Assembly: GCF_023558375.1 (NCBI RefSeq)
Contig: NZ_CP083761.1
Location: forward strand, 1,229,001 to 1,293,000
DNA: 64,000 nt
DNA from: Chroococcidiopsis sp. CCMEE 29
GTDB taxonomy: Bacteria; Cyanobacteriota; Cyanobacteriia; Cyanobacteriales; Chroococcidiopsidaceae
Direction of reading: 5' to 3'
Shown here: piece after piece, positions 1 through 64,000 of the stretch
How positions within the stretch are numbered: the stretch's first letter is position 1
How the letters are laid out: each line of letters starts with the position of its first letter
The notes under the pieces: model-generated
Told to the model about the DNA's origin: nothing
Databases searched by the model: none
The model's input: the letters and a program-made list of their open reading frames with translations, nothing else
Position numbers and translations under genes: made by a program

Positions 1-69
1 TGGGGTTCTTCGTTGAGGAAAGTATTGTCAATAAGGGTGCCAACAAGAGAGCATCTAGCTTAGAGGTAG

Positions 70-216
70 ATCAGCCAAAACTTGCCAATAGCAAAGGTTT
101 CAGAGGTCTTGTCACCCCCTCACAGCGGTGGCTTACCCGGATTATTTGCCCTCTGGGCTGTTGTGCGATTAATCGCTCTGTTGCCCCTGGTCTTTGTCGG
201 AGAGCCACGCAGTTAG
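70..216 (+). pseudogene. MFS transporter C-terminal remnant
   Basis: Open frame after a stop at 67-69 with no usable start codon. The last 30 residues read GGLPGLFALWAVVRLIALLP then LVFVGEPRS and stop. This aligns without gaps to the C-terminus of the intact MFS gene that follows (GGLLGVFVLSGVLRTAALLP, LVFVQEQGS). Upstream of about residue 15 the similarity fades. I read it as the tail of a second, paralogous MFS gene that was degraded or rearranged. The body of that gene may lie beyond the left edge of the window, but the stop at 67 shows it is not continuous with this tail. Confidence 0.6.
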
Positions 217-423
217 TCAGTAGTTAAGGGAATGCAAAATCTCCTCAGCTTTAAGTCTTGGCTTGTGCCAGTCTAAGAAGCAGGAGTCCCAGATTCTGCA
301 GAATAAAGCTTAGGGGCATTGACCGGAGGATATATGTTAGCTCTGCCCCTTCTGGCATACAGTACTGAAGCGTGGAAATTGCAGTCGTCAATTAAGCTGG
401 GCCCGAGGTAATCTCCTTGATTC

Positions 424-2040
424 ATGCTTTTTTTAGAGGGATTGGTGTTTTTCCAATTCCTTAACCTGCTAATAACCTCTCATTCCTCGACGTTTCAAAA
501 AGATTGTCCAATAGGCTGGTACGCGCCTTCTGACCTCCAAATGAAACCAGCAATCAAGCCCGCGTTAACTCTTTTTAAATATTGGCTATTCAGCATGTTC
601 AAGGAAGTAGAAGACGAAAGCTTACTAGAAAAGATCCCTCTCCCCATTCAGGAGACCCCAGAGGATAGGGCATTAACAGAGACGATACTTCTGCCAACAA
701 ATCTGCCTGTTAAACTTTCCAAGCCGCAAATTCGGACAAGCCTCAGGGCATTAACTCTTGAGAGTGTCTTCGCTGCGGTTTTTTACACTATCATTGGCTC
801 AGCGTTGCTGAGTAATTTCTTGCTGGAGCTGGGTGCCGGTCCAGTGGAAATTGGTCTGCTCGCCTCTATTCCTCAGCTGGTGAATCTGCTCCAACTGCTG
901 GGAGCCTATCTGGTAGACCGAAGTACTAGCTTCAACTGGTATTGCATGAGCATTTTCATCCCGGCGCGGCTACTGTGGGTGATCCTCGTGCCAGCGATTT
1001 GGTTGGTCAGCTCATCTAACCATATCACTGGGCACCAAGTGGTGCTGTTGACATTGGGAATTATGTTGGTGGCTAATATCATTGAAGCTTTCGCCCGTGC
1101 TGCCTGGATGAGCTGGACGGCTGTGTTAGTACCTGGGCGGTTGCGGGGGCGGTATTTTGGCTTTCGCAATAGTGTTCTCAGTTTGACGAATCTCATCGGT
1201 GTGCCACTGCTAGGTCTAGCAGTATCGGTCTGGCCTAGTGGAACGCTCCAAGGCTACGGTGCGATCTTGGTTCTAGGAATTGTGCTTGGGCTACTTAGTC
1301 AGGGCTGTCAGTTCTGGATGACCGATGTGAACCCGCAGCTTTTAAAAGTCGTGGGTTCAGAGACACCCCAACCATACCGCAGCGGGATACATCTTCGCTT
1401 CCTCAATGATCCCAATTTTTTGAAGTTACTGCTTTACCTTGCCATCTGGTGCTTTGCCGTTAACGTCAGTGCTCCCTTCTTTAACCTCTACATGCTGGAT
1501 GACCTGGATATAGATGTCAGCTTGGTAACGATCTATAACGGCTTAGGAGCTGGTGCTAACATGCTGCTGCTAGTTTTCTGGGGCAAACTGTCTGACCGGA
1601 TTGGGAATCGCCCGATCCTGTTATTAGTGGGAGTTTTGGTAGCGGCGACGCCTCTGTTGTGGCTAATAGCTGGAAATGATGCAATTTCCGTTTGGGTCTG
1701 GTTACCCTTCTTGCACGTGCTGGGCTCTGGGACGTGGGCAGCCATAGACCTGTGTACCAACAATCTGATGATGGGAGTGGCACCAGTGACTAATCAGTCC
1801 ACTTACTTCGCGATCGCAGGGGCGGTTGCTGGTGTCACTGGAGCAACGGGAATCACTGTTGGTAGCTTTCTCGCGACTCTGCCTGGTGCCGGCGGCTTAC
1901 TGGGAGTGTTTGTTCTCTCAGGCGTCCTACGGACCGCTGCTCTCCTGCCCTTGGTTTTTGTTCAGGAGCAGGGCTCTGTGCCTCTGGGTCAGGTTTGGCG
2001 AGTCCTATTCCCAGTCAAGCAGCAAAGAGTGCCGATTTAA
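424..2040 (+). CDS. MFS family transporter
   Basis: Integral inner-membrane protein of 538 residues with about 12 hydrophobic segments and a long N-terminal extension of roughly 95 polar residues. The first membrane helix starts at about residue 115 (FAAVFYTIIGSALLSNFLLE), followed by a short loop and LLASIPQLVNLLQLLGAYLVDR, typical of the major facilitator superfamily. A loop between the two halves ends at about residue 330, and GKLSDRIGNRP near residue 390 is the MFS cytoplasmic-loop motif. Substrate is not deducible. The start is uncertain: in-frame ATGs at 541 and 595 would remove the unusual N-terminal stretch, and no start has a clear Shine-Dalgarno. A remnant of a paralogue lies just upstream. 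Confidence 0.8.
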   Translation: MLFLEGLVFFQFLNLLITSHSSTFQKDCPIGWYAPSDLQMKPAIKPALTLFKYWLFSMFKEVEDESLLEKIPLPIQETPEDRALTETILLPTNLPVKLSKPQIRTSLRALTLESVFAAVFYTIIGSALLSNFLLELGAGPVEIGLLASIPQLVNLLQLLGAYLVDRSTSFNWYCMSIFIPARLLWVILVPAIWLVSSSNHITGHQVVLLTLGIMLVANIIEAFARAAWMSWTAVLVPGRLRGRYFGFRNSVLSLTNLIGVPLLGLAVSVWPSGTLQGYGAILVLGIVLGLLSQGCQFWMTDVNPQLLKVVGSETPQPYRSGIHLRFLNDPNFLKLLLYLAIWCFAVNVSAPFFNLYMLDDLDIDVSLVTIYNGLGAGANMLLLVFWGKLSDRIGNRPILLLVGVLVAATPLLWLIAGNDAISVWVWLPFLHVLGSGTWAAIDLCTNNLMMGVAPVTNQSTYFAIAGAVAGVTGATGITVGSFLATLPGAGGLLGVFVLSGVLRTAALLPLVFVQEQGSVPLGQVWRVLFPVKQQRVPI

Positions 2041-2056
2041 CAATCAATATTGAAGA

Positions 2057-2079
2057 CCACCAAATCAAAGATTTGGTGG
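2057..2079. terminator. Hairpin between convergent MFS and KAP genes
   Basis: Perfect 10-bp stem CCACCAAATC / GATTTGGTGG with an AAA loop, between two convergent genes. There is no good T-run on either strand, so it may be a Rho-independent terminator of weak type or only a palindromic repeat. Confidence 0.4.
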
Positions 2080-2180
2080 GGGACAACAGACCCAAATACT
2101 CGTCATCCACACCAAGGTTTGAGAGCTTTGTCCCTATTATACTTTGTCCAGAGTGATTGAAGAAAGCTAGCATCAATCAG

Positions 2181-4367
2181 CTACTCACTTCCTGGCTCTG
2201 GAGTCAGTTCATCTGGCTCTGTGCCTTGTCTTAGGTCATACGCTTGGATGAACTGTGCGATCGCAGTTTTTTGAGTTTCTGTTAACTCACTCTTTTCATT
2301 AAGGCTTCTAATCCGGTCAACGATTAAAGATGTTTCAAGATAGGGCTCAAACGAATTGAGGTTGAGGCTGTAACCTGTTCTTTGCATTCCCTTCGAGCCA
2401 TCCTTACTCAAGTCTTTTTGCAGGAACTTCTCTAAGAAATTAACCAACTCCTCGTCGTTGTTGATAATCTCTTGAATCCATTGTTTAGCTTCTTCTCCTG
2501 CCCAAGTTTGCCAACAGGATAAGATTTCAGGTAGTTTTGGGGCTTTTAGTAAGGAGCTTTGCTGTGCAGCTTCTCGTACTCGCTTTAAGGCTATTGCTTT
2601 AAGCTCCTCAAAATGTTCTCCCCTTAGGAGCCATTCTTCTGGTGGGTCGAACCAGTCTGCTCCATACTGACCTTGTTCCTGACTCAAAGTTAGCACTTGG
2701 TGAACAATGACTGATAAGGCGTTACCTTTGGACATCGCCTCTTTCAACGTATCAAACCGAGCTTGTTTGTCGAGCCGACGCAACAACTGCGAAACAATAC
2801 GCTCAATTCTCATATCATTGCCAAAATCAAACATGCCATACGGCTCGTCTTCAGGATATAAAAGACAATCGCCTACATCAAAAAAAGCTTGCACAATTGA
2901 GGGAATGCAATTGGCAGAAATTTCTTTTTCAGTATAATCTTCAAGCTGCTCAAGAAAAACCCAAACTTGGGTTGTGCCATCAGAGCGCTTTTGGGAGCCA
3001 AGCTCTATAAGATTTTCCCCAAATGCCTTTACATCTTGTGCTAAGGCTAAAATTGCTCTTGTCTGGGTCTCAGAAAATTCACCTTGTGTCAACACCAGAC
3101 AAAAATAGTTGGGAAATACTTCTAAGCTACATATACGCAACTGCTTACGCCATGTAGATTCGCGTTTAGCATTGTAATAAGTATTGTACCAAACGGCTTC
3201 TAACTTAGGAAAAAGGTGCATTAGCAACCGTTTGACCGATTCTTTATCCCGATCTTGCAATTGAGCCAACCAGGAATTGTGAAAACTTTTAAGTTCATCT
3301 ATTGTAGGAATTAGAACATCTTCAGCCGAGTGTCCTGCAAAAAATCGAGGATTTTTCCGGATGATGTCATAAGTCATTGGGTGAAAGACTCGTAGTGTCT
3401 CAATGGCAATGAAATCAACCGGATTTACTTCACCTTTCACTGCTGGGTAGGTTACAGTTAAGATATTGGTTAAGCGAGCAATGTCGCGGGGATTGGTAAT
3501 AAAATAATCTATCCCTTGATAGTAAACGTTACCCCAGTAGCTTTGCTTAAACAGCTGCTTTGGTGTGTCAACAAATACGGCATTAAGTTTTTCAAAAAGT
3601 AATCGGCGCAGTAAGATTCTATCTGGAAGAGGTAACTCAAAAGGGACCTGAACAAACTTCTGTAGGTAAAGTTCCCCAGTTAAACCTTGTGCATCTCCAA
3701 GTTTTTCGATGACAACTTCCCGATCAAAAACTAGAAAGTAGACAACATTATTAAAATTTGGAATTGCTGCGATTAGGTGAAACAACTGTTTAATATCTTC
3801 AGCGGCAAGCTGATCGATATCGTCAATAGTTATCACTATACGCGGATGTGTATCTGCGAGCTTATCTTCAAGTTCTTCTTTTAATTCTGAGCTATCCTTT
3901 TGCTGAGGGTCAAATAATTTTACTAATGCCTTACCAGTTTGAGCATAAGGAATAGGAATTTCAGAAACAGCTTTAACTAAATTAGCTATGCGAGCTCTAA
4001 AGCCCTCGGGTACAGCTTTCAATTGGCTTAAACTAATTTGTAATTGATTAATAAAGCGCTTTGTGATATCTCCATCGCTAGAAAGTAACCAAGGATTAAA
4101 ATGGACAATAATTGGCTGCTCATCTTCTGGTTTTTGCTGTAGATAATACGTAAGAAAGTTCAAAAGTGTCGATTTGCCGAACCCCCAGGGACCATAAACC
4201 GCAATAACGAATCCTCCAGGGAAGTTCATTTGATAAATACTGTCTGCTAGATGTTTGGCGAAACGTGAATGCCCTAATCGGTCTTGTTGCGGTTCAATTA
4301 AGGGTTGGTTTGTTGATAAGCGCTCAAATTTTTCGTCGACTTGTAAATTACTCTTTGCTTGTGTCAT
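2181..4367 (-). CDS. KAP family P-loop NTPase
   Basis: Protein of 728 residues belonging to the KAP family of STAND-related P-loop NTPases. Visible motifs are Walker A GPWGFGKS at residues 59-66, the family-specific HFNPW at 89-93, Walker B RIVITIDDID at 176-185, and FLVFDREVV at 211-219 (sensor region). Many KAP proteins have transmembrane helices inserted between Walker A and B. Here that segment (94-175) is short and polar, so this copy looks soluble. The C-terminal 450 residues are helical with no domain I recognise. KAP NTPases are associated with phage-exclusion systems (PifA of plasmid F), so a defence role is possible but inferred. The gene is more AT-rich than its neighbours and lies next to an IS remnant, which suggests acquisition. 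No partner gene is adjacent in the same orientation. Confidence 0.85.
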   Translation of the reverse strand: MTQAKSNLQVDEKFERLSTNQPLIEPQQDRLGHSRFAKHLADSIYQMNFPGGFVIAVYGPWGFGKSTLLNFLTYYLQQKPEDEQPIIVHFNPWLLSSDGDITKRFINQLQISLSQLKAVPEGFRARIANLVKAVSEIPIPYAQTGKALVKLFDPQQKDSSELKEELEDKLADTHPRIVITIDDIDQLAAEDIKQLFHLIAAIPNFNNVVYFLVFDREVVIEKLGDAQGLTGELYLQKFVQVPFELPLPDRILLRRLLFEKLNAVFVDTPKQLFKQSYWGNVYYQGIDYFITNPRDIARLTNILTVTYPAVKGEVNPVDFIAIETLRVFHPMTYDIIRKNPRFFAGHSAEDVLIPTIDELKSFHNSWLAQLQDRDKESVKRLLMHLFPKLEAVWYNTYYNAKRESTWRKQLRICSLEVFPNYFCLVLTQGEFSETQTRAILALAQDVKAFGENLIELGSQKRSDGTTQVWVFLEQLEDYTEKEISANCIPSIVQAFFDVGDCLLYPEDEPYGMFDFGNDMRIERIVSQLLRRLDKQARFDTLKEAMSKGNALSVIVHQVLTLSQEQGQYGADWFDPPEEWLLRGEHFEELKAIALKRVREAAQQSSLLKAPKLPEILSCWQTWAGEEAKQWIQEIINNDEELVNFLEKFLQKDLSKDGSKGMQRTGYSLNLNSFEPYLETSLIVDRIRSLNEKSELTETQKTAIAQFIQAYDLRQGTEPDELTPEPGSE

Positions 4368-4403
4368 ACAGCTTGCTGCTTCACTTCTCGATTCCGCCCA
4401 GGA

Positions 4404-4547
4404 TTAAGCTAAGTTCAAGCTGAAGGTCTGATCCGGGCATTCCGGTTCCAGACAACGGAAGCGTTGCTTACCGTTGGTTTATTTTCCATGCCTAACCACT
4501 TCACTACTTTGGCAATGGGGACAACGGAGTGCGATTAAAACACCCAT
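4404..4547 (-). pseudogene. Decayed IS1-type InsA zinc-ribbon fragment
   Basis: Minus-strand frame starting with ATG at 4547. It reads MGVLIALRCPHCQSSEVVRH then GK, an in-frame TAA at codon 23, then TNGKQRFRCLEPECPDQTFS and a final stop. The CPHC and C-x4-C pairs and the GKQRFRC block match the zinc-ribbon N-terminal protein of IS1-family elements. Translation stops inside the motif, no catalytic part follows, and the KAP gene begins 37 bp downstream, so it is a truncated dead relic. Too short to be caught by an ORF-length cutoff. Confidence 0.6.
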
Positions 4548-4609
4548 ATTAGACTAGCCTGCTCCTTAAGCTTTACTCCTAGCCTATCCACAAATCAACA
4601 ACATTACCA

Positions 4610-6343
4610 TCAATTGAAATGGAAGAAGATACCACCTTTGAGAAATCTTGTCTCGCTGCCGTAACTACTAATGGTTAGCGATCGCAAATTGCTGAAAAAC
4701 GGTTTTCCGGCAACTTCCAGCAGCTTTAGAATCGGCAGTTGGCGCTCTAGAATATTCTGAGTCTCTCTCCAGCCCAAATACACATAGCCCTCATTCGGTC
4801 GAGGGATGGCATTAATACTCGATTGAAACTCGGAACTGTCAATTAAGGAGCCGATGTTGGGAGCTTTGAGCGCTTCATCCATTGCCTCAACTGAGGTGGT
4901 GAAAATTTCATAGTTCCCTACTGCGGTATGCACGCCCTCAACTTTTGCCTTGAGCGTGATTGAGGCTTGATCTGAATCTGAGGAGCTAATAGGAGCGGTT
5001 GTTAACTGCGTCCAAGCAGAGATTTGTTGTTTTTCCAGAGGCAACCTAGTAATGCTAAGTCCCTTGGTAGCAGCGATCGCGTCCAGACGGGAAAGTCCCT
5101 GCTCAGCAGCGTCCGATTTCTCCGCCACAAAAATCCAATCGGCAGCGGTTTGATCGGCACGGGGTAATAGCCCTACGGCGTATTCTCCTTGTACCCAGCT
5201 AAAAATATCCTGTTCTAGATCTACACCCCAGCGCGTCTGAAGCTCTGCCAGTGGTTGCTTGACTAGTCGCGAGAGCGCGTCACTCCCTGAACCGGATATT
5301 TCTGATGCAACTTGTGTCCACAGTTGATTCAAATCGCTATCTTCTAGATGGCTCAAATCAGATCCGGAAATCGAAAAGCCTGTTGCAGCTGGAAGGTACT
5401 GTAACGCCTTAACAGGTTGAGACAAGTTCGGTGCAGAAGGAGCAATTTCTTGCTCAGGTGCTGCGATTAATGTTGTTTCAGCCAGCAATCCTTGGCGGTT
5501 CAATTCCAAGCCAATAATTTGGCTTTCATACGTTTGAGCGATTGGTTCATTTCCTAGCCATGTACCTAAATTGGGAAGATTTAGAAAAGCCAAACCAATC
5601 CGACGCGGAGGCAACAGAGTAAGGGCTTGCTGATATTGGTTGGAACTAGTCAAGCTCAGATCGGGAGCTTGAACATTATTGATGGCATCCCGTAGTACCT
5701 TGGGATGATTGGCAAATAGGACGAAACGATCGCCTACAACTGCAGCGGAAAAATAGTTTTGAGTTGAAGCAGCTGATGGCTGAGTGCTGAGTGCTGAAGA
5801 CCGATTATCATAGACCAGATTCACACCTTTATACTGTTCAAAAGCCAAATCTGTAACAGCGATCGCTCGCTTGGAGAACAATAACTGGAGGAACTCGCGG
5901 CTCTTGTCTGGATCTTTAGTCGTAAGCGCCATCAGATATCCCGGTTGCCGCCCGTTCTGAGCCTCACGGTCAATGTCTATGCTAGTGACAGCTAGGGTAA
6001 TTTCATCTCCTAACCAGGGTTGGACATCCCGCCGATAGTTCAGATCAGTGTTAGCCAACAAGCTAGTTTTCAGCTGGTTTAGTTCGCTGCGCGATCGCCG
6101 CCGTTCTCCAGGACAAGTCACTAATTGCCGCAACGACTCTAGGCGGTCTGGATTCACCAGCATTGATACCATAACCGGTGCCTGTTTCGACACGAATATG
6201 GCTGCTGCTGGGGTTGTCTGGCTCCCACCGCGAAGCAGAGTGAGTGGACTCTGGGAGATTAACCAGTAATAGCCACTGATCCCAATCAACAGCAGCACCA
6301 CTACAGCCGCTGCCAGAGGATAGAAGAATGAGCGTCGCTTCAT
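4610..6343 (-). CDS. DUF3352 domain-containing membrane-anchored protein
   Basis: Conserved cyanobacterial protein of 577 residues. It has a short basic N-terminus (MKRRSF) followed by one hydrophobic segment (residues 8-29), consistent with an uncleaved signal anchor and a large periplasmic or lumenal domain. The body matches the DUF3352 family pattern (TTPAAAIFVSKQAPVMVSML near residue 45, then alternating strands and helices). No catalytic motif is visible and function is unknown. It lies alone on the minus strand, divergent from the rhodanese gene. Confidence 0.75.
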   Translation of the reverse strand: MKRRSFFYPLAAAVVVLLLIGISGYYWLISQSPLTLLRGGSQTTPAAAIFVSKQAPVMVSMLVNPDRLESLRQLVTCPGERRRSRSELNQLKTSLLANTDLNYRRDVQPWLGDEITLAVTSIDIDREAQNGRQPGYLMALTTKDPDKSREFLQLLFSKRAIAVTDLAFEQYKGVNLVYDNRSSALSTQPSAASTQNYFSAAVVGDRFVLFANHPKVLRDAINNVQAPDLSLTSSNQYQQALTLLPPRRIGLAFLNLPNLGTWLGNEPIAQTYESQIIGLELNRQGLLAETTLIAAPEQEIAPSAPNLSQPVKALQYLPAATGFSISGSDLSHLEDSDLNQLWTQVASEISGSGSDALSRLVKQPLAELQTRWGVDLEQDIFSWVQGEYAVGLLPRADQTAADWIFVAEKSDAAEQGLSRLDAIAATKGLSITRLPLEKQQISAWTQLTTAPISSSDSDQASITLKAKVEGVHTAVGNYEIFTTSVEAMDEALKAPNIGSLIDSSEFQSSINAIPRPNEGYVYLGWRETQNILERQLPILKLLEVAGKPFFSNLRSLTISSYGSETRFLKGGIFFHFN

Positions 6344-6522
6344 AGTTGTTTACAAAGATCCCAGAAGACTATATTGCATTACCGCATTCCAAGTTAACAA
6401 CAAGCCACTGTTCAACTTCCTGGTTCAGGAGTTAGAGAAAAGACAGAGGAATGCTAAAACTAAGTCTAGTAACCTACAATATCAGGAAATTTTACAGCCT
6501 AGGGTCTAGTTCTTTTCCCTCG

Positions 6523-6542
6523 CCCCTCACCCCTCACCCCTC
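6523..6542. repeat. Heptamer tandem repeat (CCCCTCA)n
   Basis: Nearly three CCCCTCA units ending 5 bp before the ATG of the rhodanese gene. It occupies the position where a Shine-Dalgarno would be expected. Same repeat class as those at 47932-47970 and 52871-52984. Confidence 0.75.
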
Positions 6543-6547
6543 TTGAG

Positions 6548-6910
6548 ATGTCTACTCAATTTTTCGGTCAACCCATTGCCCAAATTAGTGTTGAGGAACT
6601 TGCTCTTTGTTTACAATCAGGTTCCAAAGAGAATTTACAGTTGGTAGATGTGCGCGAACCTGAAGAAGTGGCGATCGCTCGGATCGAAGGCTTTGGCATT
6701 TTACCTTTAAGTCAATTTGCTGAGTGGGCTGACTCTATCCCCACCCGCTTTGATCCGCATGCTGAGACAATCATCATGTGTCACCACGGCATCCGTTCCG
6801 CGCAGATGTGTCAGTGGTTAAGCCATCAGGGATTCACGAACGTTAAAAATCTGGCTGGGGGAATCGATGCCTACTCTACCCTGGTTGATCCAACAATTCC
6901 TAGATATTAG
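6548..6910 (+). CDS. Rhodanese-like domain protein
   Basis: Single rhodanese domain of 120 residues. LVDVREPEEV at 32-41 is the conserved CH2A-like motif and the active-site loop is CHHGIRS at 78-84, with Cys78 as the expected persulfide carrier. A six-residue loop after the cysteine fits a sulfurtransferase rather than a Cdc25-type phosphatase, which has seven. No signal peptide, so cytoplasmic. The start ATG has a heptamer repeat instead of a Shine-Dalgarno. The physiological sulfur acceptor cannot be told from context. Confidence 0.85.
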   Translation: MSTQFFGQPIAQISVEELALCLQSGSKENLQLVDVREPEEVAIARIEGFGILPLSQFAEWADSIPTRFDPHAETIIMCHHGIRSAQMCQWLSHQGFTNVKNLAGGIDAYSTLVDPTIPRY

Positions 6911-7266
6911 GAGCAGGGGGAGCAGGGGACGCAGGGGGAGCAGGGGGAGCAGAATGATTAGACTGCTCCTAGGGAAATCGAGTTAAATGTGCAACAGCTT
7001 AGCAGCTAAAAGCTTTTGGTAAAAATTGCTACTGGCGCTCAGTAAAAATTCAAGGTATAATCGGGAGTTAACCTCAGAGGTTGAATTTCTTTTTGGAGTA
7101 GCCCTAAGGAGCACCTGCGGGTTGATCGTTAAATTAAATACTACTGTCGCTCAGGCGAAAACAGTGCTTAATTTGTTAACTTAAGTATAAGTAAAATTAA
7201 TATTTTTCATAAACTACATTCACAGTTTTAAAACCAGATAAAACTTCTCATCGGTTTTAATCGGCT
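6911..7266. other. Intergenic region: GGGGAGCA repeats and hrcA leader
   Basis: Positions 6912-6952 are four degenerate copies of a GGGGAGCAG unit, a dispersed motif also present near 26151, 47868 and (as its complement) 40870 and 52160. The rest is AT-rich and precedes hrcA. A TATAAT-like hexamer near 7055 could be a -10 element, giving a leader of about 200 nt. I looked for the CIRCE operator (TTAGCACTC-N9-GAGTGCTAA) and did not find it. No ORF. Confidence 0.6.
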
Positions 7267-8340
7267 ATGCAAGTGCAGCTTACTAATCGACAACAGCACA
7301 TACTTTGGGCAACGGTGCGGCACTACATTGCTACCGCAGAGCCAGTAGGTTCAAAAGCTCTGGTTGAAGAGTACAACCTTCAAGTCAGCCCAGCCACGAT
7401 TCGCAACGCGATGGGCGTGTTAGAAAAAGCTGGTTTGCTCTATCAACCTCATACTTCTGCTGGACGAGTTCCCTCAGACTCTGGCTACCGAACTTATGTA
7501 GATCAACTGATTACACCTTCCGATATTCTGATGCGAGTGGAGCATGTACTCCAAGAGCGACTGAGATGGGACGATTGGAGCCTAGAAGCATTGCTGCAAG
7601 GAGCAGCGCAGATCCTGGCTACTGTCAGTGGCTGCATCACTATGATTACAATGCCTCAAACCAATACGGCTCGCTTACGACATTTGCAACTGATCCAGAT
7701 TGAGCCAGGACAGGTGATGACGATCATCGTCACAGATGCCTACGAGACGCAATCAGCGTTGATGGAGTTGCCTAAGTTCGCTGATGAAACGCCACCCGAT
7801 CCAGAAGTGGTTGAGCGGGAATTGCAAATTCTCTCAAACTTTTTGAACAGTCAGCTACGGGGGCGATCGCTTTCTGAATTAGCTGGACTGGACTGGACTC
7901 AATTAGATCGAGAATTCCAAAGTTATGGGGATTTCTTAAAAACCTTTTTGGCAGACTTATCCCGTCGCACTCAGTCGCCAGCTACCACGCAAATCATGGT
8001 TCGCGGCGTTGCAGAGGTGTTGCGCCAGCCGGAATTCTCCGAGTTGCAGCAAGTGCAAACAATTATCCACCTATTGGAAGAAGAGCAAGACCAGCTGTGG
8101 CCTTTAATCTTTGAAGAGCCAGAGTTAGAGGATAAAGCAGGGAGAAGAGTGACAATTCGGATTGGCTCAGAAAACTTATTAGAACCGATAAGAACCTGCA
8201 CATTAATTTCTTCCACCTATCGGCGGGGTTCAGTTCCTGTAGGGAGTGTCGGGGTACTAGGACCAACACGGATGGATTATGAAACTGCGATCGCTGTGGT
8301 GGAAGCATCTGCCGATTACCTATCAGCAGCCTTGAGTTAA
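7267..8340 (+). CDS. hrcA: Heat-inducible transcription repressor HrcA
   Basis: Winged-helix repressor of 357 residues. In bacteria with the CIRCE system it binds that operator upstream of chaperone genes, and in cyanobacteria it controls groESL. The N-terminus [28 protein letters not shown] and [20 protein letters not shown] (split here at natural motif edges) is the HrcA winged helix, followed by [14 protein letters not shown]. The C-terminal GAF-like domain ends with [18 protein letters not shown], a strong family signature. Length is normal for the family. It is not next to grpE or dnaK, and the following gene begins 12 bp downstream, suggesting co-transcription with the membrane proteins. 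Confidence 0.95.
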
Positions 8341-8352
8341 TTAGCAAGAATC

Positions 8353-9030
8353 ATGTTCAGAAAAATTGGATTTGCCGCACTGTGGGTGGGTTTTATCGCC
8401 TATGCGACGCTCCTAGCTCCTCCTAATCACCCCCATACATTTGAGTTGATTAAAAATCTTTCAATTGGTGAGTGGGATGGCATCAACCCCATAGTGGTGG
8501 CTCTATTCTACATCATGGGGATCTGGCCGATTATCTACAGCTGCTTGCTGTTTATTGATGGGAGGGCGCAAAAAATCCCAGCTTGGCCTTTTGCCGCTTT
8601 ATCCTTTGGTGTAGGTGCGTTTGCTCTATTGCCGTATTTGGCTTTACGAGAACCAAATACAGAATTCCCAGGGAAAAAGAATGCCTTGCTGAAGCTGTTA
8701 GATTCTCGCTTGACTGGTGTTGTTGTCAGTATAGGTGCGATCGCTTTAGTCGCCTATGGCTTACAAAATGGAGATTGGCAGGATTTTGCCCAACAGTGGC
8801 AAACCAGCCGGTTCATCCATGTGATGAGCTTAGATTTTTGCCTACTTTGTTTATTGTTCCCAGCACTATTGGGAGATGATATGGCGCGGCGAGGATTGAA
8901 AAATCCTCAGTTGTTTTGGTTGACTGCATTGATACCGCTGTTTGGTCCTTCGATTTATCTTTGTCTACGTCCACCTTTACCAAAAGCCAGTATGGAAGCA
9001 GCATCCAGTCAGCAACCAGCACCGAATTAA
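8353..9030 (+). CDS. Multi-pass membrane protein, tandem paralogue 1
   Basis: Protein of 225 residues with about six hydrophobic segments. First of three tandem homologues sharing the layout RKIG-ALW-GFIAY-LLAPP at the N-terminus, GIWPIIYSCLLFIDGR around residue 55, PYLALRE-N-EFPGKK around 95, LLDSR-TG around 115, LLGDDMARRGLKN around 175 and PLFGPSIYLCLRPPL at the C-terminus. I do not recognise a functional family. The invariant GDDMARRG loop and the RPPL end may be functional positions. It starts 12 bp after hrcA. Confidence 0.75.
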   Translation: MFRKIGFAALWVGFIAYATLLAPPNHPHTFELIKNLSIGEWDGINPIVVALFYIMGIWPIIYSCLLFIDGRAQKIPAWPFAALSFGVGAFALLPYLALREPNTEFPGKKNALLKLLDSRLTGVVVSIGAIALVAYGLQNGDWQDFAQQWQTSRFIHVMSLDFCLLCLLFPALLGDDMARRGLKNPQLFWLTALIPLFGPSIYLCLRPPLPKASMEAASSQQPAPN

Positions 9031-9052
9031 AAGCTAGATTGGACAAAATTAT

Positions 9053-9715
9053 ATGGGCAGAAAAATTGCATTATGGCTGATATGGGCTGGTTTCATTGCC
9101 TATGTCTTGTTTCTAGCTCCGCCGATTCACTGGCAGGAAACATTAAACTTACTGAGAAAGATCTTGACATTGCAGTGGGCAGATATTAACCCAATTATCT
9201 TGTCCTTATTCTCCTTAGTTGGCATCTGGATATTAATCTATAGTTGTGTTTTATTCTTTGATGGCAGGATGCAAAAGATTCCTTTTTGGCCTTTTGCCTT
9301 GGCATCAGTGGGGACGGGCGTAATTGGTTTGACACCCTACTTAGCTCTACGTGAGGCAAATCAAGAGTTCTCTGGACGCAAGGATGCCTGGTTGCAACTG
9401 CTAGATTCTCGTTCAACGGGGATTATACTCACGCTCAGTACAATTGGCTTGCTGGCATATGGGTTGCTAGCTGGAGATTGGGCAGATTTTATTCAGCAAT
9501 TCCAAAGCGATCGCTTTATCAATGGCATGAGTTTGGCATTTTGTCTGTTCTGCTTGTTGTTCCCGACAACACTTGGCGATGACATGGCGCGCCGAGGTTT
9601 TTTAAGCAATTCCCAGCTGTTTTGGCTAATAGCGCTGGTACCGCTGTTTGGTCCGCTTGTCTATCTTTGCTGGCGTCCGCCTTTAAGGGAAACCTCTGCT
9701 GAAGCAGCACCATAA
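9053..9715 (+). CDS. Multi-pass membrane protein, tandem paralogue 2
   Basis: 220 residues, second of the three paralogues, with all shared blocks: GRKIALWLIWAGFIAYVLFL, YSCVLFFDGRMQKIPFWPFA, LREANQEFSGRKD, LLDSRSTG, LGDDMARRGFL and PLFGPLVYLCWRPPL. It is closer to paralogue 3 at the N-terminus (both begin MGRKIALWLIW) than to paralogue 1. It follows paralogue 1 by 22 bp and precedes paralogue 3 by 94 bp, so it is probably in the same transcript. Function unknown. Confidence 0.75.
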   Translation: MGRKIALWLIWAGFIAYVLFLAPPIHWQETLNLLRKILTLQWADINPIILSLFSLVGIWILIYSCVLFFDGRMQKIPFWPFALASVGTGVIGLTPYLALREANQEFSGRKDAWLQLLDSRSTGIILTLSTIGLLAYGLLAGDWADFIQQFQSDRFINGMSLAFCLFCLLFPTTLGDDMARRGFLSNSQLFWLIALVPLFGPLVYLCWRPPLRETSAEAAP

Positions 9716-9809
9716 GCTGTCCCCAAACTTGACTTAAGGGAGACGTGGCAGATTACATCTCTACTTTAGAATTGAGGCACTGAGCGGCACGAAGCTAGCG
9801 GTCAAGTTT

Positions 9810-10481
9810 ATGGGCAGAAAAATTGCACTGTGGTTGATCTGGGTGGGATTTGTTGGCTATGTCTTATGGCTGGCTCCACTCGATCAACCGGATACATTGC
9901 CACTGGTTTTAAAGCTGGTAACGTTCCAGTGGGGAGACTTAAACGCAATTCTTGTGGCTATATTCTGCCTCATGGGCGTATGGCCGATGATCTACGCTTG
10001 TTTAATGTTTGTTGATAGCAGAATGCAGCAAGTTCGTGCATGGCCCAGTTTCTTAGCGTCCAACGGCACGGGAATTATTGGACTTTTCCCTTATTTGATC
10101 CTGCGTGAGTCCAATCAAGAATTTTACGGAGCGAAGAATGTCTGGCTGAAACTTCTAGATTCCCGCAATACAGGTGTTGCCCTTTTATTAAGCACAGTGG
10201 GCTTACTAGCCTATGCCTGGTTAGCTGGAGATTGGGGAGATTTTGTGCAGCAGTGGCAAACGAGACACTTCGTTAATGCAATTACCTGGGATTTTTGCCT
10301 GATGCCGCTGGGTTTTCCATCGCTATTGGGAGATGATATGGCACGGCGCGGTCTTAAAAATTCCCGAGTTTTCTGGGTGGTGGCGTTGGTTCCTCTGTTT
10401 GGTCCACTTTTCTATCTCTGTCTGCGTCCGCCTTTACGGGAAACAACAATTAAAGGAACTGCAGTTCCACAGTCTATTTAG
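9810..10481 (+). CDS. Multi-pass membrane protein, tandem paralogue 3
   Basis: 223 residues, third paralogue, with the same blocks (MGRKIALWLIW, GVWPMIYACLMFVDSRMQ, LRESNQEFYGAKN, LLDSRNTG, LLGDDMARRGLKN, PLFGPLFYLCLRPPL). All three copies lack frameshifts, so the family has been retained since it duplicated. A small hairpin TAGTAC-TTGT-GTACTA overlaps the end of the gene and could mark a transcript end. Confidence 0.75.
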   Translation: MGRKIALWLIWVGFVGYVLWLAPLDQPDTLPLVLKLVTFQWGDLNAILVAIFCLMGVWPMIYACLMFVDSRMQQVRAWPSFLASNGTGIIGLFPYLILRESNQEFYGAKNVWLKLLDSRNTGVALLLSTVGLLAYAWLAGDWGDFVQQWQTRHFVNAITWDFCLMPLGFPSLLGDDMARRGLKNSRVFWVVALVPLFGPLFYLCLRPPLRETTIKGTAVPQSI

Positions 10482-10556
10482 TACTTGTGTACTATTAGAG
10501 TTAGAGTCAGTGGCAGACCTAAAAGTTAAAGAAGAGCAAGGAGAACCAAATCAGTC

Positions 10557-10943
10557 ATGACGGTAGAAGAGCTGAGAAAGAACGACATGATGAGCCATCT
10601 GCTTGATGCCCTTGATGGAGGCAAAGATATTGGCCACTACGGCAGACTAGTGTTTGCAATGGTGGCGCGTCACTTTTTAAGTGAGGATGAGTTGATTAGC
10701 TACCTCCAGCAGGATTCCGACTTTAGTGAAGCGGAGGCACGTAGCCTTTATAAGCAGGTGCAAGGTAAAGACTACAATCCACCCCGGCGGGAACGTGTAT
10801 TGGAATGGCAGCAGCACCAAGAATTCCCTATTTGCCCTAACCCTGATGACCCCGATACTTGCAACGTGTATAAGGACTTGCAATTCCCAGAACACGTTTA
10901 TGAACATATCTCGGAATACTACGAACACAAGAGCGATCGCTAG
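10557..10943 (+). CDS. Conserved cyanobacterial protein of unknown function
   Basis: Soluble acidic protein of 128 residues starting MTVEELRKNDMMSHLLDALD. The block GKDIGHYGRLVFAMVARHFL and the C-terminal PICPNPDDPDTCNVYKDLQF look strongly constrained, with two cysteines (residues 93 and 102) that could bind metal or form a disulfide. I recall near-identical proteins in other cyanobacteria but no known function. A good ribosome-binding site (AAGGAGA) lies upstream of the ATG. Confidence 0.75.
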   Translation: MTVEELRKNDMMSHLLDALDGGKDIGHYGRLVFAMVARHFLSEDELISYLQQDSDFSEAEARSLYKQVQGKDYNPPRRERVLEWQQHQEFPICPNPDDPDTCNVYKDLQFPEHVYEHISEYYEHKSDR

Positions 10944-10991
10944 CAGCCACTATAAAACGGCTAATAAATCTAGCCACGCTGTAGTTGGAAC

Positions 10992-12827
10992 ATGAAGACA
11001 AAGAAACGGAACCCCCCGCGACTACTGCGAAAACTAAGCCAATCGTTTGGGGTGTTTCAGTATAATGGGCGGGCTGTGGAACTGGTATGGAATACTAGTC
11101 GCGCTCTGACAATAATTTTTGCCATTTTGACTTTGGTAGCTGGTTTACTTCCAGCAGCGATCGCCTATGTCGGCAAGTTGATTGTTGATAGTGTAGTTTT
11201 GGCTTCTCAGTCTGGATTGCAGAGCGATCGCTTTCTGGCACTAGGCTACCTGGGAATCGAAGCAATTTTGGTGGCATTGCTGGCAGGCAGCCAACGGGGA
11301 CTTACCATTTGCCAGTCCTTGCTACGGGTGTTGCTGGGTCAGAAGGTAAATGTGATGATCCTGGAGAAGGCGCTCACCCTCGATCTCGTTCACTTTGAGG
11401 ACTCGGAGTTTTACGACAAGTTGACTACAGCGCGGCGAGAAGCATCAAGCCGTCCTCTGTCACTGGTAAGTCGTACCTTCAAGCTATTTCAAGATGCCCT
11501 TTCTTTGATCACCTACGGCGGTCTGCTGCTACAGTTCTCAGGTTGGACGGTGGCAGTGTTGATCTTATCAGCGGTGCCTGCCTTCGTAGCCGAAACTCGG
11601 TTTGCTGGGGAAGCCTTTCGCTTATTCCGCTGGCGCGCGCCGGAAACGCGGGAACAGAACTATCTGGAAACTTTGCTAGCCCGTGAAGACTACGCCAAAG
11701 AGGTGCAGTTGTACCAGCTAGGACCAATGCTGCTAAAACGCTACCGTTCTATCTTTGATCGACTCTATGGCGAAGACCGAGACTTGACCATCCGGCGGGG
11801 AGTGTGGGGATATCTGCTGGGGTTGCTGAGTACTGGGGGCTTTTACATTGCCTATGCCTGGATTGTACTGGAAGCGATCGCGGGGCGGATTTCCCTGGGA
11901 GACATGACCATGTATCTAATCGTTTTCAGGCAGGGACAAACCACCTTTTCTGGAACTCTGACTTCAATCGGGGGAATGTATGAAGATAACCTTTACTTGT
12001 CTAATCTCTATGAATTTCTAGAGCAGGACATACCCAAATCCAAAGGTTGGGCTACTAAGGGACTGATTCCTGGCGATGGAATTCGCTTCGAGAATGTGTC
12101 ATTCCAGTACCCAGGCAGCCTGAAACCTGCCTTGCAAAACGTCTCACTCCATTTAAAACCTGGGGAGAAGCTAGCGATCGTAGGTGAAAACGGCTCGGGA
12201 AAAACTACTTTAATTAAGCTTCTAACTAGGCTTTACACGCCAGATGCAGGGCGAATTTTCCTAGATGGTCGAGACTTACAGGAATGGGATATTGAGATTC
12301 TGCACCAACGAATTGGCGTCATCTTTCAGAACTTCGTTCGCTACCAGTTTACTGTGGGCGAGAACATAGGCGTTGGAGATGTAGAACACCTAGATGACAC
12401 AAACCGCTGGCAAATCGCTGCTGAAAAGGGTATGGCGCAACCCTTTATTGAGCCAATGCCTGAACGCTTTCAGACACAGTTAGGTCGTTGGTTTAAAGGC
12501 GGACAGGAACTTTCAGGAGGTCAGTGGCAGAAAATTGCTCTTTCCCGTGCCTTTATGCGAACCGGAGCAGATATCTTGGTGCTAGACGAACCAACAGCAG
12601 CAATGGATGCAGAAGCTGAGATGACGATCTTCAATCACTTTCGTGCCCTGACGCAAAACCAGATGGTTATCCTGATCTCTCACCGCTTCTCGACTGTACG
12701 GATGGCAGATACTATTGTGGTTTTATCAGCAGGGGAACTGATAGAGCAGGGAACCCACGAGGAATTATTGAAGCTTAAAGGACGCTACGCCCGACTCTTC
12801 CGGCTGCAAGCTGCGGGATACCGTTAA
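10992..12827 (+). CDS. ABC exporter, fused permease-ATPase
   Basis: Half-transporter of 611 residues: membrane domain in the first 340 residues, then an ATPase domain. Walker A GENGSGKT at 398-405, Q-loop FQNFV, signature LSGGQ at 507-511, Walker B ILVLDE at 528-533, and ISHR for the H-loop. It should form a homodimer or pair with another half-transporter and export its substrate. The substrate is unknown; this layout is used for lipids, peptides and drugs. It starts 48 bp after the conserved hypothetical gene, suggesting co-transcription. A spaced inverted repeat follows and could terminate the transcript. Confidence 0.9.
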   Translation: MKTKKRNPPRLLRKLSQSFGVFQYNGRAVELVWNTSRALTIIFAILTLVAGLLPAAIAYVGKLIVDSVVLASQSGLQSDRFLALGYLGIEAILVALLAGSQRGLTICQSLLRVLLGQKVNVMILEKALTLDLVHFEDSEFYDKLTTARREASSRPLSLVSRTFKLFQDALSLITYGGLLLQFSGWTVAVLILSAVPAFVAETRFAGEAFRLFRWRAPETREQNYLETLLAREDYAKEVQLYQLGPMLLKRYRSIFDRLYGEDRDLTIRRGVWGYLLGLLSTGGFYIAYAWIVLEAIAGRISLGDMTMYLIVFRQGQTTFSGTLTSIGGMYEDNLYLSNLYEFLEQDIPKSKGWATKGLIPGDGIRFENVSFQYPGSLKPALQNVSLHLKPGEKLAIVGENGSGKTTLIKLLTRLYTPDAGRIFLDGRDLQEWDIEILHQRIGVIFQNFVRYQFTVGENIGVGDVEHLDDTNRWQIAAEKGMAQPFIEPMPERFQTQLGRWFKGGQELSGGQWQKIALSRAFMRTGADILVLDEPTAAMDAEAEMTIFNHFRALTQNQMVILISHRFSTVRMADTIVVLSAGELIEQGTHEELLKLKGRYARLFRLQAAGYR

Positions 12828-12832
12828 CAGTA

Positions 12833-12896
12833 GTAGGGGCGGGTTTTTCTGAGCTGTCTGGGTGGCTACAGGCATGTATAGTAAACCCGCCCTTAC
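12833..12896. repeat. Spaced inverted repeat GTAGGGGCGGGTTT
   Basis: Arms at 12833-12846 and 12883-12896 are complementary over 14 bp with one mismatch, separated by 36 bp. The arm sequence GTAGGGGCGGGTTT is a dispersed palindromic motif. A degenerate half-copy (GTAGGGGCAGGTTT) occurs at about 35824. It lies just after the ABC exporter and could double as a terminator. Confidence 0.65.
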
Positions 12897-13008
12897 CCAG
12901 TTTTGAATTAAAGTCGAGATACGTAAAGAATTCCTAAATCTGCGAACGAGTTTGCTGTTGGAGCGTCCCAATCAGTGGGAACTCTATGCGTTCTAAGACG
13001 TTTGCGGT

Positions 13009-13221
13009 ATGATATCACCCTCTCAGGATTCTACCCCTACACCTAGCAAGCTACACCAAAGCTTGACAGAGCAGGATGTCATTCACGAAATTCAATCGGA
13101 ACTATTGCTATTAGCCCGGCTTGCTCCGGACGAGGCAACTGAGAGTTGGCAGAAACTGCCCATGCGCCTTGGAGATTGGAGTAGTAATTTAGAAAGCGAA
13201 ATTAGTAGCTCCCTCTGGTAA
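13009..13221 (+). CDS. Small hypothetical protein
   Basis: 70 residues, Ser/Thr-rich at the N-terminus, then HEIQSELLLLARLAPDEATE and SWQKLPMRLGDW, which looks like a genuine helical segment. No recognised family, no membrane segment. No clear ribosome-binding site. It is followed 103 bp later by the DUF3891 gene. Composition resembles real coding sequence but conservation cannot be checked here. Confidence 0.5.
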   Translation: MISPSQDSTPTPSKLHQSLTEQDVIHEIQSELLLLARLAPDEATESWQKLPMRLGDWSSNLESEISSSLW

Positions 13222-13324
13222 GGAAAACTGCCAAATTAGACTTAAGGTTAAATCTGCGGCTAGAAGACGAAGCCATCCCAGAAGGTTAGCTTGAAGAAAA
13301 TGCATCACTGATTGGGAGGCTTTC

Positions 13325-14110
13325 ATGCTACATCGCCAAGATCCAGCAGGAATCATTGTCCTCACACAACCGACTCACGCTTGGGTCTCTGGCTGTTTAG
13401 CACGGGCGTGGGGAAATGAACACTTTGGTTTTTTTGCACCGACAGAACAAGTTTGTCTGGGTGCAGAACAACATGACATTGGTTGGCTAACGTGGGAAAA
13501 TCTGCCCACCTTGAACTCAAAGACCGGCTATCCTCATAACTTCATGGAGATGCCGACAGAAGTGCATGTGGGTCTTTGGTCTGCTGCTAAACAGCTAACG
13601 CTGCCCTTGGGCAGATATGTGACGCTGCTCGTCTCACTTCATGGTACTGGACTATATGAGCGTTTCAGAAGTTGGGAGAATTCTCCTCAATCCTCTCAAG
13701 TGGTGCAAGCATTTCTGCAACAAGAGTATGCTTTCCAGAAACAGCTTACTGCTAGTCTTCTAGACGATCCCTACTATGCATCCTATGCAATACCAGAAGT
13801 AATCAAGCGCAACCGCTGTTTGGTGGCAATTTGGGATAGCCTCTCGTTGGCTATATGCACGGGAGTGCGTAATCAGCAGCAACTCAATCAGGTACCTACG
13901 GCATTCGGTGAAACCACACTTACTTTAACCCCACTGGATGACGACGCTACGCAGATAAAAGTAGATCCGTGGCCGTTTCAGCAGGGTGAGGTGAAACTTG
14001 TGTATGAGGGGCGGATGTTGCGAGAGAAGTTTACAGATGAAACTGCGATGCGTGCTGCACTTGTGAATGCTAACTGGCGCACAATTACAACTATCCTGAG
14101 TCCAAACTGA
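13325..14110 (+). CDS. DUF3891 family protein
   Basis: 261-residue soluble protein matching the DUF3891 pattern. After an N-terminal strand come QPTHAWVSGCLARAWGN, EQHDIGWLTWE around residue 50, PHNFMEMP around 73 and VSLHGTGLYERF around 102. The His and Asp residues in HAW, QHDIGW and SLHG resemble the metal ligands of an HD-type hydrolase, but that is inference. The family has no assigned function that I know of. The ATG is preceded by GGGAGG at 13314-13319, a good ribosome-binding site. Confidence 0.8.
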   Translation: MLHRQDPAGIIVLTQPTHAWVSGCLARAWGNEHFGFFAPTEQVCLGAEQHDIGWLTWENLPTLNSKTGYPHNFMEMPTEVHVGLWSAAKQLTLPLGRYVTLLVSLHGTGLYERFRSWENSPQSSQVVQAFLQQEYAFQKQLTASLLDDPYYASYAIPEVIKRNRCLVAIWDSLSLAICTGVRNQQQLNQVPTAFGETTLTLTPLDDDATQIKVDPWPFQQGEVKLVYEGRMLREKFTDETAMRAALVNANWRTITTILSPN

Positions 14111-14164
14111 TAGCTTTAGAGTAAATAGCTCTTCCTTGCCTGCTAAACTCCAGCCACAGACAAA

Positions 14165-14338
14165 TTAGCTCCTCTCTTTAGCATCCCCGGTAATCAAGGT
14201 TCGCGTCAGAGTCCACAGTGACCAGGAAAGAGCCGAAACTAAAAGGACAATCATCAACAGGGCTAGACCAGAAAAAGGAGCTATGAGTGAAATCAGCAAC
14301 AAACCTAACAGCAAAATCATCAACACTGAATTTCTCAT
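14165..14338 (-). CDS. Small membrane protein, 57 residues
   Basis: Minus-strand frame from ATG at 14338 to TAA at 14165. It encodes MRNSVLMILLLGLLLISLIA, PFSGLALLMIVLLVSALSWS and LWTLTRTLITGDAKERS. Two hydrophobic stretches separated by a Pro-containing turn predict a hairpin membrane peptide with a basic C-terminal tail. An A-rich stretch (AAAAAAG) precedes the start. It fills the otherwise empty gap between DUF3891 and the hydrolase. Function unknown. The composition and clean termini argue for a real gene, but it needs homologues. Confidence 0.55.
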   Translation of the reverse strand: MRNSVLMILLLGLLLISLIAPFSGLALLMIVLLVSALSWSLWTLTRTLITGDAKERS

Positions 14339-14453
14339 ATCTTTTTTATTTAATTAACGGAGTGGTACTCTTAAAGGCTATGGCGTCGAGCCTTGATTGA
14401 CCTCTAACTTGAGCAACATTCAAGTTGTTGGGGCTCAGAATGATTCGATGACA

Positions 14454-16151
14454 TTAGCGAATGAAGGGAGCGAACTGGGTTAGTGGTAGGGATTGCAAAA
14501 GGCTTAGATTCAAAGGGTCTTGACTAATGGCTTGAGCGTAGGAAGAGCTAAGGTAGGGGCGATATTGTGGCGCTTTAGCAAGATGAGTTTGAAAGAAAGC
14601 CACACTCAAGGCATCCATATAACGACGAGCGATCGCGGGGTTTGGACCAATAACTTGAGTAGGTACTGCCACTGGCTCTTTGGCGGGATCGGATTGACCG
14701 ATAGTGGAAAAGTGGGTTCCACCTCTGATTAAGGCGAAATATTTCTCTGGAGTGGATAGCCAGGAGAAAGGCAGCAGTTGTTCCGATAATATTGGTGCAA
14801 AGGTGTCAGCACTACTGCCGACAATCATCACAGGGATTTTAATTTGGCTGATGCCAGCTTTGCCAAACAAGCTGCTAGTAATCGGGTTAATTGCGATCGC
14901 CGCCTTGATTCTTTCATCTTGCAAATCATACTGATTGGGAGGTAACTGGAGCGCTCGACACTGAAGCAGCAGCGACACATTCCAGGAATCATTCAGAGTT
15001 ACACAGTCCTTTTCTAGTTGGTCAAAGTTAAGTTCAGCCCCTGCTAATGCTAGTGCTGTATAGCCCCCAAATGATTGACCAATTACTCCAACTTGTTGCA
15101 GGTTGAGTTTAAAGGTGGGGTTAGAGGAGTCAAGTAACTGAAGTTGATCCAGCAAAAATTTCACATCCAGAGGACGGTTAATAAATTCGTTCGGTTGTGC
15201 GACTTCATTAGCTCGACCACTGAGCAGCGCTCGCAATTGTGCAGTATTGCTACCTAGATGTTCGGGGACAGCAACGGCAAAACCATAAGAAGCTAATTGC
15301 TCAGCTAAGTATTCAAAGCTGGTGCGATCTGAACCTAAACCGTGGGAGATCACAATCACTGGTGCTGGTTCTGTGACCTCAGGAAAGTAAATATCGGCAA
15401 GGAAAGTGCGATTGCGGTGAAGGTCATTGAGCGTATACGTCTGTTTACGCCAGCTAATCTGTCCTGGTTGCCGTAAATCTGGTAATTGAGAGAAACTAGC
15501 TACCTGTTGGGGATTCGCACCTGCAGTTGACTGCTGCTCGACAAGCGCGAGCTCCTGACGTGTCTGGTTAATTAGTCTTTGTAGCTCTTCAGCAATCTGG
15601 AGACTACGCCGTAAATTAATGCGAATGCTGCGAGTGGGAAACTTATCCAACACATTCAGCAGCGTTAAGCCTTCTGGATCGGCTGCTGCTAAAATCAGTG
15701 CTGCTCGTAGAGCATAGAAACCTGGTTGACGAGCTTCAGTTTGAATCACTTGTCCTAGCCGATCCAGCAAAATTTCTCCCTGTGGTGTGTAAAGAAACTG
15801 CGAAACTGCAACTGGACTTAACTCAATCCGGGCGAGCAGAACACTCTGCAACTGAGCCAACTGTTGGGGGCTAATATAATCTACGTAGGCAGCTAAGTCG
15901 TCGTCAAGTTTGCCTTCCTTGGCATAAGCTTCTAAAGCAGCAACAGAAATTGAACGTTCCAGAGCCCCATAAGAGATATAAATTCGCTCAGCTGCCACAG
16001 CAGAACTGGATGTGCCTGGTACCGGGACTAGCCAAAATCCTAAGCAACCCAACAGAACTCCTAGCCAAGTTGATTTACTACTGGGGTGAACGACTGAATA
16101 ACGTTTTTTGAGTCTAGCTCTGATGGATAAAGCAGCAAGAAGGCGATTCAT
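14454..16151 (-). CDS. DUF1400-type alpha/beta hydrolase
   Basis: Exported or membrane-anchored hydrolase of 565 residues. A basic N-terminus is followed by a hydrophobic segment (30-43) and an AVAAE-like cleavage context near 54. Residues 56-195 match the DUF1400 domain that cyanobacteria place before alpha/beta hydrolases. The hydrolase domain follows from about 240: VIVISHGLGSDR forms the oxyanion region, and GQSFGG around Ser360 is the nucleophile elbow. The order suggests a periplasmic esterase or lipase-like enzyme (dienelactone/PAF-acetylhydrolase type). Substrate not deducible. It is monocistronic on the minus strand. Confidence 0.85.
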   Translation of the reverse strand: MNRLLAALSIRARLKKRYSVVHPSSKSTWLGVLLGCLGFWLVPVPGTSSSAVAAERIYISYGALERSISVAALEAYAKEGKLDDDLAAYVDYISPQQLAQLQSVLLARIELSPVAVSQFLYTPQGEILLDRLGQVIQTEARQPGFYALRAALILAAADPEGLTLLNVLDKFPTRSIRINLRRSLQIAEELQRLINQTRQELALVEQQSTAGANPQQVASFSQLPDLRQPGQISWRKQTYTLNDLHRNRTFLADIYFPEVTEPAPVIVISHGLGSDRTSFEYLAEQLASYGFAVAVPEHLGSNTAQLRALLSGRANEVAQPNEFINRPLDVKFLLDQLQLLDSSNPTFKLNLQQVGVIGQSFGGYTALALAGAELNFDQLEKDCVTLNDSWNVSLLLQCRALQLPPNQYDLQDERIKAAIAINPITSSLFGKAGISQIKIPVMIVGSSADTFAPILSEQLLPFSWLSTPEKYFALIRGGTHFSTIGQSDPAKEPVAVPTQVIGPNPAIARRYMDALSVAFFQTHLAKAPQYRPYLSSSYAQAISQDPLNLSLLQSLPLTQFAPFIR

Positions 16152-16336
16152 TGGCGATCGCAGGGAGGGATTTTGTCATCCTCACCGCCGTTCTAATCTA
16201 GCTTGAATCCGCCAGATCTAACATTGAGACAAGAAAGCCAGATGGATAAATTTGACTATCTTAAGCTTTCCATAGCTCCAAATGACCCTGTTCCCGCAGA
16301 GGTGAGAAAATAACAAGGGCAGCGTTCGAGTGAAAG

Positions 16337-17698
16337 ATGGCAACCAAATCTAAAATTATTGTTCTGGATGATGACCCCACTGGTTCTCAAACTGTTCACA
16401 GTTGCCTGCTGCTGATGCAGTGGGATGTAGATACCTTAAGACTGGGATTGGCGGATGAGTCACCGATTTTCTTTGTACTGACGAACACGCGATCGCTTCC
16501 TCCAGAGCAAGCAGCCGCTGTTACTAGAGAAGTTTGCCACAACCTGAAGCCAGCCCTAGATGCTGAAAATATTCAAGATTTTCTCATTGTCAGTCGCTCC
16601 GATTCCACCTTGCGCGGGCATTATCCAATCGAAACAGATGTCATTGCTGAAGAACTCGGACCCTTTGATGCTCATTTCCTCGTCCCAGCTTTCTTTGAAG
16701 GGGGACGCATCACCCGCGACAGCGTGCATTACCTAATTATTGACGGCGTTCCCACTCCGGTGAATGAAACCGAATTTGCCCGTGATTCGGTCTTTGGCTA
16801 CACCCATAGTTACTTGCCTGATTACGTCGCCGAAAAGACCAAAGGGCGCATTTCATCTGAGTCAGTAGAGAGATTTTTATTAGAAGATATTCGCGCTGGT
16901 AAAGACATTGCAGGTAAAGTCTCTATCCTGGAAAGGTTACTAAACCTTACAGGTAATCAGTGTGTAGCTGTTGATGCTGAAACCCAAGACGATCTCAACC
17001 GCTTTGCTACTGATATTTTGACAGCAGCTAGTCAGGGTAAACGCTTTTTGTTTCGTAGTGCTGCCAGTCTCTTAACGGCATTAGCTGGATTACCACCTCA
17101 GCCAGTCCCCGCTGAGGAAATGTCCCAATATGTGCGGGAAAGCAAACCAGGTGCAGTGATCGTGGGGTCTCACGTTAAAAAGACCACCCAGCAGTTGGAA
17201 CAGCTATTGCAAGAAACTGGAATTGTTGGTATTGAAATTGATGTGGTTCAGTTGCTTGACGATTCTTTAGCACAACCAGGCAAGCTACTAACCCAGACCC
17301 TAGAAAAAGTTCATGCTGCCCACGACGCTGGGAAAACACCAGTAGTTTATACCAGCCGTGAGGAATTAGTCTTTGCAGATGTGCAGACGCGACTGTTGTT
17401 TGGGGCAGATGTTTCAGCTTTACTGATGGATATCGCGCGCGGTTTGCCAGCTGACATTGGATTTTTGATCGGTAAGGGAGGTATTACCTCTAACGATGTC
17501 TTAAGTAAGGGGCTTGCCTTGACTTCAGCACGGCTACTGGGTCAGATTTTAGCGGGTTGCTCAGTAGTACGCACCCCCGGCAATCATCCTCAATTTCCCA
17601 ACTTGCCTGTGGTACTTTTTCCGGGGAATGTAGGGGAGACAGATGCCTTAGTCACGATTTACAAAAGACTAACGTTCCCAGTCAGCGGCTGCAAGTAA
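16337..17698 (+). CDS. Four-carbon acid sugar kinase family protein (DUF1537)
   Basis: 453 residues. The N-terminal half has LDDDPTGSQTVHS at 10-22, characteristic of the family, with SRSDSTLRGHYP around 87 in the sugar-acid site. The C-terminal nucleotide-binding half contains GKGGITSNDVL around 380 and ends with PGNVGETDAL. Characterised members phosphorylate threonate, erythronate or related C4 sugar acids with ATP. In cyanobacteria the substrate is untested. No isomerase or dehydrogenase partner is adjacent, so the pathway is not clear here. Confidence 0.85.
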   Translation: MATKSKIIVLDDDPTGSQTVHSCLLLMQWDVDTLRLGLADESPIFFVLTNTRSLPPEQAAAVTREVCHNLKPALDAENIQDFLIVSRSDSTLRGHYPIETDVIAEELGPFDAHFLVPAFFEGGRITRDSVHYLIIDGVPTPVNETEFARDSVFGYTHSYLPDYVAEKTKGRISSESVERFLLEDIRAGKDIAGKVSILERLLNLTGNQCVAVDAETQDDLNRFATDILTAASQGKRFLFRSAASLLTALAGLPPQPVPAEEMSQYVRESKPGAVIVGSHVKKTTQQLEQLLQETGIVGIEIDVVQLLDDSLAQPGKLLTQTLEKVHAAHDAGKTPVVYTSREELVFADVQTRLLFGADVSALLMDIARGLPADIGFLIGKGGITSNDVLSKGLALTSARLLGQILAGCSVVRTPGNHPQFPNLPVVLFPGNVGETDALVTIYKRLTFPVSGCK

Positions 17699-17773
17699 CT
17701 TCGCATCATTACTCATTTTAAGACTCCCTTAAAATGGTTCAAACTCCTACTACACCCCTTACGCTAGAAGAAT

Positions 17774-18740
17774 AGACTTCTTGCAAATTAGGTTATGTAA
17801 TCTAGAGGGAGGCAGCAATGGAGTGTAGTGCTTGCCTGCGGCTCCACAAAAGTAGAAAAATCAGGACAACACAATCTAATCAGCGTCCTGATGAATTCTA
17901 AAATAGCTCAAACACTATCACAATTACAATTCAAACGTCGCTTCGGCGTGCAACCAGATACATTCAAGCACATCATCAAAGCTCTCAAACCTGCCTGGAG
18001 AGCCACACCAAAACCAGGTGCCAAGCCGAAACTGGGCATTGAACAGCGAGTGCTAATTGCTTTAGAGTATTGGCGGGAGTATCGCACCTACTTCCACATT
18101 GGCAGCAGTTGGGGCGTGAGTGAATCAACCGTCTGCCGCATCGTTCATTGGGTTGAAGATAGGTTAATGGCATCAGGACAATTTCGCCTGCCTGGGAAGA
18201 AACAGTTGGTGCGTGGATTTGGTCAGCCAGCTGTCGTGGTGATGGATGTGACCGAAACGCCGATTGAACGACCGAAGCGTCACCAACGCTGGTTCTATTC
18301 TGGCAAGAAGAAGCAACATACGCTCAAATGCCAACTAGTGATCGAGCAAACAACTGGACGAATTATTTGCACCTACTTTGGTAAAGGACGACGGCATGAC
18401 TTCAAGCTGTTTCAAGCTTCAGGGATTCACTTCCACCCACAAATCGAAAGCTTGCAAGACAAGGGGTATCAGGGTATCCAAAAGTTACATGCTAACAGTC
18501 ATCTACCTCACAAGAAGCCTAGAGGCGGACAACTCACGCCGGCGCAAAAGTTAGATAATCGAGCCTTAGCCCGTCGTCGAGTTGTAATTGAGCAAACCAA
18601 TCGTTGCTTGAAAATCTTCCGCATTCTAGCGGAGCGCTATCGCAACCGGCGGCGGCGCTTCGGGTTGCGCTGTAATCTCATTGCTGCCTTATACAACTAC
18701 GAATGCTCTCAAGCTGCTTGATTTAATTTGCAAGAAGTCT
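17774..18740 (+). mobile_element. IS5-family insertion sequence (ISL2-like), complete
   Basis: 967-bp element. Terminal inverted repeats AGACTTCTTGCAAATTA at 17774-17790 and its exact complement at 18724-18740, 17 bp with no mismatch. Flanked by the 3-bp direct repeat AAT (17771-17773 and 18741-18743), which fits the ANT target duplication of the ISL2 group. One transposase gene fills it. Intact termini, duplication and open transposase indicate a recent and possibly active insertion, inside an Uma2 gene. Confidence 0.88.
17891..18721 (+). CDS. IS5-family transposase
   Basis: 276 residues from the ATG at 17891 (MNSKIAQTLSQLQFKRRF). An in-frame GTG at 17828 would add 21 unconvincing residues. 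An N-terminal helix-turn-helix region (SWGVSESTVCRIVHWVE near residue 80) precedes a DDE domain: VVVMDVTETPIERP holds the first Asp, DKGYQG the second, and VIEQTNRCLKIFRI the Glu. Transposes the surrounding 967-bp element by cut and paste. Complete, with no frameshift. Confidence 0.88.
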   Translation: MNSKIAQTLSQLQFKRRFGVQPDTFKHIIKALKPAWRATPKPGAKPKLGIEQRVLIALEYWREYRTYFHIGSSWGVSESTVCRIVHWVEDRLMASGQFRLPGKKQLVRGFGQPAVVVMDVTETPIERPKRHQRWFYSGKKKQHTLKCQLVIEQTTGRIICTYFGKGRRHDFKLFQASGIHFHPQIESLQDKGYQGIQKLHANSHLPHKKPRGGQLTPAQKLDNRALARRRVVIEQTNRCLKIFRILAERYRNRRRRFGLRCNLIAALYNYECSQAA

Positions 18741-19222
18741 AATTTCTACGGTTGCCAGGAAACAGAACCCGCTAGCGAGTACATTGATGGGCTTATCATC
18801 CAGAAACCAATGCCACAAGGCGAGCACAGTGTAATTCAGACTGAATTAGCGCCTGCAATCAACTTGGTCGTAAGACCCAAACAGATTGCACGGGCTTTCA
18901 CAGAACTACGCTGTACTTTTGGTGGACGCTCAACTGTACCTGATATTTCCGTGTTTCTGTGGGGTAGAATTCCACGCAAGGAAAATGGTGGAGTTGCTAA
19001 CGTTTTTTCAATTGCTCCAGATTGGACAATCGAAATTCCGTCACCCGATCGGAGCCAAACTAAAGTTACCAAAGATATTTTGCATTGCCTCAAGCAGGTG
19101 ACTCAGATGGGATGGCTGATTGATCCAGATGAAGAATCGGTGTTTGTTTATCAGAGATTTTGGGTCTAAAACCCCGTCTTTATAGGACGGTTTTATGCTA
19201 TAATTTACAGCATAAGAAAACA

Positions 19223-19276
19223 TTGACCCTTCGGCTACGCTCAGGGTCAACGTCGAGCGTAGTCGAGACGTTGAAA
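19223..19276. repeat. Dispersed palindromic repeat in tnpB leader
   Basis: TTGACCCT (19223-19230) pairs with AGGGTCAA (19243-19250) around TCGGCTACGCTC. It is followed by a related unit from CGTCGAG to GAGACG. It resembles CTTCGGCTACGCTCAG-type repeats scattered in cyanobacterial genomes and separates the element's left hairpin from the tnpB start. Confidence 0.55.
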
Positions 19277-19285
19277 AGTCGTTCA

Positions 19286-20504
19286 ATGCTTGTTTTAGAG
19301 TTCAAAGCATACGGGAAAATAAAGCAATTCAGCGCAATAGATGAGGCACTGCGAACAGTACAATTCATCCGCAACAAAGCATTACGCTTTTGGATGGATA
19401 ACAAAAAAGTCAGCAAATACGACCTCAACAAATATTGTGCTGTACTAGCTAAAGAATTTCCTTTTTGCGATCAACTCAATAGCATGGCTAGACAAGCTAG
19501 CGCCGAAGGAACCTGGTCTGCAATTTCTAGATTTTCCGATAACGTTCGGCTGAGCGCTCACGTCGAAGCCTGTAAAAAACAGATTCCAGGAAACAAAGGT
19601 TTCCCCCAGTTCCAAAAAGATAATCGTTCTGCTGAGTATAAATCAACAGGATGGAAGCTTGCCGATAATCGAAAGTCTATTACCTTTACCGGCAAAAAGG
19701 GAATTGGGACGCTGAAATTGGAAGGTACGCGGGGTTTGCACTTTTATCAACCCGACCAAATTAAAAGAGTAAGGCTGGTAAAACGTGCAGATGGCTATTA
19801 TGTTCAGCTTTGCCTGTCAGTAGACCGTGTGAATCTGTTAAAGTGTCTGGGAGTGCAATCGGGTTAGATGTGGGTTTGAACGATTTTTACACCGATTCCA
19901 ACAATCAAACCGTTGATAATCCGCGTTTTCTCCGCCAAGGTGAGCGCCGATTAAAAATGGCTCAACGAAGAGTTTCAAAACGCATCAAAGGGTCAAAAAA
20001 CAGCGGCAAAGCAAGACAAATTCTAGGTAAGCGCTATCTCAAAATAAGTAGGCAATCGTATTGCACCATGCTGTGAAATTGGCACGGTGCGTAATCACAT
20101 CTAACGATGTAGTAGCCTACGAAGACTTGAGAATTAACAATCTGGTGCGCAATCGTTGTCTGGCAAAGTCAATTAACGATGCTTCTTGGTATCAGTTTCG
20201 TAGATGGTTGGAATATTTTGGCAAGGTATTCGGGAAGATTACAATTGCCGTTCCACCACATCGAACAACTCAAGAATGCTCTCAATGCGGCACCGTGGTC
20301 AAAAAGTCACTCAGCACTCGCACTCATATTTGTCAGTGCGGCTGCGTCCTAGACCGCGACCACAATGCAGCAAGAAATATCCTTAGTCGGGGATTGAGTA
20401 CGACGGGCCACGTCGGCACTTTCGGACTAGAGCCGAGTAACGCTTGGGCAGAAGACACCTCTACTCTGGTTGGAGCAATCCTGCTTGAGCAAGTGACTTC
20501 CTAG
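19286..20504 (+). pseudogene. tnpB: TnpB RNA-guided endonuclease, two frameshifts
   Basis: Starts at ATG 19286 (MLVLEFKAYGKIKQFSAIDE). The frame breaks near 19838, where VKVSGSAIGLDVGLNDFYTD continues in another frame. It breaks again near 20050 with a small deletion, continuing as KLARCVITSNDVVAYEDLRI. RuvC-like parts are all recognisable: GLDVGLND (first Asp), VAYEDL (Glu) and DRDHNAARN (last Asp), with zinc ligands CSQCG and CQCG between the last two. Known TnpB proteins cut DNA guided by an RNA from the element's right end. This copy cannot be translated in one piece. Confidence 0.8.
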
Positions 20505-20539
20505 AACCAAGAATCCCCGCTCCTTTAGGACGGGGAGTG

Positions 20540-21115
20540 TCAAGCCCGTGAAACAAACAAACGTGCGATTTCGCAAGCAAAACCGGGCAACAAGGGAGAC
20601 GTAATCACATCATCAACTAGCAATGTGGCGACCAACGTGAGCTTAGCCTTATCACGACGATAAATTTCAACTCGCTGAGCAATGCGATCGACAATCCAAT
20701 ATTCTTGAACACCCTGAACCGAGTACAGTTTCAGCTTGGCTAATCGGTCTCGATCTTCGTTTGTTTTTCCAGGTGATAACACTTCTACCACAAGTTCTGG
20801 TGCGCCTCGAAAATGCCCTGCCTCATCTTGAATTTGCACCAACCGTTCATAACTCACCCACGCTACATCGGGAGAAACGTTATCTGAGTCTGAAAATATC
20901 AGACCAGGCATAATAGAGGGTTCCCCCAAGCCACTGTCGATTGACCAACTGTTCAGTGCAGCAAAGATGCAGCCGACCACATGCTGATGTTTATGGTGAG
21001 GCGATCGCGTCACAAACAGCTCTCCGTCAATGATTTCATAGCGAATCCACTCGTTATCGGGTAACGCCTCGACATCTTGAATTGTCCAGCGAACGCTGCC
21101 TGTGGTTTGACTCAT
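20540..21115 (-). CDS. Uma2 family endonuclease-like protein (DUF820)
   Basis: 191 residues from ATG 21115 (MSQTTGSVRWTIQDVEALPD). This start is chosen because AGGAGG lies 7 nt upstream; the longer frame to 21187 lacks a site. PD-(D/E)XK-fold motifs are visible: VSPDVAWVS, PELVVEVLSPG and KLKLY, then YWIVD. Uma2 proteins are very abundant in cyanobacteria with no settled function. The stop codon TGA lies in the last bases of the TnpB element, so the native C-terminus was probably altered by that insertion. Confidence 0.8.
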   Translation of the reverse strand: MSQTTGSVRWTIQDVEALPDNEWIRYEIIDGELFVTRSPHHKHQHVVGCIFAALNSWSIDSGLGEPSIMPGLIFSDSDNVSPDVAWVSYERLVQIQDEAGHFRGAPELVVEVLSPGKTNEDRDRLAKLKLYSVQGVQEYWIVDRIAQRVEIYRRDKAKLTLVATLLVDDVITSPLLPGFACEIARLFVSRA

Positions 21116-21122
21116 GACAGGG

Positions 21123-21128
21123 CCTCCT
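21123..21128 (-). promoter_or_regulatory. Shine-Dalgarno AGGAGG deciding the Uma2 start
   Basis: Minus-strand AGGAGG, 7 nt before the ATG at 21115. It makes the internal ATG a better start than the first ATG of the frame at 21187. Confidence 0.7.
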
Positions 21129-21200
21129 AGCTGTGAAGGTACTTCAATTGTAAGATGAACATCTAGCGAGGAAACTATAAATTGCATCTTTAAAGCCGAA

Positions 21201-21734
21201 TCATTCTGGCAGGCGGCACTGATTCAGAAGTGATTCAAGATCTGCTATTAGTTTGAGTGGATTCTTTCCTCGAAAAATTGCTGTAACTGCTGCTTCATAT
21301 GGATTTCTGCCTGTCTGCTTGACCGCCGTAATTGCCGCTTGATTTGAGAAGCCGCGACTATGTACTAACCAAGCAGCTAAGACATGTCCAGTGCGTCCAA
21401 CACCCCCCCCGCAATGTACGACCACTTTCTCACCCTGTTGGTCTGCTTCAACCAAGAATGGCAGGATCTTTCCGCTTAGTGTTTCGATATCAGCTAGCGT
21501 AAAATCTTCAATTGGTGCCCAGCAAACTCGTTGATGCCCAAATTCTTGTTCATAGGTGCCTAGCAGGTCTGAGTAAGGGATGAGCTGCTGTTTGGGCAGC
21601 AGACAGCAAACTCGTCCAATTTTTTGTCCTTTCATAAATTCAAGCCAATCACGCACCTTTTGCTCCGAAAAGCCAGGTCTAGCAGATCCAAACACAGCAA
21701 GTTCTTGCTCAGATGCCGCTGCAAATTTGTACAT
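21201..21734 (-). CDS. Protein-tyrosine/dual-specificity phosphatase
   Basis: 177 residues, cytoplasmic. The P-loop HCGGGVGRTG places Cys108 and Arg114 in the CX5R arrangement of cysteine phosphatases, and Asp77 in PIEDF could be the general acid. The layout, with LLGTYEQEFGHQRVCWAPIED before the loop, fits a small dual-specificity type enzyme. It may act on phosphotyrosine or phosphoinositide-like substrates; nothing in context decides. It is 33 bp upstream of the start of the transaldolase-like gene's end, same strand, so probably co-transcribed with it. Confidence 0.82.
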   Translation of the reverse strand: MYKFAAASEQELAVFGSARPGFSEQKVRDWLEFMKGQKIGRVCCLLPKQQLIPYSDLLGTYEQEFGHQRVCWAPIEDFTLADIETLSGKILPFLVEADQQGEKVVVHCGGGVGRTGHVLAAWLVHSRGFSNQAAITAVKQTGRNPYEAAVTAIFRGKNPLKLIADLESLLNQCRLPE

Positions 21735-21767
21735 AGTGTCGCTCGCAGCTAGATGCTGACATTTTTG

Positions 21768-22406
21768 TTAAATCTTTAAGCCGATGCCGTTTTTGGCGAA
21801 CTCCTCAATAGTTTTCTCTGAGAACTCATGGGTAGCCATAGACTGCAACATTGCCAAAGGTAGAGTCAGATGATGCGCCCCAGCTTGTAGCGCTGCCGCC
21901 GCTTCTTCAGGCGATTTGATGCTAGCTGCCAGAATCTCAGTATTGCTGCCAGAGAGTACACTAGCCATATCGCGCACCAAGGCAATGCCGTCACCTAACA
22001 ACCGGGTAGCGCGATTGACATAAGCGATCGCCATCCTAGCACCTGCCTCCCGTGCCACTGCTGCCTGTGCCGCACTGTAAATTGCTGTCACCGAACAAGC
22101 AATCTGCGGCGATAGACACGTCACCACCTGAAACCCTACCGGCGTTGCTGGAATCTTTAACACAGTTTGGTCCCTGATAATTTCAAAAGCCTTCCGCCCT
22201 TCTGCCAGCATCTCATCGAAATTAGACGCCATCAGTTGGTAAAATACTGGTCCAGAAGTCAACGAAGCTAATTTTTTCAGCGTGATTTCCGGTGGGCGAT
22301 CGCTTTTCGCCAAAAGCGTTGGATTCGTCGTGATACCTTTCACCCAGCCCATCAGGCTTGCCACTTCAGCTTCAGATATGAGTGCTGAATCCAAATAAAT
22401 TGCCAT
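21768..22406 (-). CDS. Transaldolase-like (fructose-6-phosphate aldolase type) protein
   Basis: 212 residues from ATG 22406 (MAIYLDSALISEAEVASLMG), with AGAAGAAG upstream; the frame extends to 22463 but without a better start. GITTNPTLLAK at 24-34 is the transaldolase signature and Lys84 in TVLKIPATP is the Schiff-base lysine. Short length puts it with the FSA/TalC subfamily rather than with the 387-residue transaldolase at 56113-57276. It could cleave fructose 6-phosphate or exchange dihydroxyacetone units. The window therefore holds two enzymes of this fold. Confidence 0.85.
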   Translation of the reverse strand: MAIYLDSALISEAEVASLMGWVKGITTNPTLLAKSDRPPEITLKKLASLTSGPVFYQLMASNFDEMLAEGRKAFEIIRDQTVLKIPATPVGFQVVTCLSPQIACSVTAIYSAAQAAVAREAGARMAIAYVNRATRLLGDGIALVRDMASVLSGSNTEILAASIKSPEEAAAALQAGAHHLTLPLAMLQSMATHEFSEKTIEEFAKNGIGLKI

Positions 22407-22513
22407 GATTCTTCTTCTACTCGCCACAAGCTCAAAAAAATAGTAGTGCTTCAACCGACACATCTACAACTAATGCACCAACTGACATCAAGCTAGGTGG
22501 TTTGATTCTAACG

Positions 22514-22645
22514 ATGCGTGCGGTCACTGGAGAAGGACTAGGCAAGCGCTTGCCAACTCGGAACCACTTTGGAGTTGATATTGCTGCGTCATTGGTAACG
22601 CCAGTCGTAGATTTTGTAAAGCGGCAAAGAAGTCTCTGGCTTTAA
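22514..22645 (+). other. Short open frame opposite the DUF29 3' end
   Basis: 43-codon frame MRAVTGEGLGKRLPTRNHFG, VDIAASLVTPVVDFVKRQRS, LWL, then TAA. The same frame is open upstream without a start. It has protein-like composition but no recognised family, and it overlaps the convergent DUF29 stop by four bases. It could be a remnant gene tail. Listed as unresolved. Confidence 0.25.
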
Positions 22646-23091
22646 ATACCAGAGGGAAAAAAATCAGTTTTCAAAACCTTCTGGGCAATCCAAGGACAAG
22701 TATCAGGAAAGGTATTGATTGGCAAACCTGTTTCCTGAGAAGCATCTTCGCGAGCATCTAAATAGCATTCATCCCATACTCTAGGGAGATGGGACTTAAG
22801 GCTAGGATGTTTTTTGAGAGCGTGAATTATTCGGCGTCTGTGCTCAACGATAGAACATCGCCAACTGTTGGAACGATAGGCTGGCTGATAATGCCACTTG
22901 AGAAGATGCATCAGCAAGATAATCAAGTTGCTTTCTAGTGCATCCTTGTGGCGATCGCCCATTGATTCAACTTCCTCAATCAACCTTTCTAGATCAATTT
23001 CATCCCATCGGCACTCTTTGAGTAAGTTTGCGGTGTGTTCTGTCCAGGCAAGAAAATCCTGTTCGTAGAGATGGTTTAAGGAAGTTGTCAT
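22642..23091 (-). CDS. DUF29 domain-containing protein
   Basis: 149 residues matching DUF29: LYEQDFLAWTEHTANLL at the N-terminus, then DEIDLERLIEEVESMGDRHK, LLMHLLKWHYQP and SNSWRCSIVEHRRRI. Very widespread small soluble protein family in cyanobacteria, function unknown, often near mobile DNA. Complete, with a normal start. Confidence 0.85.
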   Translation of the reverse strand: MTTSLNHLYEQDFLAWTEHTANLLKECRWDEIDLERLIEEVESMGDRHKDALESNLIILLMHLLKWHYQPAYRSNSWRCSIVEHRRRIIHALKKHPSLKSHLPRVWDECYLDAREDASQETGLPINTFPDTCPWIAQKVLKTDFFPSGI

Positions 23092-23232
23092 CCGGTTTAC
23101 CTAAAACCTCGTTTTAATTGCATCGCGGCATCTTTGCAGCGGATGCAGCTTATTTGTACGGGTGTGTTTCTACATGCTAATCAAAGTTGATATATCCAAC
23201 AACAGTTAAAGATGCTAGGGTAGCGGCAAGTA

Positions 23233-23360
23233 ATATCAAATCCGCTTAAATGACTGTAAAATCTCGCCCTCACCCCTTGCCCCTCTCCCAAGCTTGGGAG
23301 AGGGGTGCCGGAGGCGGGGTGAGGGCTGCCAAATCATGGGCAATCAACCGGATTTGATAT
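23233..23360. repeat. MITE-like palindromic element
   Basis: 128-bp unit bounded by the inverted repeats ATATCAAATCCG and CGGATTTGATAT (12 bp, perfect). The core is itself a long palindrome: CCCTCACCCC and CCCCTCTCCCAAGC pair with GCTTGGGAGAGGGG and GGGGTGAGGG around an AAGCTT centre. No coding capacity. It looks like a non-autonomous miniature element or a foldback repeat. It lies in the 376-bp gap 23092-23467, where I see no gene. Confidence 0.7.
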
Positions 23361-23467
23361 AAGCCTTTGACTTGAGTTCACCTGATTGAGTCAATCCACC
23401 CTAGCCGCAGTTTTGTGGAGACTGGTATGTGCGATCGCGTAGATAGCGATAGTCATTCCCTTTAATA

Positions 23468-24567
23468 TTAAATTCCAGACTGTACGCGCCACAGACTGGC
23501 ATAAATTCCATCAAGCGCTAGTAAGTCCTCGTGCTTACCCTGCTCCACAATTTGACCATCATCCATCACATATATGCAATGACTGTGGCGAATCGTAGAA
23601 AGACGGTGAGCGATCGCTATAGTTGTCCGATTTTGGGTAATCATCGCCAACGACTTCTGAATCGCGGCTTCCGTCTCATTATTCACTGCAGAGGTCGCCT
23701 CATCCAAAATCAAAATTGGTGGGTCTTTGAGAATAGTACGAGCGATCGCAATCCTTTGTCTTTGTCCACCAGACAGCTTTTGACCGCGTTCGCCAACGAT
23801 AGTATCGTATCCTTGGGGTAGTTGCAGGATGAATTCGTGAGCCTGAGCTAACTTGGCAGCATGGATAATTTCTTCATGACTAGCATCAAAACTGCCATAA
23901 GCAATATTTTCCGCCACCGTACCGTGAAATAAAAACACATCCTGACTCACCCAACCAATACAGCGCCGCAGTTCCCCAAGTTGTAACTTCCGAATATCGA
24001 TACCATCAACCAGGATTTGTCCACTTTGGATTTCGTAAAAGCGTAGTAGTAGTTTGACTAGGGTACTTTTACCAGAACCAGTTGCACCAACAATGCCAAT
24101 ATTTGCTCCGCTTGGAATGTGCAATGATAAATCTTTGAGTACATTAGTGCAACCGTTGTAGGCAAAGGTTATATTGTCGAAATGCACTTCACCGCGTAGT
24201 GTTGTTAACGGTAAAGGGCGGTCCCCTGTGGGAATAGCAACGGTCGTATCTAACAATCCCATGACTCGTTTAATCGAAGCCATCGCCCGTTGATATTGAT
24301 CCATCAGGAAACTCAATGTTGCAAATGGCCACAGTAATTGCTGGACAATGAATACCATGAAACCATAAGTTCCCACAGTTAACTGATTGTTTGCCACTGC
24401 AACCCCACCAAAAAACAGTGTGGCGATAAAACCTCTGACTACCACAAAGCGAATCGCTGGGAAAAAAGCAGCAGAAAGTGCGATCGCCTTTCCATTACTG
24501 CGACGATAGGCTTCACTTTCAGATAAGACGCGCGATCGTTCGTAGGTTTCGGCGGTGAAACTTTTAA
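23468..24567 (-). pseudogene. ABC exporter, N-terminal half lost at IS1595 boundary
   Basis: Reading from the IS edge at 24567, the frame gives SFTAETYERSRVLSESEAYR and then the last membrane helices. Next comes a full ATPase domain: GATGSGKST, WVSQDVFLFHGTVAENI, LSGGQRQRIAIAR, ILILDEATSAVN and AHRLSTI. A typical exporter of this type needs about 250 more residues with four helices upstream, which are missing. An internal ATG at 24445 could express the ATPase part only. The missing half is not found elsewhere in the window. Confidence 0.8.
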
Positions 24568-25626
24568 GGCTCTTTATGGATTCCAGGGATCTAGAGTTTC
24601 GGTGGCAGTCAGGAGGGTATAATACCTACTCTGATTAGCTTCGAGAACTGACCAATCTGTGACCATCCCTGTGCTGATTAATCTCCAAACCTTGATTGAC
24701 GAACAAAAGTGCTATGAAACCGTGCGCCAGCTACGATGGTCAGAAGGTGTAACTTGTAGCAAATGTAATTCACAGCGTGTGGTCAAACGAGGTTTCGATG
24801 AGACTCAGCCTCATCGTCAGCGATACCAGTGTCAGGCGATGCCTTTCCCGATTCGACGACTTGAGTGGTACGATTCTGGCTGGTCATCATCAGCCCTTGC
24901 AGACCTGGATTCTCTGTCTGTACTTGATGGGCTTAAATCTCTCGACACACCAAATTGCTCAAGAACTCGACCTGAACAAGGATGACGCGCAGCAGATGAC
25001 TTGTCAACTGCGAATGGGCATTGTGGAGAAGAAACCCGAAGTCATTTTGAAAGGAGAAGTGGAATTGGACGAACTCTACTTGATTGCTGGTTTCAAAGGT
25101 CAGCCATCCGAAGTGAGAAAAAGGGGCGACTTGGTCGCCCAAGGCGGTTGAAAGCCAAGCCAGGGCGAGGAACATTGGCACAAGAAAAGCCTCCCATTTT
25201 CGGCATGATTCAGCGAGGAGGAGAGGTTGTTGTGCAGATGCTGTCCAACCTTAAGCAAGCAACTATTGCACCTGTGATTCAGAAGATGGTCTCACCTGGT
25301 ACGCTCATCTACACCGACGAATACAGCATCTATGCTCGCATAACTGAGTGGGGATATGGTCACAAGACAGTGAATCATGGACAAGGGGAATATGCTCGGG
25401 ACGAGGATGGAGACGGGTTTTACGAAGTCCACGTCAATACGATGGAAGGCTTCTGGTCATTGTTACGTTCTTGGTTGAGACCACACCGAGGGATTTCCCA
25501 AGATAAACTGCCGCTCTATTTGGGTTTTTTTGAGTTCGTTCACAATGTCAGAAAACGGGGTAAAACCCTGTTGTCATCTCTATTAGAGTGCCTTCTTAGC
25601 TAGATCCCTGGAATCCATAAAGAGCC
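24568..25626 (+). mobile_element. IS1595-family element, copy 1
   Basis: 1059 bp from GGCTCTTTATGG to its complement CCATAAAGAGCC, with inverted repeats of at least 25 bp. It has the same length as copy 2 (35940-36998), in opposite orientation, and the encoded peptides are identical. Its flanks do not form an 8-bp duplication with each other (left ACTTTTAA, right TAAAAGTA). The right flank is the exact complement of copy 2's right flank, which points to inversion by recombination between the copies. The insertion also truncates an ABC exporter. Confidence 0.85.
24659..25603 (+). pseudogene. IS1595-family (ISXO2-like) transposase in three frames
   Basis: Zinc-ribbon part CSKCNSQRVVKRGF to QRYQCQ in the first frame. 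It shifts at about 24835 (one extra G) to CLSRFDDLSGTILAGHHQPL in the second. It shifts again at the GAGAAAAAGGGG run near 25113 to GRLGRPRRLKAKPGRGTLAQ in the third. DDE-type residues occur in VELDELYL, IYTDEYSIYAR and HVNTMEGFWS. The second shift is a -1 move on an A-rich run directly followed by a perfect stem GGGCGAC-TTG-GTCGCCC, so it could be programmed. The first has no such signal. Probably inactive alone. Confidence 0.75.
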
Positions 25627-26141
25627 TAAAAGTATATATGGTGCATCAACTGGGCTGTGAGATGGCCAGGTAGCGATAGCCGCCGCTGGAAATCAACTAG
25701 GTTGCGGTACGGTCCAGCGGATATGCGATTCTGCACTACAGCTTGAGCTAAAGACAGATCGATCGCTGGAATTTGCATCAACATCTCTATCGTGGCAGTA
25801 TTAGGGTTGATCCGTTGAGTAGTACAGATAGATTCGTCGTAGTAACAAAATTTGAGTAATGGCTCCAGAGGTTTTAGTCGCTGCAATGGTAGACTCAATG
25901 CCGCAGCGATGTCCTCCAGACAGTAAAACTGTACTCCAGAACGACCCAGTTCAACCAGCGATCGCGCTTGGTGAATCGACAACCCCGGTAGCCTCAACCA
26001 GTCATCTACACTAGCTTGATTTACATCAATCTGGATACCCAGCGCTACCGCTGCTGCAATTTCATCAGTGGATTGCAGTCGGTAGTAGGGGTCGCTCAGT
26101 AACCTGGTTCGGAGTGCCTGAAATTGGAGCCAATTCAGCAT
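25626..26141 (-). CDS. Helix-hairpin-helix (ComEA-like) protein
   Basis: 171 residues with two HhH-type repeats: DVNQASVDDWLRLPGLSIHQ ARSLVELGR and NPNTATIEMLMQIPAIDLSL AQAVVQNR. Each resembles the ComEA DNA-binding motif (IN.A...L..LPGI....A..I...R). No signal peptide, so unlike ComEA it should be cytoplasmic. The stop codon TAG borrows its last base from the adjoining IS; before insertion the end would have read TTT TAA. Ancestrally it was convergent with lepB (see findings). Confidence 0.7.
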   Translation of the reverse strand: MLNWLQFQALRTRLLSDPYYRLQSTDEIAAAVALGIQIDVNQASVDDWLRLPGLSIHQARSLVELGRSGVQFYCLEDIAAALSLPLQRLKPLEPLLKFCYYDESICTTQRINPNTATIEMLMQIPAIDLSLAQAVVQNRISAGPYRNLVDFQRRLSLPGHLTAQLMHHIYF

Positions 26142-26150
26142 GATGATCTA

Positions 26151-26185
26151 GAGGAGCAGGGGGAGCAGGGGAGGCAGGGGGAGCA
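26151..26185. repeat. GGGGAGCA-type dispersed repeat
   Basis: Degenerate tandem GAGCAGGGG/GAGGCAGGGG units just upstream of the HhH gene start. Same family as 6912-6952 and 47868-47907. Confidence 0.6.
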
Positions 26186-26370
26186 ATAAAAGTATGAGGT
26201 TTAAATTCAGCCTTCATCCTTTCCCTAGCCTCTCCTTCTCTGAATTTAACTTTCAATGGGGAGAAGTCTCCCGCCTGATTGCCGAGCAATAGGCAGTGAG
26301 ATGAATCGCGAACAAGAGCTTTAGTAAAAAGTAGTTTACCACTACTACTAGGCTATGGTAGAATAGTTCT

Positions 26371-27627
26371 ATGTTGACACTAAACTACACCTATCGAATT
26401 TATCCAGATAGCGTTCAACAAGCCGCTCTAGACGAATGGCTAGAAACTTGTCGGCTTTCCTACAACTATGCGTTGCGGGAATTGAAGGACTGGATAGCTT
26501 CGAGAAAATGTTCCATAGACAGATGTAGTTTAGAGTCGGAATATATCATGAGCGCTGACTATCCTTTCCCTGGATACCATCAGCAACAAAACAATCTCCC
26601 CAAAGCGAAGAAATTATTTCCCCATCTCGCAGTAGTACCTTCTCAAGTGTTGCAAACCAACATTAGAAGGCTGCACGACGCTTGGGATTTCTTCCAAAAA
26701 AGGGGATTTGGATTTGCGAGGTTCAAAAAGTATGGACAGATGAAGTCGATACTTTTTCCTCAGTTCAAGACTAATCCAATTACAGGTTGGCAGGTAAGTT
26801 TACCCAAATTAGGGAAGGTGCAAATAAACTTGCATCGACCTATACCGGATGGCTTTGCTGTCAAACAGATCAGGATAGTCAAAAAGGCAGTGGGTTGGTT
26901 CGCAATTATTTCTATTTCATCAGATGTAGAAATCCCGCAACCACTTCCCCACGGTCATTTGATTGGTGTTGATGTCGGATTGATCAACTACTTAGCAACC
27001 AGTGATGGTTTTGTAGAACCAGGACGCAAATTTTTCCGAGACTTGCATCGTCGGCTGAAAGTGCTACAACGCAGGCTGTCGAAGAAAACTAAACGTTCTA
27101 AGAACTACGACAAAGCAAGGTCTAGAGTAGAAAAACAACACAACCACATCCACTTCAAGCGCAAGGACTACCAGTTCAAGCTTGCCCATAAACTGTGTGA
27201 CATGGCGGATTCTATATTCGTTGAGGATATAGATTTTCGGACTATGGCAAAAGGGTTTTTAGGCAAGCATACAATAGATGCGGCATTTGGGCAGTTTAGA
27301 AATATCCTCAAATATGTTGGTTACAGGCGAGGTAAATTTGTTGCCGAAGTTGACCACAAAGGCTCGAGTCAGACTTGTCCTAACTGCCGCATTGAAGTGA
27401 GAAAACAGTTGGGAGATAGGCGGCACTTCTGTCCAGAGTGTCTCCACGAATGTGACAGAGATATTGCTTCAGCCCAAGAACTATGTAATCGGGGTATAGA
27501 AACGTATCCAGGGACTCTGGAAAAGCAAGAAATTGACTCTCAAGTCGTACTGTCGGGGGTGATGAGCCTAGACAAGTGGCGTAGGGGAGTAATGCCCAGC
27601 AGTGATGTTGGGAAGCCCCCACTGTAA
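26371..27627 (+). CDS. tnpB: TnpB RNA-guided endonuclease, intact
   Basis: 418-residue TnpB (IS1341/IS605 OrfB type). RuvC-like catalytic parts: GVDVGLINYL near residue 200 (Asp), VEDIDFRTMA near 285 (Glu), and DRDIASAQ near 365 (Asp). The zinc ribbon is CPNC...CPEC at about 338-357. Homologues use a right-end-derived RNA to cut target DNA next to a short motif, and help the element persist. No TnpA gene is adjacent, so movement needs TnpA in trans. Frame is uninterrupted. A possible promoter (TAGAAT, near 26359) precedes the ATG. Confidence 0.88.
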   Translation: MLTLNYTYRIYPDSVQQAALDEWLETCRLSYNYALRELKDWIASRKCSIDRCSLESEYIMSADYPFPGYHQQQNNLPKAKKLFPHLAVVPSQVLQTNIRRLHDAWDFFQKRGFGFARFKKYGQMKSILFPQFKTNPITGWQVSLPKLGKVQINLHRPIPDGFAVKQIRIVKKAVGWFAIISISSDVEIPQPLPHGHLIGVDVGLINYLATSDGFVEPGRKFFRDLHRRLKVLQRRLSKKTKRSKNYDKARSRVEKQHNHIHFKRKDYQFKLAHKLCDMADSIFVEDIDFRTMAKGFLGKHTIDAAFGQFRNILKYVGYRRGKFVAEVDHKGSSQTCPNCRIEVRKQLGDRRHFCPECLHECDRDIASAQELCNRGIETYPGTLEKQEIDSQVVLSGVMSLDKWRRGVMPSSDVGKPPL

Positions 27628-27653
27628 TCTCTGATTTAGTGGGGAGGATGTCA
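27617..27653 (+). mobile_element. Right end of the intact TnpB element
   Basis: Hairpin CCCCACT (27617-27623) / AGTGGGG (27638-27644) followed by AGGATGTCA, the layout of IS200/IS605 right ends. The guide RNA of TnpB is expected to end here and read into flanking DNA from about 27654. The TCA at 27651-27653 forms the TGA stop of the convergent TM2 gene. The left end is less clear, near 26310-26340, where AGTAGT and ACTACT could form a hairpin. Confidence 0.6.
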
Positions 27654-28052
27654 CACAATTCGATCCAGCAGCTGACGGCGCTTTTGCTCAAATTCATACT
27701 CTGAAATTAGCCCATCCTGGCGTAGGTCATCTAGTTCGCGCAACGCATCGGCGATCGCACTTACATTAGTCGTCTCAACAGCCGCTGGTGGATTGGGTAT
27801 CGTCGGCGAAAAACTTGCACTTCCCAGCTCGAGATTAAAGTTGCGGTCAAATTCATCGCTATCTTGGGACAAATACCAAAAGCCTTCTATAGCACTGGCA
27901 ACACGGGGAATGGGTGTCCACGAGAGAAGCACATACAGCAGCCCCCACCAAGGCTGTCCCAGGTAAAACTTGTGTAATCCGGCGATCGGCATTAAAGTTC
28001 CCGCAAAAGCCAGAATGGCGGCAACTTTTCGATTTTTTAGCTTACTCAACAT
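27651..28052 (-). CDS. TM2-SHOCT domain membrane protein
   Basis: 133 residues. A TM2-type hairpin occupies residues 9-60 (FAGTLMPIAGLHKFYLGQPW WGLLYVLLSWTPIP), and the C-terminal SHOCT motif is IADALRELDDLRQDGLISEY EFEQKRRQLL at about 100-130. Combination common in cyanobacteria, function unknown. The stop codon lies within the right end of the TnpB element, so the last residues may differ from the ancestral protein. Confidence 0.75.
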   Translation of the reverse strand: MLSKLKNRKVAAILAFAGTLMPIAGLHKFYLGQPWWGLLYVLLSWTPIPRVASAIEGFWYLSQDSDEFDRNFNLELGSASFSPTIPNPPAAVETTNVSAIADALRELDDLRQDGLISEYEFEQKRRQLLDRIV

Positions 28053-28356
28053 GCTCAGGGCAACTCCACAGCAGCCAAACTTATTGGGGAGCGAGAAGGT
28101 GCTCCTCGCTTCTTCACCTAAGTAATAACCTAAATGTCAATCTATAGATTGCAAAGCTTCTGTACTATCTGCAACCACCATCTTCCTCTATGATATTGAT
28201 TCGAGCAAAGTCTTGGCACGGCTGCGGGAACTCCGACGCCTTTAATCAAGTCCTTTTAGCCCAAAACTGAATAGAAACACTTTGTCTAGACTAGAATGAT
28301 ACTAGATGTAACAGGAAAAACTACTGAGTGTTCTCACTCAGTTTAACAACAGTAAT
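28053..28356. other. Intergenic region upstream of DUF1825 gene
   Basis: 304 bp without a supported gene. A perfect 8-bp stem-loop ACTGAGTG-TTCT-CACTCAGT at 28323-28342 sits 14 bp before the DUF1825 ATG, inside the probable 5' leader. A short frame ending FLYDIDSSKVLARLRELRRL near 28240 may be a coding relic, but nothing confirms it. Confidence 0.45.
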
Positions 28357-28680
28357 ATGGGATTTTTTGACTCTGAGATAGTTCAGCAAGAAGCCAGACA
28401 GCTGTTTGAGGATTATCAAGCTCTGATCCAGCTGGGTGGTAGCTACGGTAAATTTGACCGCGAGGGCAAAAAGCTATTTATCGATCAAATGGAAGCCCTG
28501 ATGGAGCGCTACCGGATTTTTATGAAGCGCTTCGAGCTTTCAGAAGATTTCATGGCCCAAATGACTGTAGAGCAGCTTAAAACTCAGGTAAGTCAGTTTG
28601 GGATCACGCCACAACAAATGTTTGACCAGATGAATTATACTTTGGAGCGCATGAAAGCTGATTTAGAAAAACAACCATAA
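28357..28680 (+). CDS. DUF1825 family protein
   Basis: 107 residues, all-helical: MGFFDSEIVQQEARQLFEDY, GKFDREGKKLFIDQMEALME, RYRIFMKRFELSEDFMAQMT. A core conserved protein of cyanobacteria and algal plastid relatives with no established function. Normal length and complete. The leader carries a strong hairpin just before the start codon, in the region where translation could be controlled. Confidence 0.85.
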   Translation: MGFFDSEIVQQEARQLFEDYQALIQLGGSYGKFDREGKKLFIDQMEALMERYRIFMKRFELSEDFMAQMTVEQLKTQVSQFGITPQQMFDQMNYTLERMKADLEKQP

Positions 28681-28767
28681 GAGGGGTCAGGAGTCAGAGG
28701 TCAGGGGTCAGGGAGAATTCACTCCTCACTTTTCACTTCTTGCCTATAGCCTCTAACCTCTAGTCGC

Positions 28768-30687
28768 CTATTTAGATGACGGTTTGTCAAACTGCGAAGG
28801 AGACCGGAACTGCTCTACTGGTAAATCCTTTAAAGCCTTTTGCATAAAGTCACGCCAGATGGGTGCAACAAAGCCGCCACCCGTAGCACCGTGACCCAAA
28901 GGTCTATAGTTGTCATTTCCTACCCAAACAGCAGTCGCTAACTGTGGTACATAGCCCACAAACCAGATGTCTCGTTCCGAGTTTGTAGTTCCCGTCTTTC
29001 CAGCTGCTGGACGACCGATCTGGGCAGCTCTGCCGGTACCATTAGTAATCACTCCCTGCATCACATCTGTGAGTGACGCTGCTGCCCAAGGCTCAAGCAT
29101 CAACTGAGGTTTAGGGGTATTATCTAGCAAGACATTACCATTACTATCAGTCACGCGGGCAATTACTGTCGGCTCAGACCGCCAGCCATAATTGGCAAAT
29201 GTGGCATAAGCGCTAGCCATTTCCAATGGAGTTAAACCGATCGCACCTAATGGTAAAGAAGGCACAGGTTCCATCGGACTATTGATACCCAGAATGCGAC
29301 AGGTTTCAATCACTTTACTCATCCCCACAGCGCTGCCAATTCTGATTGCTGGAATGTTGCGAGACACCTCTAGTGCTTTCCGAATAGACATCGGACCGTT
29401 AAAAGAACTATCGTAGTTTTTAGGACTATATATACCGCCAGGCACTCGATAACTCACCGGAGTATCTTGCACAATTGAGTTGGGCGTGTACTTGCCTGTG
29501 GCAAAAGCTGTGTAGTAGACAAACGGCTTAAACGCAGATCCAGGTTGGCGAATGGCTTGAGTTGCCCGGTTAAACTTACTTTTGCTGTAATCAACACCAC
29601 CGACCAACGCCTTAATAAATTGAGTACGTGGATCAACCGCTACCAAAGCCATTTGGTCAGCACGAACTCTCTGATCGCGGAGTCTTTTATGCCCAGCTTT
29701 GACACTTTCTTCCGCCATGCGTTGCATTTCGGCATCAACTGTAGTTTGCACCCGCATCCCGCCCTTTAGCACAGCTTCACGCCCAAATCGCTTCGCCAAC
29801 TCTTGAGCAGCTGCCTCTGTGACATAAGGTATGGCACTGCCTTGGAAAGATTTAATTTGACCGAGCTTGATTTCTTGCTGGCGGGCTGCGGCTTCTTCTT
29901 CAGGTGTAATCCATCCTAGCTCCCGCAGGCGGCTCAAGACGATTGCCTGGCGCTGTTTTGCTACCGTCATGCTGACAAACGGGCTGTAGTGTTCTGGCGC
30001 TTGGATTATACCTGCCATCATCGCCGACTCAGCCAAATTTAAATTCGCCGCAGACTTGCCGAAGTAGCTACGGGCTGCCGTTTGCACACCATAGTTGTTA
30101 TGACCCCAATAAACTTGATTGAGGTACATTTCCAAAATCTCGTCTTTGGTCAGGATTTGCTCCAACCGAATTGCCAATACTGCTTCTGCCACCTTGCGGC
30201 TAAACTTGCGCTTAGGAGAGAGAAATACATTTTTCACCAGCTGCATGGTGAGAGTTGAGCCGCCTTCCACCACTGAACCGCGCTGCCAGTTAACTAGAAC
30301 GGCGCGACCAACACCACTAGGGTTGATGCCGTGATGAGAGAAGAAGCTGCTATCTTCAATCGCTAGCACTGCCCGTTTGAGGTCTGGCGACATCCTATCG
30401 AGAGGTATAACTTCGCGGTTTGCTTCACCGTGAATTCTGGCAAGCAGTTTGCCGTTAATGTCGTAAAAGTATGATGTTTCTGAAGGAATGTAGTTGCGTA
30501 AAGATCTGACATCCGGTAGGTTACGGAAGCTAACTGCTAACCCAACCAGTCCTCCAGCTACAATGGCACTAGTCAACATGGTAAATGCCAGTAGGGTACC
30601 GCCAGTTACCTGACCAACTCCTTTGGCAAATTTAAAACCAGGTGATGGGTCTCTCGGTTGTTTTTTATGAACAATGCTAGACGACAC
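28768..30687 (-). CDS. Class A penicillin-binding protein (PBP1A family)
   Basis: Bifunctional peptidoglycan glycosyltransferase-transpeptidase of 639 residues. Membrane anchor at 27-53. Glycosyltransferase GT51 domain with catalytic Glu111 in EDSSFFSHHG, GGSTLTMQLVKN at 142-153 and LEMYLN at 185-190. Transpeptidase with S384-x-x-K387 (GSAFKP), S442-R-N444 and K564-T-G. All catalytic residues are present. Builds and crosslinks the wall on the periplasmic side. Cyanobacteria carry several class A paralogues, so its specific task is open. Confidence 0.92.
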   Translation of the reverse strand: MSSSIVHKKQPRDPSPGFKFAKGVGQVTGGTLLAFTMLTSAIVAGGLVGLAVSFRNLPDVRSLRNYIPSETSYFYDINGKLLARIHGEANREVIPLDRMSPDLKRAVLAIEDSSFFSHHGINPSGVGRAVLVNWQRGSVVEGGSTLTMQLVKNVFLSPKRKFSRKVAEAVLAIRLEQILTKDEILEMYLNQVYWGHNNYGVQTAARSYFGKSAANLNLAESAMMAGIIQAPEHYSPFVSMTVAKQRQAIVLSRLRELGWITPEEEAAARQQEIKLGQIKSFQGSAIPYVTEAAAQELAKRFGREAVLKGGMRVQTTVDAEMQRMAEESVKAGHKRLRDQRVRADQMALVAVDPRTQFIKALVGGVDYSKSKFNRATQAIRQPGSAFKPFVYYTAFATGKYTPNSIVQDTPVSYRVPGGIYSPKNYDSSFNGPMSIRKALEVSRNIPAIRIGSAVGMSKVIETCRILGINSPMEPVPSLPLGAIGLTPLEMASAYATFANYGWRSEPTVIARVTDSNGNVLLDNTPKPQLMLEPWAAASLTDVMQGVITNGTGRAAQIGRPAAGKTGTTNSERDIWFVGYVPQLATAVWVGNDNYRPLGHGATGGGFVAPIWRDFMQKALKDLPVEQFRSPSQFDKPSSK

Positions 30688-30856
30688 AGTGATTTCACTT
30701 CCTCACTTATAGTGAAGGGCGTAAATTTGACGGCGAAAACAGGCGGTTAATTGCCACTATATTAGTCTGACAACTAAGGTATTGAGAAGGTTGCGAGTGA
30801 GCGTAACAAATTTAACTGTGATTGGGCAAGATATAATCGATAGTCAGTCTTCCAGT

Positions 30857-32065
30857 ATGACGCAAAGTAACGCTTGGCTACATCGCGGCGTCAGTGAGAT
30901 TTTTCCGGATCAGGCTGATTCTGACAATCCAGCTGAGAGCCTAGATAAGCTGCTGGCAACTACGAACCGACCTTTGCGAGTCAAGTTAGGAATTGACCCT
31001 ACTGGTACTGACATTCACCTCGGTCATAGTATCCCAGTAAGGAAACTACGAGCGTTTCAGGATGCTGGGCACATAGCAGTTTTAATTATTGGTGATTTTA
31101 CCGCTAGAATTGGCGATCCGACAGGTAAATCGGAGGTGCGTCGCCAACTGACCGAGGAGATGGTGGCTCAAAATGCCAAGAATTATTTGAACCAGGTTGA
31201 TCCTATTTTAGATTTTGACACACCAGGAAGGTTAGAAGTTCGCTACAACTCAGAGTGGCTATCGAAGCTAGATTTAGCGAAAATTTTAGAATTGTTGTCC
31301 ACGATGACTGTGGGACAAATGCTAGCAAAGGAAGGGTTTTCAGAACGTTATGAACAAGAAAATCCAATTTTTCTGCATGAGTTCCTCTACCCGTTAATGC
31401 AGGGCTATGATTCTGTTGCCGTTGAGGCAGATGTGGAATTGGGAGGTACAGACCAAAAGTTTAATATTGCCGTAGGGCGAGATTTGCAACGGCATTTTGG
31501 GCTAAAGCCTCAGTTTGGAGTGCTGATGCCAATTTTGCTAGGCACAGATGGAGTGCAGAAAATGTCGAAGTCGCTGGGAAATTATGTAGGGTTATCAGCA
31601 GATCCGCTGCCGATGTATTCCAGGCTGGAGAAGATTCCCGATCATTTGCTAGAGCGATATTTTGAGTTATTGACAGATTTTCCACTGGATAAATTGCCAG
31701 AAAATCCACGCGATCGCCAGAAACTGCTTGCCCTCGAGATTGTCAGTCAGTACCACGGTGAGGAAGCAGCAAAGCAGGCTCAGCAGGCAGCTTTGTCCTT
31801 AGTTCAGGGAAGCAAGACTGATACAACAGCTGTCCCAGAATTTTCGCTCTCAAATATCCAGTTTCCCGCTAAGTTGTCTTACATTCTCAGTGCCAGTGGC
31901 TTGTGCCAAAGTAACTCTGATGCTCGCAGACAGATTCAAGGCAGTGCAGTGCGGCTAGATGGCGATCGCGTTACTCAAGTAGATATATCCTTTGATGACC
32001 CAGCCCAATTGTACGACCGCGTTTTACAAGTCGGGAAAAACAAATTTGTCCGATTGGTAAAGTAA
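30857..32065 (+). CDS. tyrS: Tyrosine--tRNA ligase
   Basis: Class I aminoacyl-tRNA synthetase of 402 residues from ATG 30857; an upstream in-frame TTG at 30782 is unlikely. HLGH at 54-57 is the HIGH motif and KMSKS is at 235-239. An S4 RNA-binding domain closes the protein ([26 protein letters not shown]). Charges tRNA-Tyr with tyrosine using ATP. Divergent from the penicillin-binding protein gene and 38 bp upstream of pyrF, in the same direction. Confidence 0.93.
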
Positions 32066-32103
32066 TCAAGTGGAAGTTCTTAAAATCCCTCGCCCCTCTC
32101 CAA

Positions 32104-32823
32104 ATGTCAATCACAGACCGCATTATCGTCCCCCTAGATGTGCCGACTCAGGCGGCAGCGATCGCCCTGATCGATCAGCTGCCTGAAGTTACTTTCTGGA
32201 AGGTCGGTTTAGAGCTATTTGTCAGCAGTGGTCCTGGAATTTTAGCAGCGCTCAAAACCAGGCAAAAGCGCATCTTCTTGGATCTAAAATTTCACGATAT
32301 CCCTAACACCGTTGCTGGGGCTTGTCGGGCAGCTGCTCGTTATGGTGTTGATTTATTAACTATCCATGCCGCCTCTGGTAGAGAGGCACTAACTTTAGCT
32401 GGTGCAGCAGTGCAGGAGGGAGCAAATGAAGCGGGTGTCTCACCCCCTAAGCTAATTGCGATTACCCTGCTAACAAGTATTTCGTCGCGACAACTGGCAT
32501 TTGATTTAAAAATTCCCTTAGAGTTGCCAGAGTATGCTTTACAAATGGCACTGCTAGCTCAAGATACAGAGCTAAATGGGGCAGTTTGCTCTCCCCAAGA
32601 GGTGGAAAAACTGCGGCAAACGTGTGGCGACGACTTTTTGCTGGTTTGTCCGGGAGTGCGGCCTGCTTGGGCAAGTGCGGGAGACCAAAAGCGATCGCTC
32701 ACCCCAGCACAAGCAATCAAAGCTGGAGCAGATTACTTAGTAATTGGACGACCAATTACTGCTGCTTCTGACCCGCAATCAGCTTGGAGCCAGATTTGTG
32801 ACGAATTGGCAACTGTTTTATGA
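32104..32823 (+). CDS. pyrF: Orotidine 5'-phosphate decarboxylase
   Basis: 239 residues. Final step of UMP synthesis: OMP to UMP plus CO2. The group I signature [13 protein letters not shown] spans 58-70 with catalytic Asp60, Lys62 and Asp65. VCPGVRP near 187 and [11 protein letters not shown] near 221 are the phosphate-binding loops. Start ATG follows a pyrimidine-rich CCCTCGCCCCTCTCC stretch, with no Shine-Dalgarno. The stop overlaps the next gene's start (ATGA), suggesting coupled translation. Confidence 0.94.
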
Positions 32824-33419
32824 AGTTAGGGGTCAGGGAGCGGAATGGTAGATTATGCATTCTGGCTTTTAGCATTTGGCTTTTGGCTTCTGGCTTCTCG
32901 TCGCTTTCTGCTCACTCCACTCCTCACTCCTCGCTCCTCACTCTTCACTCTACTAATTGCCAAGAGCAAGATTTAGAGACACTAACAGCTCAGCTGTTAC
33001 AGAATTTACCTAGCTATGCTAATAGAGTTAGCCAACGTGCCCGTCGCCTAGACAGAACAATTGACATTTATAGTTATGTACTTCTAGCAGGTCGCCCAGA
33101 GTTTGAACCCTTAACGCTTGGTCCGGGTGAGTATATTCCAGTCGATCCAGCGACTATGACACAGCAACCCCAGCAGGTATTTATCACCACCTTAGAGCGG
33201 CAGTACGTAGACGGGAAACCAGTTGAATTGCAGCAATACCACTGGTTATTTTTAACTAAAACTAGTAGCGGTTGGCGGTTAGCAATGATGTTTTCTCGCA
33301 CTGGCGGCTACCCAGGTGAAAACCCTCCTACGCCGCCGCGAGAAAGTAGTAACGGCGTTATTGCCCAAGCAATCAGAACTTGGTTGCGCGATTGTCGAGC
33401 TGAAAATGTTAGGGATTAA
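32820..33419 (+). CDS. Conserved exported protein of unknown function
   Basis: 199 residues with an N-terminal hydrophobic segment (residues 10-31) that could be a signal peptide. Residues 31-46 ([14 protein letters not shown] region) are encoded by CTCACTC-type tandem repeats, so the mature start may be repeat-derived padding. The conserved body includes [33 protein letters not shown] and [21 protein letters not shown] recall cyanobacterial homologues but no function. Starts by a 4-bp overlap with pyrF. Confidence 0.7.
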
Positions 33420-33522
33420 GCTGATGTGCCTTCAAGTTGCATGTTCAGACTCCTAGAAGACGCGGTGACGCCCCAACGCGGGGATGCAATTTAAATGCCA
33501 ATTAACTTAACAACAAAAGGGT

Positions 33523-34941
33523 TCAAGGCCTGAAGTTTAGTTTCCTATTGTGCTCGTTGCCACTACTTGCTTTTAGCTGTAGCAGCCACTGGGGAAGTAA
33601 AGTCCTGGTTATAGGCTGGTCATTCTCGTGACCATTTTTAGCTCGAACGGGAGCAGAATTAGCGCTATCCAAGCTTGGAATTTCAGGAATCGCTTGATTA
33701 TCTATGCCTGTACTCTTAGTTCCAGTCTTTGGCTTGTTTACAGCAGTTGTTAAAGAATCGAGCGTTTCTGCCACCTGAACTTCCTGCTGTAGCTGCTCGG
33801 TTGAAGACACTAAACCACTCAGACCATCGATCAGTTCCCGTAGATTTTGGCGAAAGGCGGGATCGCCGGTTAGCTCATCTAGATCTGATGTGATCTTCTG
33901 AGCATTTTGAAAAGTCACTCTGGCAGAGTCTAAGGTTTGTTGCAGCACTAGCAGGTTAGTGGGAGTGCTAAGGGCATTAGAGACATCTCGTAAATTCGCT
34001 GATGCCTGAGCTGCATTTGCTGACAGGGTTTCTAAGTTCTGTAGCAACTCTCCCTGAGTCACACGATTGAGTGTAGGAGAAAGAGTGTCTACTGTAGTAC
34101 GTAGTTGTTCGCTAGTTTGGTTGAGGTTGTTCAATGCCGTGACGAGAGCGGAGCGGTTCGTTGTCACCAGAGTATCGAGGTTGGCGATCAAACGATTCGC
34201 CTGAGCAGCGGTTAAGCGGATTTGGTCAGCCGTTGCACCAAATTGAGCTGAGGTTTTTTCAGTCGATGCACTGATTTGATTGACTGCCCGCTCTACCGAA
34301 TTTGCTGTAGCCGAAAAGTTGTTGAGCTGTTGTTGCGTAGCCTTCGTCAAACCAGAGAGTTCACGGGTGAGCTGCGCTACTCCCGCTGCTGCAATGGATG
34401 TATTTTTTACCGCTTCATTGAGGTTGGCATATACTTCCGGATCGCTGTAGACACTAGCAAAGCGAGTTGAGAAGCGAATCAGTTCATCAACACTGATCCC
34501 AATCTGCCCTGACAAACGAGAGCCATCACAGACAATGAGGGTACGATCGCAATTGGCGTCAAGTGGCTTAGCAGCAACTTCCCCAACTGACAACGGCTTT
34601 TCGGGAGTGATATCAATACTGACTTCACTAATCAGACCAGACTGGTTAGCTTCAACTACCACATCACGCGGGATGATTAAGTCAGCTGAGCCAATTTCAA
34701 CATACACTTCAACTCCATTTGGTGTAGGTCTGATAGCGGAAATATTGCCAACAGTAACACCACGAAACCTAACTGCTGCTCCCTCTTGCATCCCGTTAAC
34801 TCTGGGAAACTCAATTACAGCGTTGTAGCTACGCTGACCAACATTCAAGCCCCGCAACCACAGAACCAGAGCGGCAAATAGCCCCACTCCCAACAGGATT
34901 AACAAACCAACAGAGCCTTCTCGAACTGTTCGCGATCGCAT
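33523..34941 (-). CDS. MCE/MlaD family lipid-transport protein
   Basis: 472 residues. One membrane helix (13-30, LLILLGVGLFAALVLWLRGL) then an MCE domain at about 38-115 (AVIEFPRVNGMQEGAAVRFR GVTVGNI). A very long helical stretch (about 165-400), rich in Asn, Gln, Thr and Leu, likely forms the coiled periplasmic needle seen in MCE tunnels. Chloroplast TGD2 is the plant counterpart. Works with the ATPase encoded directly upstream; the permease (MlaE/TGD1) is not in this window. Probably moves lipids between membranes. Confidence 0.85.
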   Translation of the reverse strand: MRSRTVREGSVGLLILLGVGLFAALVLWLRGLNVGQRSYNAVIEFPRVNGMQEGAAVRFRGVTVGNISAIRPTPNGVEVYVEIGSADLIIPRDVVVEANQSGLISEVSIDITPEKPLSVGEVAAKPLDANCDRTLIVCDGSRLSGQIGISVDELIRFSTRFASVYSDPEVYANLNEAVKNTSIAAAGVAQLTRELSGLTKATQQQLNNFSATANSVERAVNQISASTEKTSAQFGATADQIRLTAAQANRLIANLDTLVTTNRSALVTALNNLNQTSEQLRTTVDTLSPTLNRVTQGELLQNLETLSANAAQASANLRDVSNALSTPTNLLVLQQTLDSARVTFQNAQKITSDLDELTGDPAFRQNLRELIDGLSGLVSSTEQLQQEVQVAETLDSLTTAVNKPKTGTKSTGIDNQAIPEIPSLDSANSAPVRAKNGHENDQPITRTLLPQWLLQLKASSGNEHNRKLNFRP

Positions 34942-35021
34942 CTTAGTATCCCCCTCCTGCCATTTAGCTTTCAGCTACCAATTTTGGATTTTAGATTTTT
35001 GATGACTAACCCAAAATTGTC

Positions 35022-35804
35022 TTAGCCAACCACATGGATCGGTCCTTCCACACTGCCACTAAAAAACTGTCGAATTAATGAATTATCTGTGCTATTGATA
35101 TCATTTACATTTCCTGCCCACTGCACTTTACCTTGATAGAGAAATATAATTCGGTCAGCAGTGCGGCGGACGGTACTGTCTTGGTGAGTTACGATCGCAT
35201 AAGTGTTACAAAGTCCTTCTGTACATTGCAGTTGGCGGATTAAATCCTCAATCACTGTAGAAGCGATAGGGTCAAGACCAGCAGTGGGTTCATCGTACAG
35301 TAAAACTGCTGACGATTCTTCGGGGTTGTCAGGGTTAGACATCACTGCCCGCGCAAAACTGACCCGCTTGCGCATCCCACCCGATAACTCGGCAGGGTAG
35401 CGATCGCCAATCCCCGCCAAGCCGACCATCTCTAACCGTTGATTTACCAGCTCTCGTATGCGCGATCGCGGTAGCTTGGAGTGTTGATAAAGTGAAAAGC
35501 CAACATTTTCTGCTACCGTTAACGAATCAAACAAAGCTGCCTGCTGAAACACCATACCAATAGCAACTGGGTCTGGAGCATCTTCAATTAAGCCTCGGCG
35601 CTGCTGTCCTTGCACATAAACTTCCCCAGCATCTGGAGCCAGCAATCCAGCAATAATGCGTAGGATAGTTGATTTGCCAGTACCAGAAGGACCAATGATA
35701 GCCAATGCTTCTCCCTGGTAAATCGTTAGATCCACTTCATCCAAGACTACATTGCTGCCAAACGACTTACTAACGCTTTTTAGTTCAATCAACGGCTCAG
35801 CCAT
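35022..35804 (-). CDS. MlaF/TGD3-like ABC transporter ATPase
   Basis: 260 residues. Walker A GPSGTGKS at 38-45, signature LSGGM at 140-144 and Walker B VLLYDEPTAGLDP from 167. LSGGMRKRV is typical of MlaF-type ATPases that power MCE lipid transporters. It precedes the MCE protein by 80 bp on the same strand. The region just upstream ends at an IS1595 copy that marks an inversion breakpoint, so any former upstream partner is now separated. Confidence 0.88.
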   Translation of the reverse strand: MAEPLIELKSVSKSFGSNVVLDEVDLTIYQGEALAIIGPSGTGKSTILRIIAGLLAPDAGEVYVQGQQRRGLIEDAPDPVAIGMVFQQAALFDSLTVAENVGFSLYQHSKLPRSRIRELVNQRLEMVGLAGIGDRYPAELSGGMRKRVSFARAVMSNPDNPEESSAVLLYDEPTAGLDPIASTVIEDLIRQLQCTEGLCNTYAIVTHQDSTVRRTADRIIFLYQGKVQWAGNVNDINSTDNSLIRQFFSGSVEGPIHVVG

Positions 35805-35939
35805 CAGAAAGTTTTGAGTTCGTAGGGGCAGGTTTAACTCTTTGCCTTTACTCCCACAGTTTAGTCCTCACTTATAACTTTATCTTGTAATGAAGGCAGC
35901 TGGAGTTAGGGGTGCGATCACCCAAGAGCATTTTTTTGA

Positions 35940-36998
35940 GGCTCTTTATGGATTCCAGGGATCTAGCTAAGAAGGCACTCTAATAGAGATGACAACAGGG
36001 TTTTACCCCGTTTTCTGACATTGTGAACGAACTCAAAAAAACCCAAATAGAGCGGCAGTTTATCTTGGGAAATCCCTCGGTGTGGTCTCAACCAAGAACG
36101 TAACAATGACCAGAAGCCTTCCATCGTATTGACGTGGACTTCGTAAAACCCGTCTCCATCCTCGTCCCGAGCATATTCCCCTTGTCCATGATTCACTGTC
36201 TTGTGACCATATCCCCACTCAGTTATGCGAGCATAGATGCTGTATTCGTCGGTGTAGATGAGCGTACCAGGTGAGACCATCTTCTGAATCACAGGTGCAA
36301 TAGTTGCTTGCTTAAGGTTGGACAGCATCTGCACAACAACCTCTCCTCCTCGCTGAATCATGCCGAAAATGGGAGGCTTTTCTTGTGCCAATGTTCCTCG
36401 CCCTGGCTTGGCTTTCAACCGCCTTGGGCGACCAAGTCGCCCCTTTTTCTCACTTCGGATGGCTGACCTTTGAAACCAGCAATCAAGTAGAGTTCGTCCA
36501 ATTCCACTTCTCCTTTCAAAATGACTTCGGGTTTCTTCTCCACAATGCCCATTCGCAGTTGACAAGTCATCTGCTGCGCGTCATCCTTGTTCAGGTCGAG
36601 TTCTTGAGCAATTTGGTGTGTCGAGAGATTTAAGCCCATCAAGTACAGACAGAGAATCCAGGTCTGCAAGGGCTGATGATGACCAGCCAGAATCGTACCA
36701 CTCAAGTCGTCGAATCGGGAAAGGCATCGCCTGACACTGGTATCGCTGACGATGAGGCTGAGTCTCATCGAAACCTCGTTTGACCACACGCTGTGAATTA
36801 CATTTGCTACAAGTTACACCTTCTGACCATCGTAGCTGGCGCACGGTTTCATAGCACTTTTGTTCGTCAATCAAGGTTTGGAGATTAATCAGCACAGGGA
36901 TGGTCACAGATTGGTCAGTTCTCGAAGCTAATCAGAGTAGGTATTATACCCTCCTGACTGCCACCGAAACTCTAGATCCCTGGAATCCATAAAGAGCC
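35940..36998 (-). mobile_element. IS1595-family element, copy 2
   Basis: 1059 bp, reverse orientation of copy 1, with the same terminal repeats (GGCTCTTTATGG / CCATAAAGAGCC). Right flank TACTTTTA (36999-37006). The matching 8-bp duplication is not at its own left flank but at the right flank of copy 1 in complement (25627-25634). It lies 5 bp from the lepB stop codon, and the duplication itself includes that stop. Confidence 0.85.
35963..36907 (-). pseudogene. IS1595-family transposase, copy 2, same frameshifts
   Basis: Peptides in all three frames are identical to those of copy 1, including the extra base after QRYQCQ and the -1 shift at the A-rich run with its hairpin. The shared lesions mean the element was copied after acquiring them, either through a functional transposase in trans or through productive frameshifting. 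Confidence 0.75.
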
Positions 36999-37003
36999 TA
37001 CTT

Positions 37004-37603
37004 TTAAACAAAACCGATTCGACTGAGGGGCCAAAAGCGAAACCGAGCGTGACCGATAATATTCTTTTTTGGTAAAAAGCCCCAAACGTGGGAATCGTTG
37101 CTGTCGTTCCGATTGTCCCCCATCACAAAGAATTCTTCTTCAGGAACCTGCTCTGGTGCCAATTTATAGGCTGGAGGTTCTGCAATGTAGTCTTCCTTAA
37201 GCGGTTTATTGTTTAGGTAAACTTTGCCTTTGGTAATGCTAACAGTTTGGCCCGGTTCACCAATGATGCGCTTAATGAACGCTTGATCTTTGGCATATCC
37301 AAGCATTTGCAGTCGCTCAGGCGGGTCAAACACAACAATATCTCCGGTCGTTGGTGGGTGAAAATGGTAAGAGATTTTGTCTACCACCACGCGATCGCCC
37401 ATTTCTAAGGTGGGCAGCATAGAGTCAGAGGGGATGTAGCGCGGTTCTGCTACAAACGTTCGGATCAAAAGTGCCAAACATAATGCAATCACGATAAGCT
37501 GAAGGTTTTCCCGCTGATTGCGCCATACGCGCAACCACACAGGAGCTTCCTTCACGGTGTTTTCCTTAGATGTCATAGAACTTGTTAGACGAATTTTTGG
37601 CAA
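37004..37603 (-). CDS. lepB: Signal peptidase I
   Basis: 199 residues. One N-terminal membrane anchor (about 34-50), catalytic Ser61 in PSDSMLPTL and Lys111 in FIKRIIGEPG. GDNRNDSNDSHVWGFLP near 168 is the box E region. Cleaves Sec/Tat signal peptides on the outer face of the plasma or thylakoid membrane. A second in-frame ATG at 37576 (MTSKENTVK) could be the true start. Its stop codon overlaps the target duplication of the neighbouring IS. Confidence 0.93.
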   Translation of the reverse strand: MPKIRLTSSMTSKENTVKEAPVWLRVWRNQRENLQLIVIALCLALLIRTFVAEPRYIPSDSMLPTLEMGDRVVVDKISYHFHPPTTGDIVVFDPPERLQMLGYAKDQAFIKRIIGEPGQTVSITKGKVYLNNKPLKEDYIAEPPAYKLAPEQVPEEEFFVMGDNRNDSNDSHVWGFLPKKNIIGHARFRFWPLSRIGFV

Positions 37604-37805
37604 ATAATTTAGCAGGTAAAATCTAATTGTTTAGTACCTTAATTATCTTTATTACCTAGGGGTCAACTACCAGAATACATCCCTCTGCTGGCTCAGGCTA
37701 ATCCTAGCTTGTTTACCGTGTAGATGGCAGGCGACGTTACTCTGGCGTTTTTGCACCTGAGTGCGTTTGGTTAAAGAGGATGGACTGTTTTTCTGAATTG
37801 CACCG

Positions 37806-38930
37806 CTAATACAGTTCATACTTCAGTAAAGTGCAAGCTAAAGCACCGTTATAGACGGGAATGCGACGAGATGCTTTGAGCCCCACTTTTTTAGCCAACT
37901 CTTTGTTCCCCGTCAAAACGAAGGCAGTCCAACCTTTAAAGCGTTGTTTAAAGATATCGCCGAGAGTCTTGTAAAGCGCACCCAGTTCTTGCGGATCTCC
38001 CAGACGCTCTCCATAGGGTGGATTACAGATTATCACCCCGGAGTCTGCTGGAGCTTCCAGCTGGGATAATTCGGTTTGGGTAAACTTTATCTGATCGGCG
38101 ATGCCGCATCGTTCAGCATTGCTGCGCGCCTGAGCTAGTATATCAGGGTCGCGATCGCTGCCAGAAATTGACCCCTTTAGGTCACGTATTTGGCTGTTTT
38201 TGGCTTCTGTCAGCAACTTCTGCCACAGCTGTTTGTCAAAATCAGGAAAGCTTTCAAAACCAAATTTTTTACGAAACAAACCGGGTGCAATGTTCAAGGC
38301 TTTTAAACCAGCCTCTAAAGGTAGGGTTCCAGAGCCACATAGTGGATCTAAAAAGGGAAGACTTGTATCCCATGCCATGTCGAGGAGAGCTGCAGCTAAA
38401 GTTTCCTTGAGCGGAGCTTTCCCCATAGCTTGTCGATATCCTCGCCGATGGAGGCTCGTCCCTGAACTGTCTAGACTTAAAATGCAACGGTCTTGATATA
38501 TGTGAACGTTGATTAATACATCTGGATTTTCTGCATCAACGCTAGACCGTTGACCCCAGTTGTGACGCTGTTGGTCTACGATCGCATTTTTAACTTGTAA
38601 AGCTGTGAAGTGGGTGTGATTAAGTTTTTGATTCCCCCCTGTAGAGTTTACCGCTAGAGTCTTGTGGGGCTGTAGGTATTTATCCCAGGAGATTTTTTGC
38701 ACCTCTCGATACAGAATTTCAGAGTTAGGGCAGTAAAATTCCCGCAGAGGTACCAGCACCTTGAAAATTGTCCTAGCCCAGAGATTCACGCGATACAACA
38801 TTGCTCGATCGCCAACAAAATGCACCCCAGTAAAGTCAGGACGCACTTCTTTTGCTCCTAGACGTTCTAGTTCTTGAGCAGCAATGGATTCTAAGCCACG
38901 GGCAACCGTAGCAAAATAGCTAAAAGTCAA
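37806..38930 (-). CDS. THUMP-domain class I RNA methyltransferase
   Basis: 374 residues. The N-terminal THUMP/ferredoxin-like part (1-150) binds RNA. The SAM-dependent domain has DPLCGSGTLPLE at 195-206 and NPPYGERL at 303-310. The layout matches the RlmL N-terminal module (23S rRNA m2G2445 methylation) and related Trm14-like enzymes. The exact target base in cyanobacteria is inferred. It overlaps the following Uma2 gene start by 4 bp, same strand. Confidence 0.85.
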   Translation of the reverse strand: MTFSYFATVARGLESIAAQELERLGAKEVRPDFTGVHFVGDRAMLYRVNLWARTIFKVLVPLREFYCPNSEILYREVQKISWDKYLQPHKTLAVNSTGGNQKLNHTHFTALQVKNAIVDQQRHNWGQRSSVDAENPDVLINVHIYQDRCILSLDSSGTSLHRRGYRQAMGKAPLKETLAAALLDMAWDTSLPFLDPLCGSGTLPLEAGLKALNIAPGLFRKKFGFESFPDFDKQLWQKLLTEAKNSQIRDLKGSISGSDRDPDILAQARSNAERCGIADQIKFTQTELSQLEAPADSGVIICNPPYGERLGDPQELGALYKTLGDIFKQRFKGWTAFVLTGNKELAKKVGLKASRRIPVYNGALACTLLKYELY

Positions 38931-39484
38931 GTTAATTCTGCCTCTTCAAAAACCTGCCGTGGAGTTATTTCCAGAGCAGGAAGCAATGCATCTACCATAA
39001 GCATAGTATCTGTGTAGAGTTGACTTGCTCCGTCTGAGGAAAAGACTTTAATGCTCATGCTTTCAGGGTTTACAATCCAGGCTCGTGGTACACCAGCAGC
39101 AAAATAGTCTTTAGCCTTATCTTCAAGTTCTTTTAGGCTCTGATCTGGGGAGATAATCTCAATTACCAGTTCAGGAATGGCAGGACAAGCTTCGTTCCGC
39201 TTCCAGCTTTTGGGCAAACGTTCATAGGAGATGTACGTTAAATCTGGTACAGGTACCCATGCTTGTCCCTGACGCTCTAATATAACTGCCCACTCTGGAT
39301 AAATCCTTCCTTTGCCCTTACACCAGGCACGCATGAGGACTATTAAAGCTGCCTGTAAAGCGGAATGAAAAGCTTTTGGAGACACTTTAGGTACTGCCTG
39401 ACCATCCACAAACTCGTATGTTACATCTCCTTCTGGCAAAGCAAGAAATTCCTGTAAAGTGATTTTGGCTCCTGCGCTTACCAT
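38927..39484 (-). CDS. Uma2 family endonuclease-like protein (DUF820)
   Basis: 185 residues, third Uma2 gene of the window and intact. Motifs: YEFVDGQAVPK, PVPDLTYIS, PELVIEIISPDQ, KAKDYFAAGVPRAWIVNPE. The Asp, Glu and Lys positions of the PD-(D/E)XK fold are present. Its stop overlaps the start of the methyltransferase gene (TGA within ATGA), so the two are translationally coupled. Confidence 0.82.
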   Translation of the reverse strand: MVSAGAKITLQEFLALPEGDVTYEFVDGQAVPKVSPKAFHSALQAALIVLMRAWCKGKGRIYPEWAVILERQGQAWVPVPDLTYISYERLPKSWKRNEACPAIPELVIEIISPDQSLKELEDKAKDYFAAGVPRAWIVNPESMSIKVFSSDGASQLYTDTMLMVDALLPALEITPRQVFEEAELT

Positions 39485-39604
39485 GTGTCAGTTCAGTAGA
39501 TTGCTAATAGCTATATGGTACAAAAGCTTTTGCGCTTGGTAGGGAATTTATAGTTACGATTTACAATAAACTGGTTCAAGCTGTAAATTTAATTTTATTA
39601 ATTT

Positions 39605-40777
39605 ATGAAAAATTCTCTCAAGCTGCCGCAAAAGTTGATGCTTTTGGGCTCAGGAGAACTAGGCAAAGAATTTGTAATTGCTGCTAAACGTTTAGGCAAT
39701 TATGTTATTGCTGTTGACCGTTATGCCAATGCTCCTGCCATGCAAGTTGCTGATTGCTCTGAAGTTATTTCTATGCTAAGTGCTGATGATTTGGAAGCTG
39801 TTGTTCAAAAATATCAGCCAGATTTTATCATCCCTGAGATTGAAGCAATTAGGACAGAAAAACTAATTGAGTTTGAGCAGCGAGGAATTACAGTGATTCC
39901 GACTGCAACTGCAACCCACTATACAATGAATCGGGACAGGATTAGGGAAATTGCCTATAAAGAGTTAGGTATTAGAACGGCTAAATATGCTTATGCAACA
40001 ACTCTAAATGAGCTGATAGCTGTTTCGGAAAATATAGGGTTTCCGAATGTAGTAAAGCCAGTCATGTCATCATCTGGCAAAGGTCAATCTATTGTTAATA
40101 ATCTTAGGGAAGTTGAAAAAGCATGGAATTATGCAATCGATGGGTCTAGAGGTGATAGCCACAAGATTATTGTTGAAGAGTTCATTCAATTTAATTTAGA
40201 AATTACTTTGCTAACGATTAAGCAGTGGAATGCACCGACAATTTTTTGTCTACCGATTGGTCATCGCCAAGAACGGGGAGACTATCAAGAATCGTGGCAG
40301 CCAGCTCATATACCAAACAAACTATTATTGGAAGCTCAGGCGATCGCCCAAAAAGTCACTGATGCTTTAGGTGGAGCAGGAATTTTTGGTGTAGAGTTTT
40401 TTGTTACCAAAGAAGAAGTTATTTTTTCAGAGCTTTCTCCTCGCCCCCATGATACAGGGATGGTGACATTAATTTCTCAAAACCTGAATGAATTTGAACT
40501 ACATCTGAGAGCTGTTTTAGGCTTGCCCATACCAAATATAGAACAGCGAGGACCCTCAGCCAGTGCAGTCATTCTAGCCAATGAATATTCAAATTCGGTT
40601 TATTTTGAAGGAGTGGCTGACGCTTTATCAGAAAAAGATGTAGACTTGCGGTTATTTGGCAAGCCAGATTCACGTCCGATGCGGAGAATGGGAGTGGCTT
40701 TGGCGACAGGAATTAATCTCCAAGAAGCAAGGGAAAAAGCTATTACAGCAGCAAACAAGATAAAAATAGTTGATTAA
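39605..40777 (+). CDS. purT: Formate-dependent phosphoribosylglycinamide formyltransferase
   Basis: 390 residues, ATP-grasp enzyme making formyl-GAR from GAR, formate and ATP in purine synthesis. [20 protein letters not shown] at 11-30 is the N-terminal nucleotide-fold, [11 protein letters not shown] near 157 is the ATP-grasp loop, and [21 protein letters not shown] near 270 carries the metal ligands. Standard length. The gene is more AT-rich than its neighbours, with many ATT/AAT codons, which hints at transfer. Formate could come from PurU, encoded 10 kb away. Confidence 0.93.
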
Positions 40778-40947
40778 TAATGTTTACCTCATTGCTACTG
40801 CCAAACATTAATTATTAACCTATTGCACATTTAACTTGCATATTCTTGAACTGGAGCGATTAATTCTTCTCCCCCTGCCTCCTCTGCCTCCCCCTGCTTG
40901 CCCTAACAGGCAAATTAGATGTTTAAAAGCTTACTCGCCCCTTAAAA

Positions 40948-41856
40948 ATGTTTGCCTCTTTTCTACCACATCAAGTCAAGCTACTCAAAGAGCCTGCTTC
41001 CATTGCCCTTGCCCAAAATATTGAACGTCAGTTTATTGCGACACCCCTAAGCCAGCAACCGATCGCAACTACCTACGTTCGTCAAGGTAACAGTAGCATA
41101 CCGATTCTGCTATTGCACGGTTTTGATAGTTCTTTACTAGAGTTCCGCAGCCTTCTACCACTACTGGCTGCTCAAAACGATACTTGGGCTGTCGATCTAT
41201 TGGGGTTTGGCTTTACAGAAAGAACGCCGGGAATTTCATTTAATCCAGCCACGATCAAAACCCATCTTTACTACTTCTGGAAAACCCTAATTAAGCAACC
41301 AGTAACGTTGGTAGGGGCTTCCATGGGAGGTGCAACTGCGATTGATTTTACTCTTACTTATCCCCATGCTGTTAAACAATTAGTTCTAATCAACAGTTTG
41401 GGGTACAGTGGGGATGTTTCCCTAGGTCGGTTTTTATTTCCTCCCTTAGATTACTTGGCAGTAGAATACTGGCGACAGCGCAAAGTGCAAGCACTATTGT
41501 TTAGTGAGCTTTCTGGCAACTCAGAACCAGGCGCAATTGAAGCGATTCGTTGTGCAGGGCTGCATCTAGAAATGCCCAGCTGGCATGAAGCCATGATTAG
41601 TTTTATGAAAAGTGGGGGTTACAGCGATTTGGCAGATAAGATTGCCCAAATTGACAAGCCAACGCTGATTTTATGGGGAGACTCTGATGAAACTCTGGGG
41701 ATTGGCGATGCGGTGAAGTTTCAAAAGGCGATCGCCCACTCTCAATTAATTTGGTTGAAAAATTGCGGTCACGTTCCTCAACTCGAACAGCCCCAGACTA
41801 CAGCAAGACACATTCTTGCCTTCCAAAGAGATTCTTCACTGTGCAAACTTGATTAG
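40948..41856 (+). CDS. Alpha/beta fold hydrolase
   Basis: 302 residues. LLLHGFDSSL at 55-64 forms the oxyanion hole, Ser125 in GASMGG is the nucleophile, Asp247 in WGDSDE and His275 in CGHVPQLEQP complete the triad. The layout, with a lid between 150 and 215, is like esterases and ester-bond hydrolases of the MhpC type. No signal peptide. Substrate unknown. Upstream (40865-40900) lies a CCCCCTGC-type repeat. Confidence 0.85.
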   Translation: MFASFLPHQVKLLKEPASIALAQNIERQFIATPLSQQPIATTYVRQGNSSIPILLLHGFDSSLLEFRSLLPLLAAQNDTWAVDLLGFGFTERTPGISFNPATIKTHLYYFWKTLIKQPVTLVGASMGGATAIDFTLTYPHAVKQLVLINSLGYSGDVSLGRFLFPPLDYLAVEYWRQRKVQALLFSELSGNSEPGAIEAIRCAGLHLEMPSWHEAMISFMKSGGYSDLADKIAQIDKPTLILWGDSDETLGIGDAVKFQKAIAHSQLIWLKNCGHVPQLEQPQTTARHILAFQRDSSLCKLD

Positions 41857-41878
41857 GTTGCAGGCGGCGTTGGCTCTC

Positions 41879-42076
41879 CTAGTGCAGTGGAAACTCCAGA
41901 GATTGAGTAGCGGGTATAGATGGAATCCGCGCTAATTCTGCTGATTTGAGCGCTTCAGGAAACTTGTCCCAAGGCACACCACCATCGTCACTATCGAGGT
42001 AGTGTTCGCCAAACTGGAGGAGAGTTGTGGCACTTTCTGAAGGCGGCAAATTGGTAAAACCTTTCATTTGGCTCAT
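41879..42076 (-). CDS. Small hypothetical protein
   Basis: 65 residues: MSQMKGFTNLPPSESATTLL, QFGEHYLDSDDGGVPWDKFP, then a short tail. No membrane segment and no family recognised. It is the only frame in the gap between the hydrolase and the HEAT-repeat gene, on the opposite strand. Codon use looks cyanobacterial, but without homologues it stays tentative. Confidence 0.35.
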   Translation of the reverse strand: MSQMKGFTNLPPSESATTLLQFGEHYLDSDDGGVPWDKFPEALKSAELARIPSIPATQSLEFPLH

Positions 42077-42141
42077 GTATCGGTATAGCGGGGATGGTAA
42101 TTCTAGACTAGAAGATCAGTAAAAAAGGTAATTTGAAGTAC

Positions 42142-42807
42142 ATGGCTTATCCCAGCCTAGAGGAGATTTCTGCTCAGTTAGAAAGCCCTGATTCACGCGA
42201 TCGCATGTTGGCTCTCGCTTCCCTACGCCGTGTTCCATCGGTTGATGCTGTGCCTTTAATTAAAAAAGTTTTAGATGACGAAATCCTGCAAATTCGCTCG
42301 ATGGCTGTGTTTGCATTAGGCGTCAAACACACGGATGAATGTTATCCAATTCTGGTGCGTTTGCTCGAAGCCGATCCAGACTACGGCATCCGAGCTGATG
42401 CAGCTGGGGCGCTAGGGTACTTGGGCGATCTAAGAGCATTTGAACCACTGGTGCGGGCTTTTTATGAAGACACCGAATGGCTGGTGCGCTTTAGTGCGGC
42501 AGTATCACTTGGTAATCTTAAAGATCCCCGCGCGCACGATCTGCTGGTTCGGGCATTGGATAGTAAGGAAGTGGTGCTGCAACAGGCGGCGATCGCAGCG
42601 TTGGGTGAAATCAAAGATCTAGAGTCAGTCGATCATATCCTCCGCTTTGCCCAGTCAGAGGATTGGTTAGTGCGGCAACGGCTAGCAGAAGCCCTAGGTC
42701 AGTTACCTACCCCTAAAAGCATTTCAGCATTAAAATATCTGGAAAAAGACAACCATTTTCAGGTTGCTGAAGCTGCTAAGGTTTCACTCCAGCGGCTGAC
42801 TGGTTAA
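42142..42807 (+). CDS. HEAT-repeat protein (bilin-lyase/NblB-like)
   Basis: 221 residues from ATG 42142 (MAYPSLEEISAQLESPDSRD); the frame opens with a TTG three codons earlier. Built of about six HEAT repeats, each with the pattern (I/V)R..A..ALG.... Examples are IRSMAVFALG, IRADAAGALGYLG, VRFSAAVSLGNL, and VRQRLAEALGQL. Such proteins in cyanobacteria include phycobilisome lyase subunits (CpcE/F type) and the degradation factor NblB. The bilin lyase gene 150 bp downstream supports a phycobilisome link, but this is inference. Confidence 0.8.
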   Translation: MAYPSLEEISAQLESPDSRDRMLALASLRRVPSVDAVPLIKKVLDDEILQIRSMAVFALGVKHTDECYPILVRLLEADPDYGIRADAAGALGYLGDLRAFEPLVRAFYEDTEWLVRFSAAVSLGNLKDPRAHDLLVRALDSKEVVLQQAAIAALGEIKDLESVDHILRFAQSEDWLVRQRLAEALGQLPTPKSISALKYLEKDNHFQVAEAAKVSLQRLTG

Positions 42808-42959
42808 TGAGGGGCGAGGGGTGAGGGAGGTGGGGAGAAGACTTCAAAAAGATGATCTGGATGTACACTCACCCCATCGCCCCACCTTCTTTCGGCTCCT
42901 GTCTCCTGCTACCTTATAAAATGAGATTTTAAGAATTCTTGTGTAGGATCGTTTGCTTT

Positions 42960-43535
42960 ATGAATATTCAAGAGTTTTTTGAGTTGAGCGCTGGTAAATG
43001 GTTTTCACATCGCACGAGTCACCATCTGGCATTTAAGCAATCGGAGGATGGCAAATCAAATCTCACGATTGAGATGCTAGCGGCGGATCATCCAGAAGTC
43101 GCTAAACTTTGTCAGCAATACGAAGTTGACCCCGCTTTAGCTTCTTGTGGGGCGAGAGTGAGCTGGGATGGCACGATGGAATGGGATGAAGAAAAACACA
43201 CGGGTTCTACAGTGCTAGTATCAGTGCCTGATGCAGATAATCCCAATCAAGGTAAGTTACTACGGGAAATGGGTTATGCCGAGAAGACACCTGTTGCAGG
43301 TCGCTACACTATGGGCAGCGATCAAGCACTGACATTGATTACTGAGTATGAAACGATGTCTTCTGAAGAGCGGCTATGGTTTGCGAGTCCCAATTTGCGG
43401 ATGCGGGTTAGTGTTTTGAAGCGCTTCGGTGGCTTTAGCATGGCTTCCTTCACTTCTGAAATTCGCATGGGTGGCGTGCAGCCCTCTGCCAAGGCAACAG
43501 AGGCATTCAATTCAGCATCAAAATCCAAAATCTAA
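42960..43535 (+). CDS. Phycobiliprotein lyase, CpcS/CpeS family
   Basis: 191 residues from ATG 42960 ([20 protein letters not shown]); an upstream in-frame ATG at 42939 is less likely. [18 protein letters not shown] is the family start, and the lipocalin-like body includes [18 protein letters not shown] and [20 protein letters not shown]. Attaches phycocyanobilin or related bilins to Cys of phycobiliproteins. The last residues (SASKSKI) come from an AAAATCC tandem repeat that supplies the stop codon. Confidence 0.88.
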
Positions 43536-43552
43536 AATCCAAAATCCAAAAT
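43520..43552. repeat. Heptamer tandem repeat (AAAATCC)n
   Basis: About 4.5 units of AAAATCC/AAAATCT overlapping the 3' end of the bilin lyase gene. Related units occur at 46261-46290 and 47917-47931. Confidence 0.75.
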
Positions 43553-43571
43553 GGTATGAGGAGTAACCAGC

Positions 43572-44219
43572 TCAATTCTCTGTGTGCTGGGAGATTGCTT
43601 TAAGTTTAGTGTAAAAATCAGAGGTATCAGTTTTCACTGGATTGAATTGCCGAATGGGCGGCTGGCTGCCACTGCTAAGGGAGTGTGCAGAGTGATTGCT
43701 AGGCGATCGCCTCCGGTCATTATTACTAGATTGATGGCTCTTGATCTGCCTCGATGCCCCACCTACCTGTTTTGTTACTGGAACATTAACAGTGGTATTA
43801 ACATGTTGAACTGACGTTTGCTTACTAGTACCTACTGTCGTGATGATATTTGCGCCGTGATGCCCATTCCTAAAACTGACGACTGGCTTTAAAGCTAGGG
43901 GATAAGACTTGGTAGGATTACTTTGCTCAATCAGTGTTTGATAGAGGTCTCCACAGACGAGGCGTTCAAATTCGTGGTTGAAATGAGGAAGTGCCTGCTC
44001 CCGCCGATGCCAAACATATAAAATCTGTTCGACGGAAATCGCTTTGTAGCGACCTTGATAAAGCGCCTCAATTACCGCTAGACGCACCCAATTGACTGGG
44101 TAATCATCAAGCCAGCGGTTAACTAATTCAGCAGCACTATAACCACCCAGGTCAAAAATATAGTGCATTAATAATGCTATTGCACAGTTAGCAGTCGTAT
44201 CCCAAGCTTGTTTCAGCAT
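43572..44219 (-). CDS. Conserved cyanobacterial protein with disordered tail
   Basis: 215 residues. The first 95 look folded: YIFDLGGYSAAELVNRWLDD, NWVRLAVIEALYQGRYKAIS, VEQILYVWHRREQALPHFNH. That region resembles a small helical DNA- or protein-binding domain. Residues 115-200 are Ser, Asn, Thr and His rich and probably disordered. No assigned function. Convergent with the bilin lyase gene. Confidence 0.65.
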   Translation of the reverse strand: MLKQAWDTTANCAIALLMHYIFDLGGYSAAELVNRWLDDYPVNWVRLAVIEALYQGRYKAISVEQILYVWHRREQALPHFNHEFERLVCGDLYQTLIEQSNPTKSYPLALKPVVSFRNGHHGANIITTVGTSKQTSVQHVNTTVNVPVTKQVGGASRQIKSHQSSNNDRRRSPSNHSAHSLSSGSQPPIRQFNPVKTDTSDFYTKLKAISQHTEN

Positions 44220-44321
44220 TAGCTAAAAAGCGTGATTGAATAAACAGACATTCTTTGATATAACTTATAGCCTATCGTCTATTGCCAAGTCTCAAGTGTA
44301 ATTAACCAGCTCTTAATTTAT

Positions 44322-44349
44322 GTACGGAGGAACAGCCGTTCGCCCCTAC
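44322..44349. repeat. Dispersed palindromic repeat GTACGG...CCCCTAC
   Basis: 28-bp degenerate palindrome from GTACGGAGGAAC to GTTCGCCCCTAC, with arms GTACGG-GAAC and GTTCGCCCCTAC, intergenic between two divergent genes. Similar repeats are common between cyanobacterial genes. Confidence 0.5.
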
Positions 44350-44438
44350 TTTTAACACAACCGCTCCTCTGTGCGTTTAAAAAATTCGTGAGCTAATATT
44401 ATTGTTTTGTATCCTATCAAGTCAATCGGCACAAACCG

Positions 44439-45443
44439 ATGATTGAAGTTGAGCATTTAAGTAAAATCTACGGACCCAACCCAGGAATTCAGGATGTCAC
44501 CTTTAGTGTGGAACCAGGGGAAATTATGGGTTTTTTGGGTCCCAATGGAGCTGGGAAAACTACAACTATGCGAATTTTGGCTGGGTATCTACCAGCTAGC
44601 AGTGGAACAGCTCGCATTGCTGGGTACGATGTCCATGAGAACTCATTAGCAGTGCGGCAGCGAATTGGCTATTTACCAGAAACACCGCCCTTGTATCCAG
44701 ATATGACAGTTGAGGGGTTCCTGTATTTTGTGGCGCGACTTAAAGGAGTACCAGCAGGCGATCGCTCGCGTCAGATCAAGGCGGCAATCAAACGCTGCAA
44801 TCTGCAAGAAAAGCGTCAAGTCCTGATCCGCAAACTGTCTAAGGGATTCCGGCAGCGGGTAGGTATTGCCCAAGCAATCGTCCACGATCCACCAGCCATC
44901 ATTCTCGATGAACCCACCGTTGGACTCGATCCACGGCAAATCATTGAAGTCCGAAATTTAATTAAGAGCCTCGCTGGTAGTCACACAATTATTCTTTCTA
45001 CTCACATCCTGCCAGAAGTCAGCATGACCTGTAACCGGGTGACGATTATCAATCGCGGCAAAGTCGTTGCTACCAATACTCCAGAAAACCTAGAAGCTAG
45101 TTTAGCTGGGGGTGCGGGATATGAACTAGAAATTGAAGGCGATGCAGCTACTGCCGCCCAGCAACTGCTGCAACTTTTGCCTAATGTGCGTTTGGTAGAA
45201 TCAATTCCGGCGGCAGGAGGGTATGGAGGTAATACCCCGGCAGAAAATCGCGCTTGTCTGCGGGTGGTATCAGAACCGGGAACTGAACCGGGTCCCGAGA
45301 TTGTCACCGTTTTGGTAGGAATGGGACTAGGAGTGTACGAGATGCGCCGCACGCGCGCCACTTTGGAGGATGTGTTTTTGCAACTAACCACTGAGGAAAA
45401 GCAACTAGAGCCAGAGTCGCGATCGCCAGGAGAAGATGCTTAG
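44439..45443 (+). CDS. ABC transporter ATPase (GldA/ABC-2 type)
   Basis: 334 residues. IEVEHLSKIYGPNPGIQDVT start, Walker A GPNGAGKT at about 34, signature LSKGFRQRVGIAQ around 134 and IILDEPTVGLDP for Walker B. LSKGFRQRV is characteristic of GldA-type ATPases. Drives the ABC-2 permease encoded with no gap after its stop codon. In Bacteroidetes GldA, GldF and GldG function in gliding. In cyanobacteria the same set has no established substrate. First gene of a four-gene operon (44439-48611). Confidence 0.9.
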   Translation: MIEVEHLSKIYGPNPGIQDVTFSVEPGEIMGFLGPNGAGKTTTMRILAGYLPASSGTARIAGYDVHENSLAVRQRIGYLPETPPLYPDMTVEGFLYFVARLKGVPAGDRSRQIKAAIKRCNLQEKRQVLIRKLSKGFRQRVGIAQAIVHDPPAIILDEPTVGLDPRQIIEVRNLIKSLAGSHTIILSTHILPEVSMTCNRVTIINRGKVVATNTPENLEASLAGGAGYELEIEGDAATAAQQLLQLLPNVRLVESIPAAGGYGGNTPAENRACLRVVSEPGTEPGPEIVTVLVGMGLGVYEMRRTRATLEDVFLQLTTEEKQLEPESRSPGEDA

Positions 45444-46256
45444 ATGGGTTTAATTCTAGGTAACATCATTGCCATTTACCGCAGAGAATTTCAGAGCTAT
45501 TTTGCATCGCCTTTAGCGTACGCGATCGCTGGCGTTTTCTGGCTGTTATCTGGATTCTTCTTTGTGATAATTCTGCTGGGACCACAGGGATTTATTCAAC
45601 AAGTTGCTCAAAATGATTTGCAAGGGCAGCAATTGGGAGTACCAGTGCCGCCTGTGGACGTAGCATACGAATTCCTCCGCGCCTTTTTGAGCGTCATGGG
45701 CTCTCTCGCCTTGTTCATCCTGCCAATTTTATCAATGGGACTTTATGCAGAAGAACGCAAGCGCGGGACTTTGGAGTTATTAGCTACCTCGCCAATCACT
45801 AATTGGGCAGTAGCCGTAGGTAAACTATTGGGGGTGCTGACGTTTTTTATTACATTGTTGCTGCCGTTGCTAGCGTATGAAGCGATCGCCTTAAGTGCAG
45901 CTAATCCACCCATCCAACCAGCCGTACCATTACTGGGACATCTGGGATTAATCTTATTGGCAGCTGGGGTACTATCTTTGGGAATGTTCATCTCCTCCCT
46001 CACAGACAGCACCATTCTGGCGGCTGTTCTCACCTTCGCCCTAATTCTATTTCTCTGGGTAATCGATGTGGTTGCCAATACGATAGGTGGTCCAGTGGGA
46101 CAAGCCTTGGGTCATCTTTCATTGCTGAGACATTACAACAATTTAGTACAAGGCATTTTTGATACTAGCAGCTTGATTCTATTTGCCAGTTACATCGTTT
46201 TAGGTATCTTTCTCACTGCTCAATCAATTGATGCCCTCCGCTTCCAGCGTTCATGA
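45444..46256 (+). CDS. ABC-2 type permease (GldF-like)
   Basis: 270 residues, six predicted helices. A cytoplasmic start (IYRREFQSYFASPLAYAIAG) leads into helix 1. PILSMGLYAEERKRGTLELLATSP ITNW is the typical ABC-2 coupling segment. It begins directly after the ATPase stop codon (TAG ATG), so the two are translated together and form the membrane channel and motor. Confidence 0.88.
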   Translation: MGLILGNIIAIYRREFQSYFASPLAYAIAGVFWLLSGFFFVIILLGPQGFIQQVAQNDLQGQQLGVPVPPVDVAYEFLRAFLSVMGSLALFILPILSMGLYAEERKRGTLELLATSPITNWAVAVGKLLGVLTFFITLLLPLLAYEAIALSAANPPIQPAVPLLGHLGLILLAAGVLSLGMFISSLTDSTILAAVLTFALILFLWVIDVVANTIGGPVGQALGHLSLLRHYNNLVQGIFDTSSLILFASYIVLGIFLTAQSIDALRFQRS

Positions 46257-46304
46257 CCATTTTGGATTTTGGATTAAATCTAAAATCACAAACCTAGAAT
46301 TTCT

Positions 46305-47864
46305 ATGAAGACCGTCACTACCAAGAATTTTTGGAAATATTTGTTTTGGCTTGGTCCAGTTCTAGCGATCGTGGGCTTATCAGCTGCGGCTGTGTCTGGG
46401 TGGGAACCAGTGCCTTTAGGGTTGCTGATATCTGGAATTGTCCTGACCGGATTATGGCTGCTATTTCAAGCCTATCGGAGTAATTGGTGGGGTCGCCGTT
46501 CTACCCAAGCTGGTACTAATGCAATTGTTGCTACGCTTTCGGTGTTGGTGCTGTTGGGACTGATTAACTTCTTAGGGACTCGCTACTCAATGCGAGTGGA
46601 TTTCACAGAAAATCAGCAATTTACCCTTGCACCGCAGTCGCAGCAGTTAGTGCGGAATTTAGAAGAACCGATTAAGGTCTGGGTGTTTGACCGTAACCAG
46701 AATCCACAAGACCGGGAACTACTGGAGAATTATCGGCGGCAGGGTGTGCAGTTTAATTTTGAGTATGTCGATCCGCAAGCACGACCTGGACTGGCGGAAA
46801 AGTTTGGTGTCAAACAATTTGGGGAAGTCTACCTGGAAGCAGGAAAGCAGCGGCGGTTAGTTCAGAGCGTGAATGAGCAGGAGCGACTGTCGGAAGTAAG
46901 ATTGACGAATGTACTGCAACAAATAATCAGCGATCGCACCGCCAAGGTTTATTTCCTCCAAGGTCATGGCGAATACCCTATCGCAGGTGAACAAGCTGGA
47001 CTTTCGCAAGCTGTCAGCGCTTTAGGAGAGAAAAACTACACAACTGAACCGCTGAATTTAGTACAGCAGCCAAATGTTCCCAAAGATGCCGATGTGGTAG
47101 TGGTAGCGGGTCCGAGACGGACGCTGTTTGAGCGGGAAGTAAAAGTCTTGAGTGACTATCTCAATCAAGGTGGTAGCTTGCTGCTAATGATTGATCCTAA
47201 TACCAATCCTGGTCTTAATAGTTTGTTGAAAACCTGGGGTGTCACGCTTGACGATCGCTTGGCAGTCGATCCAGCTGGAGCCGGTAGCGGTCTTGGTCCT
47301 GCTGTTCCCCTCGTAACCAACTACGGCGACCATCCGATTACCAGAGATTTTGGTAACGGCATTTCTTTCTATCAAGGGGCAAGACCAATTGAAATTAACC
47401 CAGTGGCTGGTGTGCAGGCAACTCCTCTCCTGCTAACCAGTTCCCAGAGTTGGGCAGAGAGCGATCTAACCAGCCAAGAGTTGCAATTTAACCCAGAGAG
47501 CGATCGCCCAGGTCCTTTAAATTTAGGTGTTGCCCTCACTCGTCCAGTGAAATCTCCTACACCCGCACAGGCGCAAGAATCAGACAAAAAGCCCGCTGAG
47601 TCGCGACTGGTAGTATTGGGAAATTCTAATTTTGCCACCGATGGAGTGTTTGAGCAGCAGCTGAATGGGGATGTGTTCCTCAACTCTGTCAGCTGGCTTA
47701 GCAACCAGGATGAGCAACTACTTTCCATTCGCCCAAAGGAACCAAAAAACCGTCGCCTTAACTTAACACCACAGCAAGCCAATATCTTAGGCTGGACATC
47801 TTTATTTATTGTGCCTCTGTTTGGGTTTGGGGCAGCAGCACTTCTCTGGTGGCGACGAAGGTAG
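46305..47864 (+). CDS. GldG-like ABC auxiliary membrane protein
   Basis: 519 residues. Two N-terminal helices (about 15-55), a third around 75-93, then a large external region (100-490) and a C-terminal helix (495-512). RYSMRVDFTENQQFTLAPQS is the family entry motif, and VYFLQGHGEY and VVVAGPRR follow. It matches the GldG/ABC_transp_aux type, an accessory subunit of ABC-2 systems. Encoded 48 bp after the permease. The leader contains AAATCTAAAATC repeat units. Confidence 0.85.
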   Translation: MKTVTTKNFWKYLFWLGPVLAIVGLSAAAVSGWEPVPLGLLISGIVLTGLWLLFQAYRSNWWGRRSTQAGTNAIVATLSVLVLLGLINFLGTRYSMRVDFTENQQFTLAPQSQQLVRNLEEPIKVWVFDRNQNPQDRELLENYRRQGVQFNFEYVDPQARPGLAEKFGVKQFGEVYLEAGKQRRLVQSVNEQERLSEVRLTNVLQQIISDRTAKVYFLQGHGEYPIAGEQAGLSQAVSALGEKNYTTEPLNLVQQPNVPKDADVVVVAGPRRTLFEREVKVLSDYLNQGGSLLLMIDPNTNPGLNSLLKTWGVTLDDRLAVDPAGAGSGLGPAVPLVTNYGDHPITRDFGNGISFYQGARPIEINPVAGVQATPLLLTSSQSWAESDLTSQELQFNPESDRPGPLNLGVALTRPVKSPTPAQAQESDKKPAESRLVVLGNSNFATDGVFEQQLNGDVFLNSVSWLSNQDEQLLSIRPKEPKNRRLNLTPQQANILGWTSLFIVPLFGFGAAALLWWRRR

Positions 47865-47867
47865 AAA

Positions 47868-47907
47868 GCAGGGGGAGCAGGGGGAGCTTTCTTGAGCAGG
47901 GGGAGCA
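47868..47907. repeat. GGGGAGCA-type dispersed repeat
   Basis: Degenerate units GCAGGGGGAGCAGGGGGAGC and TTGAGCAGGGGGAGCAAG after the GldG-like gene. Same family as 6912-6952 and 26151-26185. Confidence 0.6.
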
Positions 47908-47931
47908 AGAGTGTAATCCAAAATCTAAAAT

Positions 47932-47970
47932 CCCCTAACCCCTAACCCCTAACCCCTAACCCCTAACCCC
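47932..47970. repeat. Heptamer tandem repeat (CCCCTAA)n
   Basis: Five to six CCCCTAA units ending 8 bp before the ATG of the DUF4340 gene, where a Shine-Dalgarno would be expected. The same heptamer appears in reverse at 52871-52901 and forward at 52964-52981. Confidence 0.85.
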
Positions 47971-47978
47971 TCCCCTCT

Positions 47979-48611
47979 ATGAAGCTACAACGGACAACTT
48001 TAATTTTGCTCCTCCTAGCGTTGGGCTTAGGTGGCTTTGTTTACTTCTATGAAATTCAAGGTGCTACTCAGCGGCAGGAAGCCAAAAACCAAGAGCAGCA
48101 AATTTTCTCCTTTGAGGAGAAACAGGTAAAATCCTTTACGGTAAAGACTAAAGGGCAAACGCTAGAGTTTGAACGTGAGGAAAAGGCTGGTAAGTCTACC
48201 TGGCAGATGAAGGCTCCCAGTGATACCCCAGCTAATGATGCCTCAGTCGCTTATTTATTGGATTTACTGGTAGGGGGGAAGAGCGATCGCACAATTCAAG
48301 TTCCAGCCACTCAACTGCAAGAATACGGATTAGATCAACCCCGAGCCACTATAGAAGTTAAGCTGAACAATCAGGAAACTCATCAGCTAATTTTAGGTAA
48401 GCCTGATTTTAATCGCAATTTTTTGTATGCTCAAGCGGTCCCCCCTGCTAAACTCGCAGAAAATGTAGAGGTGCTGTTGGTATCTACAGACTTTGCGAAT
48501 GCGGTCAATCGCTCTTTGTCCGAGTGGAAAAGCCAGGACGCTAGTAAAAGCGATAATGAGAAAAGTGCTGAAGCACCTAAGGAATCGTTTAAAGCAACTC
48601 CTTCGCCATGA
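47979..48611 (+). CDS. DUF4340 domain-containing protein
   Basis: 210 residues. One N-terminal hydrophobic helix (8-25), then the extracytoplasmic DUF4340 pattern: FSFEEKQVKSFTVKTKGQTL, AYLLDLLVGGKSDRTI, LQEYGLDQPRATIEVKLN. DUF4340 proteins commonly follow GldG-type genes, so this is the fourth component of the same ABC system, on the periplasmic side. It starts 114 bp after the GldG-like gene. The stop overlaps the start of the dead purU (ATGA). Confidence 0.82.
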   Translation: MKLQRTTLILLLLALGLGGFVYFYEIQGATQRQEAKNQEQQIFSFEEKQVKSFTVKTKGQTLEFEREEKAGKSTWQMKAPSDTPANDASVAYLLDLLVGGKSDRTIQVPATQLQEYGLDQPRATIEVKLNNQETHQLILGKPDFNRNFLYAQAVPPAKLAENVEVLLVSTDFANAVNRSLSEWKSQDASKSDNEKSAEAPKESFKATPSP

Positions 48612-49463
48612 ATAGCCCCACAGCAACGCTGTTAGTTTCCTGCCCAGATCAGCGGGGATTAGTGGCGAAGATCGCTAACTTTAATTTATGCTAATGGCGG
48701 CAATATTATTCATGCCGATCAACATACAGACTTTGCTGCTGGATTATTTTTAACTCGGATTGAATGGCAGCTGGAGGGATTTAATCTACCGCGTGAGTTA
48801 ATTGGACCAGCATTTAATGTGATCGCGCAACCTCTGCAAGCTAAGTGGGAACTGCACTTTTCCAACACAGTGCCACGAATTGCTATATGGGTGAGTCGAC
48901 AGAATCATTGTCTATTCGACCTAATTTTGCGGCAGCAAGCTCAAGAATTCGCCGCTGAAATTCCGCTAATTATCAGTAATCATTTCGATTTAAAGGTAGT
49001 AGCAGAACAATTTGGTATCGACTATTACCACATTCCTATTGCTAAGGACAACAAACCAGTCCAAGAAGCAAAACAGTTAGAAATACTGCATCAGTACAAA
49101 ATTGATTTAGTTGTACTAGCAAAATATATGCAAGTTCTTAGCCAGGAATTTATTGCCCAATTTCCGCAAATTATCAATATTCACCACTCATTTCTACCTA
49201 CCTTTGTTGGCGCTAATCCCTATCAACAAGCCTATGAGCGCGGTGTGAAAATTATCGGTGCTACGGCTCATTATGTTACAGCTAACCTGGATGCAGGACC
49301 AATTATTCAGCAGGATGTTGCACACATCAGCCATCGAGATGATGTTGCTGATTTAATTCGCAAAGGCAAGGATTTAGAGCGAGTGGTTTTAGCTAGAGCA
49401 GTACGTTTGCACTTACAGAATCGGGTGCTGGTGTACGGAAATCGAACCGTGGTGTTTGAGTAG
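48608..49463 (+). pseudogene. purU: Formyltetrahydrofolate deformylase, frameshifted copy
   Basis: ATG at 48608 gives MNSPTATLLVSCPDQRGLVA KIANF. One extra A at 48680-48684 then shifts into a stop at 48692. The other frame continues IYANGGNIIHADQHTDFAAG and is open to the end at 49463. All formyltransferase parts are there (INIHHSFLPTFVGANPYQQA, GATAHYVTANLDAGPIIQQD). Close homologue of the intact gene at 49785. An internal start could give a 214-residue protein lacking the ACT domain. Confidence 0.85.
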
Positions 49464-49784
49464 GTGATTCATCTTAATGCGGAAATTACGGAACGGTTCT
49501 TGATAAATTCATGAATTTCTCTGCTATACCGCCGTATATTCACATTTTTTGAACAAACATTGAAGCGTAAACCAGGTTATTTTTAAGTGGAAGTTCGGTT
49601 GTCTATAAAGCAGAGTTAGCTTTAGCTTTAGTTATATGTAAGGCTATTTTGAACCATCCCGAGGCAGAGCAATCTATCTTTACTCTGAAGAGTTTGCGGT
49701 GTAGCTATACTACCCGTCCGACTCGCCTGCAAAAACTTTATAGTCTTGCAACTTTCCGAATAATTCTTTATTGCAGAACTGACG
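49464..49784. other. Intergenic region between the two purU copies
   Basis: 321 bp. No supported gene. A 73-codon open frame (49571-49792) without ATG reads KAELALALVICKAILNHPEA and continues into the purU start. It may be chance or a relic. Promoter and leader of the intact purU should lie here. Confidence 0.4.
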
Positions 49785-50639
49785 ATGACTAGCTCTACGG
49801 CAACACTCCTAGTTTCCTGTCCCGAGCAGCAAGGACTGGTGTCAAAACTTACCAACTTTATTGATAGTAATGGCGGTCAGATCATCCATGCCGTTCAGCA
49901 TACAGACGGTACAGCTAAGCTGTTCCTGAGCCGAATTGAATGGCAACTGGATAAGTTTAATCTGACCCGCGATTTAATTGCACCAGCCTTTAATACCGTC
50001 ACCCAACCCCTACAAGCCAGCTGGAACCTCCATTTTTCTGACACAGTACCGCGAATTGCTATTTGGGTAAGTCGGCAAGACCATTGCCTCTTGGACTTAC
50101 TTTGGCGGCAGCGAGCCAAAGAATTTTTAGCAGAAATTCCACTGATTATCAGCAACCATCCTGACTTAAAGGTCATCGCCGATCAATTTGGCATTGACTA
50201 TTACCATATTCCGGTCACTAATGAAAACAAATTAATCCAGGAAGAACGACAGTTAGAAATATTGCGGCAATACAACATTGATTTGGTTGTATTGGCGAAG
50301 TACATGCAGATTCTCAGTCCTCAATTTATCGCCCAGTTTCCGCAAGTGATCAATATACATCACTCGTTTTTACCAGCTTTTGCTGGTGCCAATCCCTACC
50401 ACAAAGCGTATGAGCGCGGTGTGAAAAGCATTGGTGCTACGGCCCACTATGTCACAGCGGAATTAGATGCAGGACCGATTATTGAGCAGGATGTAGTGCG
50501 AGTAAGTCATCGGGATGATGTTAATGATTTCATTCGCAAAGGTAAAGATTTAGAACGAATTGTTTTAGCTAGAGCGGTACGTTTGCACTTGCAGAATCGA
50601 GTGTTAGTGTATGGAAATCGGACAGTGGTGTTTGAGTAG
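49785..50639 (+). CDS. purU: Formyltetrahydrofolate deformylase
   Basis: 284 residues. N-terminal ACT domain (5-80, ATLLVSCPEQQGLVSKLTNF), then a formyltransferase-fold domain with INIHHSFLPAFAGANP near 195 (catalytic His) and GATAHYVTAELDAGPIIEQD near 220 (catalytic Asp). Hydrolyses 10-formyl-THF to THF and formate, balancing the one-carbon pool and, in E. coli, supplying formate to PurT. PurT is encoded in this window. Intact member of a tandem duplication. Confidence 0.92.
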   Translation: MTSSTATLLVSCPEQQGLVSKLTNFIDSNGGQIIHAVQHTDGTAKLFLSRIEWQLDKFNLTRDLIAPAFNTVTQPLQASWNLHFSDTVPRIAIWVSRQDHCLLDLLWRQRAKEFLAEIPLIISNHPDLKVIADQFGIDYYHIPVTNENKLIQEERQLEILRQYNIDLVVLAKYMQILSPQFIAQFPQVINIHHSFLPAFAGANPYHKAYERGVKSIGATAHYVTAELDAGPIIEQDVVRVSHRDDVNDFIRKGKDLERIVLARAVRLHLQNRVLVYGNRTVVFE

Positions 50640-50707
50640 TGCCCTCAAATCAATCACTTGGTGTTAGCAGTTAGGCTTAGTGAAGCGATCGCCGGATAAT
50701 AAAAAAG

Positions 50708-51415
50708 ATGGCGCTCACTTTATTACTCTCAAACATGAGTCAAACTTCCCTGAATTTAATTGCAATTTCTGTTTTTGTGATGACGCTTTCAAGTCTGCTG
50801 GGACCATTATTCAACTTGTCACCGGTAGTACCCGCGATCGCCACCTTCAGTCTCTTAGGACTTGCAACACTCGATAATTTCAGCTTGCAAGGCAAGGGAA
50901 GTACGCTGCTTTTGGATTGGCTAGCCAGTTTCTCACCCCAGTACCGCGATCGCATCATCCGGCATGAAGCAGGGCATTTTCTAGTCGCTTACCTATTGGA
51001 AATCCCAGTAAGCGGCTACACCCTTAGCGCTTGGGAAGCTCTTAAGCAGCGTCAATCAGGACAGGGTGGCGTAAGCTTTGACGATCCAGATTTGGCATCC
51101 CAGCTAGAACAAGGGATTCTTTCCGCTCAGATGTTAGACCGCTACTGCACCACTTGGATGGCAGGTGTTGCCGCTGAAACTCTAATTTATGATAGTGCCG
51201 AAGGTGGAGCGGATGATAGGCAGAAGATCAGAAACGTTCTAGCACGATTAGGATTCTCTATCCCAACTCAAGAACAGAAGCAGCGTTGGGCAGCTTTGCA
51301 AGCTCGTAACCTACTCCAAGCAAACTGGTTTGCCTATGAAGCGTTAGTCAGTGCCATGCAAACACGTGCTAATGTTACTGAGTGTTTTCGTGTGATTGAA
51401 CAGCATCGTCAATAG
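50708..51415 (+). CDS. FtsH-protease-domain-like protein without ATPase
   Basis: 235 residues. Two hydrophobic segments (15-35 and 38-55), then RIIRHEAGHFLVAYLLEIPV with the zinc motif HEAGH at 86-90. GGVSFDDPD and the helical region CTTWMAGVAAETLIYDSAEG follow, as in the M41 peptidase part of FtsH, where an acidic residue near AAE is the third ligand. The AAA ATPase is missing, so it is not a full FtsH. Homologues exist in cyanobacteria and plastids. A membrane protease or a degenerate regulator are both possible. Confidence 0.75.
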   Translation: MALTLLLSNMSQTSLNLIAISVFVMTLSSLLGPLFNLSPVVPAIATFSLLGLATLDNFSLQGKGSTLLLDWLASFSPQYRDRIIRHEAGHFLVAYLLEIPVSGYTLSAWEALKQRQSGQGGVSFDDPDLASQLEQGILSAQMLDRYCTTWMAGVAAETLIYDSAEGGADDRQKIRNVLARLGFSIPTQEQKQRWAALQARNLLQANWFAYEALVSAMQTRANVTECFRVIEQHRQ

Positions 51416-52869
51416 GTTACTCGCTTTGCACTCAAAGATTGGCAATAGCGATCGCAATGCTGCAAAAATTGAGCTGGAATTTCTGAGCGCCCACCGAAGT
51501 GCAGATGAGTGTAGGAAGCATGAATAGAATGCAAACACCATCCTTCTAATGTTGCTGGAGATTGAGGATCATATCTTCTTGTTTGAAACAAAGGCTTGGT
51601 TGGGATTTCAGATAGATGCGATCGATGAAACTCATGACCCCACACTACATCCCCAGTCCTCAGCAGTGGGCTATCTTGTAGGGCGGTTGCTTGCCGATAA
51701 CCGAGGGTCAGACGTGAACCCATCACAGCCTTTGTCGGGATAGCCCCTACCATTGCCCAAGACTGACTCTCAAAATCTACAATCTGCTGACATAGATACA
51801 TCAGTCCCCCGCACTCAGCATAAGTTGGCATTCCTGCTTGAATTGCTCGAAGAACAGTCTCAAGAGCTAAGCGATTTTCTGCTAGTTGTTGGGCAAAAAC
51901 TTCTGGGAAACCACCACCGAAATATAATCCTTGGACACCTTCTGGTAAGTCAGAGTCAACCAGCGGACTCCAAAAAACCAATTCTGCCCCAAGCTCTGTA
52001 AGGATTTCCAAATTGTCCTGGTAGTAGAAACTGAAAGCGCGATCATGGGCGACAGCTACTCGGAGGGGCGAGGAAGAGGACGCGGTGACGCGGTGACGCG
52101 GTGACGCGGGGAATTTCGCCCCCTGTTGCCCCCTAATCCCCACTGGCGTGGGGACCCCGAGTTCCCCCTGCTCCCCCTGCTCTCTTCTGACCCCTATCTT
52201 CAACAACGGTAATAGGCGTTGCCAGTCAAAGCAGGTGTCACCTAAATTTGCCAGTTGGTCTATTAAGGTATCTAGCTGGGTAATTTCCGCTGTGGGGACT
52301 AAGCCAAGGTGCCGGTCGGGAATTGTGATGTTATCCTGCCGCCGCAGCACGCCTAGAATTGGTAATTGCAACGGTTCCAAGGCATCCTTAAGCAGTTCTA
52401 GGTGGCGATCGCTTCCTACGCGATTCAAGACTACTCCAGCCAGTCTAACTTTGGGCTCAAATGAGCGATAACCGTGGGCGATCGCTGCTACAGAGCGAGA
52501 CAATCGACTGCAATCGATTACCAATAAAACTGGGAGATCGAGCAACTGTGCTACATGAGCTGTACTCGCTGTAGAGTCTGTGCCGGTCGCCCCATCAAAC
52601 AAACCCATCACACCTTCCACTAAGGCGTAATCTACCCCCTGGGTATGACGAGCAAAACATTTTTGGATATAGAATTCTGAGGTCAGCACTGGGTCTAGAT
52701 TTCGACAAGCACGCCCTGTAACGTGCTGATGAAACATCGGATCGATATAGTCCGGACCAACTTTGAAAGATTGCACCTTGATTTGCCGACGGTGCAAAGA
52801 CGCTAACAGGGTGAGTGTGACCGTCGTCTTACCCACCCCGCTACGTTCTCCGGCAATGACTAAAGCCAT
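51409..52869 (-). CDS. cobB: Cobyrinic acid a,c-diamide synthase
   Basis: 486 residues. ATP-dependent amidation of the a and c side chains in cobalamin (here probably pseudocobalamin) synthesis. The N-terminal synthetase domain has GERSGVGKTT at 7-16. The C-terminal class I glutamine amidotransferase has catalytic Cys353 in YAECGGLMYL and GHEFHRS. Residues 227-267 are an unusual linker rich in Gly, Gln, Pro and Ser, encoded by intergenic-type repeats but in frame. Downstream of opcA by 95 bp. Overlaps the end of the FtsH-like gene by 7 bp, convergently. Confidence 0.92.
   Translation of the reverse strand: MALVIAGERSGVGKTTVTLTLLASLHRRQIKVQSFKVGPDYIDPMFHQHVTGRACRNLDPVLTSEFYIQKCFARHTQGVDYALVEGVMGLFDGATGTDSTASTAHVAQLLDLPVLLVIDCSRLSRSVAAIAHGYRSFEPKVRLAGVVLNRVGSDRHLELLKDALEPLQLPILGVLRRQDNITIPDRHLGLVPTAEITQLDTLIDQLANLGDTCFDWQRLLPLLKIGVRREQGEQGELGVPTPVGIRGQQGAKFPASPRHRVTASSSSPLRVAVAHDRAFSFYYQDNLEILTELGAELVFWSPLVDSDLPEGVQGLYFGGGFPEVFAQQLAENRLALETVLRAIQAGMPTYAECGGLMYLCQQIVDFESQSWAMVGAIPTKAVMGSRLTLGYRQATALQDSPLLRTGDVVWGHEFHRSHLSEIPTKPLFQTRRYDPQSPATLEGWCLHSIHASYTHLHFGGRSEIPAQFLQHCDRYCQSLSAKRVTY
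52069..52191. repeat. Repeat-derived in-frame insertion within cobB
   Basis: Contains four tandem GACGCGGT-type units (near 52080-52110), a GGGGAATTTCGCCCC hairpin, CCCCACTGGCGTGGGG and CCCCCTGCT units, all resembling intergenic repeats. It is a multiple of three without stops, so cobB stays open across the junction between its two domains. Confidence 0.75.
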
Positions 52870-52870
52870 G

Positions 52871-52984
52871 CTAGGGTTTAGGGGTTAGGGGTTAGGGATT
52901 AGATAGATTGAATGCTAAAAGCTGAAAAATTCATAATTCATAATCCATCCTTATTATTTTGCCTCTAACCCCTAACCCCTAATT
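52871..52984. repeat. Inverted heptamer arrays between opcA and cobB
   Basis: GGGTTTAGGGGTTAGGGGTT at 52875-52894 faces CTAACCCCTAACCCCTAA at 52965-52982. The arms can pair over about 20 bp. In the opcA transcript this would make a large hairpin between opcA and cobB. The right arm encodes the last residues and stop of opcA. Confidence 0.7.
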
Positions 52985-54344
52985 TGAGAATCTGAGCTGT
53001 TACGGCGAGGCCTTCTTCATAAAGCTCATCTCGACCCCAGCTTTGCAGTTGCTGACTCAGCAACAATTCTGCCTTTTGGTCAGCAAGTGCCGTTACTTGC
53101 TGAAATCGGCAAGCTTGGGCACCACCGCCTAACTCCATCCGCATACAACCACTTGTTTCAGAACATACAACCGTACAGCAATCTGCCTTGAGATTGGTCG
53201 AGGTCAGGCGCAGGGCAATTAGGTCGCCCGGAATCTCGCCCACATCCGCTGTTGGCACTCCTGCCAATTCCGCTTCTACTTGGCGCTGATCTTCTGCAAC
53301 AAAATGAATGCGCTTGATATCATAGTCTCCCTCTTCCTGTTCGATGTGTGTGGGACGCCAATGCAACCGACTTGCTAGCCAACCTAAGAACATGAGTGCT
53401 TGAGCAGGGTTGCCTTTTTCATAATCAATCGTCACTCGATCGACTTCCATCAGGGCGGCGCGACGCTCTGGCGGATCGAAAGCTTCGGCAGTCAACTCTT
53501 GCCAAGCCGACAATCGCCGCCAGTTGAGGTCAGCAACGGGCACACCAGACTCTAGCAGCTCTTGCGTACTCAATAAATCTATCTCAGCTTCAGGAAAGCG
53601 GCTGGAATCGACAATGATGGAATTGCATACGCTTACCAACCGCTTGAAGACACCATTATTCGGGTCTGGTGTTGCCTTCCACCAAAGAAACTTCGGTAGG
53701 TCACCTATTAATAGAGCTGCCACCATGCCACTAACCCGTTCTAAGGCAGCCACAGTTCCCGTCAGGGTAATGTACTCGCAGCAGACGAGCGTAGTTTGAC
53801 TTTGTTTGTGAATGGGACAATAAGCGGAGACTTGAGCCTTCACGCCCTCGTCTTCGCCAGCTACTGGACAGAGGGCAATGATCCGGCAGGGGTTGCGGCT
53901 AGCGATCGCATCTGCCACAGCAGGGCTTCTCGTATCCAAAGCATATGACAAAGAACTGGTGCCGTTGCCTCCATCACTGGCAGCACTACCAACGTATTTG
54001 GTAAGTTCTTCTCGCAACCTGGTTAGCGTTTCTGCAGTTGCCTTACCCGTCAAAGGTAGTCCGTAGGTTTTCTGTGCTTCCCGCAGCGCCACTTCGGTAC
54101 GAGGTCCCGGAATTCCATCAATCGGACCGCTGTAAAAACCCAAAGCAGTCAACAACTGCTGAGTTTCTTCCGGTTCGTAAACAATCAAACTAAACGTCGT
54201 TGCCCGTGTAGCAGCGGGCATCACTCCACTATCATCGTCAATCCCGTAACTTTGCCAAATCTTACTGAGTTCCCCCTCAATTTCACTGAGTGAAACATCC
54301 TTTGGCGCCTGAAGCGAAAAAATTGGAGCAGATTGTGTAGTCAT
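52965..54344 (-). CDS. opcA: Glucose-6-phosphate dehydrogenase activator OpcA
   Basis: 459 residues. In cyanobacteria OpcA binds and allosterically activates Zwf in a redox-dependent manner. Matching blocks include ALCPVAGEDEGVKAQVSAYC, LLIGDLPKFLWWKATPDPNN and RLHWRPTHIE. Residues 60-112 (LLTALGFYSGPIDGIPGPRT EVALREAQKTYGLPLTGKAT) look like an inserted peptidoglycan-binding type-1 domain, odd in a cytoplasmic protein. The last residues LGVRG and the stop come from a heptamer repeat. Follows zwf by 140 bp. Confidence 0.92.
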   Translation of the reverse strand: MTTQSAPIFSLQAPKDVSLSEIEGELSKIWQSYGIDDDSGVMPAATRATTFSLIVYEPEETQQLLTALGFYSGPIDGIPGPRTEVALREAQKTYGLPLTGKATAETLTRLREELTKYVGSAASDGGNGTSSLSYALDTRSPAVADAIASRNPCRIIALCPVAGEDEGVKAQVSAYCPIHKQSQTTLVCCEYITLTGTVAALERVSGMVAALLIGDLPKFLWWKATPDPNNGVFKRLVSVCNSIIVDSSRFPEAEIDLLSTQELLESGVPVADLNWRRLSAWQELTAEAFDPPERRAALMEVDRVTIDYEKGNPAQALMFLGWLASRLHWRPTHIEQEEGDYDIKRIHFVAEDQRQVEAELAGVPTADVGEIPGDLIALRLTSTNLKADCCTVVCSETSGCMRMELGGGAQACRFQQVTALADQKAELLLSQQLQSWGRDELYEEGLAVTAQILKLGVRG

Positions 54345-54452
54345 AAGAGTTTTATTTCAATAAAGTTAAGGCAGTTTTGAGTCATGAAATATATAGACAG
54401 TCTGTAAGTTAATTCTTTCTTTAATTCCTGACTTAAAACTGTTCTTTTTAAT

Positions 54453-54481
54453 TCAAAACTCAAAACTCAAAACTCAAAACT
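54453..54481. repeat. Heptamer tandem repeat (CAAAACT)n
   Basis: Four CAAAACT units immediately after the zwf stop codon, between zwf and opcA. Confidence 0.8.
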
Positions 54482-54484
54482 ATT

Positions 54485-56014
54485 TTAGAGGCGGCGCCAG
54501 CGGCGACCATCCTGGTTAATTAAGAATTCCGCTTCTGTAGGTTCCCAAGTGCCAGCTTCATACTGAGGAATCGACGCTGGATCTGTTGGCGCATCCCAAA
54601 CGCTAAGCGCTGGAGTCACTACCTGCCAAGCTGCTTCTACCTCATCCGCTCGTGTAAACAAAGTTTGGTCGCCCATCATACAGTCTAGTAACAGACGGTC
54701 ATAAGCATCAGAAGCCGCTATGCCAAAAGCCGAACCGTAACTAAAATCCATGTCAACTGAACGGGTGCGTAGGTTCAGACCGGGCATTTTGACCTCAAAT
54801 CGGAGGGAAATCCCTTCGTTCGGCTGAATTCGCATTGCTAGGATGTTAGCATTCACCTGTTGAGCAGCAGATTGAAATATCAAATAAGGAACTTCGCGGA
54901 AATGGATAGAAATCTCTGAAACTTTTTTCGGCAGTCGTTTGCCAGTACGTAGATAGAAGGGAACTCCTTGCCATCGCCAGCTATCAATTGAAAACTTCAT
55001 CGCTACATAAGTAGGCGTTGTAGAGTTGGGATTAACCCCTGGCTCCTCCCGATAGCCTGGCACGGGCTTACCCTTCATCCACCCTGCACTATACTGACCA
55101 CGCACTGCTGAACGTTCTAGATTCTGAACATCTGCTAAGCGAGTCGCTTGGAGTACCTTGACTTTTTCTGTACGGATACTATCCGCATCCAGCGCATTGG
55201 GTGGTTCCATTGCAGTTAAGCAGAACAGTTGCATTAGGTGGTTTTGCAACATATCCCGCAGGGCACCAGAGGTGTCATAGTACCCAGCCCGATCTTCTAC
55301 CCCCACTGTTTCTGCTACAGTAATTTGTACGTGGTCAACAAACTGGCGATTCCATAGTGGTTCAAATATGGCGTTGGCAAAGCGAAAGACAAGCAGATTC
55401 TGAACTGTTTCTTTACCTAGGTAGTGGTCAATCCGGTAGACTTGCTCTTCTTTGCAAACTTGCTGCACCACTCGGTTAAGCGTCCGAGCTGAACCCAAGT
55501 CCCGACCAAAAGGTTTTTCAATCACTAGGCGAGTCTTGAGTGGGTCTGCCAACATCTCTGCCGTCCCTAGCTGCTTGATTGCTTCGGCAAAGAATTTAGG
55601 GGAAACAGAGAGGTAAAAAACGCGGTTCCCCCGTGTACTTCGTTTTTCGTCTAGCTCACTCAAGAACGCTTTAAGTTTCTGGTAGCTTTCTGGATTGTCA
55701 ATGTCACCAGAGCAGTAGAAAAGTCCTTGGGCAAAGTCTTGCCAAAGTTCTTCTGAGCCAATACCGTCAGAAAATTGCTCAATGCCCTCACGCATTTGTT
55801 CTCGGAAGTAGTCATGGCTCCAGTCCCGTCGCGCCACGCCAACAATCGTGGTTTCCGGTGGAAGGCGGCGTTCCCGTCTTAATTTATAAAGCGCTGGTAC
55901 TAGTTTGCGCTGGGTAAGATCCCCTGAAGCACCAAAGATCGCCAAAATCTGGGGTTCGGGTACCCTTTGCTGTTGCAGCCCTACACGCAAGGGATTTTCT
56001 TGCAGCGTGACCAT
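54485..56014 (-). CDS. zwf: Glucose-6-phosphate 1-dehydrogenase
   Basis: 509 residues. First oxidative pentose phosphate enzyme: glucose 6-phosphate + NADP to 6-phosphogluconolactone + NADPH. NADP-binding GASGDLTQ at 28-35, EKPFGRD at 166-172 and active-site RIDHYLGKE at 194-202 are all present. Length normal. Several Cys occur (positions 101 and 187 among others), consistent with thioredoxin control in cyanobacteria, but the regulatory pair cannot be assigned here. Third gene of fbp-tal-zwf-opcA. Confidence 0.96.
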
Positions 56015-56112
56015 AGTTGAGTTGTTTGAAGGGTAAGTTTTAACAAAAAGGGACTAGGAGTAGGGAGTAAGGGGTAGCAGGTTTTTGCCTGACCCCTGAC
56101 CCCTGACCCCTC

Positions 56113-57276
56113 TTAAACAGGTGACAATTGTTTGACTTTCTCTTCTAAAGAGTTCATCAGCGATTGAAAGGGTTTAACAAATTTGTCAATTCCTTCGACG
56201 AGAAGTTCATCCATTACTTCGTCTAAATTAATATCGATGTCTGGATCTTTTAGACTTTCAATCAATTTATAGGCTTCCTCCACATCAGTCTCAATGCGGT
56301 TAGCAACATTGCAGTGGTCAGCACACGCCTCAATTGTACTGGGTGGCATAGTGTTAACTGTGTTAGGACCAACCAACTCGTCAACATACATCACATCGCT
56401 GTAGCTGGGATCTTTGGTGCTAGTGCTAGCCCACAATAGCCGCTGGATATTTGCACCCTTGGCTGACAGAGCTTTCCAGCGATCGCTCTGGATGATCTCT
56501 TTGAATTGCTGGTAAGCAATTTTAGCGTTGGCGATCGCTACTTTGCCTTTAACCGCCCTCAGTTTTGCCTCAGTGCTGATATCATCAACACCCTGCTTGA
56601 GTTTTTCATCAATCCGCTGATCGATATTGCTATCGATGCGGCTGAGGAAGAAGCTGGCTACAGAAGCAAGTTTGCTGATGTCCTTCCCTTCTGCTGCCCG
56701 TTTTTCCAAGCCCCGAATATAAGCCCACGCTGTATTTACGTAGCTCTCAACTGAGAACAGCAGCGTTACATTGACATTGATCCCTTCTGAAAGTACTTGC
56801 TCAAAGGCGGGCAAGCCCTTTGTAGTACCGGGAATCTTGATCATTACATTTTCCCGACCGATCTCTTGATAGTAGCGTCGGGCTTCGTTAATCGTCGCCT
56901 CAGTATCGTGAGCGATTGTCGGTGGTACTTCTATACTAACGTAACCATCCAGCCCATCCGTCGCGTCATAAATAGGGCGCAGGATATCACAGGCATTGCG
57001 GATATCTTCAAACACCAACGACTCGTAAATCTTATAAGTTGGTAATCCAGCCCGGATTCCAGCTTCAATATCCGCATCGTAAATTACGTTACCGGCGATC
57101 GCCTTTTCAAAAATTGCTGGGTTAGAAGTGATCCCACAAATGCCTCCATTCTCAATCAGCTGTTTAAGTTCACCTGACTGAATCATGTCACGGGTCAAAT
57201 TATCCATCCAGATACTCTGACCAAACTGTTGGATCTCTACTAAATGATTGTTTGGTTTGGTTGCTTGGTCTGTCAT
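56113..57276 (-). CDS. tal: Transaldolase
   Basis: 387 residues. Transfers dihydroxyacetone units between sugar phosphates in the pentose phosphate pathway. GGICGITSNPAIFEKAI at 44-60 is the family signature and Lys147 in VMIKIPGTTKG is the Schiff-base lysine. This is the longer Tal type found fused to G6P isomerase in some bacteria; here it stands alone. AGGAG lies 7 nt before the ATG. 87 bp after fbp and 98 bp before zwf, the last gap filled by CCTGACC repeats. Confidence 0.95.
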   Translation of the reverse strand: MTDQATKPNNHLVEIQQFGQSIWMDNLTRDMIQSGELKQLIENGGICGITSNPAIFEKAIAGNVIYDADIEAGIRAGLPTYKIYESLVFEDIRNACDILRPIYDATDGLDGYVSIEVPPTIAHDTEATINEARRYYQEIGRENVMIKIPGTTKGLPAFEQVLSEGINVNVTLLFSVESYVNTAWAYIRGLEKRAAEGKDISKLASVASFFLSRIDSNIDQRIDEKLKQGVDDISTEAKLRAVKGKVAIANAKIAYQQFKEIIQSDRWKALSAKGANIQRLLWASTSTKDPSYSDVMYVDELVGPNTVNTMPPSTIEACADHCNVANRIETDVEEAYKLIESLKDPDIDINLDEVMDELLVEGIDKFVKPFQSLMNSLEEKVKQLSPV

Positions 57277-57363
57277 CTTCTGACTCCTATCAATTGTTGT
57301 TCTAACAGTAATAACTAGTGCCGACTTATTCTGAAACTAAAGTGACATCTTTTAAAGTTATGT

Positions 57364-58443
57364 TCACTGCGGCACGCGCGCTTGAGCCCTTTTCATTTTT
57401 TCACTTTGTTCTGCTGCCTGTTTTTGAATGAATGACTCTACCAAGGCAACATCATCTTTGCTACCAATAATCAATGACGTGCGCTGATGTAGTTTTTCTG
57501 GCACCACGTCTAATATTTCCTCAGTTCCCGTACTTGCTCTTCCTCCTGCTTGTTCAATCAAAAAAGCTAAAGGCGCAGATTCATATAGCAAGCGAATTTT
57601 ACCTTCTGGTTTCTCAACTGTGCCAGGATACAGAAACACACCGCCTTGAATCAGAATGCGGTGAATGTCGCCAACCATTGCTCCACTATAGCGAGCTGTA
57701 TAACCCTCACTCCGATGAACGTAGCGGATATATTCCCGAAATGATTCATCCCATTGCCAGAAGTTACCTTCATTAACGCTATAAATTGAACCATGCTTAG
57801 GAGTTTGGATGTTTTCCTCTGAAAGGATAAATTCCCCTAAGCTGGGATCAAGCGTAAAAGAGTGAACTCCCTTGCCAATAGAATAGACCAGCATCGTGCT
57901 GGGACCGTAAAGAATGTATCCAGCGGCAATTTGTTTGCGCCCATTTCTCAGGAGGTCACTTGCTGAGTCGTCGGTATCATTTCCTTCTTGTTGCCTGATA
58001 GCAAAGATGGAACCCAAACTCATATTGATATCAGTATTGGAAGAACCGTCAATCGGGTCATATAACAGGGTATAGCGACCAACCGGACAGTTTTCTGGAA
58101 TGTAGTATGGTTTTTCCATTTCCTCGGAAGCCAAGCGACAAACTAGACCGCTTTGCTTGAACACCGAGATGAAAACATCATTGGCATAGACATCCAACTT
58201 TTTGACGGATTCTCCCTGCACGTTAATGTCTCCGGTAAAGCCGAGGACACCTTCCATTAAGCCAGCACGGCTGAGGCGACGAGCAATGATCTTGCCAGCG
58301 AGGGCAATGCGATTCATTAAGGCACTGAGATCCTGCGCTTCGGCTGAGAAGCTCTGAAGTTGTTGCAGAACGTGGCGGGACAGTGTTGTACAGTCACGCT
58401 CCAAAGCGTATTCTTGAGCTTCGGGTTGTAGCGCATCAGCCAT
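57364..58443 (-). CDS. fbp: Fructose-1,6-bisphosphatase class I
   Basis: 359 residues. Hydrolyses fructose 1,6-bisphosphate to fructose 6-phosphate in gluconeogenesis and sugar recycling. [12 protein letters not shown] and [20 protein letters not shown] carry the metal ligands (Glu and the DPIDGSS motif). [29 protein letters not shown] is the class I C-terminal signature. First gene of the carbon cluster. A strong AAGGGAGG ribosome site lies 9 nt before the ATG. Confidence 0.95.
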
Positions 58444-58452
58444 TATTTTCGT

Positions 58453-58460
58453 CCTCCCTT
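58453..58460 (-). promoter_or_regulatory. Shine-Dalgarno AAGGGAGG of fbp
   Basis: Minus-strand AAGGGAGG, 9 nt before the fbp ATG at 58443, one of the few strong sites in the window. Confidence 0.7.
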
Positions 58461-58603
58461 ATGGAGTGGAGCAGTTGTAACAGGACTGACAAAATTAGCA
58501 GCACCCGCTTCTGCTTTCTATCTTAGAAAGTGAATTTACTTATGAAATCCGACTTTAGACAAACTATAGAAGATAAACTGTTGAATGCGATGAAGTTTAT
58601 GTT

Positions 58604-58732
58604 GTGGCAGGAGACAAACAGCAGCCGGATGCGATCGTTGGCTGGATCTTAGTTGTCTGCTTGCTGCTGTTGGTCATATTCTGCCTGCAGAATTACACTC
58701 AAGCTGAAATATTGCTGGCTGTCGTGCTTTAA
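58604..58732 (+). CDS. Possible small membrane peptide, 42 residues
   Basis: GTG start at 58604 gives MAGDKQQPDAIVGWILVVCL and LLLVIFCLQNYTQAEILLAV, then VL and stop. One strongly hydrophobic helix (about 11-28). No ribosome-binding site is clear. It lies in the 460-bp gap 58444-58903 upstream of fbp, in the opposite direction. The rest of that gap holds nothing I can support. Tentative. Confidence 0.3.
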   Translation: MAGDKQQPDAIVGWILVVCLLLLVIFCLQNYTQAEILLAVVL

Positions 58733-58903
58733 TAATTTTGCAGCAAAAGACCGACTAGGTGTGACGCTTCTGTTTTTTCGCTACAACTGGTCGGCTAGGC
58801 TCTATAAAATTTTTTGAGTTTATTTAGTTGCTCCTAATTAGATTTTTAAAGACTTCTGCCTTCTAAACCTAGGGAACAATTTGCTTTAAAACCTATTCTT
58901 TGC

Positions 58904-59191
58904 TTAATAGTCGTCTCTCCTGCTACCAGCGCGCCGATTATTGTTTTCTTCTCGTGGCTTCGCTTTGTTTACTCTAAGTTGACGCCCCATCCACTCAGCA
59001 CCATCTAATTCCGTGATTGCCGCATCTTCTTGAGCATCTTCTGTCATGTCAACAAAGGCAAAACCTCGCATTCGTCCGGTTTCCCGATCCGTCGGTAAGA
59101 CAATTCGTTTAACGGTGCCGTATTCTGCAAATACTGCTCTTAAATCATCTTCCGTAGCGCGGTAGGAAAGATTTCCAACGTAAATAGTCAT
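58904..59191 (-). CDS. RNA-binding protein, RRM type (RbpA-like)
   Basis: 95 residues: a single RRM with RNP2 IYVGNL at 3-8 and RNP1 RGFAFVDM at 42-49, and a short basic Arg/Asn/Gly tail (EENNNRRAGSRRDDY). Cyanobacterial Rbp proteins bind RNA and many are cold-induced. Some with related tails help position mRNAs at thylakoids. A long leader (59192 upstream) with no Shine-Dalgarno next to the ATG would fit temperature-dependent translation, but that is inference. Confidence 0.88.
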   Translation of the reverse strand: MTIYVGNLSYRATEDDLRAVFAEYGTVKRIVLPTDRETGRMRGFAFVDMTEDAQEDAAITELDGAEWMGRQLRVNKAKPREENNNRRAGSRRDDY

Positions 59192-59557
59192 GATCGATCG
59201 CGGTAAATCTGAACGAGAAGCTAAAGTTCAGCTCTTGAGACAGATGTAAAACGATGCCAGAACAGCAAAGTCTTTCTGACTTACCAATGATGTAGTTTAA
59301 GGGTTGACAACCACTAGGGCGGCAGAGGCTCAAACTCAACCAGTGAGAGGACTGAACTTATGCATACCGTCTTATCATAGCTTATCGTTCCCTTAACAAA
59401 GGTTGTCTGTATTACACTGTTTGTGAAAATCTGCCTTTTCTTCCTAAAGATTGAAGGCGGGGTGTGGTGTTTATGCTAATTCCTAACAATCTGCGGCTAT
59501 GTCTGCCGGACAATTAGCAGCAAGATTGCGCTATGCCTGATCTCCTGTAACCAAATT
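59192..59557. other. Intergenic region upstream of the RRM gene
   Basis: 366 bp with no gene. It should contain the promoter and long 5' leader of the RRM gene (minus strand). TTGTCA on the minus strand near 59308 is a possible -35 box. No CDS or RNA gene recognised. Confidence 0.4.
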
Positions 59558-59773
59558 TTAATCAATTGAAATCGACTGAGGTCCACCGGTTTTACCGTTG
59601 TGAGCCTGGGTTGTTGATGTAGTGGTGGTAGAACTCAACTGCTGATCGAGCCAGCTTCTGACTGGATCGTCAGCAAGGTTGAGTCGAAGCAAACCAGAGG
59701 CGAAACCGCCCAAAAACGAGATTGGGTGTTGAGTGAATTGTTTAAAGATCGGTGACAGTTCATCTACGAACAT
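59558..59773 (-). CDS. Conserved small cyanobacterial protein
   Basis: 71 residues: MFVDELSPIFKQFTQHPISF, LGGFASGLLRLNLADDPVRS, then WLDQQ and a Ser/Thr tail ending GGPQSISID. The N-terminal 45 residues and the GGPQSI end match a small protein I recall as widespread in cyanobacteria, function unknown. AAGGA precedes the ATG. Its position just after nrdJ on the same strand (120 bp) could mean co-transcription. Confidence 0.7.
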   Translation of the reverse strand: MFVDELSPIFKQFTQHPISFLGGFASGLLRLNLADDPVRSWLDQQLSSTTTTSTTQAHNGKTGGPQSISID

Positions 59774-59893
59774 ACAAATTATCCTTCGCTAACGCTTAAT
59801 TTAGTTGCTGCTTTTGGCATTCTAACTGTTCCTTGGGAGAGTCTGGGTATCTAGTGAGTGCCAGACCTCTTGCCTTCCTGGTGGCACGCACAG

Positions 59894-62800
59894 CTATTGC
59901 TGTGGGAACAGACACTTATCAGAGTCACAGCCTGAAGGACCAGCTTCTGACAATTCACCTGAATCGTAGTGGCTTAGGGCTACACAAAAATCATCTGTTT
60001 TGCGTCGCGCTTTAACCGCTTGAATCAGCTGATCGTAAGTTGGTTTGTCTATTGGTTCAAACGGCAAACGCGGGAATGACTGGTGATCGTCGAAGCGTGC
60101 TAAAAGAGCAGCTGAGATGTAGCCATCGTCATCTTGGATCGCTTCATAGATGCAATGACCTAACGCTTCTACTTCGTTTTCGCGTAGCTCAATCGTGGCA
60201 GAGGTATTATGTGATACATAAAATTTCTGCACCTGCATGTAGAAGTCCATTTGCGCGATCGCACTAAACTTACTAATATCAATTTCATCCGCGCCAGGTA
60301 AATCAGCCCAAGGGACAGCAACGGGGATTTCTACTAGCCATTCTGTACACCGCTGATCGAAGGGATCGTTTAAGAGATTGCCATTTTCATCCTTATCCGA
60401 TTGGGAAGGAACGACATTGTAACCATAGTCAATGCAGGCTAGGGCTACCGGGTCATTTTTCCGGAATGTGATCCGCCGAATAAAACGTTGCGACTTGGGA
60501 GGATGCCAGCCAGGAGATGCACCAGTGAGTAGAGATTTTGTACCTGAAGGCTGGATAGTAGTGCAACGATTGGGGTGTTTGAGGTTGTGGCGATCGCAGT
60601 AGTCCCAAACAACCTGATTAACAATTTCTTTCCAACGGGACAAATATTCCTGTTCTTGCTGCTTAAACTTTATTCCTTCTAGGGTGGCAGGACGACCTGC
60701 TACCCACCAGCGCAGCCAATCAACCCCAAAGGCATTAACAAAAAAGTCAAATAATCCTGTAAAAGATACTCCGACGATTGGGTCAAATTCTCGCGATTTT
60801 TGGTAGCGTTCTTCTACAAATTTATGGTTGAGTAAAATCGCTACAGACAGCGCTCCAGCTGTGAAAGCCTCTTTTTGCTCTTGATTATTATATGGGTCAA
60901 TTTGATTCAGATGAATTTCTGCTAAGTTACAGTGAAAATTTGCGCCGATGATTTCACCACAATTATGAGCAGTAAATCCATTAGCATCGAATCTTGAGGG
61001 ACCAGGAACAGTACAATCATAAACTGCTTCTTCGCCATCAGGTTCAATACTAGAGACTGTGACAGCAAATCGTTCGCGATTGAAGTTGCGCTTATATCCT
61101 GACAACAAAGATTGTAAACGCCCAGCTTTGGAAGGGTCTTGGAAGCCAATTAATTCTTGAAAAACATTGATATTTTCGTTAGCTATAACTAACTCATGTT
61201 GAGTTTTGCAAAAGTATTCTGCTAGCTCTATCTTTGAGTCAGGCATCATTCGAATGCCCTCTATTCTGCGGTTTTTATAAATACAAGATGCGATACCTAA
61301 TCGTAGCAACATCCGCTGAACAGCTTCAAGTAACGGCAAATTACTTTGGGTAAGGCGGATACTAATCCCTTTAATCTGAGTACCCTGTACACTGCCATCT
61401 GCATCAAATAATCCTCGCAAAAAACCACGATAGAAGTCATAACTAGCTTGTTCAACTTCCGGCGTGATTACTTTATTTTTGATAGTTATACCAAACTTTC
61501 CAGCGAGTTTTGCTAACCCAGCAGAACTTACTTGAAAGTAGTTGTTCTGGGAGTGATAAATGCCAGTGAGCTTGCTACTGCCTGAAATCGATTGCTTCAC
61601 CAAAGCAAGGGCATATTCCTTCATTTCTACTTGATTATTACCCCAATATCGCAGGTGGGCTTGATAACTGTAGTTAGCAGGATTAGAACTGAAACAACCA
61701 TCTCCTACCAAGCTGCCTATTAACCAGCCTTCTGCTTCTGTCTCTTCGCCGTCCCAAGGTATCAATCCTCTGTGGTTATGAATTAATACTCTATCGCCAG
61801 GTTTAAGTTCAGAAACAGCAACCCATTCAGAATATTGCTTGTACTGAGTCTGCGCTGTAACCTTAAGCAGTTGATGATTTTCTGTCAGTCGGAGGCTATA
61901 ACCTTCTTTCGTTCTCAGCTTAACTACTGGTTTGGTTCCAGTGAAGAAAAATCCTTGAGGAGTCGTGCTGAACAGCTCACCATTGACGTATGTACTATGC
62001 TGTAAAGCAATTAAGTCTTTGACTTGTCTTGGACCTTCGCCTGTATGAATCCAAGTGTCTGCGGTAACACATGGATTCAAACCGTATCTTGATAGCCTAT
62101 GTTCTAACTCTTCATTTGATATTTCAGGATGGTGCTGTTGGAACCAAGAACGAGTATTTTCTTGTGATGTGGCGTAAGTTTTGAGAAACTCTTGTTTCAG
62201 TTCTGGAGTATTTAAAATATCTGCATTAGCGCGGGCGATCGCTTCTGGCGCATATTGAATTGCTCCTTCCCCAGAATAGTACTGTTGGCGAACAGCCTGA
62301 ACACAATCCTCCAAAGTTGGCTTTTGGTGGAAGACACGAGTATGGTTTGCCATTCGCAAGGCATCGCGTTCTGGATCAATGCGCCAGTTACCCTCTTTAT
62401 CCTGTTGCCAGAGGTTTGCTTTAGCATTGGCAAATAATTCATCATGACTATCGCCTTGCCTCATTCCAGCCGATCTTCTGACGTTACCTGCAACCACTAC
62501 GACAGCAGCTTCATCAATTAATAAACAACATTCAACAGAATTGAGCTGTCTACCCACAGCTTTGTTGAGGATAGAGGCGCAGCGCTCATATAATTCTGGC
62601 AACTTAACTGGGTTGGCAACCCCACCAAAGCCTTTTAGGAGTTCTCCGGCACCCCGAATATCCCTAAGGTCAATTTGAACTTTTACTTCACCTGCAAACC
62701 GCTGATCGCTGGAGAGTTCCAGCAGGGTTTGATATGACTTGATCCAACCCTGGCGACTATCCCCAACGTGAATTGTGACAGTGTTACCCTCGATTTGAAC

Positions 62801-63295
62801 CTCTGTGATGGCACGACGCAGATGAGCAGGTGTAGAGCCAATCTCCCCTTGCACAGTGACAACGAGATGATTGGATATTGAAGGCAGCTGGCTGATGTAG
62901 CGAGGTTCAAGGACTGCTCCTGTGCCACAACCCATCATTGCCAGATCCATCATTAAGCCAAAGGCACGCCAATCCACTACGTTGGTGGATGTACAATTGT
63001 ATCCTCCGGAAAAGTTCTCTGGCTTTTCAATCCACTCAGTTCCACCAACCCAGAGCCAACGCCCACTAGGGAGTGATTTCAACTGGTGCTGCATCCGTTC
63101 GATTAGTGTAGCTTCTTCAGGAGTGAGTTTGCCCAACTTAATTAAGCCTTGCAGCGTGCGATCGCACACCTGATCCCACGTCTCACGTCCCGCAGATGTC
63201 CGACGGCTATAAGTCCTAAAAAACACTGGATTAGCAGCAGGGGCAGTTTCAGGGAACTGGCTGGTTTGGGTTATGCGCTCTAGATCTCGCACCAT
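59894..63295 (-). CDS. nrdJ: Adenosylcobalamin-dependent ribonucleoside-triphosphate reductase with intein
   Basis: Class II reductase making deoxyribonucleotides with a B12-generated thiyl radical. The precursor has 1133 residues. Removing an in-frame intein (residues 409-778) leaves 763, the normal size for monomeric RTPR. GGYNCTSTNVVDW near 97-109 carries one redox Cys. NP|CGEIIGANFHC across the splice site carries the radical Cys and a second Cys. The C-terminal SGCDSDKCLF is the reductant-accepting pair. Frame is intact on both sides of the intein. Depends on cobalamin, for which cobB lies 8 kb away. Confidence 0.94.
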   Translation of the reverse strand: MVRDLERITQTSQFPETAPAANPVFFRTYSRRTSAGRETWDQVCDRTLQGLIKLGKLTPEEATLIERMQHQLKSLPSGRWLWVGGTEWIEKPENFSGGYNCTSTNVVDWRAFGLMMDLAMMGCGTGAVLEPRYISQLPSISNHLVVTVQGEIGSTPAHLRRAITEVQIEGNTVTIHVGDSRQGWIKSYQTLLELSSDQRFAGEVKVQIDLRDIRGAGELLKGFGGVANPVKLPELYERCASILNKAVGRQLNSVECCLLIDEAAVVVVAGNVRRSAGMRQGDSHDELFANAKANLWQQDKEGNWRIDPERDALRMANHTRVFHQKPTLEDCVQAVRQQYYSGEGAIQYAPEAIARANADILNTPELKQEFLKTYATSQENTRSWFQQHHPEISNEELEHRLSRYGLNPCVTADTWIHTGEGPRQVKDLIALQHSTYVNGELFSTTPQGFFFTGTKPVVKLRTKEGYSLRLTENHQLLKVTAQTQYKQYSEWVAVSELKPGDRVLIHNHRGLIPWDGEETEAEGWLIGSLVGDGCFSSNPANYSYQAHLRYWGNNQVEMKEYALALVKQSISGSSKLTGIYHSQNNYFQVSSAGLAKLAGKFGITIKNKVITPEVEQASYDFYRGFLRGLFDADGSVQGTQIKGISIRLTQSNLPLLEAVQRMLLRLGIASCIYKNRRIEGIRMMPDSKIELAEYFCKTQHELVIANENINVFQELIGFQDPSKAGRLQSLLSGYKRNFNRERFAVTVSSIEPDGEEAVYDCTVPGPSRFDANGFTAHNCGEIIGANFHCNLAEIHLNQIDPYNNQEQKEAFTAGALSVAILLNHKFVEERYQKSREFDPIVGVSFTGLFDFFVNAFGVDWLRWWVAGRPATLEGIKFKQQEQEYLSRWKEIVNQVVWDYCDRHNLKHPNRCTTIQPSGTKSLLTGASPGWHPPKSQRFIRRITFRKNDPVALACIDYGYNVVPSQSDKDENGNLLNDPFDQRCTEWLVEIPVAVPWADLPGADEIDISKFSAIAQMDFYMQVQKFYVSHNTSATIELRENEVEALGHCIYEAIQDDDGYISAALLARFDDHQSFPRLPFEPIDKPTYDQLIQAVKARRKTDDFCVALSHYDSGELSEAGPSGCDSDKCLFPQQ
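60962..62071 (-). other. Intein with LAGLIDADG homing endonuclease in NrdJ
   Basis: 370 residues, exactly in frame. Starts with Cys (CVTADTWIHTGEGPRQVKDL), has a block B TENHQLLKV, two LAGLIDADG-type helices (GWLIGSLVGDG and GFLRGLFDADG) and ends VYDCTVPGPS...FTAHN before Cys+1. The terminal Asn and the following Cys give a complete set of splicing residues. Both endonuclease motifs keep their acidic residues, so it may be active in splicing and homing. Confidence 0.92.
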
Positions 63296-63473
63296 AGATC
63301 AGGTCTTGTTGCTTTGGGATAGAAAGACTATACGCGATTTAGATATAGCGGTAAAGATTGAAAAATTTAAAACTTTGCGCTAGGTGTAGGGTTTTAACTG
63401 GCTGGGCAGAGGGCAGAAGGTTAAAATAAAGTTTTGAGGTCAAGATGCAACGACACTGGTGAGGGGTGAGTAA

Positions 63474-63989
63474 GTGAGCGATTTCAATTTAGAGCAAGTG
63501 GAGCAACTCAAGCAAATTGGGGCACATCTAAGACAATTTAGACAAAAGCAGTCTATATCTATAAAGGAAATAGCTACTAAAACGCTGATTCGAATGACCT
63601 TGTTGACAGCTCTGGAAGAAGGGAAAATAGACCAGTTGCCAGAGCCAGTTATTATTCGAGGATTTATCCAGCGCTATGGAGATACTCTTGGTCTGGATGG
63701 TGCGGCTTTAGCCAAAACTTTTCCAACTAATATTGTGTCTGTAAAATCTAGTATCTCTGAGCGAGAATTACCTACACTACCAAGCAGTGCGATTTACCTT
63801 TATATTCTCTACATCCTAGTATTAACGACTGCTACCTGTGGACTATTTTTTCTCAACCGCTCACCAACAGCTCAAGCCTTTTTATTAAAGCAAATTTCAT
63901 TAGTAGCGCTATCGGAGAAAACAGTAGCAATGTCTGTACCTTATAGTAGCTCACTCTCCAACTGTAAAGGAGCTACAGGGGTTAATTAG
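63474..63989 (+). CDS. RodZ-like helix-turn-helix membrane protein
   Basis: 171 residues from a GTG start at 63474, with GAGGGGTGAG upstream. The N-terminal Xre-type helix-turn-helix is LKQIGAHLRQFRQKQSISIK EIATKTLIRMTLLTALEEGK, then VIIRGFIQRYGDTLGLDG, the RodZ signature, and one membrane helix at about 106-126. The periplasmic part is short (about 45 residues). RodZ links MreB to the wall machinery; here that role is inferred from domain order. Confidence 0.8.
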   Translation: MSDFNLEQVEQLKQIGAHLRQFRQKQSISIKEIATKTLIRMTLLTALEEGKIDQLPEPVIIRGFIQRYGDTLGLDGAALAKTFPTNIVSVKSSISERELPTLPSSAIYLYILYILVLTTATCGLFFLNRSPTAQAFLLKQISLVALSEKTVAMSVPYSSSLSNCKGATGVN

Positions 63990-64000
63990 AGCGATAAGCA

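What the first reader, a model, noticed from the sequence alone, without database searches (positions are those of the whole stretch)
60962..62071. Intein splits NrdJ directly before its catalytic radical cysteine
The splice site is NP|CGEI. That Cys is, by comparison with known class I and II reductases, the thiyl-radical cysteine, so it serves both as the +1 splicing nucleophile and as the catalytic residue. No reductase activity is possible without splicing. Splicing that responds to redox or metal could then act as a switch on DNA precursor supply. All splicing residues and both LAGLIDADG acidic positions are intact.
Basis: partly seen in the sequence, partly recalled or inferred. Interest (0 to 1): 0.6.

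Follow-up and report, generated by a model that had tools for sequence, protein, structure and literature searches.

The report
Intein before reductase's catalytic cysteine
A self-removing protein insert sits exactly in front of the one cysteine thought to drive a cyanobacterium's only detected enzyme for making DNA building blocks; it looks like a spreading genetic parasite at a favourite landing spot, not a demonstrated switch.

Summary
ORF 59894-63295(-) is a monomeric class II (B12-type) ribonucleotide reductase, NrdJ, interrupted by a 370-aa class 1 LAGLIDADG intein at 60962-62071. The junction is LNP|C...HN|CGEI, and the +1 Cys aligns with Cys408 of the Lactobacillus enzyme. No other reductase was found in the genome, so splicing is very probably essential (inferred). 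The proposed redox/metal switch has no support. The intein is patchy within its own family (8 of 18 nrdJ genes), shows horizontal transfer (intein 92%, host 68% identity), and its endonuclease decays in 7 of 42 copies while the splicing residues stay. The same position is used in phage class I reductases such as SPbeta's. The surroundings are a hotspot: in 34 of 63 sampled cyanobacterial NrdJ genomes an intein or intron-like break lies within 11 codons containing two active-site cysteines. Loose ends: a native -1 proline, reported to impair splicing elsewhere, and an invariant block-F cysteine. New member of a known kind.

The parts
59894..63295 (-). nrdJ ORF, monomeric class II (adenosylcobalamin-type) ribonucleotide reductase with intein, 1133 aa
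   Evidence: TIGR02505 772.6 bits, cut-off 340; PF21995 insertion domain; only TIGR02505 gene found in genome
62072..63295 (-). N-extein, NrdJ residues 1-408, ends ...GLNP (proline at -1)
   Evidence: BLAST alignment to homologues ends at the junction
60962..62071 (-). intein, 370 aa, class 1 with LAGLIDADG endonuclease
62069..62071 (-). C1, first splicing nucleophile
   Evidence: 42/42 in the family (the extraction pattern required it)
61874..61885 (-). block B TENH (TxxH)
   Evidence: T63 and H66 42/42
61697..61723 (-). LAGLIDADG motif 1, LIGSLVGDG, acidic D124
   Evidence: D in 37/42
61394..61420 (-). LAGLIDADG motif 2, LRGLFDADG, acidic D225
   Evidence: D in 37/42
61007..61024 (-). block F VYDCTV with family-specific invariant Cys353 next to the block-F Asp
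   Evidence: C353 42/42 in the major family, Leu in the 6 members of the second family at the same site
60962..60967 (-). block G His-Asn, C-terminal splicing residues
   Evidence: 42/42 (the extraction pattern required them)
60959..60961 (-). +1 Cys = NrdJ Cys409, aligned with 1L1L Cys408 (radical cysteine; role recalled)
60929..60931 (-). NrdJ Cys419, second active-site cysteine (role recalled); +1 residue of a different intein (site C) in other cyanobacteria
   Evidence: site C inteins in at least 39 records
59894..60961 (-). C-extein, NrdJ residues 409-763

Best explanation
A full-length, mobile class 1 intein occupies one of the most conserved spots of the cell's only detected ribonucleotide reductase. 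The steps are: (1) the 1133-aa precursor is translated; (2) the intein excises itself through C1, the block B His, the terminal His-Asn and the +1 Cys (residues shown, reaction inferred); (3) the +1 Cys, having served as splicing nucleophile, becomes the catalytic thiyl-radical cysteine of mature 763-aa NrdJ (alignment shown, chemistry inferred); (4) the LAGLIDADG domain cuts intein-free nrdJ alleles at the conserved NPCGEI codons and the intein is copied in by repair (homing: inferred from intact motifs, transfer and presence/absence, not shown). The site is used because its coding sequence is highly conserved and imprecise loss would destroy an essential gene, not because splicing there is a sensor. 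Splicing is most likely constitutive.
For: Exact junction and all canonical residues. +1 Cys aligned with 1L1L C408; the precursor model's best structural match is 1L1L, Z 31.2, rmsd 3.5 over 627 residues (model mean pLDDT 72.9, both junctions under 50). Only reductase found. Patchy: in the own family 8 of 18 nrdJ genes carry it, with presence and absence inside four genera. Transfer: intein/host identity 92/68% (L036-L054), 83/66% (L006-L009), 96/80% (L005-L046); intein dS 0.02 (splicing part) and 0.04 (endonuclease part) against host dS 0.53 for L027-L033. Endonuclease dN/dS 0.06-0.10 in the six pairs among four close relatives (L007, L037, L095, L114), like the host gene's 0.06-0.10. Endonuclease acids lost in 7 of 42 while T63, H66 and D352 are 42/42, as expected of the homing cycle.
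Against: Neither splicing nor DNA cleavage was tested. The native -1 proline is reported as incompatible with efficient splicing in other inteins (PMC13123727, passages), so slow or context-dependent splicing cannot be excluded. An extra cysteine, C353, is invariant in the splicing domain (42/42), which a pure-parasite reading does not explain. Intein-host identity correlation is 0.51 and only 40 of 861 pairs have the intein more alike than the host, so much of the spread may be vertical. One further carrier, L040, has its reading frame broken inside the intein and elsewhere in the gene and was left out of the counts; it is a fragmentary metagenome assembly.
Confidence: 0.88

Rival explanations
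1. Redox or metal switch: oxidation or zinc ties up C1, the +1 Cys or block-F Cys353, holding NrdJ as inactive precursor until conditions improve.
For: Cysteine nucleophiles at both junctions; C353 is 42/42, including the shortened inteins; precedent of oxidative inhibition in the M. smegmatis DnaB intein through a catalytic and a non-catalytic Cys (PMC6195587, passages).
Against: No Cys in the N-extein end GLNP; C288, the other frequent Cys, disappears where the endonuclease decays (5 of its 6 losses), so it belongs to that domain; the second intein family at the same site has Leu in place of C353 (6 of 6); 10 of 18 family genomes with nrdJ do without this intein.
Confidence: 0.06
2. Folding or cofactor timing: the intein keeps the barrel open during early folding (for example for cobalamin or Cys loading) and so improves the mature enzyme, as proposed for the Aquifex NrdB intein.
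For: The Aquifex NrdB intein lies between two iron ligands and the intein-bearing construct gave higher iron content and twice the activity (PMC8772380, passages); here the insert splits the finger loop in the barrel centre.
Against: 3 of 18 family genomes with nrdJ have an uninterrupted gene; no comparison of spliced and directly expressed NrdJ was found.
Confidence: 0.05
3. A decayed or splicing-dead insertion, with another reductase doing the work.
For: None found for the window.
Against: No other reductase found in the genome, open frame without stops, all splicing residues intact.
Confidence: 0.01

Closest known systems
Bacillus phage SPbeta BnrdE intein (class Ib-type reductase; annotated putative intein, NC_001884.1)
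   Same: Intein directly before the homologous Cys: SNL|CVTGET...TGN|CSEV; alignable over the whole intein, 25.7% identity, E 1e-22
   Different: Class I host protein, -1 Leu not Pro, penultimate Gly not His
Thermus phage G20c NrdJm intein (noted as a likely intein in PMC6459318, passages)
   Same: Same host subclass and same junction GLNP|C...GN|CAEI, -1 Pro
   Different: 24% identity, phage-borne, penultimate Gly
Cyanobacterial nrdJ inteins and introns (Thermosynechococcus nrdJ intein, PMC9403480, passages; Anabaena 7120 mentioned in PMC4465626, passages; Nostoc punctiforme group I intron described in PMC12702839, passages)
   Same: Same gene and phylum; same kinds of element
   Different: The site relative to the radical Cys is not given in the passages seen; two original papers tried were not held
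NrdJ-1 split intein (NPC|SEI)
   Same: Extein motif NPC|SEI matches the same catalytic motif of NrdJ (that it comes from a NrdJ gene is recalled)
   Different: One residue further on: the Cys is at -1 and Ser is +1; used as a split intein (PMC13123727, passages)
Mycobacterial DnaB intein DnaBi1 as oxidative stress sensor
   Same: Intein in an essential DNA-replication protein; cysteine chemistry
   Different: Class 3 intein with catalytic Cys118 and partner Cys48 (PMC6195587, passages); nothing equivalent shown here

Membership tests
Class 1 intein | Cys/Ser/Thr at position 1, TxxH in block B, His-Asn at the end, Cys/Ser/Thr at +1 | tested here: met
   C1, T63/H66, H369/N370, +1 Cys; Pfam and NCBIfam intein models over cut-off
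Class 1 intein | Autocatalytic splicing of the precursor | not testable with these tools
   needs expression
Class 3 intein | No nucleophile at position 1; block F position 4 Cys | tested here: not met
   C1 present; block F reads VYDCTV with Asp at position 4 and Cys at 5 (class definition and position naming recalled)
LAGLIDADG homing endonuclease | Two LAGLIDADG motifs each with an acidic residue | tested here: met
   PF14528 83 bits; D124 and D225
LAGLIDADG homing endonuclease | Cuts the intein-free allele | not testable with these tools
   needs a cleavage assay
Monomeric class II ribonucleotide reductase (NrdJm/RTPR) | RTPR model, insertion domain, NPCGE radical-Cys motif | tested here: met
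   TIGR02505 772.6 bits; PF21995 28.9 bits, cut-off 27; +1 Cys on 1L1L C408; fold match 1L1L Z 31.2
Monomeric class II ribonucleotide reductase (NrdJm/RTPR) | Adenosylcobalamin-dependent reduction of ribonucleotides | not testable with these tools
   needs an enzyme assay
Redox-responsive (conditional) intein | A partner cysteine able to trap a splicing nucleophile | tested here: inconclusive
   no Cys at the N-extein end; C353 invariant but no coordinates were available to measure distances
Redox-responsive (conditional) intein | Splicing rate changes with redox or metal | not testable with these tools
   needs bench kinetics

The most novel reading that the evidence does not exclude
The -1 proline makes the usual first N-to-S acyl shift unfavourable, and the family has answered with an altered catalytic centre in which invariant block-F Cys353, beside the block-F Asp, helps activate or relay the N-junction and makes splicing conditional on local folding of the NrdJ finger loop or on thiol state. 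The essential reductase would then be released only when its active-site loop is correctly placed and reduced.
Probability: 0.07. Interest if true: 0.7.

Novelty: new member of a known kind. Interest (0 to 1): 0.3.

Why it matters
It shows how far mobile elements converge on the least dispensable codons of a cell. In cyanobacterial NrdJ, inteins of three families and intron-like breaks (one a recognised group I intron) share an 11-codon stretch containing two active-site cysteines. Each of those cysteines is the +1 nucleophile of a separate intein, and at least 15 of the 121 records scanned carry both inteins with only ten extein residues between them (some records are one genome under two ids). 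A natural series of -1 proline inteins, some shortened by loss of the endonuclease, would also be useful for testing what really limits the first step of splicing.

Tried and rejected
Redox/metal switch: looked for a cysteine at the N-extein end (none) and for conserved non-catalytic cysteines. C288 (36/42) was rejected because 5 of its 6 losses coincide with endonuclease decay. C353 (42/42) could not be rejected, but 56 of 370 intein positions are invariant in that set, so invariance alone says little.

Second reductase elsewhere: four families searched in the own genome, none but this gene (the same searches rang in 11, 7, 6 and 8 of 14 control genomes). PF02867 did not match this NrdJ itself, so it does not cover the monomeric form; TIGR02505 does.

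Viral source: the intein alone had no relative in viral contigs (close relatives only, 2 pattern matches, none confirmed). Phage records gave 86 matches, all under 60% identity; the rows listed lie in reductases, helicases, terminases, polymerases and others (40 of 86 listed at most). Plasmids gave 5. Junctions were read in 9 of these hits: 7 have the reductase junction before the homologous Cys (one on the N-side only), 2 (a Streptomyces plasmid, a Bacteroides phage) do not. The 12 cyanophage-type records listed of 37 carry NrdJ up to 67.8% identical, apparently without this intein, judged from match lengths only.

Structure model: 25-row alignment, mean pLDDT 72.9, junctions under 50; used only to confirm the reductase fold, not to measure cysteine distances. 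No intein chain is among the 50 rows listed.

Rfam over 54000-64000: no match, so no sign of a cobalamin riboswitch. Tandem repeats in 58000-64000: none.

Script faults: the printed endonuclease motif columns were misplaced; counts used come. One search gave a first, smaller set (32 major-family members), replaced (42 distinct). The extraction pattern demanded LNP|C and HN|CGE, so conservation of -1 Pro, C1, His-Asn and +1 Cys in that set is partly by construction; the check is that BLAST found 37 named carriers and the pattern kept 36, losing only frame-broken L040. The site C pattern missed at least three sites that mapping shows (L098, L111, and L122, whose stretch was cut short), so site C counts from patterns are lower bounds. 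In one search nine of 19 genomes matched; G207 (28% over residues 1-131) was not counted as site B.

Literature: searches. Two held papers contain intein, thiyl, ribonucleotide reductase and splic-; the passages seen in them do not state that an intein +1 Cys is the radical Cys. I claim no priority: two original papers tried were not held, and the SPbeta, Trichodesmium and Pyrococcus papers were not looked up.

Full report
What is there. The minus-strand ORF 59894-63295 encodes 1133 aa. It scores 772.6 bits to TIGR02505, adenosylcobalamin-dependent ribonucleoside-triphosphate reductase, cut-off 340, and matches the class II insertion domain PF21995 just over its cut-off (28.9 against 27 bits). 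Residues 409-778 are a 370-aa intein, window 60962-62071, recognised by Pfam and NCBIfam intein models and by LAGLIDADG_3 at 83 bits. The junctions read RYGLNP|CVTADTWIHT and FDANGFTAHN|CGEIIGANFHC. In the phmmer alignment to 1L1L (L. leichmannii reductase) the +1 Cys falls on residue 408. That Cys408 is the thiyl-radical residue there, and that Cys119 and Cys419 are the redox pair, are recalled; a review in the library states that in class I, II and III structures the radical cysteine lies on a finger loop in the centre of the barrel (PMC4390871, passages).

Is splicing essential? The genome (6.39 Mb, 2 contigs, 99.99% complete) has no match to class I large (PF02867) or small (PF00268) subunits or class III (PF13597), and its two TIGR02505 matches are the two halves of this gene. 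So mature NrdJ is the only detected route to deoxynucleotides. The precursor, with 370 residues inserted in the finger loop, is very unlikely to be active (inference).

Relatives. A scan of named genomes gave 80 cyanobacterial loci, the best 80 of 567 by similarity to the intein-bearing query and so biased to carriers. For a fairer view I searched 194 genomes drawn evenly from the phylum at 90% completeness or more: 63 have monomeric NrdJ (62 over cut-off plus one fragmented gene, G079). Of these, 22 give one full-length match without interruption and 41 are interrupted (counted). I fetched and mapped the 40 other than my own (for G079 only its C-terminal part, completed). Insertion points in mature numbering: site A 274|275 in 18, plus G079's N-terminal gene; site B 408|409 (this finding) in 16; an intron-like non-coding break at 410|411 in 12; site C 418|419, just before the second active-site Cys, in 14. 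Six genomes have B and C, two have the break and C. At least one of B, break or C is present in 34 of 63 by mapping; 31 of these are also recovered by reading the junction motifs, and G079 was read directly. The remaining 7 have site A only.

The intron-like break. It occurs in 34 of 121 records. Thirteen of these, plus L017 without the break, were scanned with Rfam: one, L064, has a group I intron (75.1 bits, 5226-5486) filling the gap; the other twelve gave no intron at the gathering score. So 'group I' is shown for one and only likely for others; a group I intron in Nostoc punctiforme nrd is reported by a review (PMC12702839, passages).

Clustering. Five insertion points (the four above plus 548|549 seen in L058, L121 and L122) with three inside ten codons arise in 0.5% of random draws, or 0.8% if insertions only land before invariant residues (the window of ten codons was chosen after seeing the data). 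That inteins favour conserved and catalytic sites is known (PMC2814812, passages).

Two families at one site. Over 121 records, 52 carry an intact site B intein; 48 are distinct, 42 of the window's family and 6 of a second family about 26% identical. L040 is a further carrier with a broken frame and was not counted. Site C inteins were read in 39 records and both B and C in 15; both are lower bounds, and some records are one genome under two ids.

Same position outside cyanobacteria. The window intein aligns end to end with inteins in phage reductases. In SPbeta BnrdE the junction is SNL|CVTG...TGN|CSEV, and a Miltoncostaea plasmid reductase has the same form. Staphylococcus, Acinetobacter and Proteus phage reductases show NL|C...N|C, Thermus phage G20c NrdJ shows GLNP|C...GN|CAEI, and a Moorella phage shows TNP|C on its N-side. 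That is 7 of the 9 hits whose junctions I read; the other two are not reductase junctions. An NCBIfam B12-dependent reductase model that contains inteins (NF006207) also aligns across the C-junction, query 452-806, far below its cut-off. Hence an intein right before the radical cysteine is an existing arrangement across reductase classes, at least in the sequence records.

Mobile or domesticated? In the window's own family (19 genomes, 18 with nrdJ), the site B intein is in 8, the gene is uninterrupted in 3, has only site A in 1, only site C in 5, and A plus C in 1; four genera contain both carriers and non-carriers (sites read from match boundaries). Across 42 distinct inteins and 861 pairs, mean host identity is 73% and mean intein identity 63%, correlation 0.51, so most divergence is shared; 40 pairs have the intein more alike than the host, with extremes of 92/68, 83/66 and 96/80%. 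For L027-L033 synonymous divergence is 0.02-0.04 in the intein and 0.53 in the host. The endonuclease part has dN/dS 0.06-0.10 in six pairs among four close relatives, equal to the host gene; the three very recent pairs are too close to judge (0.22-0.53 on tiny counts) and one distant pair gives 0.26 against 0.22 for its host. No pair with the window qualified, its dS being saturated. Endonuclease acids are lost in 7 of 42, with lengths down to 273 aa, whereas T63, H66 and D352 are 42/42, as are C1, H369 and N370, which the extraction required. This is the pattern of an element that homes, sometimes loses its endonuclease, and must always splice.

The switch idea. Known redox-responsive inteins rely on a partner cysteine. 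Here the N-extein ends GLNP. Among extra intein cysteines, C288 is kept in 36 of 42 and lost mainly with the endonuclease; C353, in block F directly after the block-F Asp, is 42/42 but Leu in the second family at the same site. Site C inteins also have a block-F Cys, in all 39 tallied. These are leads, not evidence of regulation.

The -1 proline. P408 is invariant in the 25-row NrdJ alignment, and all carriers read here have it. For the NrdJ-1 intein, Asp or Pro at -1 compromised splicing, and Pro is described there as disrupting the first acyl shift (PMC13123727, passages). Natural -1 Pro inteins at this site are therefore a small chemical puzzle; whether any has been tested I could not establish.

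Verdict. Observation confirmed; catalytic coincidence and sole-reductase status supported; switch unsupported. A new member of a known kind, with an unusually crowded insertion hotspot around it.

Noticed in passing
L133 and L134 (genome G079, C1:2606000-2611500 and 2690500-2697500): nrdJ is split into two separate genes about 84 kb apart, broken just upstream of the radical-Cys motif; the N-gene carries a site A intein and the C-gene carries site C and site 548 inteins, with no obvious split intein joining them. Resembles a two-polypeptide NrdJ.
   Followed up: partly
L022, L027, L031-L033, L046-L049, L094, L100, L106, L109, L114, L115: Two inteins in one nrdJ separated by only ten extein residues (CGEIIGANFH or close variants), each using an active-site cysteine as +1 residue.
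   Followed up: yes
G195 and G196 (own family): Open frames of 1864 and 1846 codons whose match boundaries fit three inteins (sites A, B and C) in one nrdJ.
   Followed up: no
34 records, e.g. L055-L059, L061, L062, L064-L070, at codon 410|411 of nrdJ: Non-coding breaks two codons after the radical Cys; one (L064) is a recognised group I intron, the others are likely diverged relatives or larger insertions.
   Followed up: partly
L040 (about 3650-7620): A metagenome-assembled nrdJ with a site B intein whose frame is broken inside the intein and at other points of the gene; decay or assembly error.
   Followed up: no
window 54485-58443, minus strand: Three adjacent ORFs that look like glucose-6-phosphate dehydrogenase, transaldolase and fructose-1,6-bisphosphatase, a familiar cyanobacterial cluster (names recalled from the translations).
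   Followed up: no
window about 58906-59191, minus strand: Short ORF that looks like a cyanobacterial RNA-recognition-motif RNA-binding protein (by eye).
   Followed up: no
L058 1967-2750 and L068 7603-8870: Arrays of NsiR1 (nitrogen stress-induced RNA) copies near nrdJ in two Dolichospermum genomes.
   Followed up: no
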